The translations under genes were made by a program, and so were the position numbers. A DNA stretch of 64,000 nucleotides, from assembly GCA_006503475.1 (NCBI GenBank), contig RSEH01000077.1:62001-126000 (forward strand). Reading direction: 5' to 3'. Position 1 is the stretch's first letter; each line of letters opens with the position of its first letter. Positions 1 through 64,000 of the stretch are shown here, piece after piece. Source of the stretch: Stentor roeselii (taxonomy: Eukaryota; Ciliophora; Heterotrichea; Heterotrichida; Stentoridae). The notes below the pieces were generated by a model. The model saw only the letters and a program-made list of their open reading frames with translations, was not told the DNA's origin and ran no database searches.

Positions 1-102
1 GCTGTTTTCATGTTTTTCATGGTCGAGAATACCATAGATTGACCCGCTTACTTGTTTATATAGGGACATATCATTGTTTTCTAAAGTCCGAGTTCTGTTC
101 AT
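1..102 (-). CDS. 5' end of an unidentified gene, running off the left edge
   Basis: On the minus strand an ATG at 102-100 opens a frame that stays free of stops to base 1 (34 codons, beginning MNRTRTLENNDM). Upstream of the ATG an in-frame TAG closes the frame, so this is a plausible real start. The next gene starts on the plus strand at 156, giving a compact divergent pair with 53 bp between start codons, a layout repeated elsewhere in the window. The fragment is too short to name. It could be spurious, but codon usage and position fit a real gene. Confidence 0.45.
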   Translation of the reverse strand, partial: MNRTRTLENNDMSLYKQVSGSIYGILDHEKHENS

Positions 103-155
103 AATTCGATCAATCCTTCTAAATATTTATCTTAAAAATCCAACAATATTAAATC

Positions 156-1043
156 ATGGGTAACTTCAGCACACGTCTCAAGACAATTCTATACTTATCA
201 ACTTTTCGTTACCTAACTCTAGCATTTCTAACATATACGAGTTCATCCCTTCTCAATATAGACACTTTTTCAGTATTATTCTGGTTACAAAGCAGTTTAA
301 TCCAAGTGCTGTACATGATAGTATCCCTAAAAGATCCCGGTTATTGGCCTCTCGAAGGAAAAACAGAAAAACCAGAGTCAACATTCATCGTCCTAATAGA
401 AGAGCGTCCATTAGCAGACCAAGCAAACATCCCCACAATAAAAGACGAAAACACTCCATCCGATCACCAAAGCATAGACCTGTCCCTTTCAAGTTCAAGT
501 AAAAAGTCTTTAAAAAACACTCGTTACTGTTCAACCTGCAAGTTTTCCCAGCCATTGCGAACGAAGCACTGCCGAGAATGCGGCCGTTGCATAAACCTAT
601 ACGACCATCACTGTCCTTGGGTGGGAAACTGCATCGGTCAGAACAACCGTCTTTACTTCTTCTGGTACGTTTTCTTCCAATGTTCAGAACTTTGGGTAGC
701 TTTTTACCGGGTAAGATCTAAATAGATTCTTCTTTGCTTTCATAGCTCTCCAAGTCTCGGTGTTTGGCTTTATTCAAACCTTTTGACTCTTATTTTATTT
801 CTAGTAGTCCTGTTGTTTATCCTCATGGTTACTTTTCTTCTGTTCTTTCACGTTTTTCTCGCCTTGGCCAACTTGACGACCTGGGAATTTTTGTCTTGGA
901 ATAAAATCGAGTACTTAAAAGAACGTAAAAGAAAAGTTTCTCCTTTTAGCAGAGGAATTTTTAAAAACTTTTTTGAATACTGCTGTGAAAAGTTTCCTCC
1001 TTTCAAACAATGGGAACTGAGCCCTGGGAGTACAATTAAATAA
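156..1043 (+). CDS. DHHC-type protein S-acyltransferase (palmitoyltransferase), one 15-nt intron
   Basis: Transfers palmitate to cysteines of membrane proteins; a multi-pass membrane enzyme. Removing the 15-nt intron at 711-725 joins two frames into one 290-aa protein. Two hydrophobic segments lie near residues 10-60. The Cys-rich domain spans about 125-170 with CSTCK, HCRECGRC and the catalytic DHHC at 150-153, then HCPWVGNC. Two further membrane segments follow after the splice, and then the family's TTxE motif (TTWE). The N-terminus MGNF is a possible N-myristoylation site (inference). The stop lies 3 bp from the stop of the convergent PP2C gene. Family assignment is firm; substrate and membrane location cannot be told. 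Confidence 0.93.
711..725 (+). other. 15-nt spliceosomal intron in the DHHC gene
   Basis: gtaagatctaaatag begins GTAA, ends TAG and has A at position 10. It contains an in-frame TAG that would end the protein just after the DHHC domain. Removal restores the frame through the last two membrane segments and the TTxE motif. Confidence 0.9.
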
Positions 1044-1046
1044 TAA

Positions 1047-2438
1047 TTAAAACTGTTGATCGTCTAGAATGTCGTTCACTACGCTTCCTCGTCGAGGGTC
1101 TTGCACGGTTACGTCTTTCAAGGTTGGCGCTCGTTTTAGTCCTGCTTCGTGGTCTTTGTCGACGGTTTCGTCTACTGGCGGAGGACGTTTGAAGTGCTTG
1201 ATTCCGCTCCCTGAGGACTTGGAAAACTCGAGGACGATACAGGAGATGTCGTCTATTACTACGTCTTCTTCTTCTACTATTGTGAACCACCTCATTCGGG
1301 CCTCTTCGCAGAGGATCTGTGATATACATGCGTTTGATGGGTTGATTTCGGTGCAGTACATTGGGGAATGAGTGTTTGTCTTGCATTTTCCTCGGTTACA
1401 TTCTACAAATGTACCCACGTCCTCATTATCCATCGCGTCCCACAGACCATCCGAAGCCAGTACAATGAACAGATCTTCAGTCGTGCGACTATAACAAGTA
1501 CAAACCGGTTCCGAAATAACCCCTAATCCTTTAGCAATCATATCTCCAATAGACCTGCTCATAGCAAGTCCAGGAACATTGGTATCTTTTTCCCAAACTC
1601 TATAAGGTCCAATATTATTTCCCAAATTATCAACAAGTCTCTGCACTCTTCCTCCGGCTTGAATAATCCTATCAAGTTCCTCAGGGTCTTCAGGTTTCTG
1701 ATCCCTCGTCAATTGAATCGAGTTAACTTTATGATCAATGAAACTTTGGCGTTTCTGTTTAACTCCAGCTAGAATTTCCCTTTCAATTCCCAGATTCGCA
1801 GGAGGAGCTGGCAGAGTTTCAGGAGTTGAAGTCGTAACAACCAGTCCTCTAGAGTCTCCAACACTTCCACAATAAACCATCTGTTTATTGATGTAGATTA
1901 AAACACCTGTGCTGAGTAAAAATTACCATCCTGAACTTCTACAATCGACTCCTTTCGTATTTTCTGAAAGTTTTGTATCACATGTTTTCGTTGCCAGCTT
2001 GATGAAGGACTGCGGGTCATGCTGATTGAAGGTTACAGTTAGTAAAGCTTTTTCAGTTGTAAACAAGTCTTCAATGATGGACTGGCAAAAGGCTGCTACT
2101 AGTTCTCCTTGCCTTCCATGTCCATCGAAAAGACAGCAGAGGATACCGTCTTGATCATGTAAAACAAAGCAATCGTCTTGGCACTTTTTTTTGTATTCAC
2201 CTCTCGGGTCGATCCCTGGAAGGATGCAAGAAGAAACAAGGACTTTCTGCCCGAATAAAGGAATTTCTTGACTGGAGATTGAAACAGGTTCAGTGAGTTG
2301 AAAAATAATTGGATTACATCTTAAACTTCCCTTTTGCTTGCTTCTGGCTTTTATCAAAATTTTACCTACCCGAGAATAAGAGCAGAGCTGGTCTCTTAGT
2401 TTGATGGAAGAGTTTGTAGAAGAGGAGAAACAGCCCAT
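1047..2438 (-). CDS. PP2C-type Ser/Thr protein phosphatase (PPM family), one 15-nt intron
   Basis: Metal-dependent phosphatase. Removing the intron at 1912-1926 joins SSG to CTGVLIYI, restoring the PP2C core strand that leads into VGDSR. Metal-site motifs visible are CQDDC near residue 88, FDGHG at 104-108, SDGLWD and the late DDIS. The N-terminus MGCF fits N-myristoylation plus palmitoylation (inference), so membrane attachment is likely. Between VGDSR and the MSRSIGD motif there is an insert rich in charged residues, and after the catalytic core a tail of about 50 residues. It converges on the DHHC gene with only 3 bp between stop codons. The family is certain; the target is unknown. Confidence 0.92.
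1912..1926 (-). other. 15-nt spliceosomal intron in the PP2C gene
   Basis: On the minus strand gtaatttttactcag: GTAA start, A at position 10, CAG end. Splicing joins codons of a conserved PP2C strand (SSG|CTGV) that are otherwise in different reading blocks. Confidence 0.9.
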
Positions 2439-2531
2439 ATTAATTGTTTTGGGAAAAATTTTCCACTTTTAATGGATTTTGAGATAGGGATTGAATAAAA
2501 TTCAGAAAAATTAGTAAAACATTTCAAATAG

Positions 2532-4616
2532 TTAAAATTTTCCTCTTTTTGGCTTCATGTTGAAAGCGTCTGCTATCATTTTTTTGTTTAGGTCGTGAAC
2601 TGGGGGAAGCTCAGGGTGACTTAAGGCTACTTCTTTCTTTTTCCTGTTGTTAAACTGGAAAGGTTCTCGAAAAGCGTTTCCGGTGTAGTTTGGAGGTTCT
2701 TCAGCTGCAGTAGGGGAGTCTTTTTCGAACATGTTTTCATATTGAAAATCAGGATGATCTGAATAATACTCTTCATTTTTCAGCTTCTTTTTCGATCCTC
2801 TGTCAAAACGAGCTGCGGGGTTGTTGAATCTTTTGATATCTGGAGTTAGTTTCGGGCAGAGTTTTTCTTTATTCTCTAAAGTAAAACTAGGAACAACCCA
2901 CTGTTTATTGTACTTATCATAAGTTGAATGTTTTCTCACAGTTTCAAGTTGATCAACAGGGAACAATCTAAAAAGGACTCCATTCAAAAAGTCATTTTCT
3001 TGAGTTTCAATTAAAAGATCTTCATAAATTTCTTCTTTTTGATCTTTAAACTCATGATTAATATTTTTAATTTCATTCATAGTATTTCTATACTTATTCC
3101 TCAGTTCCTTTACAATTTTCCTTAAATCTTCCAATTCATCCTGAGCACTTTGATACTTTTTTTCCATATTCATAAATTCCTCTTCTTTCTTTTTTTTTTC
3201 CTCAATAAGTTTCTGTTGTCTTTTTTTCTGAATTTTTAATTTTCTTCTGAACTGTTTCTGAGCTTTGAGTCTTTCTTTTTCAGCTTTATCAAGTTCTTCT
3301 CCACCAATAACAAGTTTCATTTGAATATCTCTGAGTTGCTCTTCTAGTTCTTCCTTATTATGTGATTCTTCAGGTTCATTTGAAATAGACAAAGTGATCG
3401 ATTCTTTAAAGTCTCTCGGTTTGAATGCAGGAAGAACAGCGGAGGACTCATCTTCAAAATTTTTTTCAACGTTGATGATTTTTTCAACGACTCTTTCAAT
3501 GACCTGAGGTCCGTTGCCACTCAAGAGCGCTTTGAGCCTTTGAATCTCGTCAAGGTAGTCTCGAAGCATCGCGTCTTTTGGGTCTTCATTCACTTTAGGT
3601 TTATTTTGAATGAACTTGGCACGCGACGCATATCGAAGAGTACTTAAAGACTCTTCATAGTTGTAATCAGCAGGAGATACCACAGCGATCATTAAAGTTT
3701 TCGTATTTCCTCCAAGAGAGTCCTGCAGAAGAAGAGTTAATTTCGAGTCACGGTAAGGAACATGAATCCCGCGATTTTGAGAGCTTTTTTCAACAAGGGC
3801 GTTGATGACGTTTCCCAAGGCACTAAGCGACAGGTTGATTTTAATCGCTTCTTTGAGCCGGTCGCCTTCGGCTCCTGTTTTTTTCTGCCTTTCACTTCCT
3901 GCCAGGTCTACCAAATTCAGTTTCCCAGCCTTTAAAAGGTTTTTTCCCTGTACCTCCTCGGAGCTTTCAACATAAATAATAAAAATCGCATGAGATCTGG
4001 AACTTTTACTGTTCATTGCAGTTTCTCCAACAACTCTATGACTATTTCCACTTTCCATGGCATTTGCAATATCACTGGTATTTTTCACATCTTGTTTTTT
4101 AAGGTCTTTGATGAATATTCCTTTATCAGGAGACTCTTTCAACTCCAATTTCGTTTTTTCATTGTAGTTCAGCAGGTCTCTAATTTCTTCATTATAGATC
4201 TCGATATAAGAGCATTTCACTAAAAAAGCCTTGTTTTTCGCTTCAGAAATACAGCCGAATATGTGTGCGAAGGAATTTGGAATCACTCCTCGCAGCTGAA
4301 GATCGTTTGGAACTCCGAGCATTGTGAAGGTCTTCCCGCAACCTGTCTGACCGTAGGCGAAGATTGTTGAATTGTAACCCTTTATCGCGCTTTCTACCAG
4401 AGGGTAAGCGGACTCGTCGTAAAGCTCTTGTTGCGAGGACTCCATGTCGTATACACTGTCGTAAGCGAAAGTCTTGAAAACTCCGGTTTTTGGCTCCTGG
4501 ATCGCGATTTGATGAAGCTCTTTGTCGAATTGAAGAATGCTGATGTTACCCCTGGTTAACTCACTTTGGCTTAAGGGACGACTTCGCACTACCACTTTCA
4601 CTGTTTCTGTGGGCAT
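2532..4616 (-). CDS. Kinesin-2 family motor protein (KIF3/OSM-3/KIF17-like)
   Basis: ATP-driven plus-end microtubule motor, in ciliates expected to carry intraflagellar transport cargo. The N-terminal motor (about residues 4-340) has the P-loop GQTGCGKT at 89-96, switch I SSRSH and switch II LVDLAGSE. The neck begins NKPKVNEDPKDAMLRDYL, a close match to the kinesin-2 signature after the motor, and this is the reason for the subfamily call. A charged coiled coil follows (about 410-540), then a basic, proline-containing tail. At 694 aa it is a normal to slightly short kinesin-2. No intron is needed. It is divergent from the coiled-coil gene at 4704, with 87 bp between start codons. Confidence 0.92.
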   Translation of the reverse strand: MPTETVKVVVRSRPLSQSELTRGNISILQFDKELHQIAIQEPKTGVFKTFAYDSVYDMESSQQELYDESAYPLVESAIKGYNSTIFAYGQTGCGKTFTMLGVPNDLQLRGVIPNSFAHIFGCISEAKNKAFLVKCSYIEIYNEEIRDLLNYNEKTKLELKESPDKGIFIKDLKKQDVKNTSDIANAMESGNSHRVVGETAMNSKSSRSHAIFIIYVESSEEVQGKNLLKAGKLNLVDLAGSERQKKTGAEGDRLKEAIKINLSLSALGNVINALVEKSSQNRGIHVPYRDSKLTLLLQDSLGGNTKTLMIAVVSPADYNYEESLSTLRYASRAKFIQNKPKVNEDPKDAMLRDYLDEIQRLKALLSGNGPQVIERVVEKIINVEKNFEDESSAVLPAFKPRDFKESITLSISNEPEESHNKEELEEQLRDIQMKLVIGGEELDKAEKERLKAQKQFRRKLKIQKKRQQKLIEEKKKKEEEFMNMEKKYQSAQDELEDLRKIVKELRNKYRNTMNEIKNINHEFKDQKEEIYEDLLIETQENDFLNGVLFRLFPVDQLETVRKHSTYDKYNKQWVVPSFTLENKEKLCPKLTPDIKRFNNPAARFDRGSKKKLKNEEYYSDHPDFQYENMFEKDSPTAAEEPPNYTGNAFREPFQFNNRKKKEVALSHPELPPVHDLNKKMIADAFNMKPKRGKF

Positions 4617-4703
4617 TTTGAATATTATTGTTAGGGAAGGGAGATAATTCGCTGGGATTTTTAGAGGGTTTTTTAGGGACCCTTCAACCCAAAACTTTAA
4701 TAA
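4617..4703. promoter_or_regulatory. Divergent promoter region, kinesin / coiled-coil gene
   Basis: Only 87 bp separate the two start codons, so both promoters and 5' leaders must lie here or overlap coding DNA. The plus-side end has the CAACCCAAAACTTTAATAAA composition typical of leaders in this window. No known promoter motif is recognised. Confidence 0.5.
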
Positions 4704-5330
4704 ATGGAAAAAAGTATTTCATCATACGACCAATTGGAAAACCTGCGATTTTCCACCTTCGAAATTCTAGAAATGCTTGAAACTCTCCAAATATCTCTAC
4801 CATCCCAGCTGAAATCAAAAGTCTCAAACCTAAAGTCTCGTATTTCCAACGTATCCGAAAAATGGAACACCTACTGCGAAGAGTTGATCGAAGAAGCGGA
4901 CAAACAAAGAACTCAAACCGAAAAACTAGCAGAACAAGAAAAAATCGAAAGATCAAAGCACAGAGCTCGTAGCCAAGCAGCCCAAAAGAAGCTAAAAGAA
5001 AAGGAAAAAGCAATAAAAGACCGAGAACTAGAATTTGAACGTTCAATGAAACAAATAAAAGACCTCTGCCAGAAAAACGTAGAACAACTCGAAGTCTCAA
5101 TCAAAGAAAAGAAGAAAAAGAAGCAAATGAGGGAAAAAGAGCGACTTTCCAAGTTAAAAGACGTCGAAGCTGAAATGAGCACAGTTCTCGAAACCCCGCT
5201 CGACATCAGCAAAGACATTTCAAAAATTTACTACTTGGGAAATGAACTTTCCGCGATTGAATGTAAACCTGGAGACAACTCAGTCTCAGTCACAGATATG
5301 AAGGGCTTTATTGATGATTTTAATCCTTAA
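4704..5330 (+). CDS. Coiled-coil protein of unknown function
   Basis: 208 aa starting in the favoured context TAATAAATGG. Residues about 40-160 are strongly charged, Lys/Glu-rich and heptad-like, with a run of lysines in the middle, predicting a long coiled coil. The last 40 residues are not coiled-coil and end in an acidic GFIDDFNP. I do not recognise the family. Its neighbour is a kinesin-2 with which it shares a divergent promoter, so a ciliary or cytoskeletal role is possible, but that is inference from position only. Its stop lies 12 bp from the stop of the convergent Kelch-like gene. Confidence 0.75.
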   Translation: MEKSISSYDQLENLRFSTFEILEMLETLQISLPSQLKSKVSNLKSRISNVSEKWNTYCEELIEEADKQRTQTEKLAEQEKIERSKHRARSQAAQKKLKEKEKAIKDRELEFERSMKQIKDLCQKNVEQLEVSIKEKKKKKQMREKERLSKLKDVEAEMSTVLETPLDISKDISKIYYLGNELSAIECKPGDNSVSVTDMKGFIDDFNP

Positions 5331-5342
5331 TGTCACTTTAGA

Positions 5343-6485
5343 CTAACTCGAACTTGGGGAACTCACTTCTGAGGTCTCTGAGGCTGATGAGGATGAGAAG
5401 CTTGATGAGGAACTAAGACTTCGTTGTTTTAAAATGTTACTTGGCAGCATTGGAGCTGTTCCTTTTGAGTATTGAGCCGAGATTTGAGTTTTCAGCTTTT
5501 TTTTGTGAGGGTGTCTTTTAGAGTCTTGAGATGGTTGATGTTTATTTTGCTTTGGCTCAGAACTTGCTTCGAGTGAATCCAGACTGCAGGGTGCTCGCAT
5601 TGGTTTTGATCGAAAGTTGACGACTGTCACTTTGTGTCTGTCTTGGACTAAAAAAAAGGGGTATGAAAAAAATACCGCTTTTTTTCCTATCACGAGAACT
5701 GGGTACTCTTCAGTCATTTTACCTTCTATTGTTTCTAAAGTTGACCATTCAAAGTTTTCGAAAGAAAAATTTGTCACTAAACATTCTTGTTTTTTTGTTT
5801 TGACTTCACCGCAGATTAAGATGCTGTTGGAGATATAGCAGCAGTCAAGTTTTAGAAATTTGAAAGGGAGTGAGTAGTCTTCGAGTTGCAGGCGAGGGAT
5901 TGATTCACTTAAATCGATGGAAAATACTTTTTTAGTGAAATCGTCTTTGAGTAGCTTCTTACCACCTAAAAGTACTAGTTTTGAATTAATTAAAACAGCT
6001 TTCGGATTCAAGATATTCGAAAAAGAATGCTTCAAAGGTAAAGTCAAATCATTAACATCAATCATTTCCCAGCACTCTCCAGAGATATTAAATTTCATCA
6101 AAGGACTAGGAAAGAGTCTCTCACAATGAACAATAACAGACCCAACAAGAAAAATCGACGATTTATGAATAATCAATGATCCTAGACTTGACTTAGCAGG
6201 AAGATTCTGCAGTCGATAAAAGGTTTTAAGCGAGGTATTAAACCTAAAGACCTTCTTAGAAAAGTTCCCAGAAGCTTTGACCCCTCCAGCGACCATGAAT
6301 TCCGAATCAGACAAGTAAAGAATAGCAGAATTCTTGTAAATCTCAGAAAGATCCGGGAAATAAGTGGAGTCCAAAGTAGAAGTTTTTATGTTTATTACTC
6401 GGGCTTCTGCTCGGTCCAGGTAGTGGACATCAGGAATTGTGTTTGACTTGAAATCGTAAACAGACTTGATGTTGCATGAACCCAT
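5343..6485 (-). CDS. Kelch-like beta-propeller protein, probably N-myristoylated
   Basis: 380 aa. Residues about 40-270 contain spaced repeats of the type AGGV...VFRFN...L and LLGGK...VFSIDL, typical of degenerate Kelch blades, which usually serve as protein-binding propellers. The start MGSCNIK has Gly2 and Cys4 in a good N-myristoylation/palmitoylation setting (inference). The C-terminal 90 residues are low-complexity, rich in Ser and Lys, ending in a long serine tract. ATG is divergent to the DUF726 gene at 6570, with 84 bp between them. Function unknown beyond likely scaffold or adaptor. Confidence 0.72.
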   Translation of the reverse strand: MGSCNIKSVYDFKSNTIPDVHYLDRAEARVINIKTSTLDSTYFPDLSEIYKNSAILYLSDSEFMVAGGVKASGNFSKKVFRFNTSLKTFYRLQNLPAKSSLGSLIIHKSSIFLVGSVIVHCERLFPSPLMKFNISGECWEMIDVNDLTLPLKHSFSNILNPKAVLINSKLVLLGGKKLLKDDFTKKVFSIDLSESIPRLQLEDYSLPFKFLKLDCCYISNSILICGEVKTKKQECLVTNFSFENFEWSTLETIEGKMTEEYPVLVIGKKAVFFSYPFFLVQDRHKVTVVNFRSKPMRAPCSLDSLEASSEPKQNKHQPSQDSKRHPHKKKLKTQISAQYSKGTAPMLPSNILKQRSLSSSSSFSSSSASETSEVSSPSSS

Positions 6486-6569
6486 TGTATTATTAAAACT
6501 TTGATATCAAGAAAATTTCTTTTATTCTTAATATTTTCTATAAATAGGTAAATTGATTGTTTATAAATT
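6486..6569. promoter_or_regulatory. Divergent promoter region, Kelch-like gene / DUF726 gene 1
   Basis: 84 bp between two outward-facing start codons. It is AT-rich, with no motif I can name; the right end is TTATAAATTATGG. Confidence 0.4.
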
Positions 6570-8414
6570 ATGGAAGAAGTTATTAATTATCTAGAAACAC
6601 TTCAATTTCCTGTCAGTTTAAATAAAGCTTATTCGAAACTAGTGGAACTTGATTGCTCAGATAATGATTTACTTTTACATCTCATTATGAAAAACTTTAA
6701 GGCGATTATCAAGATTTTCTCGAAAAAGTTGAAAAAAGAGTTGAGAAATATGATAAAGAAAGAAACTAATGAAATTATTGAAGTCACAGGGATTCCTAAC
6801 ATTCCAGCGAACACTCTTGAGAAAATTGAGAATTTCTGTTCTGAAGACTATCTAGGTTATTCAGAATTTTCTAAAATAACTAAAAACAATGTGATTTCTG
6901 AGCTGGAAGATAAATTTTACAAGTATTATTTACAAGAACTAATTAAAAGAAAAGACTTGAATGTGACCATCAGAATTGAAGACTATCTGGAAACCATGAG
7001 AAAAACAAAGATTTTTGGATTAAGTGATTTCCTTGAAATTGAGAAGGTGAAAGACTTAAGCTATGAAAAAATTATGAAGGAACTTGATATAAAAATAATA
7101 AATATCGAGAAAATTATTCCTCAAATAAAAAAAGAACTGGGTTTCAAAGGATGCTTAAAAATCGAAGAATTTTGCAAAGGTTTTATCGAGAAAATAGTTT
7201 TAGATTTCAAGGAATTCAACGGTTACAACAGAACCTTAAGAGAAACTATCATAAATGCTTTTGGACTAATTCAAATCGTATCTTTTGAAATCAATTCAAG
7301 TACTTACAAACCCGTAAATGAATCTCTATTAAATAAAGCATTCGGAATCAACGTAGAAGCCATCGACATAACTGAAACCATGTGGAAATCAATGAACATA
7401 GACACAAAGTTAGAAATCTACACCGCTTGTTATTTACTACTATCTGAAGACATCTACCTTCTAAGAAACATCAACACATCCAGATTCACCGAATCACTAA
7501 ACAACTGCTTCAGTCCAGTAGCACAAGAAATTCTTTACTTCATCTCAAAGATTTATCCATTGTTCGAGGAAAACAGACCTGAAAGCAAGAAACTGTTACA
7601 CAACTCAAGACTCTTCATGAACCTCATCGACCAGGTCGTTTCTTCAGTGTTGCCCTCATCGCGAAACTACTTCAAAACGATTTACTTCAACCGAAACAGC
7701 CGAATCATGAGTTTCGTTGACTCTTCTCAGTTCTCTGCTGACTCCTGCAGCCTTTCCTTGCTAAACGAGGTGAAATCCAAGCATATCATTATCTGTGTCT
7801 CAGGATATATGAGTGAATCAGACGACCACCTCTTCGCTTGGGAAAAAATCATAAAATTATTCCCTCATTCAACGATTTACAGTTTTTTATGGCAATCTTC
7901 AAGTTACTTTAGATTTTTCAAGAATTTTTTTAACATCATTGGAGGAATCAAGGAGATTTACAGTGATTTTCATCAATGTAGTGAACGTGCAATGCAGTCA
8001 GGGATTATTTTAGCGGAAATGATTCAGTCGAACTTTTTGAATAAGGGATTTTGTGTATCGCTTTATGGGTTTTCATTGGGAACTCTTGTTTTAACTGCTT
8101 GCATGGCTGAGCTTAGGAATTATCAGATGTTTTCTTTGCATCAAGTTATTTATTTTGGATCTGCTACTTCTGTTGAAGAGGCTAGTGAAATGAGTAACTT
8201 TAAAAGACATGTTGTTTTTGCGAGACTTATCAATGTTTATAGTAGGCAGGATTATGCTTTGAGATATATTTATAAGATTGCAAGAGACTCCAGGGCTTGT
8301 GGCGAAAGTCAAGTGGAAGGAATGGAAAATATTGATGCGAGTCATGTTGTTAATGGGCATTTACTTTATAGGAAGAATTTTTGCAGGATTTTTAAAATGA
8401 TTTGGGGGAAATAA
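6570..8414 (+). CDS. DUF726 / TMCO4-type alpha/beta hydrolase, paralogue 1
   Basis: 614 aa. The C-terminal 230 residues match the DUF726 alpha/beta-hydrolase family: a strand IIICVSGYM, the nucleophile elbow GFSLG with Ser502, a later NVYSRQD carrying the likely acidic residue, and NGHLLY with the likely catalytic His. The N-terminal 380 residues are Lys/Ile-rich, helical and not recognised; they replace the membrane helices of animal TMCO4. A tandem paralogue follows about 100 bp downstream. DUF726 proteins are linked to membrane or Golgi functions in yeast, but the substrate is unknown. Catalytic residues look intact. Confidence 0.82.
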   Translation: MEEVINYLETLQFPVSLNKAYSKLVELDCSDNDLLLHLIMKNFKAIIKIFSKKLKKELRNMIKKETNEIIEVTGIPNIPANTLEKIENFCSEDYLGYSEFSKITKNNVISELEDKFYKYYLQELIKRKDLNVTIRIEDYLETMRKTKIFGLSDFLEIEKVKDLSYEKIMKELDIKIINIEKIIPQIKKELGFKGCLKIEEFCKGFIEKIVLDFKEFNGYNRTLRETIINAFGLIQIVSFEINSSTYKPVNESLLNKAFGINVEAIDITETMWKSMNIDTKLEIYTACYLLLSEDIYLLRNINTSRFTESLNNCFSPVAQEILYFISKIYPLFEENRPESKKLLHNSRLFMNLIDQVVSSVLPSSRNYFKTIYFNRNSRIMSFVDSSQFSADSCSLSLLNEVKSKHIIICVSGYMSESDDHLFAWEKIIKLFPHSTIYSFLWQSSSYFRFFKNFFNIIGGIKEIYSDFHQCSERAMQSGIILAEMIQSNFLNKGFCVSLYGFSLGTLVLTACMAELRNYQMFSLHQVIYFGSATSVEEASEMSNFKRHVVFARLINVYSRQDYALRYIYKIARDSRACGESQVEGMENIDASHVVNGHLLYRKNFCRIFKMIWGK

Positions 8415-8516
8415 AGATTTTTGTGTTTTTAGATTAATTATTTATGAGCTTGGAAATTATTATGTTGGAGAGATTAGATAAGTTTATTTCTGTTGGATTG
8501 GAAAAATACTCTATAA

Positions 8517-10292
8517 ATGGAAAGAGGATATGATTATATCACTAATGCAAATTATCCCATCGAGATGAATGTTATTACTAGAAAACTTTGTGAGTTTTGT
8601 CAAGGAAATGACTTTAGTGAACTTATTGTTGAAGCTATTATGAATAATTCTGGAAAAATAAAATCAGATTTTATGCCAAGGATTAAGAAACAAGGAGAAA
8701 ACCTTGCTGATAGCAAAAAAGCTGATTATTTAGCTGAGTTTGGAATTCCTGATTTTGATGAGTCTTTAAAACGAGATATTTTGAATTTGTGTAGCAGAAT
8801 CTTTAATGGCTATAATTTTGACCAGACAGAGTTTTTTATTAATTTGGAAAAGCATTTCTACTCATCTTATACAAAAAGATTGCTACAGAAAACTCACTTT
8901 TACAGTGAACAAATTAATCATATACTAAATAGCATGTCCTTTCAAAATTCATTAAGATTTCAAAATCATTTATACAGTTATGAGCATGATTTCGTAATTG
9001 AAACACGAGACATAAGCCAAAATATCGGAGTTGAAATAAACCATATAGAAAGAATTTACCCTAAATTACAGAGGATCTTAGATAAAAAATGTTATGAAAA
9101 TTTCATGCAAGTTTTTAAAGATTATATTCACTCAAGACTTCATCAGTTATCTAAAATAAATATTGAGACTGAAGAATTCGACCTCTTAAAGCTAGCTTGC
9201 CAAATACTTCATTATTATGAAAATGGATCATCAGAATGCTTTAAATTTTTACAGAATTTGGTAGAATTGTGTTTTAGAAAGTTCTTAGACCCCAAAGAAT
9301 CTAAAATCTTTTGGGGTTACATCAATGTTAAATTAAGAATAGATATATATATTTACATGTATCTGATAGCTTCAAAGAAACTTCCAGCTTTGATGAATAT
9401 TCCTAAAGAATATTATTCTTGGTTTATTGATTGGCAGTTTCAAGATATTTCAAGAACTAGAGAAATCCTTAGAAAAATCTCTAAAAGGTACAAAATTTTT
9501 ATTCCAAGTCCAGACAATACCCACTTTTCTTATGTGAAAAATCCTTTTGAGTGTTTTAAAATAATAGAAACAAATACTAATCAGTATTTCTTAGATCGTT
9601 CAATGATGCCAAACCCTGAGATACACTTGAATACCAAAAAATTCAAAAAGTTAACAAGTAATAATTCAGATCATATCGTTATTCTTGTTTCTGGATATCT
9701 AAGCCAGTTCGACAACCACAAGACAGAATGGAAAAATCTAATCCGATTATACCCAAACGACACTTTTTACTCCTACACTTGGAAATCTTCAACCCTAAAA
9801 AATTTAATCCTTTCTGTGTTTAAACTATCCTTCGGCAGAAGACACTTCAACGAATTTTACTTAAAAGCAGAAGAGGCAGGTATAAAACTTTCTCAATTTC
9901 TAACTGATTCCGAGATGTTTAAAGGAAAAAGTATTTCACTTGTGGGCTTTTCACTGGGAACTGTAGTGATCAACAGTTGTTTGCAAAAGCTTAGTACTGA
10001 AAGAATGAATTCCATTCATGATTGCATCCTCATGGGATCTGCTTTAGATATAAGGGCAGCACAATATAATCAATATCTAAGAGATTATATTGTAACTGGA
10101 AAGTTTTATAATATTTTCAGTACCAAGGACTTTATATTGAATGAGATCTTCTGTCTTACTGCTCATTCCTCACCATTTGGAATTACCCGAGTCCCTGGAA
10201 TGAAGAACAAAGATATGAGTGATATCATTTTTGGCCATAAAAAATATAGAGAAAAATTGGGAAAGATCTTCAAAAGAATCAAGAATTTTTAG
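8517..10292 (+). CDS. DUF726 / TMCO4-type alpha/beta hydrolase, paralogue 2
   Basis: 591 aa, starting in CTATAAATGG. It has the same plan as the gene before it: an unrecognised helical N-terminal half and a C-terminal hydrolase with ILVSGYL, the nucleophile elbow GFSLG with Ser479, NIFSTKD and FGHKKY. The two proteins align through the C-terminal domain and more weakly through the N-terminal half, so they are an old tandem duplication, not a recent one. All likely catalytic residues are present in both. Head-to-tail with 102 bp between the two genes. Confidence 0.82.
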   Translation: MERGYDYITNANYPIEMNVITRKLCEFCQGNDFSELIVEAIMNNSGKIKSDFMPRIKKQGENLADSKKADYLAEFGIPDFDESLKRDILNLCSRIFNGYNFDQTEFFINLEKHFYSSYTKRLLQKTHFYSEQINHILNSMSFQNSLRFQNHLYSYEHDFVIETRDISQNIGVEINHIERIYPKLQRILDKKCYENFMQVFKDYIHSRLHQLSKINIETEEFDLLKLACQILHYYENGSSECFKFLQNLVELCFRKFLDPKESKIFWGYINVKLRIDIYIYMYLIASKKLPALMNIPKEYYSWFIDWQFQDISRTREILRKISKRYKIFIPSPDNTHFSYVKNPFECFKIIETNTNQYFLDRSMMPNPEIHLNTKKFKKLTSNNSDHIVILVSGYLSQFDNHKTEWKNLIRLYPNDTFYSYTWKSSTLKNLILSVFKLSFGRRHFNEFYLKAEEAGIKLSQFLTDSEMFKGKSISLVGFSLGTVVINSCLQKLSTERMNSIHDCILMGSALDIRAAQYNQYLRDYIVTGKFYNIFSTKDFILNEIFCLTAHSSPFGITRVPGMKNKDMSDIIFGHKKYREKLGKIFKRIKNF

Positions 10293-10572
10293 AGATAGGT
10301 TTAGTATCTTAGGTGTTTAAGAAATAAAGAGTTTTAAGAGATTGTGAAAATTATCTGAAAGTTTCAAGAGATAGATAAATAATTGTATATGATTAGTATC
10401 GATGAATGATTTGAAGTAGGAAATAAATCATTTATTTTGAGGTGATTACTGAAATAAGTAGGAGTAATCAAGTAGAAAGAAATTCAAGTTATTTACATTC
10501 AAACTTTAATAAAAGTTCATTCTCTTTATTCACAAAAAACTTAAAATATTTCATCTTGATGTTAAACTGTAA

Positions 10573-11049
10573 ATGATAAGTAAAAGTGTCCTAGACGAAT
10601 ATTCTTCTACTCTCAATCAGCAAAAGCGCATCATAAAAACTAACACATATGCAAGGGAACTTGAAGGAAAGTACCACAAGAGTAACCGACGGCAATTCCT
10701 TCAAGTAAACATTACTCCAACAATAGAAGAGCCAAGTTTTTGGCCAATTGAAAGTCCAGTTTTCACGGAAGTCCTCAAGTCGAAGTTAAAAAATGTTTCT
10801 TGCAAAGTCACTCCGACTTCAGCTGCGAATAAAAAATTTTTGGCTGATTTACAAAAAAACTATCATTCTAGGTTTCAATCTGAAAATGTAAACTTGCCTA
10901 AACTTGATAAAAATCGGTTTTGGTCTCCTTTTAAACCGAATTCGAGAATGAATTATTATAAAGACTTGACTAGTGGTAAGGCACGCAAAGAGTTCGGACC
11001 TAAAGTCAGGTCGATTCAACTACAAGAAAAATTTTTTGGGTTAATTTAA
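10573..11049 (+). CDS. Small basic protein of unknown function
   Basis: 158 aa, ATG in the context CTGTAAATGA. Basic, without membrane segments; contains an EPSFWPIESP stretch and a C-terminal FGPKVRSIQLQEKFFGLI. Codon use resembles the surrounding genes and the frame is clean, so it is probably real. I do not recognise a family; the Trp/Pro-rich and Tyr/Lys-rich segments recall small axonemal proteins, but this is a weak impression. Confidence 0.6.
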   Translation: MISKSVLDEYSSTLNQQKRIIKTNTYARELEGKYHKSNRRQFLQVNITPTIEEPSFWPIESPVFTEVLKSKLKNVSCKVTPTSAANKKFLADLQKNYHSRFQSENVNLPKLDKNRFWSPFKPNSRMNYYKDLTSGKARKEFGPKVRSIQLQEKFFGLI

Positions 11050-11960
11050 ATGATTTAAGGAGAATTGTGGAAGAAAGTGAACTTGATATGAGTTCAGTTT
11101 GATTAGTTATACTAATTTAGTTAAATGAGTCTGTGTGAGATTGGTTTAAAGTTAAAATTATTTGAAGATTATAATTAGTTTAATACTTGGTTCATAAAGT
11201 TTATTTAATTTACTTCAAAGTATTAATTTAATCACTTTCAAAAATATTCTATCTTAACTTGACACTATAAAGTGGATTGTTTAGAATTAATATTTTTTAC
11301 CAAAAAAACTATCTTATGGTTATTGTATTAATCAAATAGAGGAATAACTCTAATGATCAAAATTTAAGTGATTATTTATCAAGAATTTAAACATTTAGCT
11401 AATATAATAAAATAACTTAGCGACAAAATTACTATATCATTTAAAAAATCCTTATATGAATATTTATCCAACTTTTTTCTGAATTTCTTTTAAGTCAGCC
11501 TTGGTTTTCGGGTTTTGAGATTTCCATCATATATTCATTATTTTCAGTTGTATTTTAAATAAACTATTTCTCAAAAATTATCTTGACATCCTTTACTCAA
11601 TTATAAAATTTACTATCTCTGTACCATTCACAATTTACTATTCATAATCTAAAAACCCATAAAATTAAATAAATACTTTTTATAATAATTCCAATAATAT
11701 CTAAATCAAAATCATTTCCATTTAGCTTCTGTAAAATATAATAAACCCTTACTTTTTTATAGAAAAGTTATCTGATTGAATTTAAAACACACACAACGTT
11801 TATTCTTAATTTAATTTCTTTTATTCCTCAGTATTTCTTTTCTCTCTGTCCTCGACATCTTTTTGCCTTGGCCTCAGCAATTTATTGGCTTAGATGTCCT
11901 AATTCTATTAAAATAATCCGAAATATTTAAAATTTTAGTATCATTTAATAATAATGTGGT
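11050..11960. other. AT-rich intergenic region
   Basis: About 0.9 kb of AT-rich sequence with frequent stops on both strands. I see no gene, RNA or repeat. Confidence 0.6.
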
Positions 11961-12225
11961 TTAATACGCAGTCTTTAGCTTTTCAGTTTCAAAATTAAGG
12001 AGAGTCTTTTCAGTTCTCTTCAATTTGAGTTTAGCTTGCTCTTTGAGAAAAGTATTCTTCCAATATCTAATGCTAAGGGCTTGATTAAAGATTTTAATGT
12101 TTGATTTGGGATTTTAGAGGCTTACTCGCATCTTTTGATGGTTTCGTTAAGGATTCGATTATTGAATACATGTTTTGATAGTTGTTTATGCTGTTCTTGA
12201 ACTCGAAATCAATATGATAAGGCAT
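11961..12225 (-). CDS. Possible small coiled-coil gene (split frame), or a decayed gene
   Basis: On the minus strand an ATG at 12225-12223 opens a coding-like stretch (MPYHIDFEFKNS ... TKPSKDA). After a short interruption a second coding-like stretch runs to TAA at 11961 (LSIRYWKNTF, then Lys/Glu-rich helix, ending TEKLKTAY). The frames join if a GTAAG...TCAAG segment of 46 nt is removed. That is far longer than the 15-nt introns seen elsewhere, so either a rare long intron or a frameshifted remnant is present. Composition is richer in G+C than the flanks. Each piece is under 60 codons. Confidence 0.35.
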
Positions 12226-13171
12226 AATTTTTGAGGTATATGGTTTTGAATAAGGATTGAGTGGTCTTCGAATGAATCAGGTGAGTGATTGAGTTAATAT
12301 TCAGAGAAATTTTTTATTTCAAAACTATTTCATGCCGTTTCTGAAACACTAGTGCAATTGAATTTCTCATTCATTTATTTCAGTCATGAAACCCATATAA
12401 TAGATAGTAGAAAGGACAAATATCTGATACTTGATGCTAATTATAAGCAAAATGAATCATTCTAACTAGTTTTAAAAAGAAATGATAGCGACCGTTTAAT
12501 TAAAATATAAAATTATTGAACTTCTGCATTTGAATTTAGTCATTTTAATCCTATTATCTCATCATTTTTGAATTTGACTCTCGAAAATATTATAACAAAG
12601 GTTGGACCCTAAGTCATTATTTGCAATTAAAAATCTTTATCAAATATTTACCTGAACTATGAATAGCATTATCATGAAGAATGAGTTCTGCTTAGTAATT
12701 ACTTAAGCATTTTGATTAAATAATTAATCTTTTCCCTAAAAAAAAATGCAGAATTTTTCAATTCTCTAATTTTAATAAATGATTATTGTTTAGTTGTCAG
12801 AAAATCAAAAAAAAAAGTAATTTGATTGGTTAAATTTTCTTTAAATTGAACGATTCTGAGCAAATTCTAATGAAAAAAAACTCAGGCATTGAAAACAGCA
12901 AGAAAGAATATAAGAGATCAATTATTCTCCCAAGGATCAAGCCTTTCAGCATTAAAGACTTGATATTTTCCCCAAAAAGTACCAAATCAAAAAACTAGCA
13001 AAGTTAGCCTTACCCCAGAGCCATTCGACAGGTAATTTAATCCCAAACTCTCTCCTACCCCGACAGAATCTTTCTGAGAAATCAATTTCGAATAGATTTC
13101 AAAATAGAATCAGTCCCGAGACCTACTAGTCAATAGTCCCCAACTCACAGTTCCACAAAACAGTTTTTTGT
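12226..13171. other. AT-rich intergenic region before the VWA gene
   Basis: About 0.95 kb. The last 250 bases become C/A-rich and G-poor, the composition seen before most genes in this window. No gene or RNA recognised, though a 5' exon of the VWA gene may hide here. Confidence 0.5.
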
Positions 13172-14575
13172 TTGAATGAAGAAAACTTTGAGCCGACGCA
13201 ACCTGAATCAGGTAAAACAGCAGGTCCTGCAGAAATCAATGTTAAATTGAAAATCGCTTTAAAACCTGTCGCTTTGAATGCGGTTATGGATCAAGAAATT
13301 CCTTGCATAGTCGAAATATCCAGTCCGGAACAACCTGGATTTCAAAGGTCGGGAATTGATGTTATTTGTGTTATTGATGTCAGTTCAAGTATGGCAGGTG
13401 ATAAGTTAGAGTTGGTTAAAAAGACGCTATTGTTTATGATTAAAATGCTTGATATTACTGATAGGGTCTCGCTTATCACTTTTTCAGAGAATGCTAAACA
13501 GAAAAGTGGATTGATTTGTATGAATAAAACCGGTAAAGCCAAACTCTCTGCAATAGTGAACTCAATTCAAGTTGAACTAGGCACCGATATCTTTAAAGGT
13601 TTGATGCTAGGTTTCGACATTCTGGAGTTGCGTAGCATCCCAAACCCGATAACATCAGTGATTTTGTTATCAGACGGAGTAGACACCAATGCGAGTACAG
13701 CAATATCAAGACTGAATTCTTTATTCAACATTTACTTTCCAAATAACTCAATGAATTTCACAATCCACACTTTTGGCTACGGAAAAGACCACCAGACTGA
13801 CCTTCTAATTTTAATGGCAAGGAAGACAAATGGTGGCTTTTATTACGTGGAACAAGAAAAACTCATTCCACAGGCTTTTAGCGACTGCCTGGGCGAAATG
13901 ATGTCAGTTGTCGCTGATTCAGTTCAAGTCAAACTCAGTACTTTACCTGCAAGAGTTCCTTTTTCTATTAGCAGGGTCTACAGTGAAACTGGTGACTTGA
14001 CCTTCAGAATGCCACCAATTCTGGCAGGTGAGAAGAAAGAAGCGGTTTTCCTTGTTAGTTTCTTACCCGCTCCACAAATAGTCAATCCTAAGTTCTTTGA
14101 AACACTTGTTAAAGGAGAAGTTCAATTCAAACTCACTGCTAATGCAGAGGTCAGAACTGTTGAAGCTTTTCTTCGTGTTCACATTATTAAGGATAATGAA
14201 AAAGTCGATTTTGAACTGGATGAAGATGTTATGGTTCATTTTTATAGAGCGAAATGTGCTGATGTTTTGAAAGAAGCGGCGAGACTTGGGAAATTTAGAA
14301 GACTTCAAGAGGCGAAAATGTTATTGTTTACGGCTATCGCTGAATTTTCGCAAAGTGTTGTTGCTAGTAACCCTATCGTAACTGTTCTTATTAGGGATTT
14401 GAAGAATTCTGCAGAGCGGTGTGAAGATCTGCTTGCCTATGAGAATGGAGGTAATGCTACTATGGAATCATTGATTCACACCCATCAAAATAAGAGAGTG
14501 AGTTACAAGAACAGTATGCAATCTGAGCTACTGTCTAAATCAGAAAAAATTATTCTTGAACCATTGTTTAAGTAA
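13172..14575 (+). CDS. von Willebrand factor A domain protein; start unresolved
   Basis: About 467 aa. The VWA domain (about residues 60-250) has an intact MIDAS: DVSSS (DxSxS), Thr in GTDIFKGL and the Asp in LLSDGVD, so it should bind a divalent metal and a protein ligand. A beta-rich segment precedes it and a helical tail follows, a layout common to cytosolic VWA proteins in plants and protists. The open frame begins after a TAG at 13127 and holds no ATG until residue 36, which would cut into the conserved strand before the VWA. A 5' exon or a non-AUG start is therefore likely. The listed 13172 is a TTG and is only nominal. Confidence 0.8.
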   Translation: MNEENFEPTQPESGKTAGPAEINVKLKIALKPVALNAVMDQEIPCIVEISSPEQPGFQRSGIDVICVIDVSSSMAGDKLELVKKTLLFMIKMLDITDRVSLITFSENAKQKSGLICMNKTGKAKLSAIVNSIQVELGTDIFKGLMLGFDILELRSIPNPITSVILLSDGVDTNASTAISRLNSLFNIYFPNNSMNFTIHTFGYGKDHQTDLLILMARKTNGGFYYVEQEKLIPQAFSDCLGEMMSVVADSVQVKLSTLPARVPFSISRVYSETGDLTFRMPPILAGEKKEAVFLVSFLPAPQIVNPKFFETLVKGEVQFKLTANAEVRTVEAFLRVHIIKDNEKVDFELDEDVMVHFYRAKCADVLKEAARLGKFRRLQEAKMLLFTAIAEFSQSVVASNPIVTVLIRDLKNSAERCEDLLAYENGGNATMESLIHTHQNKRVSYKNSMQSELLSKSEKIILEPLFK

Positions 14576-15290
14576 ATTATTTTACTAATCCTGTATTAAT
14601 ATAATAATCACAAAGTTTAAAGATAATTCTACACTATTTGGCTTCGAATTTAATTTTTCTCTAAATCTTACTGTTTTATGCCAAAATTTAGAGTAAATCA
14701 ACGAGATTCACATCAAAGATTGTTAATATGATTGTGAATCATATCACACTTATAGCATCTATTATATAAAATCTTTTAATTTTTAAATAATTATTTGACT
14801 GATCAATTTTTAGAAGAATCAAGGCCTAGATAACTTCTAAGAAAGTTTTACTGATTATCATATAGAGTTCTATATATATATCTATATACTAATCGAAATT
14901 ATAAACAAATTTTGAATTTTTATCGATATAAAATCATCAATTTCAATATCTTCTGCTGAGTATACTCAACATAGATGTACATTTTCACAGTAATCATAAA
15001 TGGTGCTAAAACCAATCTTGCTCTGTAAAAAAAATTTCTAAGTTATCACAGACACCTACTTCAATCAACCTTCATTGAATTATAAAACAATTCGATTCAA
15101 GTCTAAACCCAAAAAATCCAATTCACTTCCCCAACTACCCAAAAATCCCCTCAATCAAATAAACCCAAAACCATTCTAAAAAAAACCCAAAAAATAAAAC
15201 CACTTTTAAATCCAACTTCTCCAAATCTCCCTTCCAAAAAACCCAAAAAATTTCATCAAATTCAAAACCTTTCAAAATCATCCAAAATAA
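14576..15290. other. Intergenic region before the channel gene
   Basis: 715 bp, AT-rich, including a TATATATATATCTATATA tract near 14870. The last 180 bases are strikingly C/A-rich and G-poor (AAACCCAAAAAAT-like), the typical leader composition here. No gene seen. Confidence 0.55.
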
Positions 15291-18200
15291 ATGGAAGACG
15301 AGCTTCGCAAAATGAGTGCTCTTCAGCGAGTCGAGTACGATTTCCAAGTTCTTTACAACCAGCAGGTCGAAATGCAGAAAATAACAAAGCAAGAAGACGT
15401 ATGCCTGATCCAGATGCACAGCAGGTACCAAGAAAAGCCTTATTCCGCGACATCTCTAGGTTTTCTGACAGTAACAAACCCGTTTCGCAAGTTCATCATC
15501 GGAATAGCTTTAAACGGGAAGTTCGACACGTTTATCCTCGCAGCGATTATGTTTAACTGTCTTCTTCTGGCAATTGACGACTACACTTCAGGTGCATGGA
15601 AGGCGCAAGTTGACATGGTTCTTACAATTGTCTTCACCGGTGAATGTGTTTTAAAAATCCTCGCCATGGGCTTCTTATTCGGGAAAAATTCTTATTTGAC
15701 TGACCCTTGGAACATGCTTGACTTCTTCGTCGTCACCACCGGGCTGATGGGGATGTTCACAGGAGGAGGGAACATGTCAGTGCTGCGGACCATCCGAATC
15801 TTAAGACCACTGAGAACAATCAACAGCATTCCAGAAATGAAAGTCTTGACAGTCTCCATCCTCAATTCAATTCCAATGCTTGTCGACATCTTCGTCTTGA
15901 TCCTCATGTTTATTTTGATCTTCGCACTTGTAGGAGCCCAGCTCTATGGAGGGAACTTTTCTATTGTTTGCTTTAATATGGATGGAACTACTGATTATCA
16001 GATATGCGCGTTTAAGCCAGGGTGTAAGGAGTATATGGTTAATTGTGGAAATACTGGATGTGCTGAAAATCAGTATTGCTGGGACTCTGGGGAAAACCCG
16101 AATCAAGGACTTGTCAATTTTGATAATCTGGCTTTTGGGTTTTTGACTATTTTTACTTCTATGACCATGTCTGGGTGGAGTGATGTCATGAGGATGGGCC
16201 GAGCGGCTTTAAATGCTAAACTGCTTAATGATATCTTTTTTTACTTTTTGATTGTGATTGGGTCTTTTTTCTTGATGCAGCTTACGGTCGCTGCTATTTT
16301 TGTGAAGTTCATGGAAAGCTCGAAGGAACAGAAAAATAGGATCAAGTTGATTGAAGTTAGTAAGCCGCCTATTGATTTCACACCTCAGAAACCTGATGCT
16401 GATAAAGAGTCGAAGATTATGAAGTGGTATCGGTTTAGGATGGACTTTTATCATAAAATTCATACTGATTGGTTTTCTGGGGTTACTATGACTATTATTA
16501 TTATTAACACCCTGGTCATGGGAAGTGAGTACTATGGAATGACTGAGGCGCATATTTATGTGTCTGATAAATTGAATATTATGCTAAATATACTCTTTGC
16601 TATTGAAATGATCATGAAACTTATTGGTCTTGGGTTTAAAGGGTATACTTATGAAATTATGAATATATTTGATGGAGTCATCGTCATCATGGGAATCGTT
16701 GAACTATGTCTTAACGGTGTGAAAGGGCTTCTAGTCCTTCGAGCCTTCCGTATGCTGCGAATCTTTAAACTGGCACGCAAATGGAAAACCTTAAAAACAA
16801 TGTTAATCAAGCTGATCAACAGTATGAAAGCAATAAGTTACCTTGCGCTTTTAATGTTGATAATAATGTTCATCTACACCTTACTAGGAAAGCAGTTATT
16901 CCAATTTCAAATGGACGACGGCGAAGGTGAAAATCCTCGAGCGAATTTCGACAACCTATTCTGGGCATTCATCACAGTTTTCACAATTCTGACACAAGAG
17001 AACTGGAACGGAATCATGGCGAACGCAGTCGGACCGACTAACATTTTATACGCCTTGTTCTTTGTCAGTTTCATCGTCATTGGAACTTGTATCTTGCTCA
17101 ACCTTTTCCTTGCTATTCTCATCGAACAGTTCGAAAACTATGAACCTGGAAGCGACGACGAAGATGATTTGGAAGCTGCTAGACTTGCTGAAGAAGAAGC
17201 TGAAAGACAGAGAAGAAGAAGAAGACGAAGGAAAAATGCTGTCAATAGTGGGGAAGAGGATGATGAGGAAGAGTCAGATGTTGTTGAAGCTATACCGTTG
17301 TATGGAAAGTCGATGTTTTTGTTTTCGAAGAAGAATAAATTTAGAGCTGGATTGAGGGATATGCTTACTCATCCTTATTTTGACTCGACGATTTACACTC
17401 TTATATCGTTTTCATGTATTTTATTGGCACTTGACGAGCCCAAGCAGCTGCCTTATACGACACGTTTCTTGGACTTGGCTAATAATGTGGTCTTGGGGCT
17501 GTTCACCTTAGAAATGCTGATAAAAATAGTAGTCTTCGGTTTCGCAGGCAGTAAAAACGCTTATATAAAAAACAGCTGGAACCTTCTCGACATATTCATA
17601 ATATTCATGTCCTACTTCGACATGTTACTAGCAGCAGTCCTAGGAGGTGTAATAAACCTAAGTTTCTTAAGAGTCCTTCGAGCCCTTCGAGCCTTGAGAC
17701 CTCTTCGAATGGTCTCCCAAGACGAAAAGATGAAAAAAGTGATAACATCAGTGATCAGGACGATTCCAGAGCTAATAAACGTTATGATGATCACTTTATT
17801 ATTCTACATCATTTTCGGTATAATCGGTGTGATATTCTTCAAAGGAGGGATGTACTACTGCACCGACCCTAACATTTCCTTACAAGCCGAATGCAAAGGA
17901 TCCTTTCAAACCAGCGACGGTGAAATGCTTGTACGCGACTGGCGCACTTTGAACTTCCATTTCGACCACATCTTCAACGCGATTCTGACTTTATTCTGCG
18001 TCTCCGCAGGCGGAGGGTGGTCGGACTACATGTACGCCCAGGTCGACATCGTCGGTCCAGGACTTGCAATGGAAAGAGACTTCAACCAAGTCGCTTCTCT
18101 TTACTACGTCGGGTTCATCTTTCTAGTCAACTTCTTCATCATGAACCTTTACTTGGGAGCCATTGTGACTAACTTCAACGCGATTCAAAAGGAACTCGAC

Positions 18201-19544
18201 GGGTCGCTTTTCTTGACGAATAATCAAAAAAACTGGGTGTTAGCGCAAAAACTCATGATTCGGTGCTTTCCACGTATTAAGTTCTTGAAACCTCCGAATA
18301 AGTTTCAAGGGTATTTTTATGATTTTATCATGAATTATAAGTTTGATGTACTTATACAAACTTGTATTGTTTTAAACGTGATTTTCATGGGACTTATCAG
18401 CTTTCCCGCAGACCCGGATCTTAACTATTTCTTGGAACTTGCGAATTTCATCTTCGTTGTCATCTTCGCGATTGAAATGGCTTTGAAAATGATAGGCTTG
18501 GGACCGACTCTTTACTTTGCTGACGCTTGGAATAAATTTGACTTCTTCGTGACAATGCTGAGCATTTTAACCCTCTTGCCCATCGCGGCTCTTGAAAGTG
18601 CAACAGTTTTCAGGTCCTTTCGAATTGCGAGACTTTTCAGATTAGTGAAGATTTACAAAGGCTTTCAAAAGGTTTTAAACACTGCAGTCTTGGCAGCTCC
18701 AGCTTTGTTGAACATTGGAACTTTGCTGGCTTTGCTTTGGTTTGTTTATGGCGTTGCAGGAATGTATTTGTTTGGAAAGTTGGACTATTCAACAGCAGAC
18801 GCTTTAGACGATAATACGAATTTTAGTACTTTTTATAATAGCTTCGCACTGGTTTTCCAGTGCATCACTGGAGAGAACTTTGATGTGATCATGTGGGACT
18901 GCATGGGGATTCCGGATTGCACAGGGGGAAGTGATTCATGTGGAAGTCCGATTTTTGCAATAGTTTTCTTTGTTTCTTATGTGATTTTCGGAATCAATTT
19001 CTTTTTGAATATGTTTATCGCTGTTATTTTAGAGAATTTCACTGAAGAAGAAATCGACCTCACATTGGCAGGACTCAATCAGAAGGATTTAAGGAAGTTT
19101 GAAAAAGGATGGGCCATGTACTCCCCCCTTGGCGACTACCACCTGCCCATTGAAAAGTTGCCCATGCTTCTCTTGCAGGTCGACCTTCCTCTCGGCTTCG
19201 CTGGGCAGGGACTCAACAGTCGCCAGATTCTTCAGATCATTAAAGCTCTTGGAATTAAAGACTTCGGAGAAAAGGTCCACTTTGCTGATGTTCTTTGGTG
19301 TCTTGCTACGTCCGTCGCTGGCACTAGTCTTGAAGAGGCTAAATCTTGTGAAGCTGTCAAAAGTATCACTAAAGCTGTTCCTATGAAATTTCCTATCTTT
19401 GGGAAAGCTGATAAGCGTCAGGCGTTTTATAAGGAAGAAATCTCAGCTGCTAAGATTTTAGCTGCGAAAATCATTTGGGCTGCTTGGAAACAGTATAAGA
19501 TTGATAAGGCTTCTGGGAAGAAAAAGATATCTTTCCCGTTTTAG
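15291..19544 (+). CDS. Four-domain voltage-gated cation channel alpha subunit with S/E/G/E pore
   Basis: 1417 aa, start AAATAAATGG, no intron needed. Four repeats of six membrane segments are visible, each with an Arg-rich S4 (for example LRTIRILRPLR and LRALRALRPLR). The pore loops read TMSGW, TQENW, AGGGW and TGENF; aligned to CaV/NaV channels the selectivity ring is S-E-G-E, not EEEE or DEKA. The II-III linker has an acidic stretch followed by a run of arginines. A C-terminal AAKIIWAAWKQYK looks like a calmodulin-binding IQ motif. At 1417 aa it is compact. Likely carries Ca2+ or Na+ at the plasma membrane or cilia; the ion cannot be fixed from sequence. Confidence 0.92.
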   Translation: MEDELRKMSALQRVEYDFQVLYNQQVEMQKITKQEDVCLIQMHSRYQEKPYSATSLGFLTVTNPFRKFIIGIALNGKFDTFILAAIMFNCLLLAIDDYTSGAWKAQVDMVLTIVFTGECVLKILAMGFLFGKNSYLTDPWNMLDFFVVTTGLMGMFTGGGNMSVLRTIRILRPLRTINSIPEMKVLTVSILNSIPMLVDIFVLILMFILIFALVGAQLYGGNFSIVCFNMDGTTDYQICAFKPGCKEYMVNCGNTGCAENQYCWDSGENPNQGLVNFDNLAFGFLTIFTSMTMSGWSDVMRMGRAALNAKLLNDIFFYFLIVIGSFFLMQLTVAAIFVKFMESSKEQKNRIKLIEVSKPPIDFTPQKPDADKESKIMKWYRFRMDFYHKIHTDWFSGVTMTIIIINTLVMGSEYYGMTEAHIYVSDKLNIMLNILFAIEMIMKLIGLGFKGYTYEIMNIFDGVIVIMGIVELCLNGVKGLLVLRAFRMLRIFKLARKWKTLKTMLIKLINSMKAISYLALLMLIIMFIYTLLGKQLFQFQMDDGEGENPRANFDNLFWAFITVFTILTQENWNGIMANAVGPTNILYALFFVSFIVIGTCILLNLFLAILIEQFENYEPGSDDEDDLEAARLAEEEAERQRRRRRRRKNAVNSGEEDDEEESDVVEAIPLYGKSMFLFSKKNKFRAGLRDMLTHPYFDSTIYTLISFSCILLALDEPKQLPYTTRFLDLANNVVLGLFTLEMLIKIVVFGFAGSKNAYIKNSWNLLDIFIIFMSYFDMLLAAVLGGVINLSFLRVLRALRALRPLRMVSQDEKMKKVITSVIRTIPELINVMMITLLFYIIFGIIGVIFFKGGMYYCTDPNISLQAECKGSFQTSDGEMLVRDWRTLNFHFDHIFNAILTLFCVSAGGGWSDYMYAQVDIVGPGLAMERDFNQVASLYYVGFIFLVNFFIMNLYLGAIVTNFNAIQKELDGSLFLTNNQKNWVLAQKLMIRCFPRIKFLKPPNKFQGYFYDFIMNYKFDVLIQTCIVLNVIFMGLISFPADPDLNYFLELANFIFVVIFAIEMALKMIGLGPTLYFADAWNKFDFFVTMLSILTLLPIAALESATVFRSFRIARLFRLVKIYKGFQKVLNTAVLAAPALLNIGTLLALLWFVYGVAGMYLFGKLDYSTADALDDNTNFSTFYNSFALVFQCITGENFDVIMWDCMGIPDCTGGSDSCGSPIFAIVFFVSYVIFGINFFLNMFIAVILENFTEEEIDLTLAGLNQKDLRKFEKGWAMYSPLGDYHLPIEKLPMLLLQVDLPLGFAGQGLNSRQILQIIKALGIKDFGEKVHFADVLWCLATSVAGTSLEEAKSCEAVKSITKAVPMKFPIFGKADKRQAFYKEEISAAKILAAKIIWAAWKQYKIDKASGKKKISFPF

Positions 19545-20631
19545 GTAGATTAAGTGATTAGGTTGAGAATTTTAGGCTTTTCATGGGAATTAAGGGTTTT
19601 TAGGATTTTTTTTTGATTTGAAGGTTTTGGTGGGGTGAGAATGGAAGTTTTTGGTTCTTGTATAGCTTTGAAGTTATTTTTAGAATTGATTAAGAAGATT
19701 GTCTTTAAAGTACTGAGAGGTAGGATGAGTAAAATACTTAATTTCATTGAACATGTAAAATCTTCTTAATTCTTTTCAGATATCATGGAAATCAATCCGA
19801 ATAATTACATCAAACCTCTTTCAAACTTTATTTGAAGTCTTATTATTAAAATAAGCCAATATTAATCTCTCAGCGAATCGAGAAAATCTCAACAAGGAAG
19901 TTTATTAAATATTCATAAATCATTATTTGATTTTTTGAATAATCTTAATTTTTCTTAAGTAGAGCATGCAAGTAATTCGAACAATAAAAAAAATAAGGTG
20001 ATTAATCGGAGCAGTTTAAGAAGAAATTTTAATAAAATATTCATCAATATCACAATTCGGAGAGATTTTTCAACGGTTAACTATAAAAGCAATTAAAACG
20101 AAGATTTCAGTTTAATTTTGAGATTATTAGGAATTTGTTGAAGATTCAATAATAATTGTTAAAAGAGTATTAATAATCATTAAACTTAAAAGATATAACT
20201 ATAAACATTTCTAAATATTTAATTTTATATACTAGCCAAAGTAATTTTCTGAACTTTTTTGTTTCAATAAAATATATGATTATTAGTTTTATATCAAAAG
20301 GTTCCCAGAATGGCTACTTTCAAACTTTGTAATTTTTAAGATAGTTTGAGAAGCAAATTTCATTTGGTATTTGAAATTCTTATATTTGTGAATATCTCTT
20401 AGAGAATTCATTTTAATATAAGCACAAGCTGTCCTTTCATTCTTTAAATCCAATTTATAATCAAACCATCCTAAACCCTAAAACCCAAAAACCCCAATCA
20501 TCAACCCAACCAATTCCAAAACTATTATAAAAAAATCAAATAAATCCAAACTCAATGCATATCCAATCAACCTTGAATCAAATCATAAAAATCACCAAGT
20601 CTTCCTGATACTCTTCTTAATAATAATTCAA
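19545..20631. other. Intergenic region, G/T-rich then C/A-rich
   Basis: 1.1 kb. The first 200 bases after the channel gene are G/T-rich on the plus strand (AATTAAGGGTTTTTAGG), the centre is plain AT, and the last 180 are C/A-rich (CCTAAACCCTAAAACCC near 20470). No gene seen. The C-rich stretch resembles telomere-like repeats but is short and imperfect. Confidence 0.55.
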
Positions 20632-21132
20632 ATGCGTCCAACAGAGCTGAACTTCCGAAGTCCAAAAGAAAAAACTCCTGACGCAAGCCACCCAACAGTG
20701 ACCTTCGACGGTCGTAAGCTAGCCTTCATCCCATCAAGCACAAAAGGCAGTCTTCCTCTAAGCCGTCGGTTCGCGCAATACGACTCAGAAGCGAAAAAAA
20801 CAGGTTACCGAGTAGGTCCAGGGACCTACGACAACCAAACCTCAGGAATCGGCCGAAGCAAGTCAAAAGGCCCAGTATACAAAGACTATCACGGAGGAAA
20901 AGACGTCTCGAACAACGGTTACTTCTACTACGGCAACCACCTCGTATTCGAACCTGCATTCGTTATGAAAAGTCGAAGCGTGAGAAACAACCAGGATTGC
21001 GCTGTCGACGCATCTCAACTTCTTACAAGGCCACAAACTTCGAATAGTTTTTATAGAAGCTCGAAAAGGTCAATTAAAAGCTCCAGGCCCGGCTCGGCGA
21101 AGTCGCCGTATATGACAAGGTCGAAGAACTGA
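20632..21132 (+). CDS. SHIPPO/STPGR-repeat protein (ODF3-like axonemal protein)
   Basis: 166 aa, basic (Arg/Lys/Ser-rich). Residues 61-67 read VGPGTYD, the core of the SHIPPO (STPGR) repeat found in ODF3/CIMAP proteins that line ciliary doublet microtubules. Only one good repeat is present, so the subfamily is uncertain. The tail is low-complexity, SSRPGSAKSP. The frame ends in TGA immediately followed by TAG; this is one of only two genes in the window that would end in TGA, and reading UGA as sense would add a single residue. Confidence 0.68.
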   Translation: MRPTELNFRSPKEKTPDASHPTVTFDGRKLAFIPSSTKGSLPLSRRFAQYDSEAKKTGYRVGPGTYDNQTSGIGRSKSKGPVYKDYHGGKDVSNNGYFYYGNHLVFEPAFVMKSRSVRNNQDCAVDASQLLTRPQTSNSFYRSSKRSIKSSRPGSAKSPYMTRSKN

Positions 21133-21513
21133 TAGAAAGTAAGTATTTAAATGTTGAATATTGACTGGTTAGAGGTTTTGAACTTTAGAGGTTTAATGGA
21201 GGGTTGCTCAGTTTGGAATTGAAGAGATTTATTGAATTTTTTATAAAAGGACTTAGGGGTTGTATGGGTGATGAATTGAATGGAGTTGAATAGGTGATTG
21301 GAAGTCTTGGATCTCTATTCAGCATGTGCTTGATTTGTAAGTCTTTCCTAGATTTCCCATATTTAAGATTAAATTGGCCATGCAAACCAACCCTGTACAT
21401 CCTGGACTCACTGTCATTTCTTCGCTCCTTGCATCAGATTCTACATGATCCTTAGCCTACCTCGTCAAATAGACGACTACTAAGAAATTAACGATTAATG
21501 GAAACAAATATTT
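21133..21513. other. 3' intergenic region with a GC-richer island and a hairpin
   Basis: 381 bp between convergent gene ends. Bases 21360-21480 are noticeably richer in G+C than the surroundings and contain a perfect 5-bp hairpin, TCGTC-AAATA-GACGA, at 21462-21476. This could be a small RNA gene or a decayed coding piece. I see no tRNA or snRNA match. Confidence 0.35.
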
Positions 21514-22151
21514 TTACTGCAAGTTTAAAAATTGAAGAGTCTCTGGATCGGAGACCAGTTCAAAGCTGAGCTTGAGTGATCTAGCAGCTAAAAAAAGACA
21601 ATTCTCTGCTATATTGTGATGTGATTTATAGAGTGATGCCTTTGTTTTAAAGAAATCAGTACCGAACCCATATGCAACTCTTAGAAAATTATTTTTGGCC
21701 GTAGCAGGAAGACTAAGATTATCTACAAACTTCTTTATTCGACTGTACGGAAGCTTAACCGACACATTAAATCCAATTTCTTCAAGAATAAGAAACTCAT
21801 GAAAAATAACACTGTCTTTGAGACTTGACAATGTGGAAAGAGAAGCAGGAGGGACTTGAAGATTAGGAGTTTTCTGCACCTTTTTCTTCATTTTTACTTG
21901 GTATAATTTTTCACAAAGTGATTTTATATGTCTTGGCTGTTCCACAACTTTACCTGCGAGAAAGACACAAGCGGCTGATAAGTGGAGGGTCTTGAACTTA
22001 CTTGAGCAGAAAGTTGTATACTAAGAATATTTATTACTTTGTGGAAGTATGCGTTGGCTGTGGCCATGCATTCCTTATTAACTCGCAGTTGCATAGACAG
22101 TTCTTGGATTATCCAAAGACCTTTGATTCTGTCTTGCCTTTGACCTTCCAT
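21514..22151 (-). CDS. Transcription-type cyclin (cyclin T/K/L-like), frame interrupted by an 11-nt segment
   Basis: Partner of CDK9/12-class kinases controlling RNA polymerase II. The first cyclin fold reads IIQELSMQLRV ... ATANAYFHKV, then LSAACVFLAGKVVEQPRHIKSL, a clear match to the cyclin T/K signature (xxPACLFLAxKVEEQPR). A second cyclin repeat follows (HEFLILEEIGFNV ... SHHNIAENCLFLAARSL). The two halves lie in different frames; removing exactly 11 nt at 21991-22001 (gtaagttcaag) joins them with correct spacing to the family. About 200 aa in all, short for the class because it lacks a long C-terminal tail. A HEXIM-like gene lies 1.5 kb away. Confidence 0.82.
21991..22001 (-). other. 11-nt GTAAG...AG segment interrupting the cyclin frame
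   Basis: On the minus strand gtaagttcaag lies between codon 50 (Gln) and ACC (Thr). It begins GTAAG and ends AG, and its removal restores the cyclin frame exactly. It is 4 nt shorter than every other intron here. It could be a record-short intron, a 15-nt intron that lost 4 bases in the assembly, or a true frameshift. Confidence 0.5.
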
Positions 22152-22579
22152 TTATAAACAACAGTTTTTCAGCTGGATGTTGAGAGAAAAGCCTTTATTT
22201 AAGGGATTTGTTTAGAATTGCGGTTTTACGTTAACTTCTTTAATGGAAATAGAAAATTTGAATAGTTTAGATATGATGGGGTTTTAGGAAATTTAAAGGT
22301 TTTAGATTTTATTCTGGGGATTTTTGAAGTGGACTTAGTTGTGCTGATATCTGAAAATAGTTTAATTTTCATTATTATTTATTAAAGGACTTTAATTCCA
22401 GCAGGATTTGAATCAAAATTTTTACAGGCTTCATTCAACTTTTCACTAAAATTAAATATTTTCGCTATAAAGACTGACGTTCACTGTTCAAAACTCTTCA
22501 ATTTCCATGATTTTTTCTTAAAATAACCAAAAAACCCATCAAATACACATAAAAACCAAATCATAAAGCAATCTAATAA
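22152..22579. promoter_or_regulatory. Divergent intergenic region, cyclin / LYR protein
   Basis: 428 bp between outward-facing ATGs. The left side is G/T-rich and the right side C/A-rich on the plus strand, which means C/A-rich leaders on both coding strands. No named motif or RNA gene recognised. Confidence 0.4.
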
Positions 22580-23038
22580 ATGGCATCCTACTACAGCAGA
22601 GGTAGAAACCAAATCACAACAAAGCCACTAGACATTCTAGTATACAACCGTTCAATATCCTCAAAAACCGTTCCAGAAGCTTACCTAAAGCAGTTAAAAA
22701 TGTACCGAGATGCATGCCGTCGTCTTCCATTCATCATATCGAACTCATACATGACCCACGAAGTTCATGCAGTGCGAGCACGTTTGAACCTAGCCCAGCA
22801 CCTGCGTCGTTACATGTACGTCCGAAACCCAGCCATTCTAGACTCAGTGACTCAAGACATGAACGAGTGGATCTACGAAAGTGTCTGGAACTACAACCAT
22901 CATCACAACTTCTACTTCATGTTAGTCAACGAGTACGCCGACAACCAAGGCTATTCTTACCTCGATGAAGAAAAATACTCAAAATGCAGTCCTTTCTTAA
23001 AAGCTTTCTTTTCAGGTGCTGGAAAACCGGCTGCTTAG
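22580..23038 (+). CDS. LYR-motif protein, likely mitochondrial complex I subunit NDUFA6 (B14)
   Basis: 152 aa, start CTAATAAATGG. The LYR-type motif appears as LKMYRDACRRLP, followed by R-rich helices and VRNPAILDSVTQDMNEWIYES...WNYNHHHNF, which parallels the HVTDPRVVDLL...ELEETIKVWKQRTHVMRFF end of NDUFA6. LYR proteins bind acyl carrier protein and NDUFA6 sits in the matrix arm of respiratory complex I. The N-terminus is basic and could serve for mitochondrial import. It could instead be another LYR assembly factor; NDUFA6 is the best fit I can see. Confidence 0.62.
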   Translation: MASYYSRGRNQITTKPLDILVYNRSISSKTVPEAYLKQLKMYRDACRRLPFIISNSYMTHEVHAVRARLNLAQHLRRYMYVRNPAILDSVTQDMNEWIYESVWNYNHHHNFYFMLVNEYADNQGYSYLDEEKYSKCSPFLKAFFSGAGKPAA

Positions 23039-23056
23039 AATAGTTTATTAGTTAGA

Positions 23057-23503
23057 CTATAACATTGAATGTCTCTTACTCAGAGATGCACGGAAACGAG
23101 GAGAATATCCTTCAGTGTCGAAAGTGTTTGAAGTCGAATCTCGGTGATTTGGAGATACGTGGATTGTAATGTCGCCTAAGATGTTAATGCTCTGGGAGGT
23201 ACTTCGGATGTAGGATATCAGGTAACTTCCGCTTTCGTTTGGAAATGTCACTCGAGAGACACCTGACATGTTGCCTGGCTCGCGCATTATGAAGATTCTG
23301 AATAAGAAGTACCTGTTGTTTGTGTTCAAGTGAGGAGGTTTGTTTAGACATAGGTAGTCCGTGTCAAGAATCATTGTTCGGTCTACCTGGAGAAATACGT
23401 CCATGTAAGCTTTACCGTCTTTGTACTCTACCTTGGAATGGGAAAAAGAAACTGATGCACTGGGTCTGATACAACAAAATAAACCAGTTATTCCACAGTT
23501 CAT
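23057..23503 (-). CDS. Protein of unknown function, about 148 aa
   Basis: Minus-strand ORF from ATG at 23503, beginning MNCGITGLFCC, a cysteine-bearing short N-terminus that could be lipid-modified (speculative). The body looks beta-rich: hydrophobic/polar alternation in YLCLNKPP ... RYFLFRIFIM and SYLISYIRSTSQSINILGDITIHV, suggesting a small beta-sandwich, perhaps C2- or PITH-like, but no family is recognised. A Ser/Arg tail ends it. It converges on the LYR gene with 18 bp between stops. It is divergent from the HEXIM-like gene. Confidence 0.6.
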   Translation of the reverse strand: MNCGITGLFCCIRPSASVSFSHSKVEYKDGKAYMDVFLQVDRTMILDTDYLCLNKPPHLNTNNRYFLFRIFIMREPGNMSGVSRVTFPNESGSYLISYIRSTSQSINILGDITIHVSPNHRDSTSNTFDTEGYSPRFRASLSKRHSML

Positions 23504-23660
23504 TAAATTTAAATCATTCGAAGAGAGATCATTAAAATTGCTGCTGGAAGAATGGGTTAGAGTAAAGAATAATAATCTGCTGGTTTTAAGCCAAATGGCC
23601 TGTGGTGAAAGATCGTAAGTATGGTTGATAAAAGAAAAAACAGATTGAAATTAGGACTAG

Positions 23661-23918
23661 ATGGTAAAATGCCAAAAGACAGATAAGGGCTACTTGAACA
23701 AGAGACATCGCAAGCTAGCTTTCCATGATATGAAGGACGACTTCAAATTAAAACTTAGACGTCTCAAGGAACTTCACTTTAGAAAGAAATGCAAGAAACC
23801 AAGAGCTCCTCATAATACAACTCAGTATCTTATGGAACTCCACGGAATGACTACTTTTGACTCAGATGAGTTGTTAGGTTCTGTCTTATGGATAAAACTC
23901 AAAAATTCGAAGGGTTAA
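23661..23918 (+). CDS. Small HEXIM-like protein (P-TEFb inhibitor motif)
   Basis: 85 aa from ATG at 23661. The key block is APHNTTQYLMELHG at about residues 49-62, matching the HEXIM signature PYNTTQFLM(D) at nearly every position. It is preceded by a basic arginine/lysine region (NKRHRKL ... LRRLKELHFRKKCKKPR) like the RNA-binding basic motif of HEXIM, and followed by acidic residues. In animals HEXIM, bound to 7SK RNA, holds CDK9-cyclin T inactive through this motif. Here the coiled-coil C-terminal region of animal HEXIM is missing, and it is far shorter than the 359 aa of human HEXIM1. A transcription-type cyclin gene lies close by. An in-frame stop just before the ATG supports the start, but an upstream exon cannot be excluded. 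Confidence 0.62.
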   Translation: MVKCQKTDKGYLNKRHRKLAFHDMKDDFKLKLRRLKELHFRKKCKKPRAPHNTTQYLMELHGMTTFDSDELLGSVLWIKLKNSKG

Positions 23919-24034
23919 AGTAAAGAGAATCATTCGGACTTCGTCGTTCGTCGCACCTCGGCTTATGTTACGTTTTAGAATATTAGGTAAGATGATGATG
24001 AAGGGTGCCCTAGAGTCTATTGTTGTTTATTTTA

Positions 24035-24540
24035 CACTTCTTAGTGATTTAAATCATTCTAAGTCAGATCATAAAAAATTTTGATGGAAGAATGGGTTAG
24101 ATAAGACTAAGGAATAATAATCACTTGATTTAGATTTAAGTTGAATAATCGGTGAAAGAATGTAAGTTAGGTTGATAAATGTAAAAATAGATTGAAATTT
24201 AGAATAGATGGTAAAATGACAAAAGATAGATAAGGGCTAGTTGAACAAGAGTCATCGGTAACTTGGGTTAATAATATGAGGGATGACTTTTAATTGAAAC
24301 TTAGACGGTTTAAGGAACTTCACTTTAGAAAAAATGCCAGAAATAAAGAGCTGCTCATGATAAGGCTTAGAATTTTATGGAACTCTAAGGAATTAATATT
24401 TTGATTAGATTGGTTGATAGGTTCTGTCTTAAGGATAAAACTTTGAAGGGTTTAAGTAAAAAGACTTATAGAGATACGTCATTGATCACATCTCAATTCA
24501 TATAAAGTTTTAGAATATAAGGCTAGATGAATAATATTAT
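24035..24540 (+). pseudogene. Decayed tandem copy of the HEXIM-like gene and its upstream region
   Basis: This stretch aligns base for base with 23495-23995 at a constant offset of 540 bp at its start (both have TGGAAGAATGGGTTAG, at 23545 and 24085). The copy of the coding region carries several stops and small indels: the counterpart of the ATG is followed within a few codons by TGA, and the NTTQ motif is destroyed. Homology runs past the stop codon into the 3' flank (TTTTAGAATAT). It is a dead tandem duplicate, diverged by roughly a quarter of its bases by eye. Confidence 0.8.
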
Positions 24541-25600
24541 ATAGTGTATAATTTTTTATTGGGCATTTTTTTAGTGAGTGAATTTCATTTAAGCTCATAT
24601 ATAGTATTATATCTATATTATCAAGTTTCTTACTTTTAATTCAGATTAGTAATTGATTGAAATATTAGATAAAAAATCTAAATGCTTAGAATTAAATACT
24701 TTGAATTTAAGTTATCGAATATTTATATAATGGTTTCGACCAAGATCTTTCAGTATAATGAATTTTACCATTTTGCAATAATAACATATATCACCTTAAA
24801 ATCAGAATTTTTATAGTTCCAGAACTAATAGACATTATTTTCATAAACAGGATCTAGCCAATTATAAATAGTTTTAACAAGGTATCTTATTTTTAATTTA
24901 CAATTGGATATTTCTTCAATTTTAGATAACATTCCTTCGATGAGTCAATCATTTTATATAAATACAACTAATTGAGTTTATATATAAATTTTATAATGAA
25001 TATGAAACTTTTCTACATGATATTGTGAGCATGAAATCGAAAAAATTTATCATAAGAATTTGTATTGCTAACGAATATGATAAGTTCGAAATAAGCGTTA
25101 CTTAAGGCTAATTTTAAAACTTATGATTATTTTTAATATTTTTGAAAAGAATATGATTAGATCGATATAAACATAAGTTTAGAATAATTAAATAAACTTT
25201 TAAATAGTATTCAATTAAAATTTACCTTAATTCAAAGATTTAATAGCAGCCAATAAATTTCTTTATTTACTAAAAGAATCAAACCAAACTTTAAAATGAT
25301 TTCAGTTTTCCTTTATGAGATTTTTTTTTCAAATGAGGACGCTTGAATAAAGATACGCTTGAATGATAAATTTTTCAATGAATTTGTTTAGATTTGATTA
25401 ACTTCAGATGATTTAAGATATTTCCCATCTCGGGCCAAGACTGGTTAAGAAAATCTCCTCAATTATCCAAAATTAACTGTCTCAAACCCTAAAATCAAGT
25501 ATTAATCACTATCTAAAGATCAAGCCAATAAAAAACCATTATCTAACAATATAAAACCTCATAATCCCAAAAAAATAAAAAAATTCCAAAATAAATCCAA
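24541..25600. other. AT-rich intergenic region
   Basis: About 1.06 kb, very AT-rich, stops in all frames; no gene or RNA recognised. The final 150 bases turn C/A-rich before the next gene. Confidence 0.6.
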
Positions 25601-25687
25601 AATCACCAATTTCCAATTCCATTCATAATCACCAATTCCTAATTCCATTCATAATAACCAATTCCTAATTCCATTCATAATCACCCA
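25601..25687 (+). repeat. 26-nt tandem repeat in a 5' leader
   Basis: Three head-to-tail copies of a 26-nt unit (AATTCCATTCATAATCACC plus AATTCCT) at 25615, 25641 and 25667, the last truncated, with a partial copy before them. The second copy has one change (ATAACC). The repeat ends 14 bp before the ATG at 25702, so it lies in the promoter or 5' UTR. Confidence 0.85.
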
Positions 25688-25701
25688 AATCTCCCTAATA
25701 A

Positions 25702-28700
25702 ATGTTCCGTCTCAGTTTAAGAAGAGGTCTAAAGATACACCAAATCTACTCATCAGAAGACCATTCTCGAGGCAACCAAAGACTCCAAAAAAACGTAACC
25801 CTTATCTAGTTAGACCTGATAAACAAAAAGCGCGGAACAGTAGGAGAAGTATCCTTAAACAACCCAATCTTCGGCAACGTGTTGAGCAGTTCAATGATAA
25901 ACTCTCTTCACCGAACTTTAATGGCGATGGAGCTAGACAAAGACGTGCGCATGGTATTGATGAAGTCTTCGAAAGACTTCTGCAAAGGAGCTGACTACCT
26001 TTGTAAGACTTATTCAGACCTTGCCCACACAGATTCAGAAAACGTCGAAAAATACTTTCGCGACTTATACGCATTGGTCTGGGACGTCAGCAAGATGGAG
26101 ACTCCTCTCGTCCCCCTTCTCACAGGCAAGCTCTACGGCGCAGGCGCCTCCCTCGCAGGGCTGAGTCACTTCGGCATCGCGAGTGAATACGCGACGGCCT
26201 GCTTCCCAGAGACCAAATTCGGCTTCATCCCGACAGGCGGCTCTTCTTATCACCTCAGTCGACTTCCGTGTGAACTCGGCTTGTTCCTTGCGCTGACTGG
26301 AACGAAACTCACAGGGACTGACTTGAGAAACTTGAACCTTTCACATTCAACTGCAGATATCACTGACTTTCTCGAAAACTTCTTGATGTATGAAGTGAAT
26401 AACTTGAATGGACCTTTCCCGACGCATGTCTTGCATGGAAATGTCTGGCAAAGTCAAAATCTTAGCTTGGAAAGTTATAAAAGGTATGAAAACAAAAGAG
26501 ATAGCTTGGAAATCATGAACAGGACTAACATGACACCTTTTTACAGAAACTTTCCGGAAAATATTAGAATGACTGTAGCTGATGTGCTTTACAGCAATAA
26601 GGTCAGGAATGAAGCGCTGAATGCACCTGGACTGTCTTACACTGGCTTCAGTGGGCAGCCTGTTCAGAACTTTTTATTTGATTTTGAAAGAGCTGTGATT
26701 GAAGCGATTCAAAAGGCTCCTGAAAAGCCTCTTTCCATTCATCATCATCTTCCCAGCATCTACAGGTGCTTCTCCGGCAGGACTTTAGATGAGGTCTTCG
26801 AGCGACTTGTCTACGAGAAGGCCAACGGTCAGAAGATCTGGGCAGAAGAAGTCCTCAGCTGCTTGTCACTCAAGTCGCCGATTGCCTTGGAGATGACTTT
26901 CCACCTGATGAAGCGTGCTAATGATGCAGAATGGAGTGAATGTCTTCAAAACGAGTTCAAAGCTGCACTCAATTTATCAAAGCATCCAGATTTTATCAAT
27001 GGCGCTAAAAGTGTCCTGTCAAGAAAAAAGACTGACCCTGTTTGGACCAGCAAGTTTCCAATAAGCCGCGACCAGGTCCTTGAACTCAGCAATTCAGATA
27101 AAAAACTCGACATCGACTCAAAACCTGAACAGCTACTGCCCGTCAAAGAGTACTTCCGTGATTACCCTCATAACCCCCGCGCATGGATCAATGAAATCTC
27201 ACCTTCAAGCAGCTTTCATCGAAGGGACTATGACCTTGAAGTTCAGTACTTTTTAAATGGCCTGGGTTTCGATATTCGAGACTTTAACATGGAAATTCCT
27301 GTTGTTCGTTCTAAGATCTTCCTTGCGGAAAAGACGAAAAAAAACATTGAAAAAGAAGAAAATCGCATGAGTCGACTTTCACAGGACCAGGAAAGTCTCA
27401 GGATGTTTGTGAAAAGTCGTGTTGAGGCTATTGAAAACTTCACATCTTCTCCTAAGTTAAAAGAAAAGGTAAAAAACGCGCTTCAAGCGCGTTTCACTAA
27501 AGCTTTCAAAGAACGAATACAGACTGTGAAGGAAAAATCAACTGAAGCCCATAAGATCAAGAAAAGAGGATTTTGGAGAGAAATGAAAGATTACATCGAA
27601 AATCAAGTCCTGCAAAAGCCTTTTTTGTCTCAACAGAACTTGCATCAAATGCTCAGGATTAACGAAATGCAGAATGTGCCGATTACCTTCCCCAAGTCCT
27701 ACGAAGAGAGTTACCTGCCCGAGTTGATGGAAAAGGAGTACCCGGCAGGTGAGGAAAACGGCACTTTTTACACTTCTCAGGCTTTAGATGTAAAAGACGT
27801 CGAAATTTACAGACTTGCAGGGTTGAGTCGGTATTTTGATAAAAGCTTTTTAGATCAAAAAAATATTAAGGATAAAATCAGTGAGTTCTACGCAATGATC
27901 AAGTTAAACCAAGTTGATGAACTTTTGACGGAAACATCGAATGGAGAATACAACCAAAATATTTTTCTACCTAAAGACTCTTTTGAGATTATTAAAAACT
28001 CTATTCGAAAACATCTTGATAATGGGAAAAATTCATTGGACTGGCTACGTTCAATCGTTCCTGAGGAGTCACAAGAGTCTAAAGAAAAAAGTTTAGAAAA
28101 ATCAGAAAACCCAGGAATATCAGAAAACCCAGGAATATCAGAAAACCCAGGAATATCAGAAAAACTAGGAAAATCAGAAAATTTAGAAAAATCAAAAATA
28201 GAAAAAAATGAAAACCGAAACCAAGTCAAGCCAGTTCTTTTCAACTCTAAAGGCGAAATCACTGATCTTCCAGAAGTCAGCAACTCCGAGCAAGGCCAGT
28301 TCAGACAGGTCGAGATTCCTAGTAACTACTTCAGTCCACAGATTGAAGAATTACTTCTGAGCGACACTGAAACTCTGTCAAGCTTAGCAGAAGACGTGTA
28401 TGTTAAAACAGGGTGCAAAGACTTAAGAGAAGGTATCGAAAAACTCAGAAAAAACACCTTCGAATACGACCCTGAAGCCATGAAACAACGAAGAAGACAA
28501 ACCCTGACTGAAAAGTACAAATTAGAAGACAAGATGTACCTCGACGAAGAACAGTCAATTCTTCAAGACCTCTTCACTGAGCAGTTAAAAGCGCCAAACG
28601 ATTCAGAAATTTCCAACAAAATCTTAAAAAAACTTGAATATCAAAATTCAAAAGTTCTTCTTTCAAAACTTCAAGAATTCAAAGAACTAAAACAAGAAAA

Positions 28701-29646
28701 GTTACAAAATATAGTACCTCAAGATAATGACCTCAGTGATTTCTTCGAAGACATCGAAACAAATAAAGGGCTTCCTCCTGGCTCCGGAATCATTCCGAAC
28801 CTGGGAACTCAACTGAAATTCGAAAACGATTACTTGAAACTTATATTCGGCGAGAAGACTTACATCCCTCTTGAATACGACAACACTGCTGAGGACTCTC
28901 TTATGGTTCAAGAGACTTACAAAAACTGTGACTTCAAAGAAACTCCCTCGGAATGGGTTGAAAGGGTCTTTGAAAAGTGCATCGACGCCGTGTTTGAAGC
29001 GAGGAAAGTCGAAGAAATGCAGATGACCACCGCTGAACTCCTCGCTTATGACCTGGACCTATCGAAAGAGCTGTCTTCTGCAGGAATTCGCAAGTTGATG
29101 ATGAACTACCTGCACCAAGAGCTCGGCACTGTTCAACTCTCTCATGAATCTGAACTCACTGAAGAAAGAGAAGAAACCAACTTGATCACAAGCGCTGTTA
29201 AAGGAAGTGACGGAGATTTCCAGAAGTGGCTTAATGACAACCCTCCATTAAGAGATACAATTGAAGCATATCAGTTCAGCAGTAAATTGAGAAACTTGAA
29301 AAAATCACGAAAACAAAAAGTTCGAGAAATTAATCCTCATCAAGGAGACCCATTAATTCATGTTTTGATTCATGAACAGAAGCATGGACTACTTGATCAT
29401 AAAGATAAGAAAGTCGTCGATTTCCTTAAGAAATGGAAGCCAAGATACATTCCAACTAGACTAGAAATACAGACATCAGCAAAGGATAAGAAAGCGGAAA
29501 TGAGATTACTTCAACGTGATCTAGAAACCACTGCAAAGGTCTTGAAAAGTGTGGAAAAGTTACTGAAAATGAAGAAATATCGAGATATGACTGAAGATGT
29601 AAACGAATTTCAGAAGGTTTTAGAGAGTAACAAAGATATTTATTAG
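25702..29646 (+). CDS. Enoyl-CoA hydratase/HIBCH-like protein with a long C-terminal extension; mitochondrial, possible mS47-type ribosomal protein
   Basis: ATG at 25702 (CTAATAAATG) opens a 31-codon Arg-rich, Ser-rich leader (MFRLSLRRG) typical of mitochondrial import. A 15-nt intron at 25795-25809 then joins to LDLINKKRGTVGEVSLNNP. Total 1309 aa. Residues about 35-370 are the crotonase fold: GKLYGAGASLAG oxyanion-hole loop and FPETKFGFIPTGGSSYHLSRLP, which keeps the Glu of the HIBCH PET motif. The remaining 930 residues are charged, helical and unrecognised, with an 18-nt in-frame repeat. In ciliate mitoribosomes the subunit mS47 is a HIBCH homologue, so an enlarged mS47 is my favoured reading; a catabolic hydrolase is the alternative. 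Confidence 0.8.
25795..25809 (+). other. 15-nt spliceosomal intron in the crotonase-like gene
   Basis: gtaacccttatctag: GTAA start, A at position 10, in-frame TAG at the end. Removal links the import leader to the crotonase domain. Confidence 0.9.
28102..28191 (+). repeat. 18-nt in-frame minisatellite inside the crotonase-like gene
   Basis: Three exact units of 18 nt (tcagaaaacccaggaata, encoding SENPGI) at 28102, 28120 and 28138, then two diverged units (SEKLGK, SENLEK) to 28191. The length keeps the reading frame, so the repeat could vary in copy number without breaking the protein. Confidence 0.9.
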
Positions 29647-29669
29647 GATTCTTAACTTCTAGAGGATAA

Positions 29670-30545
29670 ATGACATCAGAAGAGAAATGGGTCTACACTC
29701 CCTGGGGCTACGGCAAGGTCCTTGAGCAACAAGAGACCAAATCCGTTGTTTCCATGACCTGGGGTGGCCAGCTGTACTTGTTGCCCAGTTCAGTCACCTT
29801 GTCCATCCCCATCCTGGTAAAAAGCTTCACTCAAACCCGAGCTCTTCTTCGATTTGACTGGGAAATCACCAAAGACTTTTCAACTCTTTTCAAACTGGTT
29901 CACAAGACCCTTGGCCTCCAACCTTCATTTCAAATCGATTTATACCTGCCCAGGGGAAAACTATTCCAAATCGCACCTTTAGACACTCCTTTATCACTTA
30001 AGATTAGAGCTGAAGCCAAATTTGTCGCTATTGCTCGGCAAAGCTTTACTTGGGAAAGTTCGAAAAAATCTCCGAGGTTGGAACTTCTGGATGATTTGGT
30101 GACTGTCAGGAAGAAAGATGAAAGCGAGATTCATTATGATTCGATCAAAGGTGGGTTGGAGTTCAGTTCAGGTGTTCATGAATGGGACATAAAACTTGAC
30201 TTTCTCGTGCAATATGATGAAGAAGAAGAAGTTATTGTTGGAGTAGCTTCTAAAACTTTTTCTGTGGAATCAAGTCCTACTGAAGGAGAGTTCTGGGGAT
30301 TCATGTGCCTTTCGTGTCGCAAGATCTGCACTGGTGTCAATGAGGAGTACGGGGAAAGACCATCTACTGGAGACGTGGTTTCAGTGAGGCTTGAATATAA
30401 AGATAGTAAAGGAAGATTGAGTTTTTCCAAGAATGGAGTCAGTCTCGGTACCGCTTTTACAGATGTCCCCGCGGGAGTTTTCCCTGCTGTAACTTTGAAC
30501 TACCCAAAATTTCAGATATCCTTAGGAAAAGTGAAAGGACTTTAA
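29670..30545 (+). CDS. SPRY-domain protein
   Basis: 291 aa, start GAGGATAAATGA, 23 bp after the previous stop. Residues about 135-285 form an SPRY domain: VRKKDESEIHYDSIKGG, SSGVHEWDIKL, VIVGVASK, GEFWGFMCLS, DVVSVRLEY and LSFSKNGVSLGTAF, with PAGVFPAVTL at the end. The first 125 residues start with TPWGYGKVLE, an SH3-like barrel pattern seen at the start of some ciliate SPRY proteins, then a beta-rich part. SPRY domains bind proteins; the partner is unknown. No catalytic motif. Confidence 0.85.
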   Translation: MTSEEKWVYTPWGYGKVLEQQETKSVVSMTWGGQLYLLPSSVTLSIPILVKSFTQTRALLRFDWEITKDFSTLFKLVHKTLGLQPSFQIDLYLPRGKLFQIAPLDTPLSLKIRAEAKFVAIARQSFTWESSKKSPRLELLDDLVTVRKKDESEIHYDSIKGGLEFSSGVHEWDIKLDFLVQYDEEEEVIVGVASKTFSVESSPTEGEFWGFMCLSCRKICTGVNEEYGERPSTGDVVSVRLEYKDSKGRLSFSKNGVSLGTAFTDVPAGVFPAVTLNYPKFQISLGKVKGL

Positions 30546-30926
30546 ATTTAACTTTAGATAAGAACGTATGAATTCTAGATGGAATTTGAAGGATTATTGT
30601 TGGAGTGGTTGGGTCTAGAGGATAAGAGGAGGGGTTTGGTTGATTTCTTGAGGATTAGTTTTTGATTAGAAAAATTTGAGATTTTAGGTTTTGATTGATT
30701 GTCTTTAATCAGGAGTGGAAAAACTTTTTTTTCTGAATGATGAAATTGAAAAATTTCAGATTTGAAGGGTTTTTTGGGTGATCGTTGGAAGGTGATTGAA
30801 TTTCTGGAAAAATAGTTTTGAGTCTTTGGATTGATTAGGGTGAGATTGGAAGGTTGGAGGTCTTGAGTGTCTGAGGTCTTCGCAGCTGGATTTAGTTTAG
30901 TTGTTTTTTATATGTGAAGATTTTAA
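30546..30926. other. G-rich 3' flank
   Basis: About 380 bp downstream of the SPRY gene, strongly G/T-rich and C-poor on the plus strand (GAGGAGGGGTTTGG). No gene seen. Confidence 0.5.
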
Positions 30927-31124
30927 GTGTATTTTGATTTTTGTGTTTTTAGAAGTGACTCAAGATTTGGCTTGCAAGTCGCATCGCCTTTGGATGTTGG
31001 AATTGCATGGAAAGCATGGGTTGTGATTCTGTATTGTAATCAGGATGCTCAGGGATTTATTGAATACCTGAAAATTTTAGATGGTCGGAATAAGGATGAA
31101 GTTCTCGATTTGCCCTGGCAGTAA
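30927..31124 (+). other. Short coding-like ORF without an ATG; exon or gene fragment
   Basis: A 65-codon frame with protein-like composition (GIAWKAWVVILYCNQDAQGF ... VLDLPWQ) ending in TAA. It follows a TAA and has no ATG; the nominal first codon is GTG. No 15-nt intron upstream supplies a start. It may be a fragment of a decayed gene or an exon whose partner I cannot see. Unrecognised. Confidence 0.3.
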
Positions 31125-31838
31125 AAGCGTTTTTGTACTATTTTCGAAAAAGAAATACATTACGGATATCTTGGGAATTTAAAAATTTTTGAAAATCTGC
31201 AGTTTTTTGATAGAAATTTTGGATCACGAGATGATTTCGCATCTTATTAGTTTAATTGAAGCTTAATCATGATTCATGAAAAATGATAAAATATCTAATC
31301 CTTATTTGATGATCTTCTGAAGTTTTTTCACTAATTTATAGTAATATTTATAAACTTTATACACAATTCAAAACAGAAAATTTCTCTACTGATGATAAAG
31401 CAGGTAAATTGTAAAGTGCTGCAAAGTAAAATATTTACTAATACCAAAGGACGATATCTGCACTTTCATCCATAGTCAACTATCCTCTGCTCTAAATACA
31501 AATTTAATTCCAAGAAAAAGCACCCTGTAATTCCTTATTTTTAATCCAAGCCCTATACACATGAATCCCTTAAACTTCAAGTCCAACATTAAATCCATGA
31601 CCATATAAACCCTAAAATTTTCCCAAGATTCAAAACTCTACCTTTTCAAAATTTCAAAACCAGTCCTTAAAATCCTTCACTAAAAAGATTCTTTCAAAAC
31701 ACTCATTATCCTAACCAAAAAAATCCAGATTCTCATTCACAAATCTAACTTTTCTCAAGTAACCCAAACCCGATCAAATCCAAAACCTCAAAAATTCATT
31801 CTGAATAAAATTCAAAATCATCTAAACCTTCAAAAGCC
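31125..31838. other. Intergenic region before eRF1
   Basis: 714 bp. AT-rich, then from about 31500 C/A-rich and G-poor up to the ATG (AATCCAAAACCTCAAAAATT). No gene seen. Confidence 0.55.
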
Positions 31839-33215
31839 ATGAAAAAAGCCAGGGACTTTCCTTCCTCGATGCAGTCTTTTTCTGATCAAAAAGCGATTAT
31901 AAATATGGACGGTCAAGATGAGCTAGAGAAGAACATCGAGCTCTGGAAAGTAAAGCGTTTAATTCAAAGCTTAGAAAAAGCCAGAGGAAATGGAACTTCT
32001 CTGATATCTCTGATCATCCCACCCCGAGAGCAGCTTCCACTGACAAACCGAATGATAACAGAAGAGTACGGCAAAGCTGCGAACATAAAGTCAAGGGTAG
32101 TCCGCCAGGCAGTCCAAAGTGCTTTGACATCAGTGAAAGAACGTCTAAAGCTCTACAACAACCGAGTGCCTCCCAACGGTCTAATCATCTACTGTGGAGA
32201 AGTGATCAACGAAGAAGGCATCTGTGAGAAAAAATACACTTTTGACCTTCAACCATTCCGTCCAATCAACACTTCTCTTTACCTTTGCGACAACAAATTC
32301 GACACCTCGGCTTTAAAAGAACTTCTAGAAACCGATGACAAGTTCGGCTTCATCATCGTTGACGGTAACGGGGCACTCTTCGGCACTTTACAAGGCAATA
32401 CTCGAGAAGTGCTTCACAAGTTCACAGTTGACCTTCCGAAGAAGCATCGAAGAGGAGGCCAGTCAAGTGTCAGGTTTGCAAGACTGCGCATGGAGTCTCG
32501 ACACAATTATCTGAGAAAAGTCGCTGAAGCCGCCACTTCAGTCTTTATCACGAACGACCGGCCTAATGTGACTGGCCTGGTCCTCGCGGGAAGTGCTGAG
32601 TTCAAAAAAGATCTTTATGCAAGCGACATGTTCGACCAGCGCCTGCAGCCTAAAGTCGTCAACATCGTCGATGTTTCCTACGGAGGCGAAAACGGATTCA
32701 ACCAGGCCATCGAACTCTCCTCCGAGACCCTCCTCAACGTTCGCTTTATTCGAGAAAAGAAAATCGTCGGCAAGTTCTTCGAAGAGGTCTCGCTTGACTC
32801 ACGGAAATACTGCTATGGAGTTGATGACACTATTCAAAGACTCACTATGGGCGCTATTGAAACTGTTCTGCTCTTTGAAGGACTTGAGCATATCAGAGTC
32901 GCTTTAAAGCACCCGACTACTGGAATCGAAACTGTGAAGTACCTCACTGCTGAAGAAGAAGCAAAAAACGAAAGCTTCAATGAAGGAGGAGTCGAACTCG
33001 AGGTCATCGACAAGGTGCCTCTGGCAGAGTGGATCGTCGAAAATTATCGAAAATTCGGAGCAGCTCTTGAACTAGTCACTGATAAAAGTCAGGAAGGCTC
33101 GCAGTTTAGAAGAGGCTTCGGAGGAATCGGCGGGTTTTTAAGGTACCAGGTCGAGTTAGGCGATATGGGCGCTGATGAGGAACTGGACGAGGAATGTGAA
33201 GACGACTTTATGTAG
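31839..33215 (+). CDS. eRF1: Eukaryotic peptide chain release factor 1 (eRF1) with variant TASNIKS motif
   Basis: Recognises stop codons in the ribosomal A site and triggers peptide release. The N domain has GKAANIKS at residues 78-85 in place of GTASNIKS (Thr to Lys and Ser to Ala), while the YxCxxxF motif is kept as YLCDNKF at 148-154. The M domain has the catalytic GGQ at 206-208. The C domain, which binds eRF3, is complete with an acidic end. 458 aa from the first ATG. The Met at 31905 lies in the better context TATAAATATGG and would give 436 aa, nearly the human length, so it is a likely true start. Changes in this motif accompany altered stop-codon reading in other ciliates. Confidence 0.95.
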
Positions 33216-33235
33216 TTAATTATAGACTAAGATAA

Positions 33236-33928
33236 CTAGATGGTAAGGCCTAAACTCGATTTCCAGGACTTTAGTTGTAGGGCTGAGTTTAATACAAAGA
33301 AACTGCAGATGAAACCGAGGTAACCTGTTAAGGAGTAGATTTCATGCGAACAGTCCATTCTTTCGCCTTTTACTCCCGCCTCGAGAGCGAAGTGGTCCGT
33401 CAGGTTGCAGAGGGAGAAGTTGTTGGCTCTGGAGTCTTCTATGGCGTATAAGTCAAAACTACCTGCGATTGCTAGAAGTAAAGAGAAGAAGTAACTTGCG
33501 TTTATGCTTAGTTCAGCAAGTTTCTTGTCTTCTTTTGATATTGATGAGAGAGATAGAACCATTATCATCAGGCTGGCCAGCACGAAACAAACTCTAATCT
33601 CTGAAATCGCATTTTCCCAGGGGCAGACAATCAACGCTGACGCCTTTATCTCGTCATTCAGGTTTAACAAGATCTCCGCCTGCAGAGGGCCTGCCAAACT
33701 CGTACAAGATGCTTCTTTTCTCAAGTTTTTGCAGATGTTCGAGTTAGACCCTTGCGAAGTGTCCAGTTCACAAGTCCAAGAAGTTCCTGTCCCGATGTAG
33801 GAAAGCGTAAGATGCACCAATAGCAGAAGTGACGTGAAAACCAGCAGAATTGACGACTTTCTTGCACTTTCACTGCCTTGGGTCATGATTTGCTTCGTTT
33901 TCAAAGTCGTCTGGTACAGGTCCTTCAT
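33236..33928 (-). CDS. Four-pass membrane protein of unknown function
   Basis: 230 aa. Four hydrophobic segments are visible (SILLVFTSLLLLVHLTLSYI; VCFVLASLMIMVLSLS; ASYFFSLLLAIAGSF; LTGYLGFICSFFVLNSAL) with a Cys-containing loop between the first two, a claudin/tetraspan-like topology. Family not recognised. Start could be the ATG at 33928 or the one 14 codons later (MTQG). If the first is used, its start codon lies only 15 bp from the divergent Xaa-Pro aminopeptidase start. Converges on eRF1 with 20 bp between stops. Confidence 0.7.
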   Translation of the reverse strand: MKDLYQTTLKTKQIMTQGSESARKSSILLVFTSLLLLVHLTLSYIGTGTSWTCELDTSQGSNSNICKNLRKEASCTSLAGPLQAEILLNLNDEIKASALIVCPWENAISEIRVCFVLASLMIMVLSLSSISKEDKKLAELSINASYFFSLLLAIAGSFDLYAIEDSRANNFSLCNLTDHFALEAGVKGERMDCSHEIYSLTGYLGFICSFFVLNSALQLKSWKSSLGLTI

Positions 33929-33943
33929 TTTAGGATATATTAG
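33929..33943. promoter_or_regulatory. 15-bp divergent promoter/leader between two start codons
   Basis: tttaggatatattag separates outward-facing ATGs of the tetraspan gene and the aminopeptidase gene. Transcription of at least one of them must start inside the other's coding region, or leaders are almost absent. A downstream start for the tetraspan gene would widen the gap to about 57 bp. Confidence 0.5.
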
Positions 33944-35710
33944 ATGGCGAGTGCTGTTAGTTTACTTCGAGCTGCTCTGAGGGAACTTGGAGTTCATGCT
34001 TATTTCTTACCCCACAATGATAGCCATAGCAATGAGTATCTCTCTTCAGCTGACTTTCGCATGTCTTTTTTGTCTGGTTTCACAGGTTCCAGCGGACACT
34101 TGCTAGTAACTCAAGACCACGCCTTTCTTTACACCGATGGTCGTTACTGGCTTCAAGCAGAGCAGCAGCTTAAGGCTGGGTGGACCTTAATGAAGCTTGC
34201 AGAAGGAGTTCCAAGGTACTTCGAGTGGGCTGTTCAGAACCTTTCAGAAGGTAGTGTGATTGCTTACGACTCTTCTTTAGTGGCCTACGACAATGTGAAG
34301 ACCCGTCGTGAGTACTTCAATAAGAAAAGTCTGGTTTTTAAAGGACTTGACGTCAACCCTGTGAACCAGATCTGGGAAGACCGGCCTAATTATTCTGATT
34401 CACCAGTCTTCAGACATGAAGATATCTACTCCGGAAGGACTGCCACTGCCAAGATCAGCGACTTGACTGGGAAAATGACTGAAAAGTACTTGTTCACCAA
34501 TGCTCTTGATGAAATCGCATGGCTGCTTAATCTTAGAGGCTCGGATATTGACTTCAACCCGGTCTTTTTTTCTTATTTGCTGGTTGAAAAAGGAGAAATT
34601 AATCGGGTGCATTTATTTATTAGACAGTCAAAAGTGAGCCATCTCGATGAATATTTTCAGGATATCTCTGTTATTGTACATGATTATGATGAGATTGCTG
34701 ATTTTCTGTCAGGGATTCAAGAAGCTGTTTTAGTTGATGGAAGCAAATGCTCTGAAATGCTTTATTTGAAACTGAAACATCCTGTACCTGTCAAGGTTTC
34801 TATCAGTGATTTGAAGGCTGTCAAAAATGATAGGGAAATTCAAGGGTTCCGTGATTCTCATGTTAGAGACGCTCTTGCTGTATGCAGATACCTCGCATGG
34901 CTCGAGGCTGATGTTCTAAAGAGTCCAGGCCGATTGACTGAGTTTTCCGCAGCTGCTGAACTAGAGCGTATCAGGGCAGAAGACCCTCTGAACCGAGGTC
35001 TCTCTTTTGCAACAATTTCATCAGTGGGTTCAAATGCTGCGATAATTCATTATAAGCCGAAGGAAGAGGACTGCAAAGTTATCACTAAGGACGAGATTTA
35101 CTTGCTTGACTCTGGCGGGCATTACTTGGATGGAACTATTGACACTACCCGCACCGTTCATTTCGGAACACCCAGTGAAGAGGAAAAGGATGCCTTTACA
35201 AGAGTGCTGCTTGGAAATCTTGACCTGGAAAGAGTCGTTTGGCCTGCTGATGCAGGAATTTCTGGAGCTGAACTTGATATTTTAGCAAGAAGGAGACTTT
35301 GGCAGAAAGGAATGGATTATGCTCATGGAACTGGACATGGTGTTGGGTACTTTCTTAATGTTCATGAAGGACCACAGGGGATTAGTAGGGCGAGGAAGAC
35401 TGTCCTTCAACCAGGCATGAACGTAACAAACGAGCCAGGCTATTACTTACCAGGAAGATTCGGAATCCGTATAGAAAACGTCTTATTCGTGAAAGAGCAA
35501 GACCACTTAACCAACTTCTTAGGTTTCGAAAACGTAACAATGGTCCCCTACGACCGAAATTTAATCTCCACAAATCTTCTAGACGACCGAGACAAGGCCT
35601 TCATCAACACCTACCACTCAAAGATCTTCACAGTCCTTTCCCCTCTTCTAGAATCAAAACAAGACCTTCTAACCCTAGAATGGCTGCAAAAGCAAACCTC
35701 TCCTCTCTAG
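33944..35710 (+). CDS. Xaa-Pro aminopeptidase (M24B family, cytosolic XPNPEP1-like)
   Basis: Removes an N-terminal residue that precedes proline. 588 aa, the usual length for the three-domain eukaryotic enzyme. The N-terminal creatinase-like domain reads LPHNDSHSNEYL ... FLSGFTGSSG ... LYTDGRYWLQA. In the C-terminal pita-bread domain all metal ligands are visible: Asp in DSGGHY, Asp in GTIDTTR, His in GTGHGVGYF, Glu in NEPGYY and Glu in GIRIENV. Catalytic His in VHFG and NVHEGP are present. There is no signal peptide, so cytosolic. The next gene starts 26 bp after its stop. Confidence 0.95.
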   Translation: MASAVSLLRAALRELGVHAYFLPHNDSHSNEYLSSADFRMSFLSGFTGSSGHLLVTQDHAFLYTDGRYWLQAEQQLKAGWTLMKLAEGVPRYFEWAVQNLSEGSVIAYDSSLVAYDNVKTRREYFNKKSLVFKGLDVNPVNQIWEDRPNYSDSPVFRHEDIYSGRTATAKISDLTGKMTEKYLFTNALDEIAWLLNLRGSDIDFNPVFFSYLLVEKGEINRVHLFIRQSKVSHLDEYFQDISVIVHDYDEIADFLSGIQEAVLVDGSKCSEMLYLKLKHPVPVKVSISDLKAVKNDREIQGFRDSHVRDALAVCRYLAWLEADVLKSPGRLTEFSAAAELERIRAEDPLNRGLSFATISSVGSNAAIIHYKPKEEDCKVITKDEIYLLDSGGHYLDGTIDTTRTVHFGTPSEEEKDAFTRVLLGNLDLERVVWPADAGISGAELDILARRRLWQKGMDYAHGTGHGVGYFLNVHEGPQGISRARKTVLQPGMNVTNEPGYYLPGRFGIRIENVLFVKEQDHLTNFLGFENVTMVPYDRNLISTNLLDDRDKAFINTYHSKIFTVLSPLLESKQDLLTLEWLQKQTSPL

Positions 35711-35736
35711 CCTAGTTAATCCATCATGCTGATTAA

Positions 35737-37329
35737 ATGCAAAATCAAGATATCTTTTTACCGGGCAAAGAAAATCTCCCCGTCAAAGGCCGGAACCCTT
35801 TCCAAGCATCCTTTTCCCTTGACGAGCAAAAGCAAAAGATCGAAAAATTCGCAGTCGACCTTCGCAAAACAAAGCGAGTTGCACTTCTATCAAAGCGACG
35901 ATGCCTGGCGGGCCATTCAAATCTTTCGCAGATCTTTTCAACGAGTTTCAAAGGCGAGATTTCTTCATCGTCGCTTCCTTTATCGCTGATAAAGAACTAC
36001 CCGGAGCTGGTGTCTTCTGAGGTTTCGATTGTTGATAAGATGTTGACATTGAAGCAAATTTTAACAGAAAACTCCAGAAATGACTTGATTTTCGAAACTT
36101 TAGAAGCACTTCAAAGTATTTTAAGTGCTGGAGAAGGACTTAATAGCGAGGTTTTTTTTTCTATGGGACTTGTTGAACTTATCATGAAGTTTATGAATTG
36201 GGACTTTGGATCTCGTGCTGTCTTACCTGCTAGTCATTGTTTTTTGCTGCTTACGACAGAGTCGGATTTCTTTACTACGGTTATGGTGGATCAGGGAGGC
36301 ATTCAAGCAGCCTTGAGATTGATTAGGTGTAGCTCACTTGGTGTCAGTGCTTTGGCGATTACTAGTTTGGCTAATTTGAATCTGGATCAAAAGACGTTTT
36401 TTGCAAGGGTTGGGTATGAAGAAATTTATAGAAAAATTGAAGAATTGATGACTGAAAACAAAGAAATAAACGTGGAGCTTTACCAAGCGATTCTTTTTTT
36501 TATGAACACAGTATTCGACTCCAATAATATAAAAATACTTCCCGAAACACTCTCGATGTTTATGAGCTGGATAGAAAAAATAATAGAAGTAGAAGACCCG
36601 GCAATAATCCAAGACTCAGTTAAAATAATCTACGGCCTAAGTACCCACGACTACATGATAGGATGTTCAAATAAAATCCGTGACTATCTCTTAAAATACC
36701 CTCATCATCTAACCTCAATAAAAGCCTTATCAAACATGAGCCTAGATAGTTCAGAATGTTCTTCTTACCTATTAACCCAAGGCCTTGTAGAAAAACTTGC
36801 TGAGTCTCTTCAATGTATCTCCTCTGAGTATAAAGTCTCAGTAATCAAATGCTTAAACAACATATTCCATTACATCACCTCCGCAGAAGTAATCAACTCT
36901 CATTTCCCCCCCCTCATCGCCGAGTGCATGTCAGACAACTGCTTCAAAGTCAGACGCGAGTCAGTTTATTTCCTCGAAAACATCAGCCAAAACCTCTCGT
37001 TGTCCACTTGGGACTCACTGATTGACAAGGGTCTTTACAAAGGCCTTGAAACTTGCTTGGAATCATCTCAAAGTGCAGAAACTACTGAAAAGTCTTTAAT
37101 GATCGCTGCTTGTTTATTGCAAACTGGAAGAAGTGAAAGAGATGGACTTTGTAGAAACAGGTTTGTTGAAGAATTTCAACAAAATGGACTTTATGAGTTA
37201 GTTGAAGGACTTTTAATCAGCGAAAATGATGTCATTAGTCAGTTCGCGCAGGATTTGCTGAATGAGTACTTTGAAGAGTTCATTAAGCAGATACCCAGCC
37301 TTGATTTTGATAGGTTTAATTTTAGTTAA
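35737..37329 (+). CDS. Importin-alpha-like armadillo repeat protein
   Basis: 530 aa, start GATTAAATGC. Residues about 30-60 (EQKQKIEKFAVDLRKTKR, LLSKRR) resemble the importin-beta-binding segment of importin alpha, basic and followed by KRR. The rest is helical with armadillo spacing (LEALQSILSAGEG, ALAITSLANLNLD, SIKALSNMSLD, SVIKCLNNIFHYI, RRESVYFLENIS). Trp/Asn pairs of the classical NLS groove are largely missing, so it may be a divergent adaptor or a non-transport armadillo protein. Acts in the cytosol or at nuclear pores if importin alpha. Confidence 0.7.
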   Translation: MQNQDIFLPGKENLPVKGRNPFQASFSLDEQKQKIEKFAVDLRKTKRVALLSKRRCLAGHSNLSQIFSTSFKGEISSSSLPLSLIKNYPELVSSEVSIVDKMLTLKQILTENSRNDLIFETLEALQSILSAGEGLNSEVFFSMGLVELIMKFMNWDFGSRAVLPASHCFLLLTTESDFFTTVMVDQGGIQAALRLIRCSSLGVSALAITSLANLNLDQKTFFARVGYEEIYRKIEELMTENKEINVELYQAILFFMNTVFDSNNIKILPETLSMFMSWIEKIIEVEDPAIIQDSVKIIYGLSTHDYMIGCSNKIRDYLLKYPHHLTSIKALSNMSLDSSECSSYLLTQGLVEKLAESLQCISSEYKVSVIKCLNNIFHYITSAEVINSHFPPLIAECMSDNCFKVRRESVYFLENISQNLSLSTWDSLIDKGLYKGLETCLESSQSAETTEKSLMIAACLLQTGRSERDGLCRNRFVEEFQQNGLYELVEGLLISENDVISQFAQDLLNEYFEEFIKQIPSLDFDRFNFS

Positions 37330-37332
37330 TAA

Positions 37333-38139
37333 ATGGAAACCTATCAAAAATCAAATTCTGTTCTTTGGGAAACTGGAGCGTATCTGGCTCAACTTGAAAA
37401 GGAAAATGAAGTTATTGAAAAACAGCTGAAGGAGTTGCTTAGTCCTTCTGTGAATGAAGAAGAGACTATCAAGGAATATGACCTTCCTAAGAGTGAACCT
37501 GTTAAGACTGGTTATTCAAAATCAGACAAAGAAAGTCTTTATCAACAACAAATCACTTACTTGGAGACCAGACTCGAAAGTATGGTCGACCAACTAAAAA
37601 CCTTAGAAGGAACAGTAAAAGAAAAAGACCTTCTAATCTCCCAACTTGAAAAACGACAACAACGTCCCAGTTCTCCCATGCGAGAAATGATGAGAGACCC
37701 TCCATCAATACAAACAGTCTTCGCAACAAACCTAAAAAGAAGAGAAAAAGAACTAGAAAGAAAACTTCAAGAAAACGAGAAAAAAATGGCAGAAGAAAGA
37801 AAAACAATGCAAAGACTTCAAAGCTTAAACAAAGACCTAATGAGCAAGTTCAAAGAATCCCAAGAGCGAGAATCCGAATACCGCGGAAAAATCGACAAAG
37901 CTTATTTAAAAGAAGCCCGTGCAAGTAACCTGATCGAAGAAAATCATCACCTAAACATAATAAACCACGAGTTACATCAAAGAATCGACTTCCTTCAAGA
38001 AGAACTAAATAAAATGCATTCAAACTACAATGCACTTCTGGCAACTTCCATCGAATTCGAGGAAAAGTCTCAAGAACTATATCGACTGAACCAGGCGCTG
38101 AATAATAAGCTACAAGTTTTAGTAAAGAATAATGGATAA
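37333..38139 (+). CDS. Coiled-coil protein of unknown function
   Basis: 268 aa, its ATG 3 bp after the stop of the armadillo gene (TTAATAAATGG). Nearly all of the protein is Glu/Lys/Gln-rich with heptad spacing (residues about 15-40, 70-110 and 130-260), so a long coiled coil. A short Pro-containing break lies near residue 115. No family recognised; candidates are centrosomal or ciliary structural proteins. Its stop is 10 bp from the stop of the convergent channel gene. Confidence 0.75.
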   Translation: METYQKSNSVLWETGAYLAQLEKENEVIEKQLKELLSPSVNEEETIKEYDLPKSEPVKTGYSKSDKESLYQQQITYLETRLESMVDQLKTLEGTVKEKDLLISQLEKRQQRPSSPMREMMRDPPSIQTVFATNLKRREKELERKLQENEKKMAEERKTMQRLQSLNKDLMSKFKESQERESEYRGKIDKAYLKEARASNLIEENHHLNIINHELHQRIDFLQEELNKMHSNYNALLATSIEFEEKSQELYRLNQALNNKLQVLVKNNG

Positions 38140-38149
38140 ATGGTTAAAG

Positions 38150-41100
38150 TTAAGAGTCATCAGCTGTTATTAATATTTTACTTGAACGAGCCTTTTTTAT
38201 TCTCTGCGCACGGTGGAACTTTTTCCACCCATCGAAGAAAATCTTCAGGTAATAAAAACTCGTTAAAAGCTTTCCAGGGTCGTGATCATGGTAATCAAGA
38301 TGCTCGTTTTTTCTCTTTTTGATGTCATGTCGGACTTCTTTCAACTTCTGGTAAATTATTGCCTCTTGTCTCTCTAAAATCCTTCTCACAAATTCCTCAC
38401 TTTTGCCGTTCATCATCCGCGCGTATTTTCTTCGGATGAAAGCGTAGAGCAGGTCGTGGTAGTAGATGAAACCTTGAGGGTCTACGTAGATCTTCATTGA
38501 AAAAACTAACTTTTTTAAACGCTTTGTGTCGATCAGGCCTTGAACTCCGATTTCACTGCCGAGGTCTTTGAAGATCAGGTCGAGATACTCGTATTTCAGT
38601 TTGTGACCTTTGAACTCTTTGCTGTATTTTACCCAAACGTTTTTAAATTGTTTTACGAATGTGTTGAAAATATGAACGGCACTCATTGGGTTTTCGACGT
38701 ATTCTTGGTAGTTTTGGATTATCACTGATACGAAAAATTCTAAGAGGATGAAATTGATAATCGCTAGAAAACTAGTAAAATAAATGGCGACAGCTTTACT
38801 GTCATAATACTCAATACACTCCTTCATGATATACGGGTAGTCTTCACCAGTTGAAACCCTCCAAAGCATCAACATCGCTTTATGAAAATTCAAAAAATTC
38901 CAATCATCATTCAAGTAATTCCCCGAAACCTGCCAAAAAAGATAAACTCCTAAAATCGAGTACATCATAAAAATAATGATCATCAAGCACATCACATTCA
39001 AAGCAGCAGGCATAGAAAAAATAACAACATGAATCAAATCCTGAAGATACTTAAGTCCTTGAAACAATTTAACAATTCTAGAAATTCTAAGAACTCTTAA
39101 ACTTCTCAACAATTGAGGACCAAACCTCAAGATTTTCAATGTTTTTCCAATGTATTCTTGAGTGATGATGAAAGTGACAGAGCTGAGAACGACTAAAAAG
39201 TCGAAGCGATTCCAGTTACTTTGAAAGTAGCTGCGAGGGCCAAGTCCAATGATTTTCATGAGAGCTTCTAAGATAAACAAGTAAGTGCAAACGTCGTTGA
39301 TGACCATCAGGGAAAAGTTGTAATCGTCTGAAGCGCCTTCGAACATCATCGCCATTTGTAGGGTGTTGAGGATGATGACCATTAACATGAAGATTTTGAA
39401 GGAGTTGTTGGAAATCACTTGATATATGAAACGTTGAATCGCTGGACCACTTTCAGATTTACTTAATTTTGCTGGTTTTGATTGAATCACTAGTTTTTGG
39501 ACTTCTATCCAGTCTAGCTGCTTGCGAGTTAGTAGAACTGAGGTTAATGAACTTTCTTCTTGCTTTGCAGCTTCGAATTTGGTGTAGACCACTATGGTGA
39601 ATAAGTTGATTAAGAAGAAATCGCCAATGAACACGTAAAAAATCACGTAATATGCAGCTCCTGGGTTGTAGTTTAAAACAGGAGTCTTCCCTGAAGCATA
39701 CGCATCAACCACGTTAAACATCCTCTCAGGCCAAGTCTCCTGACTAGAAATGATAAAAAGTGTAAGAGAGGCTTCAAAGATATTGTCATAATTATAAATA
39801 AAGTTCTTCCATTCATACCCCGAACTCTCACATTCTCCTTGCGTACTAATCTCACTATTCTCACAAGAATAAAGCTTCCCATTAAACAAAGAAACCCCTA
39901 AAATCGCGAAGATTAGCCAAAATAGTGAAATCACGGCAATAACATTCAAACTTGAGAGGATGGACCCGAAAAGTGCTTTTATCACGATTTTCATTGAACT
40001 GTTGTAACGAATCAACTTTAAAGGGCGAAGGATTCGAAGACTTCGAAGCACTTTAAATGCTGACAACTCGACTTCAGTCATAGAAATATCAATAAGTGAG
40101 AGAATCAGGATAATCAAGTCAAGTTTATTCCAATGATCACGCAAGTAACTCCCTGGCTCTGAGATGAAGCCTAAAGCGAGGGCTTTCATTAAGAACTCAA
40201 AAAGAAAAAGTAGAGTAAAAGTTATGTCAACGATTTTACTTGCTTGTGCCTCGTGACTTGAATTCGAAACATTCAAAGTGTAGGTCTCCCAGATCAAAGA
40301 TATCAAGTTTAAAACTGTCAGGATTAAAATCAAGATCTCAAATTTCGTGTTTAACACGATATTCAACAAAACCTTACGAAACCTGTTATTCGCTGAAAAA
40401 AAGCAGAAACTAGTCTGTGAAACATTCTCAAAACTCATGATTTTCGCTTCAGTAAAAGTCATTCTTTTAATCTGGTCTAAACTATACTCCTGATTTTCAC
40501 TATCCACACTATTTTCCACAAATTTCTCAAAGTAAAGCTGTTTAATTTTTAACTCTTTTGTTTTTTTCCTTAGAAGTGACTTATAAATCACATTTTTACT
40601 GCAATTCGAGGTTTCATCATCGAGATCAAAATTGTAATCAAGTTCAAACCCTCCAAGAAGAATTGCAAGAAAAAGATTCAAAATGATAAAATTTCCAATA
40701 ATAATCCAAACAACTAAAAAAATCGAGCTCCAATGTCCCGCTTCAGACCTCATCGCATCTCTCAGCACTCCATCCCAATTTTCATTTGAAAGGACCTGAA
40801 AAATAGTAACAAAAGCCCAATTAAACGAGTCGAAATTATTTCTCGGTCTTCCTTCCAAGAAGTTGAATCGATTTCCATAGATTTCCATTGCAAGAAGAGT
40901 GAAGATCAGGTGAATAAGAAGTAGTAAAAGTAACAGGTACATGAACTTCGACATTGAATTTGAAATGATTGAAATCAGCTGGACTATCGAGTCTAAATAT
41001 CTGAAAATTCTGAAGACTCGAATCACTCGAAATAAACGTAAAACTCTTAAAGCTCGAAAAGCGTTGAAACCTGTTGATTGGGAGAAGAAAAAATCAAGCA

Positions 41101-43315
41101 TGCTTAGAATGATGATGAAAAATTCTACAATGTTTAAGTGGTCTCGCAGGTATCGTCGAAGTCCTTGTCCTGATAGTTTTAAAAGGAACTCGAAAATGAA
41201 GAACCATGTGCAAAGGGAGTTTATTAGGAATAGCGCCTGGTCACCTTCTTTTGAAATCCCGTAGTGATGAGAGGATAGAGCTAAGATGTTCACGATTACT
41301 AAGGAACTGGAAAGGATGTTGAAGTATTTGCTTTGGATCAGTTTAAAGCAAATTAATGAAAATTCTTCATATTTTGAAAGTTTGTAACTTTGGACTTTGA
41401 GAAGAAGTGATTTGAACTTTAAAGAATTCTCGTTTGTTGGATTCACGTCGCTTCCTGACCAGTCCTCTAAATTTAAATTTTCTTGAAAGCAGCTTCGAAC
41501 TGAAAACATCATCTGGAAAAAAACAGCTTTTCTTGTATTTCTAATCTGTAAGAAGTGAAAAAGTGCGAAAATGTTACTTTTTTCATATTTTTCCTGAAGT
41601 TTTCGATATCCAAGTTCAGGACTTTCACAAGTTTCCAAATTCCGAAAAGTCTTGATTTCCAAGTCATCTTCAGAAGAAGAACTAAGTGAAATCAAGTCAT
41701 TAATATAAAGTTTTTCTACATTCTTATTTCCAGCTTTGACAGTAAAAACTCTTGCATACTGAAAAGATCTGAGAATTTCATGTCGATACCTCTCAGAGTC
41801 CCTCCAAGCAAGAGTAGGTGCAAAGGCCATGGCAATCATTTCATTCTTCGAGGCTTCATTATCTCCAGTTTTCAAGAACTCAAGAGGTCCATCAGCTTGT
41901 TCATGATTCACCTCCACAAGTCTCGACGAGTTCAAACTATCCGCTCTACTTTCCAGTAAAATATCATAAGGCACAATAGTCTTCCTAATCGAATTTTTCT
42001 TTTTTTTCTTTAAAATTTCTCCTAAAGTCAGTTCTTTGTTCTGCATTTTTGACACCTCATGATAAGCAGCTGTGAAAGAAGTCGTCAAAACTGCAACTGT
42101 CAAGTTAAGGATGAGTAAACTTCCGAAAATCACAACCAAAACATAAAAAATCACTGAAAACTCTGAAAAAGCTGAAGAAGTTAAGCTAAAAATCTTCGTC
42201 CAGCCTTCAAGTGTGATGATTTGAAAGACATTCAACCATGAGTAAAAAAACGAGTCAAAACTAACAGTTCCAAAAAAAGGGTTGTTGATGGTTTCTGCAC
42301 ATTTAAAGCCGATCGGGCATTCTTTAAACCCGCAAACGTCTCCAAGTAGTCCAAAGTCAAGTGAAAGGCAACGATTTCGAAAAGCGCCTATCCAAAGTTG
42401 TAATCCGATTATTGCGAATATGGAGATTGTGATGAAGAGAATGATCATCGAGTTGATGAGTGGCTTGAGTGACAGGTAAAGGGCTAGAATTAACACCCTA
42501 ACACCCTGGACTGAAGACACCCCTCGTAGCGGGCGAAGGACTCGCAAGGTCCTTAAGGACTTGAGGTTCATTGACGAGTTTCCTGAAATACTCAGCCAGG
42601 AGGTCACAACGATGGTCAAGTCGATGAAGTTCCACCAGTCCTTCAAGTAAGCCTCTTCTTCAAAGAACAACCCATTCGCCATCACCTTCAAAACACATTC
42701 AAAGGTATAAACCGCAATGAACAGCAAGTCCAAGTCCTTCGAAGCACTTGAAGAAGGGTAGTCAGGACTTTCCACAGCCAAAAGGATAACATTCGTGATG
42801 ATTGTCAGAAGAATAAAGACTTCGAACACCCTGCTGAACACGATGTATCCTGATAGTTCTCGAAAGGCTAATTTAATCCGTTTCAGTGATTTCAGCAATT
42901 CAGAGAAACTTGTATTTTCTGAGGACATGTCGATTTTCTCGTAGGCAAGGTTCTTTATTGGAACTATCAAGTCTTTCAGCTCTTCAGAGAGGTTCAGGAT
43001 TTCTTGCTCCAGGTGCTTGTTTGATGATATCAGCTTGTGTTGCATCGCTAAACGACGCTCTAGACCTACCAGGTTGGAAAGATAGTTTTCTTGTAAGAAG
43101 GAAGTTTCGCTGTTGCACTCGTCTTCTGAAAGGTTTAAAAGACACCCGCTTTCTTGGGTTTCTTTTTGGATTAAGGACTTTCTTGCTCTTTGGCTACGAC
43201 GATTTGGACCTTGTTCTGATATGTTTCGCTTTGCAAAGAGGCTCAGTGGCTCTGGAAGTTGAATTTCTATTGACGTGTTCTTGTTGCTTTTTAGGAAAAG
43301 GACTGAGTTACTCAT
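38150..43315 (-). CDS. Four-domain voltage-gated calcium channel alpha subunit (EEEE pore)
   Basis: 1721 aa. Four repeats with S4 segments such as LRTLRVLRPLRG and LRVLRLFRVIRVFRIFR. The pore loops read TLEGW, SNENW, SQETW and STGEDY, giving a glutamate in each repeat (EEEE), the mark of Ca2+-selective channels. The C-terminus has a cytosolic domain with a degenerate EF-hand-like segment (FSMKIYVDPQGFIYYHDLL) and a charged helix. In ciliates, such channels lie in the ciliary membrane and drive reversal of the beat. The N-terminal 100 residues are soluble and carry a coiled-coil-like stretch. No intron needed. Confidence 0.93.
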   Translation of the reverse strand: MSNSVLFLKSNKNTSIEIQLPEPLSLFAKRNISEQGPNRRSQRARKSLIQKETQESGCLLNLSEDECNSETSFLQENYLSNLVGLERRLAMQHKLISSNKHLEQEILNLSEELKDLIVPIKNLAYEKIDMSSENTSFSELLKSLKRIKLAFRELSGYIVFSRVFEVFILLTIITNVILLAVESPDYPSSSASKDLDLLFIAVYTFECVLKVMANGLFFEEEAYLKDWWNFIDLTIVVTSWLSISGNSSMNLKSLRTLRVLRPLRGVSSVQGVRVLILALYLSLKPLINSMIILFITISIFAIIGLQLWIGAFRNRCLSLDFGLLGDVCGFKECPIGFKCAETINNPFFGTVSFDSFFYSWLNVFQIITLEGWTKIFSLTSSAFSEFSVIFYVLVVIFGSLLILNLTVAVLTTSFTAAYHEVSKMQNKELTLGEILKKKKKNSIRKTIVPYDILLESRADSLNSSRLVEVNHEQADGPLEFLKTGDNEASKNEMIAMAFAPTLAWRDSERYRHEILRSFQYARVFTVKAGNKNVEKLYINDLISLSSSSEDDLEIKTFRNLETCESPELGYRKLQEKYEKSNIFALFHFLQIRNTRKAVFFQMMFSVRSCFQENLNLEDWSGSDVNPTNENSLKFKSLLLKVQSYKLSKYEEFSLICFKLIQSKYFNILSSSLVIVNILALSSHHYGISKEGDQALFLINSLCTWFFIFEFLLKLSGQGLRRYLRDHLNIVEFFIIILSMLDFFFSQSTGFNAFRALRVLRLFRVIRVFRIFRYLDSIVQLISIISNSMSKFMYLLLLLLLIHLIFTLLAMEIYGNRFNFLEGRPRNNFDSFNWAFVTIFQVLSNENWDGVLRDAMRSEAGHWSSIFLVVWIIIGNFIILNLFLAILLGGFELDYNFDLDDETSNCSKNVIYKSLLRKKTKELKIKQLYFEKFVENSVDSENQEYSLDQIKRMTFTEAKIMSFENVSQTSFCFFSANNRFRKVLLNIVLNTKFEILILILTVLNLISLIWETYTLNVSNSSHEAQASKIVDITFTLLFLFEFLMKALALGFISEPGSYLRDHWNKLDLIILILSLIDISMTEVELSAFKVLRSLRILRPLKLIRYNSSMKIVIKALFGSILSSLNVIAVISLFWLIFAILGVSLFNGKLYSCENSEISTQGECESSGYEWKNFIYNYDNIFEASLTLFIISSQETWPERMFNVVDAYASGKTPVLNYNPGAAYYVIFYVFIGDFFLINLFTIVVYTKFEAAKQEESSLTSVLLTRKQLDWIEVQKLVIQSKPAKLSKSESGPAIQRFIYQVISNNSFKIFMLMVIILNTLQMAMMFEGASDDYNFSLMVINDVCTYLFILEALMKIIGLGPRSYFQSNWNRFDFLVVLSSVTFIITQEYIGKTLKILRFGPQLLRSLRVLRISRIVKLFQGLKYLQDLIHVVIFSMPAALNVMCLMIIIFMMYSILGVYLFWQVSGNYLNDDWNFLNFHKAMLMLWRVSTGEDYPYIMKECIEYYDSKAVAIYFTSFLAIINFILLEFFVSVIIQNYQEYVENPMSAVHIFNTFVKQFKNVWVKYSKEFKGHKLKYEYLDLIFKDLGSEIGVQGLIDTKRLKKLVFSMKIYVDPQGFIYYHDLLYAFIRRKYARMMNGKSEEFVRRILERQEAIIYQKLKEVRHDIKKRKNEHLDYHDHDPGKLLTSFYYLKIFFDGWKKFHRAQRIKKARSSKILITADDS

Positions 43316-44250
43316 AATTTATGGTTTTATGGAATTTGGTTTCATTTTGAATTATGAGAAATTGGCTCTGGTCTCTTGGAAAAGTTTTCTTTTTTGAGAA
43401 TGTTTGGAATTGTTTAGAAGTTTGGTAGGGTTTTAGAGATTGAATACATGTCATATTTGTAGATTTTGATTATTATGATGAATTACTATTGAGATTGATA
43501 AATTCTTTTATTTGGATTTGATAATTTTCATTTTGCTCTTTTGGTGGAGAAGATATGAAATAGTTAGATTGGTTTAGGGTTTTTTGGATTTTAAGTACTT
43601 TTGATATTTTTTGTATTAGTTTTGAGATACTTTAATTGATCTATTTAGTTTTTATCAGCAAATCATTTGTTTTTTTGTATTCACGTCGATTTAGATAGAG
43701 AAGATTGTAGATTTTTTTATTCTTCAAGAATTTATCAAAATAATTCTTATTGTTATCAAATAGTGGCAAAATAATTTAAATAATGAATGTATAAAGGCAT
43801 GAATTTTTTGAATAAATTTTATGATTTATCTATAGTGATACTGGTTTTATAAGTTGAAAATCGTTGTAAAAATTATTTAAGCGTAATCTTATATGATAGA
43901 ATAATATAAAATGAATACAGTTAAAAGTTTTATTGAATAAACTATTCATATATAAATATTATAAAATTATGAAATTGTACTATCGATAATTCTTTAGGCT
44001 AAGGAAGTTATAAAGATTCATAAATTTATTTAATTATTTGATAGATAAGTTTAGTTTATCATCTATACTTAGTTGATTACTGCATGTTTATTTTAGGATC
44101 AACTATATATGATTAAACCCCTGATACTCATTCACTGGAACTGATGCAACTATGAATTGATAATTAAATTTGTTTTCCTCAGTTGGCGGTGAACCCTATT
44201 AATTTATATAAAAATAAAAATGGATTGAACTTCCATTTAAATTAAACTTC
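43316..44250. other. Intergenic region upstream of the EEEE channel
   Basis: 935 bp. The first 300 are G/T-rich on the plus strand, i.e. C/A-rich on the channel's coding strand; the rest is plain AT. Nothing else seen. Confidence 0.55.
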
Positions 44251-47200
44251 CTAATCTATTTGGCTTGGATTATTACCTCGAAGTTCTAATTCACTCTCAA
44301 ATGCTTCTCTGTAAATGTATTCAGGCCTCTTACTATTAATATCTAGATTGAACTGGAATTTTATCAAATCAGGTATCATGTTTGGTTTATCAGGAAAAAA
44401 AATTTCATAAGATTGACTGGACTTTACCAAACCTACGACAGAAATAATACATAATCCTCCAACTAAAGCGAAAACAGCATAATCCATTGCAGAAATCATA
44501 TAAAAGATAGTACTGATTAAAATCATCCAAGAGCTCATCAAAAGAATACTTATTTGATACCAGATTATTTTTCCATAATTAAAAGGTTTTGTTTTAAGAG
44601 TAATAAAACTCAAGCACAAAAGTACTAAAACTATTAAGAAACCACTCAGAGCTTTACTGTAAGGTTCGAAGTTGACTTTGAACAAAACTAGTAATAACTG
44701 AAAAATGCTTAAAATTGATAAATATGATGAACTTGTCCTCAGTCTGAGGCCTACTTGGATCTTTTGCCAAAAAGGTCTAAAAAAACTAGAAATTATTAAG
44801 AATAAAATCAAGGAGATACTTGAGACTATAACATAAGTTAAATGTTTCTCTTTATAGCAAAATTGAGAACAGTCTCTTGATACAAATGAATCAGTTAAAC
44901 TATCTGATAGACCTTCTTCACACTTATAGATGTTCATAAGCATCAATATAATTGGCATGTAGCTAAAATGCCCTATGAAAGGTAATGTATTTTCAATTAA
45001 AAGTTCAAGGTGCCTTAACCTAATTTTTGTTTCTTTCATAATTATTATCGATAAAGTAACTAAGCATGAATACAGTAATGCTAAAGTTACCAGCCAAATT
45101 TCGAAATCCCAAAATGATTTATTTTCGATAATGTAAAAACTACCCAGATCAAGGCCTGCAAAATAAACATAACCTCTGGATAACTTATTGATTACCCCAT
45201 TTTAGTGATCCAGAGCTAAGATCTGAAGAAACTCAAAAATAAAGAAGAATTGATAAATCATGTCTTGGTAACTAGGATGAGTTTGATCTACTAATTCTGG
45301 AAAAGGGTCATTAAAAAACTTCTGGGAACAAAAAGCAGAAATAGCAGTAATTATGAATAATAAAATAGAAACGATATGGAGTTGAATTAAACCGTATTTA
45401 GAACTTTGCTTATGTTTTGAGTAAACACAGTAGGGTGTTATTCTGAAGTTTGTTGGAGTAGTCATTTCACCTGATGGCCAGGTTGGTTTATTGACCTGCT
45501 GTACTGCTAAAACAGAAAACTTGCTAACAGAAAGAAATGCATGAAAATCGAGTTCATTTGTTGTCGAGTTTATCAAAACTTGTCCGTAGCAAGCACGTTG
45601 ATTAGCTCTAGAGTTCGTATTATATTCAAAGAAAATATCTCCAGAGCATCCAGTGAACCTCTGGTTTCTCATCGCTTCAATCAATTGATGAGGATCTTCA
45701 AAGTCTTCTCCTTTTTTAATCAGATATTTGATAGAATTGCTTATTGTTAAAAAAGAATCAAAATTAATACACATATTTGTAATCCGAGAGTATCTTTTTT
45801 TGAGTTCTTTCCCTATTTTTTTTCCATAGTCTGAAATGAACTCATCAGATATCGTAACAAGAGCACCCTCTAATATTTCCAATTGTTTTTTCCTAAAGTT
45901 TTGATCCTTTTCATCATTAGATCCATAATAACTTCTAATAGAAAAGCTTACAACAAGATCTCCTTTCCTTAACCCGACATCATAAAATCCTTCTAATATG
46001 TGTTCAGGTGAGCTGATAAATAGAATTATCACTCGGCATTTTGTATCTCTTATGTATTCAAATATATATTTATACTTACTGAAATCATCTCTTGTGTAAT
46101 TTTCAGGAAAATAACGATACTCAGGTGGATTTATTATGTTCATACCTAACTTTTTGTAAAACTCTACAAGTGTATCTACTGCAAGTCTATCGAAAGTACT
46201 GTTACCTGAAATGACTATCACACTGCTCCAATTTAAAACTTTGTACAATATTAGTGAGTTAATATATGACTGGCCAAGTCCACCTGTCATTTTTAAGTAT
46301 AATGGATATGCTGTTTTGTTGTTCATTTCATTTGAATAGGCGAATCCTGATATTTGGGGAATGGAAATATTCAAACTCTTTAGGCTAAGATAATTTGCCA
46401 TTGATGATTGGAGCCAGAATCTAGTGATATAAGCAAGCCCATAATCTTTTGAATATTTTGATAAGCATGATGTGCACCATGGCAAATCAAAATAAATATT
46501 CCCACAATCTGTAGGAATAAACAAATACTCAAAATCTCCAAGATCTGGATCTGAATTTTCTAGTTCAGCTGCATAATGAGCTCCTTTGTAGATTTGAGAT
46601 GTTTTTGCAATTGATATGTTATTTGATTCAGATGTCCCATTAGCTATCATAATATTTAACTTCTTTTTGAAATTTTCAGTTATTTTATTTGTATTATTTC
46701 CTGGAAATATAATTGTGTCTGTGACATGAATAAATTTTTTTATTGTTCCTACTTCTTGTTTTTTACCATTTTTCACATTAAGGATAATGAAATCATTTAG
46801 GCAAAGACTTTGGATGCAGACTTGATTGAAATCATTCAAGGTAAAACTGTTCAATTTATTTAAAACATGATTTATGATTGTAATGTAAAACTGTTCAAGA
46901 GATTCCGAATCTTTTCCAACCTCATAAGATAATTCAACAGATCCTTCAATTCCAGTATAATAATTTCCAAACCCAAACAAAAAGTAATTCCCATACTGAT
47001 CCAATTTCCTCAACTTCAAAAGCCGTACACAAAGTTCTAAAGAACTTCCCTGATCCAAAACAACTAAATTTTTAACTCCTTCCGGTTTTATAAGTCTTTT
47101 AATCATCACGTCTAAAAGTTCTTCAGTAATATTTCTATCATAAATAAATTTTCTCATTTGAGAGTCAGTAAAAGAATCAATTAAAATTTTTAAAATATTC

Positions 47201-47605
47201 AAATTTTCCTCAAGATTCGATAAAAGAACAGAAAATTTTTTCCATTCAACAAATTTTATCATATCAATCAAAGTGGCAGTTTCGAGGCTTGTTGACGGGA
47301 AAATGAAGAACCGATTAGATGAGTACTGAAAGTCTGGAGTTTTTGTCAGTGTAAGATAAGGAATTTTGAAATAATTTGAGATTGAATCAAGAATTGGGAA
47401 AAGACTTGAGTCTAGTGAGATATCGAGGATGAAAGATGGAAAATCTATAGAGGAGAAATCGAATATGTCTGAACTGCTTGTGAGGAAGAGAGAGGAGGTA
47501 TAGTTCAAGCTTGACTTTAATCCTGATGGTGTTTTCGGACTGTGAACAAGAAGAGTTGATTTTGGTGAATCTGCAAGACAATACAGAAAATATGAAAAAA
47601 AACAT
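44251..47605 (-). pseudogene. Receptor-like gene: periplasmic-binding-type ligand domain plus seven-pass membrane region; interrupted
   Basis: Two long open frames (47508-45202 and 45201-44251) are the same frame divided by one TAA at 45202-45204. The first 680 codons look like a type I periplasmic-binding / ANF-receptor ligand domain, with two lobes (SSLELCVRLLKLRKLDQYG; GGLGQSYINSLILYKVLNW). Then come about seven hydrophobic segments spread across the TAA, and a short cytosolic tail. This is the plan of GABA-B-like family C receptors. A signal-peptide-like start (ATG at 47605, MFFFIFS) is out of frame by one base within a run of eight T. No 15-nt intron fits either break. So it is a recent pseudogene, or the assembly has errors here, or UAA is read through. 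Confidence 0.7.
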
Positions 47606-50600
47606 TATATGAAATTTTGTATTGTAAGAAAAAATTTAGACTTCATTGATTGAAACATTTATCGAGAAAATAGTTAGGATTGGGTAGAAGGGAAATAATA
47701 AATTTTTTTTAGTATCTCCTTAGGTTATCGTTTAAATTTTATCAAACTTTACAAAAATACCGATTTCCCTGAGACTAAGGAGAAGTTCAAAGATTTATCA
47801 AGATTATCTTTATTACTTGAGGCAAGTAAAGATATAAGAAAAGTAATATAAGGCTACATGGTATCAAAAATGATTTTTTCCTAATTTTCAAAACTTCTAG
47901 AAATTTACTTGCGGAAAATATTTTGACATAAACTGTACTTTGGGTATATTTTCTTATCAAAGAAATATGACAAAATTCAAATAAACCTTTTTTAAACTTC
48001 TTTTTATTCTATTATACCTGAAATTTCTTTGAGGTTTTATTCAAGATAAAGTGAGGTAGTCTTGAAATGATAATTTTATTTACTGATGTTTACAATACTC
48101 AAAATTTTAGGCCAAGCTGAAATGAACTCATAATATTGAGAGCAGATACTTCTTAGTTATGTAGAATATTCACATGTAATAGATAATTGGGTCAATTAGG
48201 GATTAATTTAGGCTATTATTTGATATTTTTATTTCCTGAAATCACAATCTTTCATCGATATTAGTTTAGAACTTATAAGAAGGATTTATATTCACATTAG
48301 ATAATCATACATAGTCTTTGAATAAAGGATTTTATCTCAAATTCTGTAGCACTTCCTCTCAACAAATACTCTCTCAGTAAATACTTAAGATAATTTAAAG
48401 AAGAGTTTATTGATTTCTAAATAGATAAGATAATTATTCTAAGATATACAGCTACTGCATATCAATTACTATTCTATTTAATTATCTAAAACAAAAAGAA
48501 TTAATCTCAAGAACTCTTCATGATACTCAAATAATGGAATTGGAATTAAATAAAAAATAGATAAGAAAAATATTGATTCTCATACAAAGATTAATAATAA
48601 AAACTTACAGACAGATTGATAACTTAAAAATTAACCATGATTATGTCTTCGAAAAACTAAGATTAAAAATGAGATTTTATAAAGTCCACAAAAAGATATC
48701 TACACTAATTTTAAAATTGATTAAATTATTTTTCGAAGGGAAGATTAAATTATATTGGCAATAAGTTCGATTATTATCAATTAATAATTATATAAAAACT
48801 TGTTTCAATAAATTTTAGTAAATCATTTATGCAGTATTAAATCAATTGTTTATAGTAAACGAAGCCAGGCTTAGAATTATGATAATTAGAAACATATATT
48901 TCGGTAAATTTTAGGAAAAGCAGCTAAAAATTCTCAGTTACTGTTGTGCAAAGTAAATAATCATTCACATCTTCTAAGATAAAACATAAATAAACTTTAT
49001 CAAACTATTTTAACGACTTTCATTTTTCAGCAATCAACTAATGAGCGAAATCAAACTCTTGATGTGAAAAATATTCAATTAATAATTGAATTAAATAAAT
49101 TAGGTGGATGAAAATAAATACCAATGATTAGAAAGAGTATCAATACTAGATGAGTTGAACAGACCATTGAAAAAAAAAATTTGATTTCTTTTTTTTTTTC
49201 AAGTCAATAAAAAGTTCACAAACACAAAGTGAAATATAAAAAACATTTTTATCTTAATCGATTATTGAATGTTTTGTTGAAAACCTATTTAAGATTAATT
49301 CATATTTAAATGATGTTTCGATTGAAAACCAATCATGAATTTATGATAAAATTTTATAGAAATTACACTATACAATCAGAAATCACTTAGAATAAATAAA
49401 TAAATATTGGAGAAAAATATGAAAAAATATTAATCATATTTAATTGAGTTAATTAAGAGGATATAACCGAAGGAAAAATTATGAGAATTGTTAGATGCTT
49501 TTGTTTTGAGGCCAATAAGTTATTTAATTGAAAATGTTAGATTATTCATAAGTAATTATCATAAACTGATTGCTTTTAACTAACAGTAGTTTCGCATCTT
49601 CAAAGATAATTATACTTGAAAGAAGTTTATATTTTATGATGAATTATTCAGTCAACTAATCCACTGCATATTCTAAATGATCCGATTTAATTATCTTCTT
49701 ATCAAGTAATATTAACTCCTGAATAATTCAAACCAGCTCATTTCCCTTGAAATATTAATTCTATACTCAAACTCATTATAATTCAATGTTCTGTATATGA
49801 TCTGGCCTTTAAATATTAAGATAAGACTATACTTGAATTTATCAAATAATAAATTCAGTAGGTTTTTAGGAATAAATCTAATGAGATAGACTGAATTTGT
49901 GAAACTATTGCAAAATCGTGTAAAATCCTCCGACAAGAGCTAAAATAGAGTGCTTTAGTATAGATACTGTTCTATATATTAAGAATAAAATAGTGAATGA
50001 ATATATGAGCATTTCTAATTTTTTAGAAGAATCATTACTGAAATTTATTTCGGTAAAATAAAACTAAATCCGAAAGAGTAAAGAGTAAATAAGTAGAATC
50101 TGCCAGGTTGATAAAGCCTTTTGCACTAATTTTGACATGATGGAAATGATAATAACTGAAACAGATTCAATTAAAATATACTTTCAAATACTCAGTTAAC
50201 TTCAGACGATATATCTAAGCTTAATTTTTGGAAAGATGTATAAGATGAAATCAGAGATAAATAAGAAGTGGTTTATTATAGGTTATTTTTATATGAGAAA
50301 CAAAGATTTGTTTTTAGTTTATACTGTTGAATTTTATCGATAATATTTCTTGAATCACTTTAACATATTATAGCTTTTCTGCCAAAAATTGATTATTAAA
50401 TAATAATCCGGTATTCAATCAAAACAAAGATTTTGCAGATAAAATATAAAATCACGAATAGTTTACAGTATGAAATGATTTAATATATTTTCTCAAATAA
50501 TCTGAGAATTAGATACATCTTAATTTTAAAATGAATATAATTTAAAGTTTAAGATATAAAACTTTATTGAGAAAGGTTGTAATATCAAATCAACTGATCA

Positions 50601-50721
50601 CAGAATAGAGACAAATAATAAAATCTAATTATTCAATAAGACCTAATCATAAAAAATATAGGAGCCATTTCACTATTCTTCAGAATCCTTTTTTATATAG
50701 AATTAGTAATAAAATATAGCA
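47606..50721. other. 3.1-kb gene desert
   Basis: Very AT-rich throughout, with frequent stops on both strands. Short frames at 48573-48764 and 49712-49936 look random in composition. A long A-run/T-run inverted repeat lies near 49167-49203. I see no gene, tRNA or mobile element. It is the largest gap in the window and might hold an origin, a matrix-attachment-like region, or a decayed gene. Confidence 0.55.
49167..49203. repeat. A-run/T-run inverted repeat (hairpin)
   Basis: TTGAAAAAAAAAA followed by TTTGATTTC and TTTTTTTTTTTCAA can form a stem of about 12 bp. It may be incidental in AT-rich DNA. Confidence 0.5.
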
Positions 50722-52320
50722 ATGGGAAGTAGGTGTATAAGAACAGAAAACTCTAAACCTTGTAAGTTAAGTGATTTATCAACACCAGTCAAATCTAGAG
50801 CTCAAGATGACAATTTCCATGAAAGAATAAGCAACCCATCATCAATTGACCAAGCAAAGTTCAGATTTAGTCTCGACATTAATGACATAAGAGGTAGCCA
50901 ATTAAGGTTATTACATTCCAAAAGTGCAAAACTAGCCGATTTCGATAAAATCCTTCAAAAAAAAGTGATAATAATAGGTCAATCAGGTCACGGAAAGTCT
51001 ACATTTATCAATGCAATGATAAACTATTCCTTTTCCAAGACTCCAAACGATTTCTATTATATAGAAGACACTGAGAAAAACACTAAAAACTTTAACTCAT
51101 TCGAGGCTCATGATAACGAAACTCTTGAAGCGATTCTAAATGGTGAGGGTGTTACTCGAGACTGTAAAATATATAAATGCAAAGATAACATTGAAATAAT
51201 CGACACTCCTGGAGTTTCTGATAAGGATGGCTTCGACACTGACAACAAAATCATTGAAAAAATCTTAGAATTCGCTCAGAAACAAAATGAACTGGCTGGG
51301 ATTATTTATGTCATCAACTCAACGACTTGCAGAAAAGATCCGGCTATCACTAATTCTTTAAATCGACTTTCAGCTGTGATACCGAGTGATTATCTTAACT
51401 CGGTACTTGTTGTTTATACTTTTTCACCGAAACGGAAAAAGAAATTTAAAACTGAATGGTTACCTGTAAAGCCTGATGGAGAGTATTATTTTGATTTGGA
51501 TGTTTTTGATTTTTCACAAGATGAGATTTCTGAAATGGAAAATAAAGTTGAGAAGAGTTGGAATAGGGTTAAGGGTGAATTAAAAGAAATCTTTACAAAA
51601 ATATCGATATTGGCTAATAAAAATGTGGATCAATATCGTCTTTTGTATAAAGTTCATAATAAAAATAAAAAGGCTTTTGCTAAACTTAAAGCTAATATTC
51701 GAAATCTGATATTGATTGAAAAAGTTGTAATTAAGTCTCTTAAGTTTGAACAATGCTCTGATGAAAAAATGATCAAACAAATAAATTATATAAAAAAAAC
51801 ATACTACAGCACAATATGCACCATCTGTCAAAAGGTATGCCATAAGGATTGCAATATCGAATTCAATCAAGAAATAGGAAATAAACACTTCTTAAACTGC
51901 CAGAGTATTACAGATGATGGTGATTGTATTAAATGTGGCTGTATAGTTGACACTCATTTTCATTCATACGAAATTCCAAAAAAAAAGAAGAGAAAAGTAA
52001 TATATATAATCACCGAGTTACTCAGAGAGAAAGTAAATGAAGAAGATACTAATACTTACAAAATGATTTTATTAAAAACTCAAGAGATTCAAAATGAGAT
52101 TAATGAAAAAATGACCGATTCAATTAATTATTTAAGAGAATCAGCTATAATGATTAAGAGAGTTTCTCCTTACTTTAATCTGAGAGAAGTGATTAATATC
52201 GAAATCGATTCGATAAAAAAACAAATGAAAAATAGTCAATCAGGAATTAATAATACTTCATATGCTGATAAGTGGAAGGAAATCCTTATCGATATCAGAG
52301 ATGAGTTAGAAAATATTTAG
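50722..52320 (+). CDS. AIG1/GIMAP-like P-loop GTPase with a Cys/His cluster, probably N-myristoylated
   Basis: 532 aa. The G domain has the P-loop GQSGHGKST at about residues 92-100 and the G3 motif DTPGVSD, with a hydrophobic strand IIYVINSTT after it; a clear G4 motif (T/NKxD) is not seen. A Cys/His-rich stretch at about 370-415 (CTICQKVCHKDC ... CIKCGC ... HFH) could bind zinc, followed by charged helices. The start MGSRCI has Gly2 and Cys5, fitting N-myristoylation and palmitoylation (inference). Similar G proteins with a Cys cluster are widespread and poorly studied in protists. Likely membrane-associated. Confidence 0.75.
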   Translation: MGSRCIRTENSKPCKLSDLSTPVKSRAQDDNFHERISNPSSIDQAKFRFSLDINDIRGSQLRLLHSKSAKLADFDKILQKKVIIIGQSGHGKSTFINAMINYSFSKTPNDFYYIEDTEKNTKNFNSFEAHDNETLEAILNGEGVTRDCKIYKCKDNIEIIDTPGVSDKDGFDTDNKIIEKILEFAQKQNELAGIIYVINSTTCRKDPAITNSLNRLSAVIPSDYLNSVLVVYTFSPKRKKKFKTEWLPVKPDGEYYFDLDVFDFSQDEISEMENKVEKSWNRVKGELKEIFTKISILANKNVDQYRLLYKVHNKNKKAFAKLKANIRNLILIEKVVIKSLKFEQCSDEKMIKQINYIKKTYYSTICTICQKVCHKDCNIEFNQEIGNKHFLNCQSITDDGDCIKCGCIVDTHFHSYEIPKKKKRKVIYIITELLREKVNEEDTNTYKMILLKTQEIQNEINEKMTDSINYLRESAIMIKRVSPYFNLREVINIEIDSIKKQMKNSQSGINNTSYADKWKEILIDIRDELENI

Positions 52321-52574
52321 AGGTTATAGGGTAATAGAATTTTTGTTTAGATTAGTCAGTTGATATTAATTTACAATTTAAACATAATATTGATTCATCA
52401 TCTACTAAGGCAGGATTAATTCCTACTATTTCAACACACTAATAATTATTAAAAATTGCTTCATTGTTAAAAAAATGCAATTCAACCTTAATTTACCATA
52501 ACCTTCAACTCTTCATACCCTAACCAATTAATTAACATTCCTCCTAAACCAAAATTTCCATCTCCATCAAATCC

Positions 52575-53555
52575 CTACAAATGTTTATAACTTTCCCTAG
52601 AAATTCTGATATGATGATCCTCAACATCAACCACATCATAATCAGGAATTAAATTAACATAAATAGGCATTTGAATATCAGGTTCCTCTTGTATAAAAGT
52701 GCCATACTCCAGACTAACCTGTAAAGAATAAGTGCACTGCAAGATTTTTCCTAAAGTAGTTTGACAAACCGCCATATCAAAATCTTTATGCTTCAAAGGA
52801 AACTTCATGATACACCTAAACTCATCATATCGTCCATTGACCGTCTTATGTTTAATCTCCTCATTGCTCTGATTAGCAAAAACGCATTTCCTAAAGAAAT
52901 GAACTTGCCCTTCATTTGACTTAAGTCTGCAAACAAACCACAAAATGCATTCAACACTATTAATATCAACTCTCGCTTGAGAATTATTAACAGATACTAG
53001 AATTTCCAGTTCTTCATTAGTATTAAAACACCCTTTGTTCAAATTAATAGTAATATCACAAAACCCTCTTTGAATACAACTGCAAGTCATTACCGGTGTC
53101 TGAAATTCAGTCACAAGTGGAGACATCATCATAAGTCCTTGAATTACCCAAATCTTTGCTTTTTTTTTCAAGAGTTTTGACTTGGAAGTGTCTGCAAGAA
53201 CTACTTTCAGGTAGTACTCGATTGAAGCCCTCGCCTTCGTCGTGTTTAGTTCGAAGCTTCCGGCAAGGTCGAGAGGTGTTTCGAAGGAAAAGGGAAAATG
53301 ATGCTCGCCTGGCGGAAGATTGTTGAATTCGGCAAGATCTGCTCCGAATTTTTTTGTCGTCCAGTTGCCGAGGTACTCTTTGTGGTACTTTCCTGACCTG
53401 GATTGTTTTTTAAAGAAAGTTTTTTCTTTTCCTCGGAATAGAAGAATAAGTTTCGATGAACTTATAGGGTCGAGAAGATGTAGAAACACTTTTCCTGTGA
53501 TTTCATTGCCAGAGATGATTGTTGTAGAGTTAAGAATCAACTCGATATAGTCCAT
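52575..53555 (-). CDS. Arrestin-domain (alpha-arrestin-like) protein
   Basis: 326 aa, start ACATAAATGG. The N-terminal arrestin sandwich begins with YIELILNSTTIISGNEITGKVFLHL and SSKLILLFRGKEKT, and contains LPPGEHHFPFSFETP, the usual conserved alpha-arrestin block. The C-terminal sandwich covers about 170-310 (GCFNTNEELEILVSVNN). Alpha-arrestins act as adaptors that bring ubiquitin ligases to membrane proteins. No PPxY motif is visible in the tail, so the partner may differ. It lies 25 bp downstream of another minus-strand gene. Confidence 0.85.
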   Translation of the reverse strand: MDYIELILNSTTIISGNEITGKVFLHLLDPISSSKLILLFRGKEKTFFKKQSRSGKYHKEYLGNWTTKKFGADLAEFNNLPPGEHHFPFSFETPLDLAGSFELNTTKARASIEYYLKVVLADTSKSKLLKKKAKIWVIQGLMMMSPLVTEFQTPVMTCSCIQRGFCDITINLNKGCFNTNEELEILVSVNNSQARVDINSVECILWFVCRLKSNEGQVHFFRKCVFANQSNEEIKHKTVNGRYDEFRCIMKFPLKHKDFDMAVCQTTLGKILQCTYSLQVSLEYGTFIQEEPDIQMPIYVNLIPDYDVVDVEDHHIRISRESYKHL

Positions 53556-53580
53556 TTATGTTAGTCTAACAGCTTATTTG

Positions 53581-53883
53581 TTATTTTTGACTGTTTTCCA
53601 AGATTATGCTATTGTTTAATGAAGCGTCCATGTCCGAAAGAGAGGCATTGAGTCCTCCACAGTTAGAAGTCTTCGAACGCACCCGGATGTACTTTAATCT
53701 GATGTACTCCTTTCGCTCTGGCATTAACAGTGCGTCCGCGGTCGTTTTAGGCATGCTTCCAGTTTCAGGGATTTTCACTGAAGTTGATTCTTCTTCTTTT
53801 ACTTCTGGTTTCGCTTTGATTTCTTCAGGTGGCTCTTCTTTCGCTTTGAAACATTGAAAACATATCCAGAATATTTTGTTCAT
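53581..53883 (-). CDS. Small protein of unknown function
   Basis: 100 aa. Short hydrophobic N-terminus with cysteines (MNKIFWICFQCFKA), then an acidic Glu/Lys/Pro-rich stretch, then a basic half with Arg-Ser-rich and Asn/Ser-rich sequence. The ATG is in a normal context (ACTCAAATGA) and the following arrestin gene starts 25 bp later on the same strand. Probably real because of the regular spacing, but it has no recognisable domain. Confidence 0.5.
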   Translation of the reverse strand: MNKIFWICFQCFKAKEEPPEEIKAKPEVKEEESTSVKIPETGSMPKTTADALLMPERKEYIRLKYIRVRSKTSNCGGLNASLSDMDASLNNSIILENSQK

Positions 53884-54145
53884 TTGAGTTTATGATTTAG
53901 CATATTGAATGAAGAAGGTAAGCTTACTGTTGGAAGATGGAAAATTTGAATATTTGAGGATTTTAATTAATGATTTTTAATATTTCTATGATCTTGAGAA
54001 TTTCATTAGAGGATTTTTTGAATAAAGTATTTTTTCATTTAGAGAAATTCTGGGTGAGAGAGTTTTAATGAAAAGTATAAAAAGTCAGAAGATTCATTAA
54101 AAGTAAAGAAAGACTGAGTAAAGTCAATTGATATGGTCAATATAA

Positions 54146-55615
54146 ATGCAAGATCTACCAGGGCCAAAAGATGACTATCTTGAAATCCTCATCTGTTTGA
54201 TACTAGTTGGATTGTTTATGCTTCTTACCGTCTACCTTCCAAAATGGAAAGTAATCCTTATATAGATCACCCTCGTTCATGAGTCAGGGATTGTACTTAT
54301 CCTCGGCATGGTCATCGGATACTTAATTCATCAAACTCTAGGAAAAGTATCAAAATTTGACGAGTCAATCTTTTTCCACTTCATGCTTCCACTGATTGTT
54401 TTCGGGGCAGGATACAACTTGAAAAGAAAAAGATTTTTCAGGAACATTGGAACGATCATCATGCTTGGTGTGGGAGGCACGATCATTTCGTTCTTAGTCA
54501 TCGGAATCTTTAGTTTTTACTGGAGCCAGTGGGGGTATTTCTATGATCTTCAAGGAAAGCAGGCTAAAATCACTTTGCAAGAAGGACTCATGATTGGAGC
54601 AACCCTCTCAGCAACAGACGTTGTTTGTACTTTAGCTCTTGTTAAAGAACAATCAACTCCGAGACTTCACTCAATACTCTTTGGTGAGTCGACTAGTAAT
54701 GATGCAGTCGCTATTATACTTTTGGCTACTCTTCAAAAAGTTAAAATTTCTGAGTTTTCATTAGAAACAACTTTTGAAATTATTGGAGAGTTTTTTTATA
54801 TCTGCCTGAGCTCGATATTAGTCGGAGTCTTGTTCGGAGTGATCGGAACTTTACTAGTAAAACACTTTCGAGGACTTCAAAACTGGCCAAGTCGTCAAAC
54901 CTCAGTTTTGCTTTATGTTGCTTGGTTTGGTTATATTTTTTCTGAGTTGTTTGAAATATCTGGAGTTATCAGTATCCTTGCATCGGCAATTGTCATAGGA
55001 AACTACTCTTTCGATAACCTTAGTGAGGACTCACAGATATTGACCCATAATTTTTACCATTTTGTTAGTGAAGCTGCAGAGTCATTGGTTTTTGCTTACC
55101 TGGGTCTTACTTCTTACAGTTATCACTTGTTTTCTATTCCTTTTACCTTCTTAGCTTTGATGTTCTTGTCGACACTTGTTGCAAGGTTAATAGGAACGTT
55201 TGTTTTGAGTTATGTGGTTCAGGTTGTCACGTGTAAGAGGCATTGCTTGGGATTTAAAAATCTATCGATGATTTGTATTGGAGGGATTGTTAGAGGAGGG
55301 ATTTCTTTTGCACTGGCTTTAACTTTCGTTGGAGATAATTCAGAAGTTCTTCAAGCTTTGATCCTAGCTTTTGTAATGGTTGGAACAATAGTTTGTGGTA
55401 CAGTTCTCCCTCTTTGGGTAAAACTTATGAATGTCCAAGAAAGTGGCAGTGTGGTAGGACCAGAAGGTACTGAAGAGAACTCGAACCCCGTGATCAGATT
55501 CTGGACTATGGTCAATTCTAGATGGCTTAGAAAATGGCTGGTGATTAAAGAAAAGTCAGACCCAGACATCAATTTCGAATCTACTCCTGAAATCGACAGA
55601 ACAAGATTAGAATGA
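54146..55615 (+). CDS. Na+/H+ exchanger (NHE/CPA1 family), one 15-nt intron
   Basis: Exchanges Na+ for H+ across a membrane. The ATG at 54146 (TATAAATGC) and 35 codons are joined through the intron at 54251-54265 to ITLVHESGIVLILGMVIGYL, the family's first conserved helix. Total 484 aa with about 11 hydrophobic segments. The signature FGESTSNDAVAIILL carries the ion-site Asn-Asp pair in helix 5. A short soluble tail ends it, so it is like endosomal or plasma-membrane NHE of the short type. It ends in TGA, and with UGA as sense it would extend seven codons to a TAA. Confidence 0.93.
54251..54265 (+). other. 15-nt spliceosomal intron in the Na+/H+ exchanger gene
   Basis: gtaatccttatatag: GTAA start, A at position 10, TAG end. 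Removal restores the VHESG-containing first conserved helix. Confidence 0.92.
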
Positions 55616-55951
55616 TACCAGACCCACTCACGTAGTTAACCGTAGTTAGAATCTCGAATAATAGCTTGCTTCTACCCTCTAAATCCCGTGATTCCAAGCG
55701 AAGGAATTTTATTGAGATCTAATATCTTTATTATCATTAAACAGAATATCACGAAATTCCATCAAAACATTTTCCAAAATTTTTTCAACAACAATTCATT
55801 CTTCCAAAAAATTCCTCCTTCAAATTAAACCAACCCTAAAATTTTTTCAGCAAAGCCCCAAAAAATTCTTTTAAAAATATCTCATCTAAAGAACCCTCTC
55901 AATACAAATAACTAACTTTTAAACCTCTATCCACGAAATTAATTCAAAATA
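55616..55951. other. Intergenic leader region
   Basis: 336 bp; the second half is C/A-rich and G-poor (CAAACCAACCCTAAAA-like) up to the ATG. No gene seen. Confidence 0.5.
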
Positions 55952-57007
55952 ATGAGCCGGTCAAAGCAGGAACTATCAAGTCCCGGAGCACCTACCACCT
56001 CAGGAGCCTACACCCCTGAAGAAGACCATCGCCCGTTGAACTTCTTAAGATTATTCTCAGCTTTGATACGTTTAAAGAATTCTGAGCTGCCAAAGGGAAT
56101 AAAAGTTGAACAGTCACTTGATGGAGGCAGCGAAGTTTATCTTAAAGAAGCTGAAAACTTTCCTAATGTCCCCAGGTCTCCTTCTGTTCATCCTAGTCCT
56201 GCTAATGGAGGACCTTTGACGATTGAATCGATTGACTTGTTGATACAAAGGTTGAAAATACTTGCTGAAAGTCAAGGAGACCCTTTGACTCCTGGAACTC
56301 CTCCTCATAACTTGCAGGTCTCGCTTGATAATTGCACTTTGTTTTATATTCCTCCTGAACATATTGACCGCGTTGAGAATGTCGAGCCTTCGACGTCTCT
56401 TGAAGGCCAGACACCAAACGAGCTGTATTATAACTTAACCAGCCCAAGTACCTTAAAGTTCATATCAAGAGCCCTAGTTCGAAGATCCGACACTCCAAGC
56501 CGTGGCGAGTCTGAAATCCTAGAAAAGCCGATAATAATCCTTCAACCCAAGCGAGGTCTAAGTAAAAAAAGTACTGACAGTCCCGTTATCGGAGACATAT
56601 CCCGACCAGACCTTGCAGATCTTCTGAAACGAAAACTCGAAGAACTAAAAATTGAAGGCGATGTTCGACAAGCCATCGATGACGAAAACGTTCAAATCAT
56701 TACCCTGGGATGCAGTCCTTGTTCAAATTCAGGTTCAATGTCAAGTAAAGAAAATTCAACTCCAGTCTTAAGCAGGTCGGACTATCCCAACTTGTCTTCG
56801 CCTAAGACAAATTCTCGATTAATTAAAAAACTTCATGCTGTTCAAGAGGACTTTGAAGGGGAAGATGAAGGAATTCTGGACTTAGGAGCGAGAGTTGTTT
56901 TTAATGTTCCTCAGGAAAATCAGGTGTTTGTTGGAAAGGAAAGATTAGATGATTTTCAAGAGGATGCTCGAGAGCATATTGTGAGGAGGAGGTCGAAAAG
57001 CTTTTAA
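55952..57007 (+). CDS. Serine/proline-rich protein of unknown function
   Basis: 351 aa, start AAAATAATGA. Low-complexity: Ser, Pro, Thr, Glu-rich with many SP/TP sites (RSPSVHPSP, PLTPGTPP, SSPKT), so a likely phosphorylation target. Short helical parts (SIDLLIQRLKILAES, DLADLLKRKLEELKI) lie between disordered parts. The C-terminus is basic, RRRSKSF. No family recognised; a regulatory or scaffolding protein is a guess. Confidence 0.65.
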   Translation: MSRSKQELSSPGAPTTSGAYTPEEDHRPLNFLRLFSALIRLKNSELPKGIKVEQSLDGGSEVYLKEAENFPNVPRSPSVHPSPANGGPLTIESIDLLIQRLKILAESQGDPLTPGTPPHNLQVSLDNCTLFYIPPEHIDRVENVEPSTSLEGQTPNELYYNLTSPSTLKFISRALVRRSDTPSRGESEILEKPIIILQPKRGLSKKSTDSPVIGDISRPDLADLLKRKLEELKIEGDVRQAIDDENVQIITLGCSPCSNSGSMSSKENSTPVLSRSDYPNLSSPKTNSRLIKKLHAVQEDFEGEDEGILDLGARVVFNVPQENQVFVGKERLDDFQEDAREHIVRRRSKSF

Positions 57008-57209
57008 TTTAAGTATCTGATTCTGTACATACAACTAAATTTTTCTTAAAGTTTTTCGATGTTTAAGAAAATTTTTCATTTTGTTCAGGTTTTTATTGTT
57101 TTCCTATTTCTAATAATTTTGGTATTCTAGCAGTTAACATCAGTTATTTTTAAGATATGGATGTTTTTTTCAATTTTTGTCAAAAGATTTTAGAATTAAT
57201 GATATAATT

Positions 57210-57899
57210 ATGAACTTCTTGAACTTTTGTATCTCTCCATCTTTCCCTCAACCTTTAACCTTACCATGCCTACCTTCCTTCAACCCACCTGAAGTTCTTC
57301 CAAAAGTTCAGAACCTGAACGCAAAAGAAGAATTTTCAAAATTCGCTAAAAACTTCAAGCATCTCTTAAATCCTGCATCAAAATCACAACTTGAAACGAC
57401 TTCTAAAAACTCATCAAAAAAACCCGAAAAATCCTTAAATTTCGATTTTTTTAGTCCTTTCAAGAAATCTTCAGAATTCAAGTTAAAACTAAAGACAAGT
57501 CTTGAAAGTCCTTTATGCAAATGCAAGTACTTCACTTTTAAAGTCTTTCTTGAAAGGACTGGCAATGCTGACCTGCCTGTGAATCAACAGGTTGACTTGG
57601 AAGTCTTGATTTTCAGTCAGGATGGAGTCTTGATCACGAAGAATATGAGAGGACAGGAAATTTTAAAAGGAAACTCGCTTCAAACTATGAACTTTTTCGT
57701 TGCTGAGAATTCGCATGCTGCTTACTTTCGAATTCAGGTCACAGAGGTTTCGAGTCATTTTGTTGGAAAAAGGGTGGATTTGAAGGTTCGGGCGAGAAGC
57801 TCGGAATTTTTGATGAAAATGGGATGGAAAATCAAGAGTCTCTATCTTCGGGGGATTGTCTTTAAGGCTAAGAGAAGAGGGAAAAAAGAAAGTATTTAA
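57210..57899 (+). CDS. Unknown protein with a C-terminal beta domain shared with the 58534 gene
   Basis: 229 aa from the ATG at 57210. The N-terminal 100 residues are Pro/Ser/Lys-rich and disordered-looking. The last 130 residues form a beta-rich domain: FTFKVFLER, VDLEVLIFSQDG, AYFRIQVTEVSSHFVGKRVDLKVRA and LRGIVFKAKRR. The stretch EVSSHF plus a terminal VFKAKR/VVKARK is repeated in the protein at 58534-59262, so they share a domain. A basic end suggests nucleic acid or membrane contact. Family not recognised. Confidence 0.65.
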   Translation: MNFLNFCISPSFPQPLTLPCLPSFNPPEVLPKVQNLNAKEEFSKFAKNFKHLLNPASKSQLETTSKNSSKKPEKSLNFDFFSPFKKSSEFKLKLKTSLESPLCKCKYFTFKVFLERTGNADLPVNQQVDLEVLIFSQDGVLITKNMRGQEILKGNSLQTMNFFVAENSHAAYFRIQVTEVSSHFVGKRVDLKVRARSSEFLMKMGWKIKSLYLRGIVFKAKRRGKKESI

Positions 57900-58533
57900 T
57901 AAGAGAATAGATTTAGAGGATCTTTATGGATATTGACTTTAGAATTGTTAGGGATTTTAGGGCTTTTGGAATAAAGATATTTGAAATGAGGGGGTTTAGT
58001 TATTTTGGGTAGGTTCTAATTCAAAATGATTTTTTTAGGGAAAATTGTTACTTTAAGTAAGATTTGATCTGTTTAGGGAGAAGTAGAATGCTGAAAGTTA
58101 ATCAGTGTGAACAAGAACGAAGATAAATAAACCATAATAAATAAATCTAATAACTGAAATATATTGTAATTAAATTAAGGAGGAATCACTGGGTTTAGAA
58201 AATTTAAATAAAATCATTTGATACAAATAATATTCAAAAAATCTCCCATAATGATAACATAAAATAATCACTTATATAAAAATCATATTTAAATAAACCC
58301 AAGAAAACCTAAATTTCATTATATCATTATAAAATTTCATCAAAAAAATCGTAAAAATTATTCATTCACTCTCAAAATTTCAAATCCAAAAACTCCTAAA
58401 AACTTTCTAAACCCAAACCAACCATCTCCAAAAAATTTAAAATCAAAACCCTCAACCCATCCAAGGCCAAAATTCTAATCTTTTCAAATTCCTATTTTCT
58501 CAAAGTCCTAATTCCAATAATATCCACCAATAA
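57900..58533. other. Intergenic region between two related genes
   Basis: 634 bp; G/T-rich at the left, AT in the middle, C/A-rich leader at the right (CCAAACCAACCATC). No gene seen. Confidence 0.55.
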
Positions 58534-59262
58534 ATGTGCAATTTGAACGTAACATGTCAGGTATGGGACGGGTCTTGCAATTGTAATTCAGGAGATTCCT
58601 GCATATTCAAGCCAATCCCAGTGCCCTTTATATCCCAATCAGACCCATCAGTCCTGTTGACACTATTTAAAATCATTCAAGAGCAAAACGAGATGATCAA
58701 ACAACTTGCAGATCAAACACGTCGAGGCCTTGAGCGAATAACTGCCTTAGAAAAAGAAGTCGAAGCAAAGGACCAACTAGTAAGTCCCTGCGAAACTCTA
58801 ACAACAGAGAAGATGGTCGAAATTTTATACGGCAAAAATCACGCTTTTGACTTTTCCCTTCACCTCATCAGTGACGTGCCTTGTCCTGCTTATAAAGAAA
58901 GAGCCTTTTCAGTCATGATGCAAGTTGTTGACTCTCAAGGTGTTCAAGTGACCTGTGAAAAAACTTTAAACTTCAAGGCAGAGCTTTACAACACAGAAAA
59001 TCCTCCAAAATTAATGAAAGTTTGCACTTCTGGAGACCCTATCATGCGTGGGACTCTTGAAGTTGAGTCCACTGGCGCTGTACTTTTCAGGAAGATTATC
59101 TTAAAAGAAGTCTCTTCACATTTCAAAAATGGATGCTTTTATTTGGTGGTTTCTTGTAAAGACTCTGATAGAATTCGCCCACTTGTCATTGAGAATCTTG
59201 TTGTGAAAGCAAGGAAGATGAACAATGAAACCATCAAAAAGGCGAAGGTTGGTGAGGTTTAA
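58534..59262 (+). CDS. Unknown protein, Cys-rich start, coiled coil and the shared C-terminal beta domain
   Basis: 242 aa, start CAATAAATGT. A cysteine-bearing N-terminus (MCNLNVTCQVW, CNCNSGDSC) is followed by a helix with heptads (IIQEQNEMIKQL ... LEKEVEAK). The C-terminal half is a beta domain (FSVMMQVVDSQG, EVSSHFKNGCFYLVVSCK, IENLVVKARK) homologous to that of the gene at 57210. In layout it could be a dimeric DNA- or partner-binding factor, but no family is recognised. Only 10 bp separate its stop from the POP7 start. Confidence 0.65.
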   Translation: MCNLNVTCQVWDGSCNCNSGDSCIFKPIPVPFISQSDPSVLLTLFKIIQEQNEMIKQLADQTRRGLERITALEKEVEAKDQLVSPCETLTTEKMVEILYGKNHAFDFSLHLISDVPCPAYKERAFSVMMQVVDSQGVQVTCEKTLNFKAELYNTENPPKLMKVCTSGDPIMRGTLEVESTGAVLFRKIILKEVSSHFKNGCFYLVVSCKDSDRIRPLVIENLVVKARKMNNETIKKAKVGEV

Positions 59263-59272
59263 TATAATAATC

Positions 59273-59587
59273 ATGGAAAATCAATTCAACACTAATAAAA
59301 TTGTTAGACCTGTTGCAAAGAAGAATGAAATTTTTGTTACTAGGAAAAAACCTGTCAAGGTTTATGAGAAAAGAATTGAAAAACTTTTAGATTTAAATGT
59401 TGCGAATGTTTTTGTTCATGGAAGTGGAATGGCTGTTGGTTGTGTTGTTAGGATTGTTGCTAGGGTTAAAAAGTACTTTGGGAAGTGTGATGTTAGGACT
59501 AGCTCTGTTGCTGTTTTAGATGAGGTTAATGGTGAGTGTAAGATTAGGATGATTCCTGGAATTCATGTTGAGTTGATCAGGAAGTAG
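59273..59587 (+). CDS. POP7: RNase P/MRP subunit POP7 (Rpp20, Alba family)
   Basis: 104 aa from ATG at 59273 (AATCATGGAA), which is chosen over the earlier in-frame Met at 59225 because the latter overlaps the preceding gene. The sequence NEIFVTRKKPVKVYEKRIEKLL, VFVHGSGMAVGCVVRIV and TSSVAVLDEV ... IPGIHVELIRK matches the Rpp20 pattern (VTRKTPFKAQ..R..KLL, IHGLGAAINRA, TSTVELVDE, AIHIRL) closely. POP7 with POP6/Rpp25 binds the P3 arm of RNase P and RNase MRP RNA for tRNA and rRNA processing. Slightly shorter than animal Rpp20, which has a longer N-terminus. Confidence 0.88.
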   Translation: MENQFNTNKIVRPVAKKNEIFVTRKKPVKVYEKRIEKLLDLNVANVFVHGSGMAVGCVVRIVARVKKYFGKCDVRTSSVAVLDEVNGECKIRMIPGIHVELIRK

Positions 59588-59844
59588 AGGAGTAGGATTA
59601 GATTAAATTCTGGATGGTGGGCTTTAGAATATTTAGAGTTTTTGGTTGATTAGTTATTTTTAAACTAAAAGTGACTTAAAACCAAATCAAACTAAAGCCA
59701 AAACGATAATCAGTTCAGTCAGTTCTCTAATTCAAATTCACTCTAATAATCCTTCAAAACCTCCTGAATTTTTCCATTCTCTCTCCTTACTAAATTCAAA
59801 ATAATTAAAATAAACAATCGAAATCAAATCCCCAATAAATTAAA

Positions 59845-60921
59845 CTAAATTCTATCCGGTTTAAAAGCAGTAAAGAAAATGCAATTATAAGTAACTTTTA
59901 ACATAGGATTCACATCAGAAGCATACCACGATTCCTTCTGACATTCTTTCTCAATCCTAAATCCAATTCCCACAATAACCGCCCTGAACTCTTCCCAGCT
60001 AAGTTCAATAGAAAGTTCATTTTCCATATCCGCATAATGATAAAGCAAAGGTCCAAAGTTAATCCAGCATCCTCCAGGACGAAGTGCATTAAAAATAGTT
60101 TCAACATAAAGTATGATATTATTAGCAGTATCCATAAAGAAGCAAGTGACAATCGAGTCCCAAGCCTGAAGTTGTTTAGAATAAACTTCAACAAACTCCC
60201 CAGCGACCATGGAAAAGTCAGCATCATGACTTAAGACTTCAGCAGGGCAAACATCAGGGACTTTGACCGACTTAAAAATATCCTTCGTGCTCATCACATT
60301 GGAAAAATCATGAATAAAAGGAAAAATTTCAAACTCTTCCGCTTTATTCGTCTTGTTTAAGATATAATCACTGGTGATAAGCATAAAATAAGAAAACTCA
60401 TTTCCTTGAGACTTAAACCCAATTCTCGCAATTTCAAATGTCAATCGACCCAGTCCTGCTCCAGGTGTTAAAACTGAGAAATTTTGGTAATTTTCTTTGA
60501 AAACTCGTTGAAGTTCTTGTAAAATTGGAAAGTAACACATTTCTCGCTCTTTTAAACCTTCTTGTGCCCAGTCTCGCACTAGTTGACGAAGAGTGCTGCG
60601 GACTTTAGAGATGTTTTTGTAAGGAACTTCTAAAGGTTCCATTTGGAGTTTACCGTCTGGAAGTGTCTGGTGGTTGAACAGGTCGTTGTGAGGGTGGACC
60701 AGGTGGATTATGAAGAAATAGTTAGAGTTGCAACTTGAGATTAAATTGATTATTCGGTCTGTGTAGGGATTAGGCAGCAAGGACATGTGATAAGTACTTA
60801 AGGACTTGAAATTTCGCTCCATTCGGCTTATGTCTCGCATTGAATCTACTTGGTAGTTGAAGAATGCTGCGCAGATTGACTTGAAGTGTTCTTGTTCTTG
60901 CTCCAAGATCTGGTCTTCCAT
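59845..60921 (-). CDS. Carnosine N-methyltransferase-like enzyme (N2227/CARNMT1 family)
   Basis: 358 aa, start ACTAAAATGG. SAM-dependent methyltransferase. N-terminal helices end with VRDWAQEGLKER; the SAM loop is TPGAGLGRLTFEIA, followed by GNEFSYFMLI, the acidic PFIHDFSN, DFSMVAGEF and then WDSIVTCFFMDTANNI and GGCWINFGPLLYHY, all landmarks of the N2227 family. In animals the enzyme makes anserine from carnosine; the substrate in a ciliate may differ. Length is near the human 409 aa minus its N-terminal extension. Confidence 0.95.
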   Translation of the reverse strand: MEDQILEQEQEHFKSICAAFFNYQVDSMRDISRMERNFKSLSTYHMSLLPNPYTDRIINLISSCNSNYFFIIHLVHPHNDLFNHQTLPDGKLQMEPLEVPYKNISKVRSTLRQLVRDWAQEGLKEREMCYFPILQELQRVFKENYQNFSVLTPGAGLGRLTFEIARIGFKSQGNEFSYFMLITSDYILNKTNKAEEFEIFPFIHDFSNVMSTKDIFKSVKVPDVCPAEVLSHDADFSMVAGEFVEVYSKQLQAWDSIVTCFFMDTANNIILYVETIFNALRPGGCWINFGPLLYHYADMENELSIELSWEEFRAVIVGIGFRIEKECQKESWYASDVNPMLKVTYNCIFFTAFKPDRI

Positions 60922-61032
60922 TTTAGTGTAAATATGTATTGGGATTTAGGAAGGAGGAATTTTGGAGATTTCTGTATCTATGAGTATCACTTTAACTATA
61001 AAAATATTAAAAACTAATAAATAATAAAAAAC

Positions 61033-61467
61033 TTAAACATTCATGAAATCTTCACAAATATCACTACTCGCGAATTCAAAGTCTTCACTAATATCATCAC
61101 TTTTAATGCGAAGATCATCTAAAAGTAAAGTCTCAGTATCCACAGTCAAAGGACTAGTACATTGAGAATCCAACAAAATGACACTCTTCGATGCGAAAAA
61201 GGCAGTCGGGGGTTCATATTGAGTAGCCTCATCTTTCCTGAATAAAAATTACATATAGACTCCATGTATTCTAACATAAACCTTTTTGTCTCTGATTTTC
61301 TGATGATGAGAGCGACACTGATCAGCCGTTCTTGACCCGATGAACTTTGAAATCTCATCCCAACTCAAGTTCAAACTTCTTCCATGAACGTATTTTTTAT
61401 GCTCATCTTCAGTCCATCTTCCAGAGTTCTTCGTTATAATATTATTTTTCTCACAGCTCTTCACCAT
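61033..61467 (-). CDS. Single Myb/SANT (SHAQKYF-like) domain protein, one 15-nt intron
   Basis: About 139 aa. The Myb/SANT domain occupies residues about 15-65: GRWTEDEHKKYV ... LNLSWDEISKFIGSRTADQCRSHHQKI, with the three aromatic residues of a Myb repeat visible and the SHAQKY-like SHHQK at the end. Removing the intron at 61238-61252 (minus strand) joins a basic linker to a Ser/Asp/Glu-rich acidic tail (DDLRIKSDDISEDFEF) that could be an activation domain. A small nuclear DNA-binding protein; target unknown. Confidence 0.85.
61238..61252 (-). other. 15-nt spliceosomal intron in the Myb/SANT gene
   Basis: On the minus strand gtaatttttattcag, A at position 10. Unspliced, the frame ends two codons after the GT. 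Splicing opens 67 further codons. Confidence 0.85.
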
Positions 61468-61998
61468 TTAAAATTATAGGCCATTTATAATCTTCAATTC
61501 AAACGATTAAACTAGTTAAAACTTTGTAATTTGGGTTAAATAATAACCATTAAATTTAAATTTACAGAAACATTAACATTTTTTGCGGTAATTTTTTTGG
61601 AGATTTTCAAAGGTTTTTGAATGATTTTTTTGTTTTTGAGGATTTAGAGATTATCAAAAGGCTTGAAAGACTAACAAAAACTTTTGAGGGAATGTTTTTT
61701 TTTATCATGATTTCGAACATTGAATCATGAATTGGCTTGAATTTGATGTTCAGGTTAATTTGACTTAACTATATAAAGCTACATGAAAAGATACTATTCT
61801 CATATTCCCTGTTGCTTTTACATACTTCTTTGGATATTGGGTTATTCAATCCCGCATATATCTTTAGCCATTTATAAAACTTACACCTTACTTCACCTTT
61901 TTCTTTTGTGAAATCATTATTCCTAACTGAAACAATTCCAATCCAATCGCAATTTCTCTCAATCTTCTAAAAATCATTCTAATCCAAACTATTACTAA
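61468..61998. other. Intergenic region
   Basis: 531 bp; AT-rich on the left, with a T-rich tract near 61690. No gene or RNA recognised. Confidence 0.55.
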
Positions 61999-62610
61999 CT
62001 AATCCTCATTCAGAGGAAGTCCATATCCAAAGTAGCTCAAATAAAAGAAAAGTCCATCACTCAAGTCATGAGCCTGATGTTTCGACAGCTTATTCAACAA
62101 AAACGCCCTAACTTTAGTATCAACAGCTTCTCTAGTAACAGGAATCCCTTCATTTTTATACTCAGCAATGACTTTCAAAGCGAATTCCTTAGCTTCTTCG
62201 ACCTGCTTCGGTTTAAGAATGCTAAGAATAGTATCATTGACTCCTTCCATAAAAGTATGATGACCATCTCTGGTGGGGTCATCAAAGTTCCTAAGAAAAG
62301 GAATAAAGTCATTTTCGAATCTCAAATAATGATAATAAACAGCATTTCGTGAATCAGCATCTAAATACCGATAATCTCCTACTTCTGAAATCCATTCAAC
62401 AGGAGCTGGGTCTTCACTCACATGATCCCCAAAGTGCTCTTTCGACCTGAGCTTCGAGTACTTCCCCACCTCCAAAGGGTCTACCGTGTGCCAGTGCAAA
62501 TGGGCGTATTGAGGGTAATTGTCATGTTGGTGCTCCAGGTGGAGCCAGTACGGGTCGTGACCTCCTGAAAATGCTCGAGCGAGAGGAAACTTGAATAGTT
62601 TAGAAAGCAT
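61999..62610 (-). CDS. Putative mitochondrial protein of unknown function
   Basis: 203 aa, start AATATAAATGC. MLSKLFKFPLARAFSGG is a basic, hydroxylated, non-acidic N-terminus typical of a mitochondrial presequence. The body is rich in His, Tyr, Trp and acidic residues (HLEHQHDNYPQYAHLHWHTVDP; YHYLRFENDFIPFLRNFDDP), with helical C-terminus. This style is common in ciliate-specific respiratory-chain subunits, so it may be one, but that is inference. Divergent from the membrane protein at 62650. Confidence 0.65.
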   Translation of the reverse strand: MLSKLFKFPLARAFSGGHDPYWLHLEHQHDNYPQYAHLHWHTVDPLEVGKYSKLRSKEHFGDHVSEDPAPVEWISEVGDYRYLDADSRNAVYYHYLRFENDFIPFLRNFDDPTRDGHHTFMEGVNDTILSILKPKQVEEAKEFALKVIAEYKNEGIPVTREAVDTKVRAFLLNKLSKHQAHDLSDGLFFYLSYFGYGLPLNED

Positions 62611-62649
62611 TTATATTACCATTATTTTTATGACTGATAAGGGGAAATA
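62611..62649. promoter_or_regulatory. 39-bp divergent promoter region
   Basis: 39 bp between two outward-facing ATGs; AT-rich; another very short shared promoter. Confidence 0.4.
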
Positions 62650-63117
62650 ATGTTTACTCCGAAGTACCTAAGTGTGGAGTTTAGAATTATGAGTTTGTTG
62701 TGGACTGCAGGACTTGTGTCGATTATGAGTCATTATACTTTGAGAAGAGGAGTTGAAGTTATTATGTGGCAAGTACTGATGATTGTTAATACTGGGTTTT
62801 TAGTTGTTACTGTTTTTATGCAGGTCGTTTTGCCTTTTTGTTGTAGTAGGACTAATCCGGTTTTGACGTATATTAGGTTAGCGACTCTTGTTATTTCAGG
62901 ACCGCTTCTATTTTGTTTAGCGGCTTACGCATTTTTCGAGGAGATTGACTTGAATATCGAAGAATATTACCTGATTTATGCATCATGGACTCTTCTCTTC
63001 TACCTCTCAATGTACAACTCATTCGAGCTCACTTTAGATCTTTCCCAGTACCTAGAAAAGTTAAAAAGAAAGGAAAAACTCGCAAATCACTTGAAAGAAC
63101 AGAGTTTAAAACACTAA
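62650..63117 (+). CDS. Four-pass membrane protein of unknown function
   Basis: 155 aa, start GAAATAATGT. Hydrophobic segments at about residues 15-30, 40-60, 72-93 and 108-128, with short polar loops; the C-terminus is basic and helical (EKLKRKEKLANHL). No signal peptide needed. No family recognised; the small size and four helices fit many ciliate membrane proteins. Confidence 0.65.
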   Translation: MFTPKYLSVEFRIMSLLWTAGLVSIMSHYTLRRGVEVIMWQVLMIVNTGFLVVTVFMQVVLPFCCSRTNPVLTYIRLATLVISGPLLFCLAAYAFFEEIDLNIEEYYLIYASWTLLFYLSMYNSFELTLDLSQYLEKLKRKEKLANHLKEQSLKH

Positions 63118-63140
63118 ACCAATAATTACTTCATGAATAA

Positions 63141-64000
63141 ATGTCAACTTCTTTAATTCTGTTGCTCAGTCTAGTCCTGAGCATTCTCCAAATGGACTTT
63201 CTCTGCATTTTCATCAAGATTTTCACTTTCATTCCTTCCCTTCCTTTCCCAATCCAGTTATTCCTGCAATGCCTTTCTTTCTCAACATCTGGAAATTCTC
63301 TCGAATTCCTTCCAATCTGCGCATTGATTTCCTTCTCTCAACAATCAAATTCAAACCTATTGACTCATTCCCTCCTTCAACTAGTTCAAGCTCTCTTATT
63401 TCTCGGCCTGGGAAATCCAAGTACTTCTGAAATTCTTCCAATTTTCCTCTGCCAGGTGTTAAACCACGAGATTCTACGAAAAACTCTTGAAAATGAAGAA
63501 ATTTCATCTTATAAACAACGAATTGAAGAAGAAAATCAACTTTACCAACATGAAATTGAAGCACAGATGTCGAACCCTACAATAAAAAAGTCTCATATCC
63601 GGAGAAGTTCAACAATTCTAGCGAAATTAAAACGTTTAAAAAACACGACGCCTCATTCAATGACTGAGAATTCAGATAATGACAGTCCGAGTTCAGATTT
63701 CAGTCACCCTCAGTCACGGAAAAGTTCATTTAACTATGAATCGAACTCTGAGACTCCTGGTTCGAATTCTTCTGGAATCGAGCAGGTTCTTCCAGGCATT
63801 TCAAATTCGGAGATAAAGGAAATTATTAACACACTTATTTCTCAGGAGTATCTTGTGTGGAACCCGAAAAAATGTGCTGATAATGAAGTTGATGTCATTG
63901 CTGTTGCACTTGAAGCAAAGAGCTTGTTTACGCAGAGTATTGAAAATTTACCCGGATCTTCGCATCGTGTTTTGAAAATTAAACAGAAACAGTTGAGGAA
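63141..64000 (+). CDS. 5' part of an unknown protein, running off the right edge
   Basis: ATG at 63141 (GAATAAATG) opens a frame with no stop through base 64000, giving at least 286 codons. It begins with hydrophobic, signal-peptide-like sequence (MSTSLILLLSLVLSILQMDFL) and a long Leu/Phe-rich helical segment, then a charged coiled-coil-like part (NEEISSYKQRIEEEN), a Ser-rich disordered part, and further on a helical part (EIKEIINTLISQEYLVW). The long hydrophobic start may be armadillo-like helices or a membrane region. Unrecognised; 24 bp downstream of the previous gene. Confidence 0.7.
   Translation, partial: MSTSLILLLSLVLSILQMDFLCIFIKIFTFIPSLPFPIQLFLQCLSFSTSGNSLEFLPICALISFSQQSNSNLLTHSLLQLVQALLFLGLGNPSTSEILPIFLCQVLNHEILRKTLENEEISSYKQRIEEENQLYQHEIEAQMSNPTIKKSHIRRSSTILAKLKRLKNTTPHSMTENSDNDSPSSDFSHPQSRKSSFNYESNSETPGSNSSGIEQVLPGISNSEIKEIINTLISQEYLVWNPKKCADNEVDVIAVALEAKSLFTQSIENLPGSSHRVLKIKQKQLR

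Follow-up and report, generated by a model that had tools for sequence, protein, structure and literature searches.

In animals, release of paused RNA polymerase II depends on HEXIM keeping CDK9 inactive. A small open reading frame of the ciliate Stentor roeselii, described in an initial annotation as a HEXIM-like gene, raises the questions of whether the frame is a gene, how far its likeness to HEXIM extends, and what its product might do. The frame lies in what is here called the window, the whole stretch of 64,000 nucleotides that was analysed; the source assembly comprises 44.4 Mb in 522 contigs.

A family of small charged proteins

The ORF was found where it had been annotated, and the features that belong to it and to an adjoining duplicate are as follows.

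23661-23918, plus strand: HEXIM-like small gene, an ORF of 85 aa with an ATG start
23661-23804, plus strand: basic N-terminal stretch of 48 residues, net charge +14; a helix is predicted at residues 22-44
23805-23843, plus strand: HEXIM-type core APHNTTQYLMELH, residues 49-61 of the window protein
23865-23882, plus strand: second conserved block DELLGS, of which E, L, G and S are invariant in five proteins
24208-24443, plus strand: decayed tandem copy (pseudogene) with stops and single-base gaps, its motif lost
23488-23995 (left) and 24027-24530 (right), plus strand: tandem duplication units, identical at 397 of 492 aligned bases

A genome-wide search with the window protein as query returned four intact paralogues, each on a separate contig by which it is labelled (C215, E 1.4e-11; C99, 2.0e-4; C521, 7.1e-4; C55, 0.0093), and also recovered the decayed neighbouring copy (E 5.4e-7). 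With the C55 member as query, C521 (3.9e-15), C99 (5.6e-11), the window protein (0.0127) and C215 (0.0263) were retrieved, and nothing new. The family thus numbers at least five intact genes, in two sequence groups, one of the window protein and C215 and the other of C99, C521 and C55. Since conservation among the paralogues extends outside the motif, the ORF is very probably a genuine gene, and since five such genes exist, the HEXIM-like observation holds and is stronger than could be known from the window alone.

The five proteins are 85 (window), 90, 83, 77 and 78 residues long and share one architecture, in which 47 or 48 mostly basic residues precede APHNT[T/S]Q, an invariant histidine follows six residues on, and then comes a block of the form EL[L/F]GS. 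Invariant columns, in the numbering of the window protein, are M1, K36, P47, A49, P50, H51, N52, T53, Q55, H61, E70, L71, G73 and S74. The basic region annotated upstream of the motif is borne out by net charges before the motif of +14 (the window copy, over its 48 residues), +16, +13, +9 and +7. The acidic character annotated downstream is weak in the window copy (net -1 over 37 residues) and stronger in the four paralogues (-7, -3, -5 and -5), with tails of 30 to 42 residues across the family. The KKKHRRRPSKKKRH pattern of the HEXIM basic region is absent from these proteins. The C-termini come 4 to 16 residues past the GS of EL[L/F]GS. In the 900 nt downstream of the window gene the longest frame on the same strand has 54 aa; the frames found over the same distance at the paralogues are of oxysterol-binding (C215), VPS13 (C99) and U-box/TPR (C55) type, and at C521 there is a 146-aa frame without a Pfam match. 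Because none of these is a HEXIM-type continuation, the cyclin-T-binding coiled coil of HEXIM is absent as far as is visible.

The decayed copy carries five in-frame stops across two matching frames (three plus two) and several single-base gaps. It differs from the intact copy at 17 of 83, 8 of 81 and 15 of 80 first, second and third codon positions, a mild deficit at second positions; upstream there are 32 differences in 169 sites and downstream 23 in 79. That one copy has stayed intact next to a ruined one is as expected of a real gene under selection. The commonest changes from the intact to the decayed copy are C to T (22) and G to A (14), which suggests an AT-ward drift.

Two alternative readings of the start of the gene were rejected. 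A 15-nt intron (GTAAAATGCCAAAAG) at the start of the ORF would suit the tiny introns inferred here, and the frame is preserved with or without it; the MxKCQxT start that it encodes is kept in C215, and as this start is common to C215 and the window protein the first codons are more likely coding. Tiny introns are known from some ciliates. An upstream in-frame ORF (23409-23618), considered as a first exon, is without a Pfam match and is read as intergenic or opposite-strand sequence, because it overlaps the start region of a divergent ORF on the minus strand. This divergent ORF (23057-23503, first Met near 23503) stands head to head with the HEXIM-like gene and likewise has no Pfam match.

Extent of the likeness to HEXIM

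The motif in the window protein had been annotated as matching PYNTTQFLM at eight of nine positions; it is present, with identity at seven of nine (Y to H and F to Y). The best six-frame score of the 13-residue HEXIM core in the 64-kb window is 52, compared with a mean of 26.1 (sd 3.1, maximum 38) in 200 first-order Markov windows of equal length, and the paralogues score 47, 52, 45 and 50. Thus, the 13-residue core clearly exceeds chance for 64 kb, under a null that covers this motif and not other recognisable known motifs. The shorter PHNT[TS]Q pattern, sought as DNA throughout the genome, was set aside as uninformative because its reversed control is equally frequent (six matches each); five of its six matches are family members, and the sixth (C295) is spurious, lying in a frame of 29 residues.

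All five proteins keep P, N, T and Q of the P-x-N-T-x-Q core in the motif that binds CDK9. The position of Tyr203 is His in every member, and that of Phe208 is Y, Y, F, E and D. The Tyr and Phe residues of PYNTTQFLM are described, in general terms, as mattering (PMC11482795).

The Pfam family PF15313 (HEXIM) is the top match in four of the five proteins (window, 20.3 bits, E 7e-4; C99, 24.6 bits, 3.1e-5; C215, 17.3 bits, 0.0058; C55, 15.4 bits, 0.022), and C521 has no match to it. A profile search of this kind had been proposed in the initial annotation; every score lies under the curated 29-bit cut-off, and the match disappears when the ten motif residues are masked (in both proteins tested, C99 and the window protein). 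When instead the first 46 residues are masked, the window protein retains 16.7 of its 20.3 bits. From this masking it follows that the similarity to HEXIM lies mostly in the peptide and its neighbours, about 20 residues. As a positive control, a segment of human HEXIM1 scores 207 bits against PF15313 and its 27-residue PYNT peptide 54.3 bits; replacing the tyrosine of this peptide by histidine lowers the score to 51.4, a cost of 2.9 bits, so the histidine by itself matters little to the model.

Two further comparisons were made in the opposite directions. With the window protein left out, the HEXIM model run against the genome picked out the C99 paralogue (E 0.005) and no other place. On the HEXIM1 segment, the profile built from the five proteins reaches 20.4 bits, and at most 9.0 on shuffles of it among the 1972 listed of 2000; the alignment pairs PkAPHNTtQelmdsH with PVAPYNTTQFLMDDH, and 11 of 14 residues agree or nearly so. 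No counterpart of EL[L/F]GS was seen in this HEXIM1 segment. Against solved structures the family profile has no match, and the matches of the HEXIM1 segment in the PDB are to the coiled coil only (2gd7, 3s9g).

The order of parts in the ciliate proteins resembles that of the centre of HEXIM, within about 80 residues. In HEXIM1, NMR shows a helix (171-194) that follows the basic region and precedes the PYNT motif (at 202); CDK9 is bound by this peptide, which the basic and acidic regions are described as masking until RNA binds (PMC12901311). AlphaFold2, given the five-sequence alignment, places a helix at residues 22-44 of the window protein (mean pLDDT 65.0) and at residues 20-40 of C99 (66.9), both at low confidence, and the two models are not independent because both use one alignment. 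The family resembles HEXIM1 and HEXIM2 in a core of the APxNTTQ-x-[LI]-M-x-x-H type and, judged by charge and structure prediction, in the basic stretch upstream, in the helix between the two (predicted here), and in the mildly acidic sequence that follows. It differs from them in the histidine at the tyrosine of PYNT, in a Phe208 position that is not kept in two of five members, in the extra EL[L/F]GS block, in Pfam scores under the cut-off, and in being without both the long N-terminal region and the cyclin-T-binding coiled coil that is described for HEXIM (PMC10083321). The claim of a HEXIM-like gene thus stands in part: the resemblance at the level of sequence is genuine, with PF15313 as top match, whereas the name HEXIM does not stand for these proteins, because they lack, as far as is visible, the coiled coil, which is a defining part, and stay under the profile cut-off.

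Patchy HEXIM-like sequences have been reported outside Holozoa in a study that favours animals and their closest unicellular relatives as the group in which HEXIM arose (PMC11482795). Neither ciliates nor Tetrahymena is mentioned in its main text, the species being given in supplements, where a ciliate may already be listed. In the open-licence literature no description of a ciliate HEXIM-like protein was found, nor one linking HEXIM with Stentor. No relatives were confirmed among 1 + 8 pattern stretches in viral contigs or 18 + 131 in prokaryote genome contigs, results that say little because these collections hold few eukaryotes.

The neighbouring cyclin and candidate partners

The initial annotation had set the ORF beside a cyclin of T/K type some 1.5 kb away and had joined the two in an elongation-control module, perhaps with a 7SK-like RNA. 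The cyclin is present at about that distance, its gene starting at 22151 on the minus strand.

21514-22151, minus strand: transcription-type cyclin gene; one intron of 17 nt is inferred (22037-22021), and the spliced product has 206 aa

The inferred intron (GTAATAAATATTCTTAG) has GT...AG ends, and the spliced product matches Pfam Cyclin_N at 29.7 bits (cut-off 23). Its best solved relatives are cyclin L2 (1e-15) and cyclin L1 (2.2e-14), and cyclin K (5.4e-11) and cyclin T1 (2.1e-7) fit less well. A conserved linkage with the cyclin was rejected, as none was found around the four other paralogues in seven stretches (best E 1.8), of which that of C99, at the start of its contig, covers just 3.5 kb upstream. 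For this reason the adjacency is most simply taken as accidental, and the cyclin is probably unrelated to the HEXIM-like finding. With a neighbour closest to cyclin L here and no cyclin found in the stretches around the other paralogues, the proposed module found no support.

Nor did the 7SK-like RNA: among the 19 first-look candidates scored, of 520, the 7SK model gave no match with an E value of 10 or less. This is a weak test of absence, because the scored share is small and because 3 of the 14 control genomes gave a signal under the cut-off. According to a review, ciliates lack 7SK RNA (PMC10083321).

Other components with which a 7SK RNP/P-TEFb module could be compared are encoded in the genome. 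The best match to a CDK9 query is on C518 (46% identity, 5.9e-83), a kinase of CDK9/12/13 type (CDK13, 9.5e-90; CDK12, 4.2e-88; CDK9, 1e-83). There are three matches to La-type genes, two of them over the cut-off, and one gene of Bin3/MePCE type (E 3.5e-31). The La-type and Bin3-type genes say little, because proteins of these types also act with telomerase and U6 (PMC8917221, PMC10484740, PMC10083321). The likeness to the module thus consists of the kinase, La-type and Bin3-type genes, and the difference of the missing 7SK match, in a limited search, and of an adjacent cyclin nearest to cyclin L. An open frame of 21,561 residues was discarded as an artefact of N runs.

Possible roles, and other features of the window

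The leading reading, which stands level with convergence on some other partner and is itself tentative, somewhat short of an even chance, is that the family acts in the manner of HEXIM's kinase-facing centre. Its PHNTxQ peptide would dock at the catalytic face of a kinase of CDK9/CDK12 type, and would lower the activity of that kinase or steer its substrates; the basic half may bind RNA or the acidic tails of the family itself, and in this way control exposure of the peptide; and EL[L/F]GS could provide a second contact in place of the cyclin-binding coiled coil. CDK9/12-type kinases would be the likeliest targets, with these small charged proteins acting as inhibitors or docking factors. The invariant P-x-A-P-H-N-T-x-Q, H and E-L-x-G-S columns, the first rank of HEXIM among Pfam matches in four members together with the return of C99 alone from the genome, the profile score on HEXIM1 well above its shuffles, the basic-then-acidic layout of all five proteins with a predicted helix before the motif as in HEXIM1, and the kinase on C518 argue for this reading. 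Against it stand the sub-threshold Pfam scores, with no match in C521 and an E value of just 0.022 in C55, a similarity confined nearly all to about 20 residues, as would fit chance convergence of a short motif, the change from tyrosine to histidine and the variable Phe208 position, the low confidence of both structure models, and the absence of the coiled coil and, within the limited search, of 7SK.

Several of the same observations would be explained, in our estimate with the same probability, by a lineage-specific family of small basic proteins whose binding peptide is unrelated to HEXIM and has converged on it over some 13 residues. The true partner would then be something else, perhaps bound by a joint PHNTxQ...H...EL[L/F]GS element: the best-conserved unit runs past HEXIM's motif to EL[L/F]GS, the likeness to HEXIM does not reach beyond the motif and is lost when this is masked, the tyrosine is replaced in every member and there is no coiled coil. 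Convergence fits less well with the 11 of 14 residues that agree or nearly agree with PVAPYNTTQFLMDDH, with a core score far outside those of the 200 random windows, and with a layout of basic half, helix, motif and acidic tail that also fits HEXIM.

Descent from an ancient HEXIM of the common ancestor of animals and ciliates, in reduced form and with the coiled coil and 7SK lost or never had, is considered quite improbable. It would account for the motif, for the basic half and the acidic tail on either side of it and for the linker helix, all as in HEXIM, and it would be in keeping with the patchy sequences published for other eukaryotes (PMC11482795) and with the presence of Bin3/MePCE-type and La-type genes. 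Against descent, these genes have the other duties named above, the Pfam scores lie under the threshold, the searched collections, which hold few eukaryotes, yielded no related sequence, and the study that reports the patchy sequences itself prefers an origin in animals and their nearest unicellular relatives. The last alternative, a chance ORF holding a chance motif with no gene at 23661-23918, is very hard to credit, for although the ORF is short and without transcript evidence and the bare PHNT[TS]Q pattern is as frequent as its reversed control, four intact paralogues of similar length on four other contigs are conserved inside and outside the motif, and the intact copy adjoins a duplicate decayed by stops and frameshifts.

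To return to the kinase-facing reading, its furthest form would be a minimal HEXIM-type kinase brake far outside animals, made by a duplicated family of about 80 residues that keeps the CDK-docking peptide, an RNA-binding basic half and an acidic half, without coiled coil and without 7SK. We regard this as unlikely; were it true, animals would have elaborated HEXIM from an inhibitor of CDK9/12-type kinases that was older and self-contained. The family hints that such a brake could be older or simpler than has been supposed. A family of ciliate proteins that shares this docking peptide would imply either that the inhibitory principle originated far earlier or that the peptide solution arose twice. 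Either way, these proteins offer naturally short test pieces of 80 residues for how such a peptide recognises a CDK and for why animals added the tyrosine, the coiled coil and 7SK.

Several other frames of the window were noted. Two adjoining genes (6567-8414 and 8517-10292) have a similar layout; the first matches DUF726 (1.3e-26), and the second, judged by eye, is its apparent paralogue. Two long frames (15291-19544, 1417 aa; 38150-43318, 1722 aa), named from their sequence, encode putative four-domain voltage-gated cation channels, and each is linked by blastp to fragments of the other via a third gene on C55. A frame of 1278 residues (25810-29646) opens with an ECH_2 domain of 3-hydroxyisobutyryl-CoA hydrolase type (E 5.5e-55), the enzyme family to which the mitoribosomal protein mS47 belongs, and continues in a long extension with an ENPGIS repeat.
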